From assembly GCA_004151065.3 (NCBI GenBank), contig NWUY0300005090.1, positions 55,327 to 86,095 of the forward strand: a stretch of 30,769 nucleotides of DNA, given 5' to 3'. Below, one piece after another: positions 1 to 30,769 of the stretch; position 1 is the stretch's first letter, and the number at the start of each line of letters is the position of its first letter. The DNA comes from Larix sibirica. Lineage: Eukaryota > Streptophyta > Pinopsida > Pinales > Pinaceae. The position numbers and the translations under genes were made by a program. Below the pieces are notes generated by a model. It was not told where the DNA came from. It was given only the letters and a program-made list of their open reading frames with translations, and made no database searches.

Positions 1-115
1 TGTGGGTGAAAGCAGGGCACTCTAAGAGAAAGTGATTTTCATCTTCAACCCTCTTAGATTCGCAAAGATGGCAAATCCTTTCGGCCCACCCCGTTTTAGG
101 GGTTGACGATCCCCC
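1..115 (-). pseudogene. LINE reverse-transcriptase zinc-binding (zf-RVT) fragment
   Basis: Read on the minus strand from about 115 down to the window edge, one open frame gives a Cys-x2-Cys motif (CHLC) followed by the acidic stretch VEDENHFLLECP with its His and Cys. This spacing is typical of the zinc-binding domain behind the reverse transcriptase in plant non-LTR elements. Upstream (above 116) the frame runs into AT-rich DNA, so the fragment is 5'-truncated; its other end lies outside the window. It is separate from LINE A, which has its own zf-RVT motif near 1.75 kb. The family call is by motif only. Confidence 0.5.
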
Positions 116-635
116 AATTTTCACTATAAAACTCATGAGAGTTCGTTTAATCTTGACAATATTATTATTTAGAATTAAATATTTTTAATGTTAAAACTTT
201 ATGAGTAAATTCAATCTTGCTTGACTACTAGATATCGAAACCTCACTGCAAACTGGCTTAGAGTAAAGGTTGAAAGAGTGTCCGTATTTTATTGTTTTCA
301 AATTAACAATATTCTTATTAAATTTGAAATTTATAACTTAATTGTAATTAATATTCTCATTAAACCACGTTGTAATGAATAATTAATTTTTATTACCTCA
401 TGTTATTATTATATTATAACATGTATATTTATATATTTTTAATATATATTCATTTTTATTTTTATTTCTAAATGTATAGTTAAGATGAACTTAGAGAAAT
501 GTCTTAGTAATTATGATAAGACATTGTAATAATTTAAATTTAAATTCTATGACTTCTTGGAAAAGAGTTTATGAAGAATTTAAGAAGAATAATTACAATA
601 AAGCATTAATGTTTATGTCAAGTCTTGTTTATGGC
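116..635. other. AT-rich intergenic stretch
   Basis: Strongly AT-rich with runs such as tatatttatatattttt near 420-445. I see no coding frame, RNA gene or clear repeat unit here. Confidence 0.5.
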
Positions 636-655
636 AAGTCTTACTCGTGATGATA
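636..655. repeat. Left target-site duplication of LINE A (decayed)
   Basis: The sequence aagtcttactcgtgatgata lies directly before a run of T (the poly-A tail of the minus-strand element). It resembles aagtgtctagtgacgata at 6880-6897 with a few substitutions and a two-base length difference. The pairing fits an old LINE insertion but is imperfect. Confidence 0.5.
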
Positions 656-951
656 TTTTTTTCCATAGAAAAAAGTCATAATCTATTCATGCATACGATG
701 TATTGATTACATCCTTCAGGTGCCTTGCTTTGTTCCGTGAGAATTTTTACATTATAGCTGATAGCCATGCTATCTCAAAAAAGTAAAACTTTCAAGCTTG
801 ATCAAAAATTTTACAAAATTGTCTTTCTCAGAATTTTTACACATAAACTTTTGAGAAATTTATCATATTTCCCTATACAGAAAATTCATCATATCTGCCA
901 TCAATATACAAAAAAACAAAACAAATCAAAACGACCTTGTAAAAGTAGTCT

Positions 952-3900
952 TCAGGCCATAAAATCCAGAGTAAATCTTGTTACTTCACGCTGACCTCCC
1001 ATTCTTTTGATCTTCTCACAAACTCCAAAAGGGAGGAGAAGACCTTCCTTTGATAATGCGCCGGCTATCTCAATCTGCTCCAATAAACATGACTATACTT
1101 AAGGACCGAAAAATTTTGAGCTATTGTTTCTAGATGATATACTATGCCCATCAAATTCAAATTAGTAATTTTATGCTCCTTTTGCATTGCTTTGATCCAA
1201 ATTTCCGAGTCTCAAACGATATGAAGAGATTGAACCGACTCTTCTCTCGCTATCTGCATTAGAGTTCTCATTTCCATACCTTCAGCTTTATTGTTGGTAC
1301 CTGAACCACCATTTGCTTTGAACTCTACAGTTCCCCTATCCATTAAGTGAAGTATCCCCCCTAAACCACAGACCCTATTGGATTCCTCACAGGCCCCATC
1401 AAACTATCCTGTACAATCTGCTTCTATAACCACAGCCTTTAAAATCCTAGGATTAATCGTTCTTTCATTTTCAATGAAAAACCTATAGGTTGCTTTGACA
1501 TTTGAAATAACATAGAAACCCGTAGCTTGTTATTCTAAAAAATTGTTGCATTCCTTACCTTCCAGATACTCCAAAGGACTAAAAAAGGGATACACCGTAA
1601 AGGTTTGAGAGAAGGTTTCACAAACCATCTATTAAGATTATCTTCTAGAGACTCTGCTTCCCAAAGGTTTTCCTGCTATAGAAAATCTTCCAATCCTTTC
1701 CAGACTTGAATTGAAAAAGTACATTCCAAAAACAGGTGAACAAGTGTTTCTTCAACTACCCTGCAAAGGCTACACTAGCTAGGCCCTACCATGTTTCTAT
1801 TTTTCAAATTGTCCCAGGTGAGGACCTTCCCTCTCAAAATAAGCCACATAAAAGCCTTGTGCTTCTAGGGAACCCAAACTTGCCATATGGATTTCCACCA
1901 CCAACAATCAAGAGAGCGAACAGAGTTCTAGAAAAGCTTATAATATAGGATTTTTTAACATCATACTTCCCTCCCTCCAAATTTTCGGTCCAAACCATCT
2001 GATCAGGAGAATCCTTTAACAAAATGAAACCTTTAAGAAAACCTGAGATCCAAGAGTTCCAATTATTTTCCCACCTAGCAGGTAGTGCTAATTCGGCTGT
2101 CGACTTCTAGTGATGTGAAAACCCAACCAAATATGTTCCAGCAACATCCTGTAAGGTCGTAAACCCCCTTTCATTTAGGTAGTGAATAAAATCTGTCGGA
2201 ATATTTCTCTGATTAGATACCCCCACAATTTTATCCTTCCCCACTAAGGCATTATGATCATCTCCCACCTCCCAAGCCAACAAGTCCCCGATGATAGGAA
2301 ATGCTCCTACCAACGCTTTCCAAAACAACGACCCTGCTTTGTAGTCCTTTACAGGAGTCCTGACTCAATCCAAGATGGTACAATTCTTCAAATATTTTGC
2401 TTTTAGAATAGACTACCATTTAACTTCCTTGGAAATAAACTACCACGTTGATTTTGTTGAAAACGATTTTCCAAATCTATGAAGTTCCTTCAAGCCCCAG
2501 GGCCCCCTCTTCCTTAGGTTTCGCAATAGCCGTCCAAGCTGCCCAATGAATCCCTGCTTCTGATTTTCCTTTCCAAGGAAATCTGAAAAACAATCTGCAA
2601 AGCTTCTGAATGACTCCTTTGAGGAAAGAGGCTAAAATCATCCAATAAACAGGGATAGTGTTAAGCATTGATTGAATCAGCACAAATTTTCCACCACGGG
2701 ATAAGAACCTATTACACCAAAAGTTTATTCTTCTCTCCACCTGGTTAGTAAGCTAGACCTAATCTTCCTTAACATAGCGGTTAGGTTTTAAAAAGAACCC
2801 TAGATACTTAAAGTCCTCCTCCAAGGGGAATTGATCCATCGGCATGCTTAGTTGAAACGAATGCAAATGCAAAATTTCCAATTTGTTATGATAACACGTC
2901 GATTTACTCAAGTTTAATAGCATACCTGTAGCCCGACTAAAATGATCCAGAATCTCCATTACAGCTTTCGTTTCCTGTTGTGAATCCCCTAGGAACAACA
3001 AGGCAACATCTACAAAGAAGATGTGTGTTATTGAGATATCTGCAATGTTGAGACCCTTTATTTTGTTCCTAACCTTTTCTTCTGTCAATGGTCGACTTAG
3101 TCCTTCCATTACTAGGAGAAACAAATAAGGTGATAAAGGGTATCCTTGGCGAAGCCCTCTCTGAGGATTGAAGAATGGCGAAGCTGCTCCATTAATCAAA
3201 ATTGTGAAAACCACCGACGAGATACATGACCAAAACCAATTTACCACCATTAGAGAGAATCCAGTCTGCAAGAGAACTAATCTTAGATACATCCAAATGG
3301 TTTTGTCATAAGACTTTGCTAAATCTATCTTAAGAACCTTGGAAAGTATCTGCTTGGTTTTGATAGAGTGTATGCATTCTTGAGCCATACCCACCGCCTC
3401 ATGAATACTTCGATCCTTCAAAAACCCGAATTGTTCAGCTGAAATGTGGGTAGCCAAAAGAGTTTTTATCCTTTCTGCAATAATCTTCGAAATGAGTTTA
3501 TACAGTGCATTGCAAAGTGATATTGGGCGGAAATCCCCAAAGGAGGATGGATTATCCACCTTTGGAATCAGCACTATAAAAATAGAGTTAAAGAATACTG
3601 GAACTCTACCTGAGATCCAAGTTTGTTCCACTACTCTCAAAATATAATCTCCCAGCATATCAAAAAACCCCAAGAAAAAATCTGAGGCCCACCCGTCCGA
3701 TCCTGGACTTCTAACTTTCTTGGCTTTACCCAGAGCTTGTTCTAATTCCTCCATCGTAACCGGCACTTCCAACTTAACATTTTCTTCTTCCTTAATCCAA
3801 TTAGGGAATTTAGTACTCAAATGAACTATTTCCTGAATATTATTCATTCTTGGTTCAGTGTATAGTTCCTCAAAAAACTTAACACCTTCCGCTGCCAGCC

Positions 3901-5067
3901 CATCAAAACCCTGGATACTCTCCCATTCCTTATTCTTCATCTCCCAGATTGTATTAGTTCTTTTTTTTTGGTTTACAAGCTTATGAAAGTAAGACGTATT
4001 TTCATCTCCAAGGGCTAGCCATATGGATCTTCTCTTCATTATGGCTTCCACCTCCTTTTCCATTAGAATCGCATTCTTCTGTGCTTCAAGGTCTGCTAAC
4101 CTCTCCATACTTTGTTGATGAAGGTTAGTCAATCCTTCATTTTATTTTCAATATTCTTAAGTCTTGTATCTCAACTCGCCATCAGCTTGAAAGACCAATC
4201 TATTGAGAGCTTCTTTACTTCATGTAATGCATCTGAGAATTGCCTACATGCTGCAATATTAATACTTGCATCATACCCTTCCATCCAATTCTGATTAATT
4301 TCGTGTACTCAACATTTAACAACTAGTGAGGATTGAACTTATAAGGAGTTGTTGGTTTCCGTTCTCCTCTTTCAACCTGACAGAGAATGGGGAGGTGATC
4401 AAACCCCCCTCCAGTAATTATCCAAGATCTCACACTATCCACTTTCCTTAACAGATCTCCTTGAAAAAGAAAGCGGTCTAGCCTCTTAGCTATCGCCGCT
4501 TCACCTACTCTTTTATTGAACCAAGTGGGTTTGAGCTCCACTGGTTCTATGTCAACCAGATCCATAGCCTCCATTTGGTACTAGAAGAAATCCTGTAAAG
4601 GATCCTGACGAGCTCTGTTCCCCCAAATCTCAACTCTGCTAAGAGTGAAATTCAGGTCCCCTGCCAAAAAAAAGGGAGGTCCTGTAAAAAAAAAAATTCT
4701 CAAAAAGCCCATTCCAGTAATCAACTTTCCTCTCATATGGGCCATAAACATTGAGAATCAAGAACTTCAAATCAAGATCCTTATAGTTAAAAGCAGTTCC
4801 AATACCAAAATTGAAAGAGAAACTATTCAAAATTTCCAAGTTTCCATTCCAACCCATTAGGCTACCTCTCGAAAGTCCCCTCCCATCCGTCCAGACAAAG
4901 TCCCAACCATTAAGCAACTTCTTCAAACTAACAGCTACATACTCCCCACCGCACATTGTTTCCTAGAGTAAAAGAACATCAGGTTTGTGTAACTCTACCA
5001 ACCTCACAAGCACCAGTTGTTTTAGGTTGTTGGCCAACCCTCTGCAATTCAGAGACATCAATTTCAT
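952..5067 (-). pseudogene. LINE A ORF2: endonuclease / reverse transcriptase / zf-RVT / RNase H, broken
   Basis: An intact version would nick target DNA and copy element RNA in the nucleus. The start reads MKLMSLNCRGLANN, an AP-endonuclease N-terminus; the Gln expected before catalytic Glu is a TAG (4963-4965). The endonuclease later shifts frame near an A/T run at about 4670 and ends in a GGFDHLPI motif (usual SDHxP). Reverse transcriptase landmarks include SPGSDG, KIDLAKSYD and GLRQGYPLSPYLF. The active-site box reads FVDV rather than F-x-D-D, because the second Asp is Val (codon 3005-3007), so it would be inactive even without stops. Further TAG stops lie at 4323, 2759 and 2753. A zf-RVT motif (CSLC then HLFLEC) sits near 1700-1790 and RNase H follows. 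The ORF2 start overlaps the ORF1 stop. Confidence 0.85.
1000..1409 (-). pseudogene. RNase H domain at the end of LINE A ORF2
   Basis: Minus-strand reading from 1403 gives FDGACEESNRVCGLGGILH, then GTNNKAEGMEMRTL, then a stop followed by DSEIWIKAM, and after a frameshift GALSKEGLLLPFG. These match the RNase H order of Asp (FDGA), Glu (KAEG), Asp (DSE) and the final AD-LSxxG block, in which the last Asp has become Gly. The stop before DSE is TGA. RNase H fused behind zf-RVT is known in plant L1-type LINEs, where it removes RNA from the cDNA hybrid. This copy is decayed. Confidence 0.75.
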
Positions 5068-6813
5068 TGGAGAACTGAGGAAAAGGGCTTGTCTCTAAGC
5101 ACCCTTGGTGTCAACTTTCCCGAAAAACCCAATTTAAAACTCTCTCTCTCGAGCTCAAATTTCTTGGGATTTCTACGGAAAGGAGTAAAAAACCCTAGAC
5201 CTAAAGCCTCTTCAGTATCCTCAACATGGACCGAGCCTTTAGATCTAAGGACATAGGGATTTGAGGCCTCCCATCCACCCTTAAGAAGTGTTGAACCAGC
5301 AAAGTTGAGCACCAACAACGGGGAGTGGCTTCTAATAAGGGATTTATAAGCTCTCAACGATTTCCTGGGGGTAGGGCTGTCCACCCGACCCATCCCAGCC
5401 ATAACATGCCCTATAGCTTTCAATGGCATATCTTTCAAGCTGAAATTCAAGGGTTTAAGGGAATCCATAGATAATAAAGACTTACCAATTAGAGCATCCT
5501 TAGTTGTAGACTTGAGTCCAGCTGCTTCCTCAACTTGCTTCCTTTTCATTATATTTCCCTCTGCAAGGGTCCCATTTTCCTTCGCTCCAAAGTCCTCAAT
5601 CCCCACACCTACCTCTCTGGACGAGACTTGCTCCATAAACCCTGAGCTTCGTATGCATGGATCCCCTACAATCTTCTGGTTCACTTTTGTCCTTGGAGAA
5701 TGGACTTCATTTGTGATACCGATCATCTCAACCAACTTACAAGGATGAGTGTGTTCCCATTCTCCGATTCCAAGAAACCCTAAAGCTTCCCCTCTTTCTG
5801 AAGGCATTTCTTTAGCCGACGACTCAGTAAAATCCTTTGAATCCAGATCTTCCTGAGAGAGCATGTTCTCTTTTTGAATCTCAGGTACCTTCAAAAGGTC
5901 CGACTCCTTAAAATATCCTTTAGACTCCTTTACTGCCCAAATCTGTTTCTTAAAAGAGAGAACACAGTCCTTTAATAAATGACTGTAGACATGGCACCGC
6001 CCACACCTAAACGGGATGTTAACATAGTCAAGCCTTTGCTTCAAAATGCTATCTCCAATAACTAAATCAATGAAGTCATGGAGGCCTAACTTCATATCGA
6101 TTGAGATGAAAACCTTTGCTACCGTTCTCAGGGCTTGGAATTTATACTAAGGGTCAACAAACACAATATTACCAACTTGATTCCCTAGGGCCGTTAAAAA
6201 TTGGTCCGTCCAAAGTTCCAAAGGAAGACCCGGGATTTTAACCCAGACCGAGGTTAGCTTAGAAAACTCCCTGCGTGGATCAAAGCAAGGATTCCAGCAT
6301 TTTAGGGTTAACAGTTTCTTTCCCCACATCCAGAATCCAGAATCCATTGAGTAGATTGACTGCATCTTCCTCATTGTGCATCTTAAAACTAAGCCACCCC
6401 TGAGTCATAATATAGAACTCTGGACAGTAGTTCAGGATCGAAACCCAGTGAGATTGTAACCATTCCCGTAGTCCCTCCTCCATGACTAGAATTCCATAAA
6501 AACTTCCAACTAGGGTTTTACCAGAATATGTCAAAATGACTTCTACTTTTAGATCTGCTCCCACCGTCATCTTGACCCCACTTTGTAGAAGGATAAACTT
6601 TTGTTTTCTCCTTCGCTCAGCTGCTTCCGATCGACCCTGAACCTTGTCATCGATTGCAGGCAACACATCATTATGAATTGTCTCATCTACTAGCTTGTAA
6701 TCCTCTTGATTGTAGAAACCCGAGAAGACTTCATCTCGATTGATCCCAACCCTTGAAGGACTCCCACGGTGCAGATCCCCAGTCTCAGTCTCATCCTCAA
6801 TAAAGGCGGCCAT
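5064..6813 (-). pseudogene. LINE A ORF1: DUF4283-like domain plus CCHC zinc knuckle, broken
   Basis: ORF1 proteins of plant LINEs bind element RNA. The start is ATG at 6813 (MAAFIEDE). The first 177 codons hold the DUF4283-like region (REWLQSHW, GWLSFKMHNEEDAVNLL). Near 6310-6340 the frame shifts and continues as TSVWVKIPGLPLELWT, a hallmark of this family, to a TAG at 6147-6149. The same frame then reopens through FQALRTVAKVFISIDMKLG into a zinc knuckle CGRCHVYSHLLKDC (5964-6005, C-x2-C-x4-H-x4-C, all ligands present) and a long polar tail. Its stop TGA (5064-5066) shares two bases with the ATG of ORF2. One frameshift and one stop break it. Confidence 0.8.
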
Positions 6814-6879
6814 TAATGATCTCCTCCACTAAAAAACCCTAAGACCCAAAACCCTCCATAGTTTCTGAGCTAAAAATCT

Positions 6880-6897
6880 AAGTGTCTAGTGACGATA
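6880..6897. repeat. Right target-site duplication of LINE A (decayed)
   Basis: aagtgtctagtgacgata, partner of 636-655. It sits just beyond the 5' untranslated leader of LINE A, where an insertion boundary is expected. Confidence 0.5.
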
Positions 6898-7700
6898 TAG
6901 TGAGAGGAAACATCTTACCTAAAAAACATTAATATTTATAAATAAAGATCATTAGCGTTGTTTCCTAAATTTGGCCAAAGCCATGATGTCTTCAACCCCA
7001 TCAACCCAAACATGTTTGGGGCATCTTATACATCAAATATAGTTACATGCTAAATAAAATCAATAATTTGTTAATTACATGAAGTCATATTGTTTGTTAA
7101 ATTTTGAAGGCATATGTTGTTGGCTTTTGTTAATTGGAATCTAAATTAAAGCTTCGTCATAGCTTTCAATATATCAAAAAACAAAAAAGTAGGTACTAAC
7201 CTTTACCTTTTTACTTGCATGCTGACTCGATTGTGTCATAAGTGACTTAAGCATAGTCTTAGCCCATCTAAAATCTCGTGTGAAGATTGCTAATTATTTT
7301 GAAAATTGATTACTGAGTAAATTTAAACAAAAATTAATAAGATATAATGTAAGAAATAATTTGTTCACTTTTTGGGATGGGTAAGCAGTTAAACCTTGTG
7401 TATTGCTAAATATTTTAGTTATCCATGTTTTATGAAGTTAATGAAGTGGACAATCTAAATTACAACAATGATAATCCAATTAATTCATGGTTCACATGGT
7501 TCACATTTTGCAAATTTAAAAAAAAAAATCTAATAATCCAATTAATTCATGGTTCACATATTAATTTTGCAAATTTAAAAAAAAAATCTAATTTGCAATG
7601 GGGCAGTACATTGCCAGTTGCCACCTAGTGGCTCTTTTTAATATTACAGTTGGTTTATATTTAAAATATTTGGTAGTATGTAAGTATTTACAAACCCTTG
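6898..7700. other. AT-rich spacer between LINE A and the transporter
   Basis: No coding frame with recognisable content. The only structure seen is the 62-bp tandem repeat at 7473-7592. The part nearest 7864 is probably the transporter's 3' flank; I could not place its polyadenylation site. Confidence 0.5.
7473..7592. repeat. 62-bp tandem repeat, two copies
   Basis: Units start at 7473 and 7535. Both begin aatccaattaattcatggtt and both end in a ttgcaaattt-plus-poly-A block followed by tctaat. They differ by a few bases in the middle. Confidence 0.75.
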
Positions 7701-7864
7701 AAAAGGCTGTCATCCAACGGTAACCTGGGCAACTCTGACTAGCTTTTTCTTAAGCTGGTCAGCCATAGTGTAATATTCAATTACAGTGTTTTGCATGCCT
7801 TGTCCAGAAATTTCTAGGTTACAGTTTATCATCATATACCAGAAGCTGTTCAGTGATATGAATT

Positions 7865-10224
7865 TCAACTGGCATTTTTGTACTTGTACCAATGGGCACA
7901 AAAAACATATGCCAGCAAATTTAAGAGGCTGAGTGATGCTAATAACCAAAAGTAGTAATCCAGGTGGCCTTCATTCAAATTATCAGGTATCCATCCTGTT
8001 TTTCCTCCTCCGGTAGTTGCAAACATAACAACTGTAACAATAAAGCTACTCAAATAGTTCCCTAATCCTATAGTAAGAAGAGAAAGTGCACTGCATAAAC
8101 TGCGCATAGCATCAGGTGACTGGTCATAGAAAAATTCCAACTGCCCTATGAAAGTAAAGACTTCCGATGCACCAACTATGAAGTACTGAGGAATCTGCCA
8201 TAAAATGCTCATGGGAATTGGTGTCTCTTTGTCATGGACCAAGTCATGAATCTTGATGATTTTCAACCGTTTGATTTCAACCAAAGCAGCTGCTACCATA
8301 GCCAGTATCGATATGAAGAGACCAATACCCATTCGTTGCAGCTCAGTAAAACCCCTATCTTTCTTGGTGTAATTCCGAACAAGTGGCACAACTAGACGAT
8401 CATATACTGGAACCCATAACATGACGCTCAGAACATCAAATAGGGATAGCGACGCCGGAGGAATATGGAACTGTGATCCAATCCTAGCGTCCAAAGTCAT
8501 GCCCTGTTCAAGAAACATCGTGGAAACTTGGGCATAAACAGCAGAAAAAACAATACCAGTAGCCCAGATGGGAAACATACGAACAAGAATCTTCAGTTCC
8601 TCCACTTGGGTTACAGTACATAGCTTCCAGGGATTAGAATAGCCACCCTTCCTAATATCATCATCTGTTATTATAGCTGCTTTGTCAAGACACCTGCAAA
8701 AAAACTTAGAATCCAATGAGAAAATAGCAGAAACTGCAATAGCTTGGCTTGTGCTGCATGCCAATTCATATTTCTGCACTGCACAATATTTTAGAATCTC
8801 ATGTGTTTACTGAGAACCATATAAAATCAGCGCTAAAATCAGTATAATGTTTAATGTATACAAGAGATATACCTGAATTCATCAGTATGTTTTAGCTTTC
8901 GGCTTCCTTGAATTGCAGAACTATTGTCTTGTACTTCGTATAAAAGTGAATGGTCAAGGGGCACTTTCTTTTGCGATTTGCCCAATGATGCAACTACGAC
9001 CTGGCACATCCGTATCAAAGGACTACCTCCAGGTTTTTGGAATCTATAAAGCGGTGTACCAAAAAAGAAACTCCCTATGGCTACTCCCATAAATACTGTA
9101 GGAATTCCAAAACCCCATCCCCAACCAACATTATCCTGAACCCAGACAAGAATGCTACATGAAACAAGAGCCCCGACATAGATTGAAAAGTAAAACCAAT
9201 TGAAAAATGAGCCTTTTTTCTTCTTTTCTTTTGGATCAGTATCATCAAATTGGTCAGCTCCAAAAGAAGACACGCAAGGTTTGATGCCTCCAGTTCCTAA
9301 TGAAATTAGGGAAAGTCCAAGGTAAAATACACCATATTGAATTATGTTCGCTGTTGGGCAGTCGGGTCCTGTGCAGGAAGGAGGCTTCAAGGAAGGCATA
9401 GATGCTGAAAGAGTCCAAGTTGCCATTCCCTGCAAAACTCAGTGCTTGCTTGTCAGCAGCATTGCCTCAACAATGCAGCAATCCATATAAACTGTGATTA
9501 AACCAGCACAAAAATATAAAAAAGTGATTAAACCAGCACAAACAAGGTAGTTTTGCTAAAAAAGAATCAGCATTTGCAATTCGGAGTTGAAAAATGGACT
9601 CCTGATATCGGCAAAGTTTAAGCATACAATGAAGTAAATTATTGAGAACGCTGCAATGGTCCAATATCGTCCCCAATATGCATCGGCCAAAACTGCCCCC
9701 AAAAGAGGTGTGACATAGCAGGTGCCTGACCAAATAGTAACATTCTTTGCAGCAGTGGCATTCCCCTGATGCAGAATTTTTGTCAAGTAAGTCACTAGAT
9801 TTGTATTGATTCCATAGTATGCTAGTCGCTCGCAACACTCATTTCCTGCAATGCAAAAGTGAAAATTAAATGGGTTGACAACATGATTTTCAAACGTAAC
9901 CATGAGATAGGCCGCCGATTACAAAGTTCATTTGAGTACTCTGTATTTAAGCGCTCTCATGCGGGAAGAGTGGGCACAGGGGTGACCATCGACGAAATCC
10001 AGTTTGACAAACTTGGTGCCGCCCCGAAAAATAAAATGAGAAAATTGACCTTACATATTATTGCCATTTATAATGCCAACTTTAAACATTTCACATGGAT
10101 TTTGGAGACAACCTAAAATGAATGAGCAAGCCCTCCAGTTTCCTGTACTCTCTTTTACACAAGGCCTTCCCCAGAAATCAGCTGATCCATCCCCTGTGTA
10201 CTGTTCTTGACTGGCCTGAAACAT
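7865..10224 (-). CDS. NPF8: NPF8-type (PTR) proton-coupled di/tripeptide transporter, four exons
   Basis: Membrane transporter of the NRT1/PTR (NPF, POT) family that moves di- and tripeptides with protons. Exons on the minus strand: 10224-10113, 9845-9628, 9429-8873 and 8693-7865. All three introns (267, 198 and 179 bp) have GT-AG ends. The exons sum to 1716 bp, that is 571 residues plus TGA, with no internal stop, which is the usual NPF8 length. Visible motifs: [11 protein letters not shown] just before ECCER (residues 40-44), the ExxER proton-coupling motif; GTGGIKP with its Lys near 160; [43 protein letters not shown]. The sequence resembles Arabidopsis PTR1/PTR2/PTR5, so peptides are likelier cargo than nitrate; that is inferred from similarity. 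The start chosen is ATG at 10224 (MFQASQEQY), but the TTTCAG just after it could instead be a 3' splice site for an upstream exon I did not find. It is the only intact host gene here. Confidence 0.9.
9494..9542. repeat. Short direct repeat in transporter intron 2
   Basis: gtgattaaaccagcacaaa occurs at 9494 and again at 9524, a 30-bp period. It lies inside the second intron and does not touch the splice sites. Confidence 0.7.
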
Positions 10225-10634
10225 CAAAGTATGTTAGACCAAAAATCAACAGATCCATACCCCATGTATTTCCGTTCCCTTCTTAACTGACATCAAACTA
10301 AGGTAGACCATGTGAGTTAGCCAAGGACAAAATTTGAGAGCTTACGGTAGAACACCATAATAACAACTATCGGCTGACCATATAAAAATGTTAAAAAAGA
10401 GATGTGTGAAAATTCATGGGTGAAAAATGGTATTGTACTATCTTAAGAAAAAATATTTTTTCTTTCATTCAAGTGTATTTTCACTAATTTGGCAGTCCCT
10501 CGTGAATTTTATCAACTTGATAGAGATCCAAATATCTGCCTCAGTTTGCTGTTGTCTCTGGAAAATTACTACTAGTACTTAGAATAATGAGCAAGGCATC
10601 ACTTCATAGCAGCTTCAAGCGCATAAAAACCCCT
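10225..10634. other. Upstream flank of the transporter gene
   Basis: This should hold the 5' UTR and promoter of the transporter (minus strand), and possibly a further upstream exon. I cannot point to a TATA box or start site with confidence, and I see no other gene. Confidence 0.4.
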
Positions 10635-10786
10635 GCATAAAGAAACTGAATTAGTCCAGTCATCATCAGGGCTGAGTTGAAAGAGACGGTGTATGAAACC
10701 TCCGCATAAAAAAACTGAATCAATCCAGTCATCAACAATGACAAAGAGAGTCGAAGCTGAGTTGAAAGATACAGTGTACAATTGTC
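10635..10786. repeat. Imperfect tandem repeat, about 69-bp period
   Basis: Units start at 10635 (gcataaagaaactgaattag) and 10704 (gcataaaaaaactgaatcaa). Both continue with tccagtcatca and later gctgagttgaaaga. The second is longer by an inserted stretch. Confidence 0.65.
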
Positions 10787-10943
10787 AATCTCGAACAGAA
10801 TGCCCATAAATGGGTGCACCCACGCATCCCTCAACGCCCGCCCGTCTGAGTAAAAACGGAGAAGAAACTTCAAACGACCATCGTTTACCTTCGTCTCTAA
10901 AAAACGGTTCCGTACACTAAAACGGAAACGACCGTAAAATTTG

Positions 10944-11195
10944 TTCCGTCCCAGTTTTTTGATTTGAACTTCTTTGCAAAACGAGAAACCCGTCCCATTT
11001 TTTAGAATTTTTTTTTTGTAAAACGAGAACCCATCGTCTCACTTCTAGTAACAGAGCTACTGAACTACAAGTCCCGTTTTTTAGAACTTCTCTAGAAAAC
11101 GAGAAACCCCGTCCCATTTTTTAGAAATGTTTTTGGAAAACGAGAACCCCTGTCACATTTCTGGTAACAGAGTACTAAACTAGATGCTTCTTTTA
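10944..11195. repeat. Degenerate minisatellite, about 40-bp units
   Basis: The motif aaaacgagaa(a)ccc followed by gtcccattttttagaa recurs about five times, with variant units carrying ctggtaacagagtactaaact (seen twice in diverged form). No coding frame survives. Confidence 0.65.
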
Positions 11196-11690
11196 TGATG
11201 AATACTTTTAACAGTTTAATATGAAGTGTGAATTGCTACTTTCAACAACAACAACTTCGTTTTGTAATGTAATGACATTTACAAAAACACTAATCAGAAT
11301 GAAGATAAATCCGCATTCCTTAACATAAAATAACACCCAATTACAAAAATTATGTAGACACAACTATCCCCTGAATCCATTTCAGTTTGCATATCGCACA
11401 AAATAAAATTATATATATGATTAGACATTCTGTCCCTTAATCTTGGGGTCTAATTTGGCATGGTTTCAAGATTGGTATACTCGCATTGTATGTACAAATT
11501 CTATCCTTGCCAAACATAATTTTAAATGAGCAATAAAACCAAGTGAAACAGAACAAGGTATCAGCATGTTCCTAAATCCAAACTAGCTTCAGATCTCACA
11601 ACCATATTTTAGTACAAACAGAAGCCGAAAATCTCTATTGTATTATTATTAAAAATTCCTCGAGTGTTACATAAGCACTTAGTTTTTTTT

Positions 11691-11873
11691 GGAGTCGTTC
11701 AAGAACCAGATCAAAGTTTTAATTTTTTGGACTCCTTCAAGAACCAGATCAAAGAAAATGTATTTGTAGAAAATACCCAACAAAATCATTCCACGTTTTA
11801 ATTTTTTGGATTCCTTCAAGAACCAGATCAAAGAATATGTATTTGTAGAAAATACCCAACAAAATCATTCCAC
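11691..11873. repeat. 79-bp tandem repeat, two copies plus a partial
   Basis: Units start at 11716 and 11795; each begins gttttaattttttgga and ends caaaatcattccac. A partial unit (ggagtcgttcaagaaccaga) precedes them at about 11691. The duplicate copy near 21.1 kb has only one unit, so the amplification happened in this copy or was lost in the other. Confidence 0.8.
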
Positions 11874-12439
11874 CAAATTCATAGAGCAAACTGAAATCAT
11901 AACCAAAAACAAATTAGAAAAGAAACTTACCACACCCTATACCAGGAGAATAGTTAAGATTGTTTATCTTTTCCCCTGTAGGGATGCAGCATAACAAATA
12001 AAGAAAAAAACATAAAAGGGTCGGATAATGTACTGGCCTTCCCTGACTGTATGAGGGTAGTATTTCCTTCTTCTAACAGAGCGGCTTCCAATGATCCTTC
12101 CCCTTGGACACCCATCTCAAATCTGTGTTTCTTGGTGTGTTTGTGTCATCTGTTTACGGAAATATAATGGCCTTCCTTGCTATAAACAGTACTGGGAGGA
12201 TGGACGAAACCCCTGGGTCGTGTCAGTCATGGAGGGCAAGTCAATGAACATCCTTATTTGTCACCATCCAGCAGCCACATATAAATTATAAAAAGACACC
12301 ATACCTGTCGTGAAAGGCACAACTTCGATGGTCAATCTTCACCAACTATCAGTGGAAAAGCAGCCAATTGTTAAATTAACCAGTGAGACTCAGGGTGTGT
12401 GTGGGGTTAGTGGGAAGGCAAAAACCAAGCATCACAGAA

Positions 12440-12745
12440 ATCTGCCCTTTGCTGCAATGACAGTTATGAAGAAACACTGTCACATTTAACCTGTCTATAC
12501 ATTACTTCATGGTTCTGGGGAGAAATTCTCTAAAATGACAGTTACGACAGTTACGGTGAAATACTGTCACTTCTAACCCGTCCTCCATGGTTCTGGGCAG
12601 AATTTCCCTATACATTACTTCATGGGTTTGGACAGAATTTCTCTACACATTACTTCATGGTTCTGGGGAGAACTTCTCTAAAATGACAGATGAAATACTG
12701 ACACTTCTAACCTGTCCATGGTTCGGGGCAGAATCTCTCGATGTG
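12440..12745. repeat. Minisatellite of about 45-60 bp around a tacttcatggttctgggg core
   Basis: The core attacttcatggttctggggagaa and the associated block aaatactgtcacttctaacc recur several times with drift. A shorter, less amplified version is present in the duplicate piece near 27.8-27.95 kb. Confidence 0.65.
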
Positions 12746-12860
12746 ATTTGCCGGTCACCTCACGTTTTGGAACTCAGAAGGATCCATAGAACTTATCTCA
12801 TCGTAGATCATGACGGCGTGCAACGTTTGGCATTCTTTCTTTCCTTTTAACAGAGGGAAC

Positions 12861-13532
12861 CTTCAAAACTACCTAGTAAGTATGGTTGGTTATTGCACTT
12901 GAAAATAAATCTCTTGAACCGGAGACAATCCTAATTTTGGATTACGCCACAATAATTTACTGTAATAAAACGTTTAACATTGTTGAAAAGCATAGTAGTC
13001 ATCAAAGTATCAAGACCAGTAGTTAGCATATCTTAAAATAATATCAAGACCAGTAGTTGGCATATCTTCAAGTAATGACAAAAAATTTCAATGGCAATTT
13101 TTGGCATTTGGATGTGACATGGAATACTTCATTTTTCCTTTATAGTTTATGAAGCTCAACTTTACTGAGTGATTACAATGTTGTTAATTGTTATAATACA
13201 ATATTGCACTTATGATGATGGTAAAAATTTATTGGCCAATAAAAAGTTATGGGTTCAAATAAAAAAGAAATAAATGGACTATGTACATCTCTTTCTTTAT
13301 TATATGTGTATTTATTCACATTTAGGATTGTAATATGGGTTGTTATTTTATATTGGTGTTATGGGATTTTACATAATAACTATTAATACCAATATATTAA
13401 CTTGATTTTATATATATATAATTATTATTATATTTATGTGTATTTGGAGTCACTATATTAGTAGTTTTGTAAGTACAATACAACTTGATATATACCTATA
13501 TGTTTTATAATTAGTGTTTGTAACTTGGAGTG
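12861..13532. other. AT-rich spacer
   Basis: No gene seen. It contains a 33-bp direct repeat (13009-13074) and long AT stretches such as tatatatatataattattatt near 13410. Confidence 0.5.
13009..13074. repeat. 33-bp tandem repeat, two copies
   Basis: tatcaagaccagtagttagc at 13009 recurs at 13042 with one change (ttggc), each followed by atatctt. Confidence 0.8.
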
Positions 13533-13765
13533 ATTGGTAATATAGTAAATGTATGTACAAAATTTATTCTTATAAAACATAATTTGTGAACCAGTAATAA
13601 AACCAAGTGAAATGATTACAGAACAAACCTGCAAGTATTTGAGTGTTTCTATATACAACCTAATTGATATCACACAACCCTATTGAATTTTTATACAACA
13701 TAATTGAGATCTCACAACCCTATTGATTTTTTCCTCTTGAGTATAACAATACAAACAGAAGTCAA
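13533..13765. repeat. Copy 2 of the noncoding duplication, piece 1 (left of LINE B)
   Basis: Aligns with about 11472-11625 (shared: gtatgtacaaa, aacataattt, aataaaaccaagtgaaa, ctcacaacc, acaaacagaag). It stops exactly at the LINE B target site and resumes at 21061. Confidence 0.7.
13745..13765. repeat. Left target-site duplication of LINE B (21 bp)
   Basis: Begins aacaataca and ends gaagtcaa. It is identical over 21 bases to 21040-21060, which directly follows an A run. Confidence 0.9.
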
Positions 13766-13860
13766 CCAAAAGAACTAAAGGCATAGAACAGGGAGAGATC
13801 CGCGGGAGAATTTTTGGACTGCAACAAGGGTTTTTTTTTCCAGCAAGGGTTTGAAGTACA

Positions 13861-15127
13861 ATGGAGATCCCTGGAGGGGGCGGATCCCCCTCCTCTGCGC
13901 GCTGGTAGGAAATCCCAGCCTCTCGCACCTCAGTTTATACCAATGAAGCCCCCCGAGGGAGTGACCTGGACAAAGAGGGCACTAGCCATACCAATTTGGG
14001 ATCGGGGAAAACCCCAAGGCGGATGCCTTCCTAGAGCAAAAGAAATCCCATCTTTGCATATCAGATTGAAGAAAATGAGGGAATGTGTAGAGCAATGGAA
14101 AGAAATAGCTCTAATAGGGAAGTTCATTGGCATCTGGCCCAAGGAAAAAGACCTAACCAGATGGATCAAGACCACTTGGAACCCTAAAGGTCATTACGAT
14201 CTGCATCTTGGAGCCAAGGGTTTTTTTACAATTGTGTTTTTCAATCAAGAGGACAAAGATCGAGTTATGGAAGGAGGGTCATACTTCTTCTTCTCTCTCG
14301 AGCTATACCTATGCCCATGGAAGGAGAGATTTAACCCTGATAAAGAGGATCTGAACATAGCCCAACATAGCCCCAGTATGGATCAGGCTTTACTCCCTCC
14401 CCTGTGAGTACTGGGAACTAGAGATCCTGCAAGACATTGGCAATACATTGGGTAAATGTGTAAAGGCCTCTGAGCAAACTCTGCAGAGACGATACACTTC
14501 TTTTGCCCGTATCTGTGTTTACATGGATCTGGCACAAGATCTCTCGGAAGCAATTAATCTGACATGGACGACGAAGACTGGACTTAGCCATTAGACTATG
14601 AGCACCTCCCTTTTCACTATCGTAGATGTCATGGGTATGGTCATCTCAACAGAGACTGTCCACAAAACAATAAAAGTCCCACTCCCCCGCCAGCAGCTCA
14701 GGAGAAGGAAAGAAAGTCGAACGATGAGTGTTTTACACAGGTGAGTCGGAAAATATCGGGGAGGCGACAGAGCAACCAGTATCAGCACGAACAATTCAAG
14801 GCCAAAAATGCCATACACCCGAACCGCTTTGAAACCCTAAAATTTGTTGGGGAATCCTTGGGATATCTAGGGAACCAGAAGAAAGGAAAAGAACCAATCC
14901 AAGAAGTCGATAACCCCGAAGAACGCCCAGAGGCTATGGAGGACAACTCCCTCGACGAAGCAGAAGATATGGATCTGGGTGAGCTGGACCTGGACGCTAT
15001 TGAAATGAAGTGCGATAAAAAGGGAAAAGGGTATGTCTCACGAAGACAGATAGAACTATTGCAGGAGGTCATTCTCAAATCCAAGGCTAGACCATTCCTG
15101 GGAATAGAAAAGGAGCCTAAAAAATAG
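13861..15127 (+). pseudogene. LINE B ORF1: DUF4283-like domain and degraded zinc knuckle
   Basis: The likely original start is ATG at 13861 (MEIPGGGG), but that frame soon stops; the coding frame continues from about 13890 through MKPPEGVTWTKRA (ATG 13943) to 14407. It holds LIGKFIGIWPKEKDLTRWI and GFFTIVFFNQEDKDRVMEGG, typical of DUF4283. The frame then shifts to PVWIRLYSLPCEYWELEIL, shifts again before 14600, and gives a knuckle YRRCHGYGHLNRDC in which the first Cys is Tyr (codon 14618-14620), so zinc binding is probably lost. The tail is acidic (DEAEDMDLGELDLDAIE) and ends at 15127. ORF1 and ORF2 do not overlap here, unlike LINE A. Confidence 0.75.
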
Positions 15128-15274
15128 AGCAAAAGAAAACAACCAGAAGAAGGTGAGAAGCGAGGATGAAAAACGAACAGACAACAGATTGCGAAGATAG
15201 GAACCAAGCTCATTGAGTCAGGGCAGTACCCCACCATTAAGGTTGCCTTCTCAGAAGTTAACAAAAGTTAGTCA

Positions 15275-18200
15275 ATGAAGATCATCACATGGAACATTCG
15301 CAGTGTGAACCACCTGCAGGAAATAAAAAACCTGAAGAACAAAATCAGGATGGAGAAACCACATATAGTATTTGTCCAAGAAACAAAATGTGGTTTGGAT
15401 GAAATGTGGGAAATAGGAAACAAGGTGTGGAAAGTGAGTAAAACTATAGTTATTGACGCTCGAGGAGCGGCAGGAAGTGTTGCGATGCTTTGGAGATCTG
15501 ATGAAGTTAGTCTTAAGAATTTCTAGGCAACCAGGTTCACCCTCTCTGCAGATTTTTAAATCCTTGAGACAAGGAAAAAAGGGGTGCTATCAAATGTTTA
15601 TGGCCCAAACATCAACCTCCAAAAAATTGCTTTCATGGAATCCCTCTCCTAGATGGAAAACTGGGTTGGGGATAAACACTGGATCATTGGAGGGGATTTT
15701 AATATGATCACATCCTTAGAAGAAAAGAAAGGGGGTAGACAAATTCTTGGACCAACCAATGAATCTTTCAAATACTTCATCGAATCCAGTAAGCTGGATG
15801 ACCTGGAAACCGAGAACGGGTGGTTCATGTGGAATAACAAGCGAGGGGGATACCATCATGTGGCCAGTCAGCTGGATAGATTCTTAATATCCGAAGATAT
15901 CACTATGGAGGGAGATGATTTGACCACCTCTATTCTACCTTCATCAGGTTCTAATCATTGGCCAATCAGCCTCTTTTGGGATAGGACCGGGTTAAGTGGA
16001 AGGAAACCAGTCTGTTTTGAACAATTCTGGATGGAACACAATGACTTCAAATCATTGGTCCAGCAATGGTGGGAATATCTCATCCCCCCATAGAGGGACA
16101 AGAAAGTACCAATTCCAACCAAAGTTGAAAGCTTTAAAAGCCAAGATTCGTACGTGGAACAGAGAGGAATTTGGGAACATATTCCAAGAGAAAAAGCATC
16201 TAAGTGAGAAAATGGAAGCCCTCCAACATGAAGCCGTGAATAATGGTTATAGTGAAGACTTGAAGAAGCAAGAACAAATCCTCCTGGAACAACTACAAGC
16301 TAGGGAATGACAGGAGGAGATTTACTGGAGACAAAAATCCAGGAATCAATGGCTTCAAGATGGGGAAAGAAACACCACATTTTTCCATCGCTCCGTTATC
16401 CAGAATAGACAAAATTCAAGGATAAATAGAGTCAAGACAGAAGCTGGTCATTATGTGGAAACTAGAGAAGAAATGGAAACAGAACTAACTCAATATTTTG
16501 GGAACATCATGAGGGAATACCAAGCCAACCGCTCTAAGCAAATTGCCAAGATTACTCAGCTCATCCCCCACACTGTCACTGATGAACAAAATGATCTCTT
16601 GAAGAAACCAGTGAGTCTTGCAGAATTTGAAGAAGCCCTCCAACAAATGGTAGAAGGGAAGGCCCCAGGACCTGATGGTTTCACGACTAATTTTTTCTAC
16701 CACTTATGGGACATGATCAAGCAATATGTTTGGCACGTTGTAGAAGAATCCAGGAAAAACAAATGGGTGTTACGTGCTTTCAATGCCACCTTTCTTACCC
16801 TTATTCCTAAGGCTGAGGGCACAAACACACTAGGTAAATTTCATCCCATCGCTCAGTGTAATGTTATATATAAAATTATTACCAAAGTTATAGCCAACAG
16901 ACTGAAACCCATTCTCCCCCACCTGATTGCCCGAGAGCAATCTGGATTTGTGGGAGGAAGACATATATTGGATGGGGTGATTCTTATTCATGAAGTCATT
17001 CACTCCCTCAGAATCACCAAAATCCTAGGGATGCTACTAAAACTTGATATATCAAAAGCATACGATAAGCTAAGTTGGAAATATATGAGGGAGATGCCTA
17101 CAGCTTATGGCTTTGATAGGGAATGGATTGACTGGGTTATGAGTATGACCTCAACCACTTTCTTATCCATTTTGCTTAACGGTACTCCAACCAAAACCTT
17201 CAATCCATCCAAAGGCATTCACCAAGGTGATCCCCTCCCCCCCTTCCTTTTTATCTTGATGGCAGAAGGACTCAGCAGGCTAATCAAACTATGGTGAACA
17301 ATGGAGAAATGAGAGGCCTCATCATACATCCACACACAGCCAATCAAACACACCATAAATTTTTGGATGATACGATGCTCATGGGGCACGCCTCGATCCA
17401 GAGGCCAAGGCCATTAAGAAATGCCTCAAAACCTTCTCTAAGGCCTCCGGTTTAGAGATTAACAGAGAAAATTGCAAGTCTTTTTTTTCAACACTCCTAA
17501 CATCTCCCAAAGGAACATTCTCTAAATTTTAGGCTTTCAAGGGAGCTCCCTTCCTTCCAAATATATCGGCGCTCCTCTGGCTTTCGCTGTCATCAAACGA
17601 GTTTTGTGGACGGATGTTCTGGATAGAATGAGGAAAAAAATGAGCAACTGGGATCTCAGACCCCTCAATCTGCCAAGCAAACTCACTCTCATCAAAGTTG
17701 TCCTTCAAGCAATGCCTATTTATCTTTTCTCAGTTCTTGCAGCTCCAAAATTTGTGATCAAAGAAATCGAAGCCATCCAAAGGACCTTTTTATGGGGAGG
17801 CAATGCAGAGAAACGGAAATGGGATTTGGTAAGTTGGGAAAAAGTTTGCCAACCCAAACTCAATAGTGGCCTAGGACTGAGGGATCCAGTAATAAACAAT
17901 GAAGTCTTGGGAGCTAAAATCTGGTGGAGATGGGTCACCTACAACTCAGAACCATGGGATCAGTGGTGGCATGCTAAATACGCCCCTGACAGACCTAAGC
18001 AGGAACTCATTAGGTTCAACGAGGAGAAACAGGGCTCTCAAAGTCTGGAAAACTGCCTCCCAAAATAGGTGCATCATCCAAGACCATAGTTTTTGGGAAG
18101 TTTGTGATGGGACCACAGCTGATCTCTGGGAATATTCTTAGCAACAATGCCCAAAACTTACATCCTACCCCCAAACCCAAGAATGCCAGGATCACTGTAG

Positions 18201-19720
18201 AGCCCTTAATCTTACTAAGGTGGCCCAATTCTGAAAGCCTAAAGTGGAGGGTGTAACTTTCAGATAATGGAAACAACTGGATTGGTGGAAACAAAGGTGC
18301 ACCCCTGAAGGTAGTCGTCACATGGAGGAAACCCTTCAAGAAAGAATCATAAAACTCCAAAGAGGCCATGATAAACTTCGATGGGGTTACTCTACCAAAG
18401 GAAATTTCAACATCAAGGAAGCTTATGACCTATGGACAAGCAGAGAAGCAAGACCAACAGACGGTATATGGAAGAGATCTGGATATCAAATCCATGGCCA
18501 AAAGTGGCTTGTTTTGTTTGGCTTGTTATTTACCGTCGAATCCTCACCGGAGAGAACCTTCGAAAAAGAGAATAGTTGGCCCCTCTCAATGCCCTCTATG
18601 CTCCAGTGCTGAAGAACCTATGAATCATCTTCTAGATTCCTGTCAATTCTCATCCACCCTTTGGGACTGGGGAGTGGAATTGTTCAAAAGAACTAATAGG
18701 CAACAGGGGAATCCAGACCAGACTATTAAAGCTTGGGATCCCAAAGCTTTTAACAACAACATTGTGAATTCTGCTTGGATCATGTTTCCTGGATTCCTGA
18801 TATGGGAAAAATAGAAGGAACGAAACCAGAGAATCTTCTGAGAAACTAAATCCCGTACCCAAGTAATCTGGAACAAAATTGTGAATCACATTCAAGAGAC
18901 AGTCAAGATAACCCCTTGGTCAGATAAGGATTGGGAAGCCAATAATCAAGAACTAAAAATCCTGGAACAACTTGGTCTAAAACAGTCAGATTCAGGCTGG
19001 GCCTAAAAGATTCAGAAATCCCCAATGCCCACTAGCCCCAACTTCTAGTCTCCCCCCCAGCTGGTTCCATCAAACTCAACTTCGACGGAGCTTCCAAAGG
19101 AAATCCTGGTATAGCAGGCTTCGAGGGTGTCTTCTGGAATAGAGATGGCCAAATCTTGCATATTTTTCACGACCATCTAGGCCAGGACACAAACAACACG
19201 ACTGAAATTGAAGGTCTACTTCAGGGTCTAAAGACAGCAGAAAAAAAAAAGATGGGAACCACTCATAGCTTAAGGGGATTCGAAGATGGTCATCCACATG
19301 GCCAAAAAACTCCAACTAGGAAGACACCCATTGCAAGTCACAGATAGTTGGCGGTCAACTTACAGGGTGGAAGAATTGGGAACTCTCCTTCGCAACCCAC
19401 ACGCTTGGTCCTTTAGCCACATCAAGCGAGAGGGAAACAAGGTGGTCGATTGCTTGGAAAATGTTGGATTCGAATCCCCGCACAGATTACGAGAAGAACC
19501 CCTGTCACTCTTTATGGATTTGACATGGGATACACCATGTGCACAGTTGGCTAATAAAGATGAACAGGAAATGAGGCAACGATGTAACGACACCTCAGCT
19601 AGGATTGATCCCCAGGAATTCCCCCATGCGGAAGGTCTCATCGACACTTCTCAACATAATGACCTTCCACGTGACACAAGTGTGAATTGCAATAATGGAA
19701 ACCAGGACCGTTTGAATTAG
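15275..19720 (+). pseudogene. LINE B ORF2: endonuclease / reverse transcriptase / zf-RVT / RNase H, broken
   Basis: ATG at 15275 starts MKIITWNIRSVNHL, an AP-endonuclease N-terminus with an intact QETK. After a frameshift NVYGPNINL and IIGGDFNMI follow; the SDHWP motif reads SNHWP (Asp to Asn at 15953-15955). Reverse transcriptase: APGPDGFTTNFF, LKLDISKAYDKLSW, GIHQGDPLPPFLF, then after a stop at 17297 the active-site FLDD at about 17360-17371 with both Asp present. The thumb-like region (17604-18068) has LPSKLTLIKVVLQAMPIYLF. zf-RVT has QCPLCSSAEEPMNHLLDSC near 18590-18650. RNase H is at about 19070-19480: KLNFDGASKGNPG, TTEIEGLLQGL, GDSKMVI and REGNKVVDCLENVG, so all four acidic residues survive, though frames are broken between them. 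Stops lie at 15638, 16093, 16310, 17297 and elsewhere. Confidence 0.85.
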
Positions 19721-20721
19721 TTAACCAATGAAGTGGGATTTAATGAATCAGGGATGTTGGATTGTCCTCAACCATCGAACATTCATTACAGAGAATGATT
19801 GGAAAAAGTGGTAACCAAGGCAGATCAAGTGCTTCGGTACTTCAATCTGATCCAGAGTATGACGAAGTGATGATGGCAATTAAGGAAAGTCGTCATAGGT
19901 GTGCTATAAAAATGGACGCTCAGCAGCTGTGTCGATTCATGCCCAAACCTGTGTTCCCTTCTATCCTGCTGGTGATTTTCCCCTTGTGCTTGCGGGTTAT
20001 TACCCTGCCCTTCTGTTGTTTCCTCTTCTACCCTTCCGCGCTAGCTCTTCCCTCCCAGCTGCATATCATGTGCTTTCATCCCCTCTATTGATTCCTGCTC
20101 ATGAGCATGGCCCCTAAGCCGTGAAACCCCAGGAACCAAAAAACAAGGAATCGTTTCGGATGCACTCACAAGTTGAAGAAAGCCACCCGCGAGCAGTCCA
20201 AAGCCTCTCAAGCGGCCCATTTCTTCTGGAAGCGCATTCCCCACTAGATTCAAGAGGAAATTGAGGTCTTGGAGAAGGAACTATGGGAGCAGGTAACGAG
20301 CCAGAATTTAAAGAACATTCGTGATGAGGCATAGGAGTGGGTGCAGGACCCCGACACCATAGCAGGGTGACTGGAATCCTATGACCGCATAGTTTCTACT
20401 TACTAGGTGACCAAGAGCCTGCTTAACCATGTTCTGATGGAGCATGAGAATAAATCCATTGGTGATGCCGAACCTGTCCAAGCTTGGAGAGAACATCATA
20501 ATGATTGCAGGCTTATGCATAAGAAGGTGGATCTCATCACTCTAAAATTGGGGATTCCCCTGTACCCACCACTCAACCAGCCGTGGGTCGATCCTGGAAG
20601 CAGCTCAGATGATCCTGTGAGCAGCTCAGATGATCCTGTGAGCCGAGGGGTTGGTTGCAGGGATCCCAACGAGGCAGTTTCCAATCCGGTCGTGCATACT
20701 GCTAATCACCCTACTCTATAG
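19721..20721 (+). pseudogene. LINE B: decayed third reading frame downstream of RNase H
   Basis: From 20125 to 20721 one frame stays readable for about 199 codons except for four stops (TAG 20245, TAG 20332, TGA 20368, TAG 20404) and none of TAA type. The text is rich in Lys, Glu, Gln and Trp and looks helical: HKLKKATREQSKASQAAHFF, IQEEIEVLEKELWEQVTSQN, VTKSLLNHVLMEHENKSIGD, then a Pro/Ser/Asp tail with a duplicated SSDDPVS. In the same frame a segment at about 19800-19960 (SDPEYDEVMMAIKESRHRC) also looks coding-like; between them the frame is uncertain. I do not recognise a family. It may be an extra domain or ORF of this LINE lineage, or captured sequence. It lies inside the TSDs, so it travelled with the element. 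Confidence 0.5.
20599..20640 (+). repeat. 21-bp in-frame tandem repeat (SSDDPVS x2)
   Basis: Two identical 21-bp units (20599-20619, 20620-20640), each starting agcagctcagat and ending cctgtg. The length is a multiple of three and it keeps the third reading frame open, as expected if the frame was coding when it arose. Confidence 0.85.
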
Positions 20722-21039
20722 CAAGGCGAACACAATGCCTAACTGGTGCATTCTATTTCTAGCCTAGTAGTTGTTTTTCATTGTCTATCGGTTCATATGC
20801 CACTAGTTGTTTTTAGTTCTGTTAGATGTTTTTCAGTTGTAATTGGGTTAAAAGGGTAAAATTTCCAGGCATCTCTTTTTGCAACCTATTTTTTGTATGG
20901 GGCACAATATAAGTAATAGAGTAGAATATAGCAGTGGATATTCTGACCTTTTTGAGGCAATTGTAAGGGGAAGTAGTGTATACAGAACTCTCAGGCAAGA
21001 TAGTATGCCTATTATTAGGCCATTTTGAAGCTAAAAAAA
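20722..21039 (+). other. LINE B 3' UTR and poly-A tail
   Basis: No coding frame after the stop at 20719-20721. T-rich tracts (gttgtttttcattgtc, gttgtttttagttctg) lead to gaagct and a nine-A run that meets the TSD. Confidence 0.75.
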
Positions 21040-21060
21040 AACAATACAAACAGAAGTCAA
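21040..21060. repeat. Right target-site duplication of LINE B (21 bp)
   Basis: Identical to 13745-13765. The sequence beyond it (21061 onward) continues the duplicated noncoding segment interrupted at 13765. Confidence 0.9.
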
Positions 21061-22016
21061 AAATTTCTTAAATGTTGCAAAGGCCCTTAGTTTTAATATG
21101 TGGGCCTCATGGAGAACTAGAACAAAGAAGAAGTTTGTAAAAAACAACTAATAAAATCATTCCATCAAATTCACAATCATGACCAAAAATCACAATATTA
21201 TACCAAGAGAATATCTAACATTGTTTATTTTTTTCCCTGTGAGGATGCACTCATAGCCCCCACAAAACTTAGAAGGGATACCCGATAAAATCATTCCATC
21301 AAATTCACAATCATGACCAAAAACCACAATATTATACCAAGGGATATCTAACATTATTATTTTTTCCTCTATGAGGATGCACTCGTAGCCCCCCAAAAAG
21401 CATAGAAGGGATAGATAATGCACTGGCCTTCCCTGATTGTATGAGGGAAGTATTTCCCTCTTTTAATAGAGCAGCTTTCAATGACCTTAGCCTTGGACAC
21501 CCATTTGAAAGATTTGTTTTTGGGTGTGTTTGTATCATATGTTCATAAAAATACAATGAACTTTCTCAATATAAACAATGTTGGGAGTATGGATGAAAAA
21601 AAAAAATTGGGACCGACCTACACATGTGGGACACTAAATAGGGAGGAAAACTTGGCTATGAATAAGCACCTATAGTGAAAGTTTAATTGCAATATATGCT
21701 AGGTTTACATTGGTATAGGTCATTTCATATCAAAGCACTGCTAGGTGCATAATGCTTACTCAAAAGTCCACTATGTATGACTGGACTAAGACAGAATAAT
21801 ATCCTTAGTCATGTCAATCATGGAGGGCAATGCAATGAACATCCTTATTCATCACCATTCACCAATCCATATAAAAAGGAAAAAGAGATTGTTCTTATCA
21901 TGAAGCGCACAACCTCAATGGTCACCAACTATGAGTGGAAAGGCAACCCATTTTGAGTTTATCTAGCATGATCATTATGATACTTAGGGTGGGTGGGGTC
22001 ATTAAGAAGGAAAAAT
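21061..22016. repeat. Copy 2 of the noncoding duplication, piece 2 (between LINE B and LINE C)
   Basis: Aligns with about 11625-12425. Shared stretches include aaaatcattccatcaaattc, actggccttccctgattgta, tggacacccat, atggagggcaa and ggtcaccaactatgagtgga. It also contains a local tandem repeat of about 130 bp: ataaaatcattccatcaaat...gaggatgcactc occurs at about 21150-21252 and 21286-21390. No coding frame. It is written again at 24975-25930. Confidence 0.75.
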
Positions 22017-22276
22017 AATAATAAAAATTATTGTTATAACACAGCCATAAAAAGCATTTCTGTTTGAGAGGGATACACCACCTCCAGATTCTATGATGCC
22101 ACCAACTCAGGCTGGGAGGATTTGAATCAATAGATACCAGCAGATTGTACACATTTGAAGCTATTAGAACTCCCTTGGAGCTATGGCCATCCCAAACCAA
22201 ACAGTCATTCAGATTATTTATCCCAATCCCAGCAAAAGCCAAACGAGAAGCATATAGCTCCCAATCTTTATGGCAT

Positions 22277-22277
22277 N
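22277..22277. other. Single-N assembly join
   Basis: The only ambiguous base in the window. It sits exactly between the two identical 3913-bp blocks, as a placeholder between contigs would. Confidence 0.9.
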
Positions 22278-23634
22278 GGCCATGATAAACTTCGATGGGG
22301 TTACTCTACCAAAGGAAATTTCAACATCAAGGAAGCTTATGACCTATGGACAAGCAGAGAAGCAAGACCAACAGACGGTATATGGAAGAGATCTGGATAT
22401 CAAATCCATGGCCAAAAGTGGCTTGTTTTGTTTGGCTTGTTATTTACCGTCGAATCCTCACCGGAGAGAACCTTCGAAAAAGAGAATAGTTGGCCCCTCT
22501 CAATGCCCTCTATGCTCCAGTGCTGAAGAACCTATGAATCATCTTCTAGATTCCTGTCAATTCTCATCCACCCTTTGGGACTGGGGAGTGGAATTGTTCA
22601 AAAGAACTAATAGGCAACAGGGGAATCCAGACCAGACTATTAAAGCTTGGGATCCCAAAGCTTTTAACAACAACATTGTGAATTCTGCTTGGATCATGTT
22701 TCCTGGATTCCTGATATGGGAAAAATAGAAGGAACGAAACCAGAGAATCTTCTGAGAAACTAAATCCCGTACCCAAGTAATCTGGAACAAAATTGTGAAT
22801 CACATTCAAGAGACAGTCAAGATAACCCCTTGGTCAGATAAGGATTGGGAAGCCAATAATCAAGAACTAAAAATCCTGGAACAACTTGGTCTAAAACAGT
22901 CAGATTCAGGCTGGGCCTAAAAGATTCAGAAATCCCCAATGCCCACTAGCCCCAACTTCTAGTCTCCCCCCCAGCTGGTTCCATCAAACTCAACTTCGAC
23001 GGAGCTTCCAAAGGAAATCCTGGTATAGCAGGCTTCGAGGGTGTCTTCTGGAATAGAGATGGCCAAATCTTGCATATTTTTCACGACCATCTAGGCCAGG
23101 ACACAAACAACACGACTGAAATTGAAGGTCTACTTCAGGGTCTAAAGACAGCAGAAAAAAAAAAGATGGGAACCACTCATAGCTTAAGGGGATTCGAAGA
23201 TGGTCATCCACATGGCCAAAAAACTCCAACTAGGAAGACACCCATTGCAAGTCACAGATAGTTGGCGGTCAACTTACAGGGTGGAAGAATTGGGAACTCT
23301 CCTTCGCAACCCACACGCTTGGTCCTTTAGCCACATCAAGCGAGAGGGAAACAAGGTGGTCGATTGCTTGGAAAATGTTGGATTCGAATCCCCGCACAGA
23401 TTACGAGAAGAACCCCTGTCACTCTTTATGGATTTGACATGGGATACACCATGTGCACAGTTGGCTAATAAAGATGAACAGGAAATGAGGCAACGATGTA
23501 ACGACACCTCAGCTAGGATTGATCCCCAGGAATTCCCCCATGCGGAAGGTCTCATCGACACTTCTCAACATAATGACCTTCCACGTGACACAAGTGTGAA
23601 TTGCAATAATGGAAACCAGGACCGTTTGAATTAG
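22278..23634 (+). pseudogene. Second writing of LINE B ORF2 tail (zf-RVT, RNase H)
   Basis: Same sequence as 18364-19720, with no upstream reverse transcriptase because it begins at the N. It has the same QCPLCSSAEEPMNHLLDSC zinc motif and the same KLNFDGASKGNPG RNase H start. Do not count it as an independent LINE fragment unless the join is confirmed. Confidence 0.85.
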
Positions 23635-24635
23635 TTAACCAATGAAGTGGGATTTAATGAATCAGGGATGTTGGATTGTCCTCAACCATCGAACATTCAT
23701 TACAGAGAATGATTGGAAAAAGTGGTAACCAAGGCAGATCAAGTGCTTCGGTACTTCAATCTGATCCAGAGTATGACGAAGTGATGATGGCAATTAAGGA
23801 AAGTCGTCATAGGTGTGCTATAAAAATGGACGCTCAGCAGCTGTGTCGATTCATGCCCAAACCTGTGTTCCCTTCTATCCTGCTGGTGATTTTCCCCTTG
23901 TGCTTGCGGGTTATTACCCTGCCCTTCTGTTGTTTCCTCTTCTACCCTTCCGCGCTAGCTCTTCCCTCCCAGCTGCATATCATGTGCTTTCATCCCCTCT
24001 ATTGATTCCTGCTCATGAGCATGGCCCCTAAGCCGTGAAACCCCAGGAACCAAAAAACAAGGAATCGTTTCGGATGCACTCACAAGTTGAAGAAAGCCAC
24101 CCGCGAGCAGTCCAAAGCCTCTCAAGCGGCCCATTTCTTCTGGAAGCGCATTCCCCACTAGATTCAAGAGGAAATTGAGGTCTTGGAGAAGGAACTATGG
24201 GAGCAGGTAACGAGCCAGAATTTAAAGAACATTCGTGATGAGGCATAGGAGTGGGTGCAGGACCCCGACACCATAGCAGGGTGACTGGAATCCTATGACC
24301 GCATAGTTTCTACTTACTAGGTGACCAAGAGCCTGCTTAACCATGTTCTGATGGAGCATGAGAATAAATCCATTGGTGATGCCGAACCTGTCCAAGCTTG
24401 GAGAGAACATCATAATGATTGCAGGCTTATGCATAAGAAGGTGGATCTCATCACTCTAAAATTGGGGATTCCCCTGTACCCACCACTCAACCAGCCGTGG
24501 GTCGATCCTGGAAGCAGCTCAGATGATCCTGTGAGCAGCTCAGATGATCCTGTGAGCCGAGGGGTTGGTTGCAGGGATCCCAACGAGGCAGTTTCCAATC
24601 CGGTCGTGCATACTGCTAATCACCCTACTCTATAG
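23635..24635 (+). pseudogene. Second writing of the LINE B third reading frame
   Basis: Same sequence as 19721-20721, including the four stops (now TAG 24159, TAG 24246, TGA 24282, TAG 24318) and the 21-bp repeat (24513-24554). Confidence 0.5.
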
Positions 24636-24953
24636 CAAGGCGAACACAATGCCTAACTGGTGCATTCTATTTCTAGCCTAGTAGTTGTTTTTCATTGTCT
24701 ATCGGTTCATATGCCACTAGTTGTTTTTAGTTCTGTTAGATGTTTTTCAGTTGTAATTGGGTTAAAAGGGTAAAATTTCCAGGCATCTCTTTTTGCAACC
24801 TATTTTTTGTATGGGGCACAATATAAGTAATAGAGTAGAATATAGCAGTGGATATTCTGACCTTTTTGAGGCAATTGTAAGGGGAAGTAGTGTATACAGA
24901 ACTCTCAGGCAAGATAGTATGCCTATTATTAGGCCATTTTGAAGCTAAAAAAA

Positions 24954-24974
24954 AACAATACAAACAGAAGTCAA
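24954..24974. repeat. Second writing of the LINE B right TSD
   Basis: Same as 21040-21060, after the same A run. LINE B thus appears to have three TSD copies in this window, which an ordinary insertion cannot produce. Confidence 0.85.
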
Positions 24975-25930
24975 AAATTTCTTAAATGTTGCAAAGGCCC
25001 TTAGTTTTAATATGTGGGCCTCATGGAGAACTAGAACAAAGAAGAAGTTTGTAAAAAACAACTAATAAAATCATTCCATCAAATTCACAATCATGACCAA
25101 AAATCACAATATTATACCAAGAGAATATCTAACATTGTTTATTTTTTTCCCTGTGAGGATGCACTCATAGCCCCCACAAAACTTAGAAGGGATACCCGAT
25201 AAAATCATTCCATCAAATTCACAATCATGACCAAAAACCACAATATTATACCAAGGGATATCTAACATTATTATTTTTTCCTCTATGAGGATGCACTCGT
25301 AGCCCCCCAAAAAGCATAGAAGGGATAGATAATGCACTGGCCTTCCCTGATTGTATGAGGGAAGTATTTCCCTCTTTTAATAGAGCAGCTTTCAATGACC
25401 TTAGCCTTGGACACCCATTTGAAAGATTTGTTTTTGGGTGTGTTTGTATCATATGTTCATAAAAATACAATGAACTTTCTCAATATAAACAATGTTGGGA
25501 GTATGGATGAAAAAAAAAAATTGGGACCGACCTACACATGTGGGACACTAAATAGGGAGGAAAACTTGGCTATGAATAAGCACCTATAGTGAAAGTTTAA
25601 TTGCAATATATGCTAGGTTTACATTGGTATAGGTCATTTCATATCAAAGCACTGCTAGGTGCATAATGCTTACTCAAAAGTCCACTATGTATGACTGGAC
25701 TAAGACAGAATAATATCCTTAGTCATGTCAATCATGGAGGGCAATGCAATGAACATCCTTATTCATCACCATTCACCAATCCATATAAAAAGGAAAAAGA
25801 GATTGTTCTTATCATGAAGCGCACAACCTCAATGGTCACCAACTATGAGTGGAAAGGCAACCCATTTTGAGTTTATCTAGCATGATCATTATGATACTTA
25901 GGGTGGGTGGGGTCATTAAGAAGGAAAAAT
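24975..25930. repeat. Second writing of noncoding duplicate piece 2
   Basis: Same as 21061-22016. This is the writing that connects to the intact LINE C. Confidence 0.8.
25921..25930. repeat. Left target-site duplication of LINE C
   Basis: aaggaaaaat, matched at 27752-27761 after a run of A. The matching position in the uninterrupted copy reads aaggcaaaaaccaagc, which confirms that the flanks were once joined. It is short and A-rich, so weaker than the LINE B pair. Confidence 0.6.
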
Positions 25931-27425
25931 AATAATAAAAATTATTGTTATAACACAGCCATAAAAAGCATTTCTGTTTGAGAGGGATACACCACCTCCA
26001 GATTCTATGATGCCACCAACTCAGGCTGGGAGGATTTGAATCAATAGATACCAGCAGATTGTACACATTTGAAGCTATTAGAACTCCCTTGGAGCTATGG
26101 CCATCCCAAACCAAACAGTCATTCAGATTATTTATCCCAATCCCAGCAAAAGCCAAACGAGAAGCATATAGCTCCCAATCTTTATGGCATCTGAGTGGAA
26201 GGTTTAGGTCACTTGCCGACAACCATCTCTCGTGGGGGACTTCCCTATCTCCTTTATAGAACTATGAAAGGACCACCAAATGCCTATCATGAAGCTCCTT
26301 GATAGTCTCTTCCTTTAACCTGTAGCCCCCTTCATCCCCTATGAATGGATCCACACCAACAAGAAGGTTAAAACCATTCCCAATTTTCCACTTAAGTCAT
26401 GGACTAATAAAGCACAAGGTGTTGCTAATACTCCTCCACATCGCAGAGGCCCTAGAGAAGTTTGATATCTGGCCCCTGAGCCATTGAGTTGTGTTGTATG
26501 TTTTCAGATATTTGACTCGAATGACCTTACTCCATAAACCCTCATCTGTCAGAGCCCTCCAAAGAGATTTCGAAAGCATCGCCGAATTGAACCAGTCCAG
26601 GTTTCGGAGTCCCCATCCCCCTTGATCTTTAGGCCAGCACAAGTTTTTCCAAGAACTCAGGTGCCACTTCCTAACCGAAGGTTTTCCCCGACCAAATAAA
26701 CTAGGACAACCTACTCTGCACACCTTTGATGATCGTGACAGGAATTTTTTGTAACCCAAACCAATATACCAGGATTCCTTGAAGCACAGATTGGACAAGA
26801 GTGAGTCTCCCCCCAATAGTCAACCAATGAGCGGCCCGGCCATTGATCCTCCTGTCAATTTTCTGTAATAGCCAACCCCATTCCTCCAGACCATAACAAT
26901 TCGGTTTCAAGTAATATCCAAGATATTTGATCCTCGAATCCAAGGGGGAGAAGTGGTAAGGGGAGGACACCTTAATGTCGTTGATAGTCTGCTCATCCAC
27001 CAAGTTATACAGAAAAGAAGATTTCTCCATGCTAATAGACATACCAGAGGCTAAACAGAAAGTAACAAAAATATCCTTGTAAACTTCCCACTCCCTCACT
27101 GAAGCTTTCCCAAAAATCATTATGTCATCGACAAATAGCAAGTGGGCTATGTTCATGGCCCGAGAGACTCTAACCCCATTTAGATGACCACCTTCTTTAG
27201 CTTCGTGGATCAATCTGATGAGGCCATCAATAGCAAGAATAAAGAGCAAAGGAGAAAGCAGGCATCCTTGTCGAATACCCCTGCTGCAAGAGAACATGCC
27301 AGTCGGCTCACCATTAATTAGAACCCCAAACGAGGTGGTGTAAATGCACTCTATGATCCATCGGACCAGGTTAAAAGGATCATACCAGGGCCTCATTATC
27401 TTCTGAACGTTGTTGCGGGTTTCTC
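25931..27425 (-). pseudogene. LINE C ORF2 fragment: reverse transcriptase to zf-RVT (inverted arm)
   Basis: Starts mid-palm at about 27425 on the minus strand. Landmarks: FGVLINGEPTGMFSCSRGI, GCLLSPLLFILAIDGL, HLLFVDDIMIFG (27121-27150; the active-site pair of Asp is intact), IKYLGYYLKPNCYGLEEWGW, INGRAAHWLTIGGRLTLVQS. A frameshift near 26710-26730 leads into KWHLSSWKNLCWPKDQGGWG (about 26600-26680), and after a stop at 26397 into KWKIGNGFNLLVG. The last part (26222 to 25950) has SSKGVLIASNVYNLL and WWHHRIWRWCIPLKQKCFLW, the start of zf-RVT. There are fewer breaks than in LINE A or B, so it is probably the youngest of the three. The endonuclease, ORF1 and RNase H are absent. Confidence 0.8.
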
Positions 27426-27751
27426 TGTTTTTATTTTCTTTCTGCTCTTTAGGATACAACAAACAGGTTCTGTAGCTCATCTTCTATTATGTTAGCAGTC
27501 TTTCAGGTCGTTTTTTCTGCTAAAACAATCTGTTGTCTTTTTTTTTCGTTTTTATGTAAAATGGGCACTGGCTCTGCTGGCACTGTTGGCCTCGAGGATA
27601 AGCTTGCTTATGTTGATCATTGTTGTTTGGCTCTTGGCATGGATCTAGCACAATGTTATTTGGTTTTTCTTTTGAAGACTCGCCTGATGCATCCTGGTTT
27701 TATCTCTATTAATACCAAGGAACATATTTTTTTTTTTTTCTGGAAAAAAAA
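27426..27751 (+). other. LINE C 3' arm with poly-A tail
   Basis: T-rich sequence (cgttttttctgc, tgtctttttttttcg), then ctcgaggataagcttgctta and taccaaggaacatatttttt, ending tctgg plus poly-A. It has no convincing coding content and looks like a LINE 3' UTR. Confidence 0.5.
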
Positions 27752-27761
27752 AAGGAAAAAT
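27752..27761. repeat. Right target-site duplication of LINE C
   Basis: aaggaaaaat after the A run, partner of 25921-25930. It is followed by ttaagcattacagaaatata, which continues the duplicated noncoding segment. Confidence 0.6.
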
Positions 27762-28020
27762 TAAGCATTACAGAAATATACCCTTTGCAATGACAAGTAC
27801 GATGAAATAACGTTCCTTCTAAATTGCTCATACTTCACTTTATGGTTTTAGGAAAATTTATAAATAGTTAAATGAAACACTATCACTTCTAAACTACCCA
27901 TACTTCATGGTTCTCGACAAAAAATTTGTTTATGATTAATCAGATTTGTGTCATTCACTTCACACTATGGAACTTGGAAAGATGTATAAAATTTAATCTC
28001 ACCATAGGGATATGATGGTG
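27762..28020. repeat. Copy 2 of the noncoding duplication, piece 3 (right of LINE C)
   Basis: Aligns with about 12430-12820 (shared: agcat.acagaaat, cacttctaa, tacttcatggttct, tttgtgtcattcacttca against tttgccggtcacctcacg, tggaact, tctcac/atcgta). It completes the second copy after LINE C. Confidence 0.65.
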
Positions 28021-28110
28021 TGCACTATGTAGTAATATAGGGTAGGGATATGATGGTGTTAATGTGTAGTAATACAAGGTAATACATGGTAGGGATATGA
28101 TGGTGTGTAC
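28005..28110. repeat. Minisatellite with tagggatatgatggtgt core, three units
   Basis: Core starts at 28005, 28043 and 28090 (periods 38 and 47), separated by variants of gtagtaatacaaggta. Confidence 0.75.
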
Positions 28111-28261
28111 TAATACAATGCTTAGCATTTATGAATAAAGGGATAGAGTCACAATTTTCACTTTGGGGGTTGAATTAAAGTTACTCAAAACTAATGTTTT
28201 TTGGAAATTAATATTATATAAAATTATGTTGTGTATAAATATCATTTTTTTTCATTATTGT

Positions 28262-28490
28262 GTCGAGAAGGCACATTTCTACAGTTCTGGTGGGGGAGAA
28301 GTGTTTGTTTGTCCCATAAAAAAAATTAAAATAAATAAATAAATGCAGCAATGTGTTGTAGTATAGTGGGGGGAAGCGTTCGTTTATCCCATAAAAAGAA
28401 AAAAAAGAAAAAAAAAGAATGTGTACATTAGTGTGTTGTAGCATAGTGGTGAGAGAGATGTATGTTATAATTTAGTGGTGAAAGGTTTAC
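28262..28490. repeat. Degenerate tandem repeat of about 80-110 bp
   Basis: Blocks of the type gtgttgtagtatagtggggg followed by a G-rich segment, gtttgtttgtcccataaaa and an A-rich run recur about three times with heavy drift. No coding frame. Confidence 0.55.
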
Positions 28491-28567
28491 AGATTTGATT
28501 CCTCTCAATATTTTGTAGAACCAAAGTTAGATGAACGTATATTCGTTTATAAAAATTTATAAATAAA

Positions 28568-28746
28568 AATGACGTTATAATGTATTAAATTTATATATAT
28601 AATTATTAAATACATTACACTTAAAATTTGACAATATAAAAAAGGCAAAATGAATCCCAAAAATAACAGTATAATGTATTCAAATTTATATGTGAAATTA
28701 TTAAATACATTACATTTAAAATTTGACTAAAATGGTAAAATAGATC
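28568..28746. repeat. Tandem repeat of about 93 bp, two copies
   Basis: Both units contain gtataatgtatt/gttataatgtatt, then an AT block, then attattaaatacattacactt (or acattt) aaaatttgac. Units start at about 28568 and 28661. Confidence 0.75.
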
Positions 28747-28939
28747 TTTAAGAAGATTATAGTTGTTAATGTGAATTTTAAATTCAAAAAGTCAAGATTA
28801 TGAAGACAATTGTTACTCATTTTATGTCAAAATGGATGCATATGGTGTTTGATTGATTGTTAACATATTATAAGTTCATTTTTTTTTATATATTTTGTAT
28901 TGCAAAACTATTCTTCATGTTATGTAAAATTTGATGCAT
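28747..28939. other. AT-rich spacer
   Basis: No gene or repeat recognised. Confidence 0.4.
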
Positions 28940-29180
28940 AGGGTGCTTCATAGATTTGTGTGGGGTTTAGTTCCCATCAAGTTAGGGGTTCAAATCTCAT
29001 GGGAAGGGGTTGAGGGTGGCAGCCACTTGTGGGGGATAATTTCAATTCTCCAAAGAGCGTCCAGTTTTGACTAAGCCTCTTACAAACCTGGTGGAAGCAT
29101 CCCATTTGTGGACAAATCGTTATGTCATCCAACATTGAGGTTGACCCTGGCCTACGCTCAACCTAACTTGAAAAAGAAAA
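28940..29180 (+). mobile_element. Possible tRNA-derived SINE
   Basis: A GC-richer island in AT-rich DNA. It has a box-B-like ggttcaaatct (28987-28997, one change from GGTTCRANNCC) and a weak box-A-like tggggtttagtt (28961-28972) about 26 bp upstream, then a non-tRNA body and an A-rich end (cttgaaaaagaaaaaatg). This is the layout of plant SINEs, but I found no clear TSD and the A box is poor. It is not a functional tRNA gene: no cloverleaf can be drawn. Confidence 0.35.
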
Positions 29181-29571
29181 AATGATGTCTAATTGAATGT
29201 TCCTATCTTATTAGTTGATTATCAAAAAAATAAATTATTATATATGAGAACATAACAAAAATTCATTGGCCTACACAACAAGTGATTTCACTTGTCTAAA
29301 TTCATCTCAACTTTGGATGTGCAAAGCCAAGAGATTAACCCCTCTCAATGCTTGGTGCTTATCAAAACATTTGATTGAACTCAAGTTTTTTTGTTTGAGA
29401 TGGTTTTATTGTGTTTTTAGTCAACATGCCATGTGCTAAGAGCTTTCAAAGAATGTAAGTATCGTTTTACCTAAAAATTACCTTTTATTTCTAAAAGCAA
29501 AACACATCAAAATCAATATTTTCAATCACTACTTTTTAAAATTAATGTAAGCCAAATATGCAAGAAAGCAT
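29181..29571. other. AT-rich spacer
   Basis: No gene, RNA or repeat recognised. Confidence 0.4.
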
Positions 29572-29711
29572 GCAAGCTAAGCACAAGAACTATTAATAAG
29601 GTCATTTTGAGCAATTACACATATATAGTGTTATAAGAGAGAATGCAAGCTAAGCACAATAAACTATTAATGAGGTAATTTTCAGCAATTACACATATAT
29701 AATGTTATTTT
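29572..29711. repeat. 73-bp tandem repeat, two copies, before LINE D
   Basis: Units start at 29572 and 29645; both read gcaagctaagcacaa, then actattaatraggt, then gcaattacacatatata. They differ at several sites. Confidence 0.8.
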
Positions 29712-30769
29712 CAAGACTGGATCGTTCTTCTTAACCCTCTCTCACCAGCTCTTCCATTTCCATACTCACAGTTGTCGGTTTCCTATGGATCTTTTGGATG
29801 AGGTGGATTATTCTCCCGATCCATTAGAGGGTCTTTGTGTTTTTCCTATAGTTTTCTCGCCGACAATGACAACTTCACATTCAAGGATGGGGGATTTGGC
29901 GGAGGGTAGTTCTACGTTTCTGACACCTAGGTCTCACGATGTTCAACTTTCACCATCTCCGGGAGGAAGAATTTCTCCATCTGTTACCGTCGCGGAACCC
30001 CTAACGGCTAGGGCTTCACCATCTGAGCCCGGTAGTTTTCCTTTTACCCACCCTTATGATGACCTTCCTCACTTTCTGGACTCCTCTGGGGTTGGATTCG
30101 TTGATTTCCTCCTCTCTTCATCTTCACGTGAAGATTTCATAGAATCTCCAGGCATTAAAAACTCTTTCTCGTCCTATGGCTTTGATCTTTTAGAAGCTGG
30201 GTGGCCTTCTTCGAACTTTTTACCTTCAGGGTTTTCTTAGCCATCGGAACTCAATGCGGAAGATTTTCTCCAGGATGCGGATGGCTTTATAGCGTCCATT
30301 CTGAACCCTAATACTGCGGCTGCTACGACTTCACCTCCAGGAGATAGGGTTTCACCGAGAAAGGACGGTGTTTCCACCAACAGCAAGGAAAATAGTAACG
30401 GCTCTAGCCCAAAGAAGCGCAAGAACAAATGTGCAAATAAGAAGGATGAGCTCTTAAGACTTGTTTGTGGGGTTGATGTCTCCATTGCTCATTCAGCTAC
30501 TACGGCAGAAATGGTCGTGGTCAGAAAAGTTCGTGGAAAATACCCTAGTCAAGCTGCCCTAATGGAGTGGGGCTCCATTTGCTGGAAGGATTTACTGAAT
30601 TATGCCCCAAAGATTAGGGTTCTGGCAAAAGGCTGGTTCATGATTAAATTTGAATCAAAAGAGGATGCGGAATGCATTTTGAAACACAATTGGAGTCTGG
30701 GAGATACCCCAGTCCTTTTGAAAAAATGGACTCCTCTTGTCACGTCCCCTCCCATCAATCCAACGCAAG
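29705..30769 (+). mobile_element. LINE D: 5' part of a fourth LINE, cut by the window edge
   Basis: A pyrimidine-rich leader (ttcttcttaaccctctctca) precedes a DUF4283-type ORF1 that continues past the window end. The 5' boundary is a guess from where the AT-rich repeat ends. The protein differs clearly from ORF1 of LINE A and LINE B, so it is another family. Confidence 0.65.
29785..30769 (+). pseudogene. LINE D ORF1 (partial): low-complexity N-terminus, basic patch, DUF4283-like domain
   Basis: ATG at 29785 (MDLLDEVDYSPDPLEG) opens a frame interrupted only by one TAG (30238-30240) and otherwise open to the window end. The first 200 residues are rich in Ser and Pro (SPSPGGRISPSV, SPPGDRVSPRK). 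A basic patch SPKKRKNKCANKK (about 30403-30441) could be a nuclear-entry signal. From about 30511 the sequence VVVRKVRGKYPSQAALMEWG then APKIRVLAKGWFMIKFESKE and AECILKHNWSLGDTPVLLKK matches the DUF4283 pattern of plant LINE ORF1 proteins. The zinc knuckle and ORF2, if present, lie beyond the window. A single stop makes it the least damaged ORF1 here. A DUF4283-only host gene is a less likely alternative. Confidence 0.7.

What the first reader, a model, noticed from the sequence alone, without database searches (positions are those of the whole stretch)
18364..26190. Exact 3913-bp repeat around a single N: an unmerged contig overlap, not biology
18364-22276 and 22278-26190 match at a constant offset of 3914 and both end exactly at the N. 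The left writing is continuous with the left of the locus, the right writing with the right. That is the signature of two contigs whose ends overlap but were joined with a one-base gap. Left uncorrected it gives LINE B three TSD copies, doubles its tail and truncates a false copy of LINE C at 22276. The real locus would be about 26,855 bp.
Basis: partly seen in the sequence, partly recalled or inferred. Interest (0 to 1): 0.8.

Follow-up and report, generated by a model that had tools for sequence, protein, structure and literature searches.

The report
Unmerged contig overlap, not a duplication
Two 3,913-base stretches that match letter for letter and meet at a single unknown base in this likely plant draft genome are most likely one real stretch that assembly software wrote twice, so the duplicated mobile-element pieces in it would be an assembly error, not biology.

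Summary
Of 14 short N sites in 182.7 kb of fetched readable sequence, 8 have a direct repeat (56 to 6,176 bp) within 10 bases of the N on both sides; 0 of 700 random positions do. A ninth has a 7,900-bp end piece contained in its neighbour; five show neither. Sampling was partly selected: in contigs not chosen for paired hits, 2 of 4. Both outer edges of the block lie inside LINE sequence: relatives run through 18363/18364 in 23 of 30 hits (7 without a listed partner) and through 26190/26191 in the one relative examined, which stops at the N in the left copy. This fits the published class "duplicated overlapping contigs" (PMC2864568). No reads were available, so a real, very young tandem duplication is not excluded (about 3%). 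Ordinary artefact, low interest; the locus would be 26,855 bp.

The parts
18364..22276 (.). Left writing of the 3,913-bp block; continuous with LINE B upstream; likely end of contig A
   Evidence: 3913/3913 identical to 22278-26190; LINE B relatives run through 18363/18364 in 23 of 30 hits; the other 7 have no upstream partner listed
22277..22277 (.). Single N, the only one in the window; likely a placeholder written by a scaffolding step where two overlapping contigs were abutted
   Evidence: (8 of 14 short N sites have direct repeats within 10 bases on both sides, 0 of 700 random positions)
22278..26190 (.). Right writing of the same block; continuous with LINE C to its right; likely start of contig B
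   Evidence: (LINE C relative in C685 aligned as one piece over 25940-27379)
13745..13765 (+). 5' target-site duplication of LINE B (21 bp)
13766..21039 (+). LINE B, about 7.27 kb, broken frames, reverse transcriptase and RNase H remnants, ends in A7
   Evidence: (RVT_1 E 9.6e-21 in 16311-17294; RVT_3 E 2.8e-6 in 19036-19344)
21040..21060 (+). 3' target-site duplication of LINE B (21 bp, identical)
24954..24974 (+). Third copy of the TSD, made by the repeated block; likely false
22270..22728 (+). Chimeric 152-aa open reading frame that runs across the N; would be a false gene call
22026..22276 (-). Truncated copy of part of LINE C, cut at the N; likely false. Start is that of the alignment to the C685 relative, not an element edge
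25940..27483 (-). LINE C part that is continuous across 26190 (alignment to C685 25940-27379; reverse transcriptase frame 26704-27483)
   Evidence: (RVT_1 E 6.8e-17)

Best explanation
The two identical 3,913-bp stretches that meet at the N are most likely one genomic segment written twice, because two contigs whose ends overlap were likely placed end to end with a one-base gap instead of being merged. Shown: exact identity, both copies flush with the N, LINE sequence running through both outer edges, and the same construction at other N sites of this assembly. Inferred: that contig A ended at 22276 and contig B began at 22278, that a scaffolding program estimated a gap of zero or less and wrote the minimum of one N, and that the true locus holds the block once (26,855 bp for this window).
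For:: 3,913/3,913 identity, N exactly at the junction; 8 of 14 short N sites in 182,741 readable bases of this assembly have a direct repeat of at least 50 bp within 10 bases of the N on both sides (window 3,913 bp 100%; C1137 6,176 bp 99.97%; C5377 4,364 bp 99.77%; C3621 2,340 bp 99.3%, 56 bp 100% and 109 bp 91.7%; C4129 357 bp 94.4%; C11425 1,712 bp 97.8%), against 0 of 700 random positions; for C1137 the offset 6,177 and the N at 63481 imply a left edge at 57305, outside the first fetch; the stretch was then fetched and the edge is 57305; at C1376 the piece after the N (7,900 bp, to the contig end) lies wholly inside the sequence before it, 99.99% identical. LINE B relatives cross 18363/18364 (23 of 30 hits); the LINE C relative crosses 26190/26191 and stops at 22276 in the left copy; no other exact copy of the block among the 58 matches listed (40 of 151 candidates scored). 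PMC2864568 (passages and section 6) and PMC9516828 (passages) describe this error class, the latter naming gaps between duplicated pairs on one scaffold as a primary mark.
Against: 5 of the 14 N sites show no abutting overlap and no contained piece (C5377 23588, C1137 70315-70316 and 72970, C685 3394, C11425 2489), so a short N does not always mark an overlap. Four contigs (C1376, C5377, C1137, C3621) were fetched because one search showed two hits in them; apart from these and the window the count is 2 of 4 N sites. Two of the 8 repeats (56 and 109 bp) are short enough to be ordinary local repeats. An exact 3.9-kb overlap should have been easy to merge, and in PMC2864568 few false duplications exceed 99.5% identity, so heterozygosity is not the likely cause here. 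The outer-edge evidence fits a true tandem duplication too, and at the right edge rests on one relative. No reads or depth were available.
Confidence: 0.96

Rival explanations
1. A genuine, very young tandem duplication of 3,913 bp, with one undetermined (perhaps inserted) base at the junction.
For: Sequence alone allows it: left + block + right would be continuous under this model as well, and identity of 100% fits a recent event.
Against: The only N of 30,769 bases falls exactly on the junction; the outer edges share no base with each other, so there is no sign of homologous or microhomology-driven exchange (edges printed, judged by eye); repeats next to short Ns recur at 7 other sites of the assembly with other lengths.
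Confidence: 0.03
2. Two allelic contigs (haplotypes) overlapping in a heterozygous region and both kept.
For: Plausible for other sites of this assembly, where the overlaps differ by 0.7 and 2.2% (C3621 and C11425); PMC2864568 describes it.
Against: Here the two writings are identical at all 3,913 positions, so no heterozygosity is visible; the region would have to be homozygous, in which case it is the same error with another cause.
Confidence: 0.01

Closest known systems
Duplicated overlapping contigs (DOC), Kelley and Salzberg 2010, PMC2864568
   Same: Two neighbouring contigs align at their facing ends; merging gives a continuous locus.
   Different: Their falsely duplicated contigs have a median identity of 98.1%, few above 99.5%; this one is 100%. 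They used mate pairs; none are at hand here.
Duplicated contained contigs (DCC), same paper
   Same: C1376 in this assembly: a 7,900-bp piece after the N is contained in the sequence before it.
   Different: The window itself is the overlapping type, not the contained type.
Homotype false duplication, PMC9516828
   Same: False duplicate of the same sequence with no allelic differences, gap between the pair on one scaffold.
   Different: That paper assigns the type by read depth and k-mers, which could not be measured here; it links the type to read errors, and the two copies here do not differ.
Gaps between overlapping contigs and negative gaps, PMC5368935, PMC3504050
   [quoted passage not shown] the likely situation here.
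   [quoted passage not shown] in PMC3504050 negative gaps are contigs whose sequences do not overlap as expected. Which program wrote this N is unknown.

Membership tests
Duplicated overlapping contigs (assembly artefact) | Facing ends of two neighbouring contigs align to each other | tested here: met
   3,913/3,913, flush with the N on both sides; that the N is a contig boundary is inferred
Duplicated overlapping contigs (assembly artefact) | A gap lies between the two copies | tested here: met
   single N at 22277, a one-letter gap and so weaker than a long N run; such Ns have repeats on both sides at 8 of 14 sites
Duplicated overlapping contigs (assembly artefact) | With one copy, the locus is continuous | tested here: met
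   LINE B relatives cross the left edge (23 of 30 hits; 7 without a listed partner), one LINE C relative crosses the right edge. A real tandem duplication would pass this too
Duplicated overlapping contigs (assembly artefact) | Mate pairs or depth fit better with one copy | not testable with these tools
   no reads held
Genuine tandem duplication | Junction between the copies is sequenced through | tested here: not met
   the junction is the N
Genuine tandem duplication | Breakpoints show homology, microhomology or element edges | tested here: not met
   edges printed: no shared base; both edges lie inside LINE sequence. Blunt joins exist, so this is weak
Genuine tandem duplication | Copies carry their own differences | tested here: not met
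   none in 3,913; a very young event could have none
Non-LTR retrotransposon (LINE B) | Reverse transcriptase domain | tested here: met
   RVT_1, E 9.6e-21, 74.9 bits against a cut-off of 29.6
Non-LTR retrotransposon (LINE B) | Target-site duplication and A-rich 3' end | tested here: met
   21-bp perfect TSD, A7 before the 3' copy
Non-LTR retrotransposon (LINE B) | Endonuclease domain | tested here: inconclusive
   no Pfam family in the frame fragment 15653-16090; frames are broken and no other fragment was tried for it

The most novel reading that the evidence does not exclude
A real tandem duplication of 3,913 bp, so young that no base differs, cut from inside one LINE to inside another with blunt breakpoints and one extra base.
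Probability: 0.03. Interest if true: 0.2.

Novelty: not a real feature. Interest (0 to 1): 0.08.

Why it matters
It matters for users of this assembly: left as it is, the block gives LINE B a third target-site copy, a truncated likely false LINE C and a chimeric 152-aa reading frame across the N, and similar blocks at other short Ns could be taken for recent segmental duplications. A simple screen (align the two sides of each short N run) found such repeats at 8 of the 14 sites examined and could be run on the whole genome.

Tried and rejected
Four stretches of four of these contigs were then obtained; 13.2 kb of their 40 kb are readable and two are wholly N.

Naming the species and assembler: the protein search with a POT/NPF exon (best 120 of 1,036 listed) gives named plant hits, for example Corylus avellana 71%, Vitis vinifera 70%, Camellia sinensis 67%, and 87% to one unnamed protein; no species. 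A literature hit for 618.3 Mb (PMC7064618, passages read) has an N50 of 4,255 bp and does not fit contigs averaging 31 kb; rejected. Plasmid collection: no match. Paper searches: 2 papers; 20 of 47 listed; 16 of 16; 20 of 108; none of those 20 opened. That several scaffolders write one N for a negative gap is recalled and comes from no call.

Contig pairs C17145/C4851 and C15023/C9283 were considered as unjoined dovetail overlaps. C15023 and C9283 match in the same direction up to both contig ends, which looks more like redundant copies or alleles than a dovetail, so I do not count these pairs as evidence.

Searches of the window's right flank and of LINE A against the own genome did not complete, so the right edge rests on one relative (C685). 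The search with 6829-13765 was answered and bears little on the question.

Full report
Check of the observation. The block 18364-22276 equals 22278-26190 at all 3,913 positions, and 22277 is the only N in the window. Because the N is the right neighbour of the left copy and the left neighbour of the right copy, the match is bounded by the N itself. The repeat finder sees the same pair with spacing 3,914.

What lies in the block. The window is rich in LINE remnants (ten frames given: RVT_1 in three, RVT_3 in one, DUF4283 in one). LINE B runs on the + strand from 13766 to 21039, flanked by a perfect 21-bp target-site duplication at 13745 and 21040 with A7 before the second. The block begins inside the 3' part of LINE B, holds its RNase H region, its 3' end and TSD, then about 1 kb up to 22026, where the alignment to a LINE C relative begins, and ends inside LINE C, which lies on the - strand. 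So each edge of the block falls inside an element, not at an element edge.

Which junctions are natural. The upstream part of LINE B (13766-18363) and the block were searched separately against the window's own assembly. Of the 30 matches outside the window that start within the first 10 bases of the block, 23 have a match to the end of the upstream part directly next to them, with the gap on the contig equal to the gap on the query (within one base); the other 7 have no partner listed, in a search where 36 of 1,026 candidates were scored. Some of the 23 are themselves near-duplicates (two each in C5377 and C1137, and the pair C17145/C4851). For the right edge one relative was examined, C685: it aligns as one piece over 25940-27379 (81.9%), and with the left copy only over 22026-22276, the last base before the N. 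Hence the two outer joins are ordinary LINE sequence and the inner join is the odd one. This alone would fit a real tandem duplication too.

The assembly as a witness. One search placed the window at G000:C1745:55327-86095, in a genome of 618,328,334 bases in 19,862 contigs; one search shows that the contig ends at 86,095. One search also found relatives of the block twice in one contig (C1376, C5377, C1137, C3621). I fetched those and other relatives (two edge pieces) and stretches of four random contigs. Around the 14 N runs of one or two bases in 182,741 readable bases, 8 have a direct repeat of at least 50 bp within 10 bases of the N on both sides, against 0 of 700 random positions tested the same way. 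Besides the window they are C1137 (6,176 bp, 99.97%), C5377 (4,364 bp, 99.77%), C3621 (2,340 bp, 99.3%; 56 bp, 100%, one base off the N; 109 bp, 91.7%, ten bases off on the left), C4129 (357 bp, 94.4%) and C11425 (1,712 bp, 97.8%). C11425 is a random contig. The 56- and 109-bp cases may be ordinary local repeats. A ninth site, C1376, has a 7,900-bp terminal piece that is contained in the sequence before the N with 782 bp left over, which is the contained-contig form of the same error. Five of the 14 sites show neither. Four contigs were chosen because of paired hits; apart from these and the window, 2 of 4 N sites overlap (C4129 and one of two in C11425 yes; C685 and the other in C11425 no).

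A small prediction test. For C1137 the first fetch began at 58001, inside the repeat. From the offset (6,177) and the N (63481) an overlap flush with the N should begin at 57305. The missing stretch was then fetched and the repeat begins at 57305. For C1376 the same arithmetic gives 56953, and the repeat begins there. The predictions follow but were not written in the notebook beforehand.

Separate contigs with shared sequence: C17145 and C4851 (7,072 bp, 99.0%), C15023 and C9283 (5,675 bp, 99.98%). They may be alleles or redundant contigs and are not counted as evidence.

Mechanism. Most likely two contigs with overlapping ends were placed in order by linking data, the scaffolding step estimated a gap of zero or less, and wrote one N without merging the overlap. 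Order and orientation would then be right and the block written twice. At this site identity is complete, so the copies would be of the same haplotype or from a homozygous stretch; at C3621 and C11425 the differences of 0.7 and 2.2% suggest alleles. Which program did it is unknown.

Against what is known. PMC2864568 (passages, and section 6 in full) defines duplicated overlapping contigs and duplicated contained contigs and found thousands in chicken and chimpanzee; the median identity was 98.1%, few above 99.5%. PMC9516828 (passages) lists gaps between duplicated pairs on one scaffold as a primary mark of false duplications and distinguishes heterotype from homotype. PMC5368935 (passages) reports negative gap sizes for overlapping contigs in ALLPATHS-LG and gaps put between overlapping contigs by SOAPdenovo2; PMC3504050 (passages) treats negative gaps. 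The window's case is an ordinary instance.

Verdict. Observation confirmed, interpretation supported. Most likely not a biological feature. What remains open is the direct proof by reads.

Noticed in passing
G000: C1137:57305-69657, C5377:23929-32650, C3621:74860-79540, C11425:4540-7964 (about), C1376:56953-73535: Further long direct repeats flush with, or contained next to, single Ns in the same assembly; likely false duplications that could be counted as recent segmental duplications or LINE copies.
   Followed up: yes
G000: C17145/C4851, C15023/C9283, C12702/C5539, C6309/C1874: Pairs of separate contigs with near-identical sequence (first two) or equal or near-equal scores against the query (last two): alleles or redundant contigs; total assembly size may be inflated.
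   Followed up: partly
window 7868-9918, minus strand: Frames of a POT/NPF transporter gene (PTR2, E 1.9e-54 for 8854-9438; the neighbouring frames were read by eye), for example 71% identical to a Corylus avellana NPF8.3-like protein and 87% to one unnamed protein. Whether it is intact was not tested.
   Followed up: partly
window 21151-21413 (and 25065-25327): Two direct copies of about 130 bp, 90% alike and 134 bp apart, inside the block.
   Followed up: no
window 12005-12209 and 21395-21598: 205 bp, 80% alike, shared between the region left of LINE B and the block right of LINE B (seen there against the right copy 25309-25512); perhaps a short mobile element.
   Followed up: no
window 30241-30768: A DUF4283 frame, perhaps the start of a further LINE, runs to the end of the window, where the contig ends.
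   Followed up: no
G000:C1745:35327-55326: The 20 kb left of the window read as N throughout; whether gap or withheld is unknown, and I did not pursue it.
   Followed up: no
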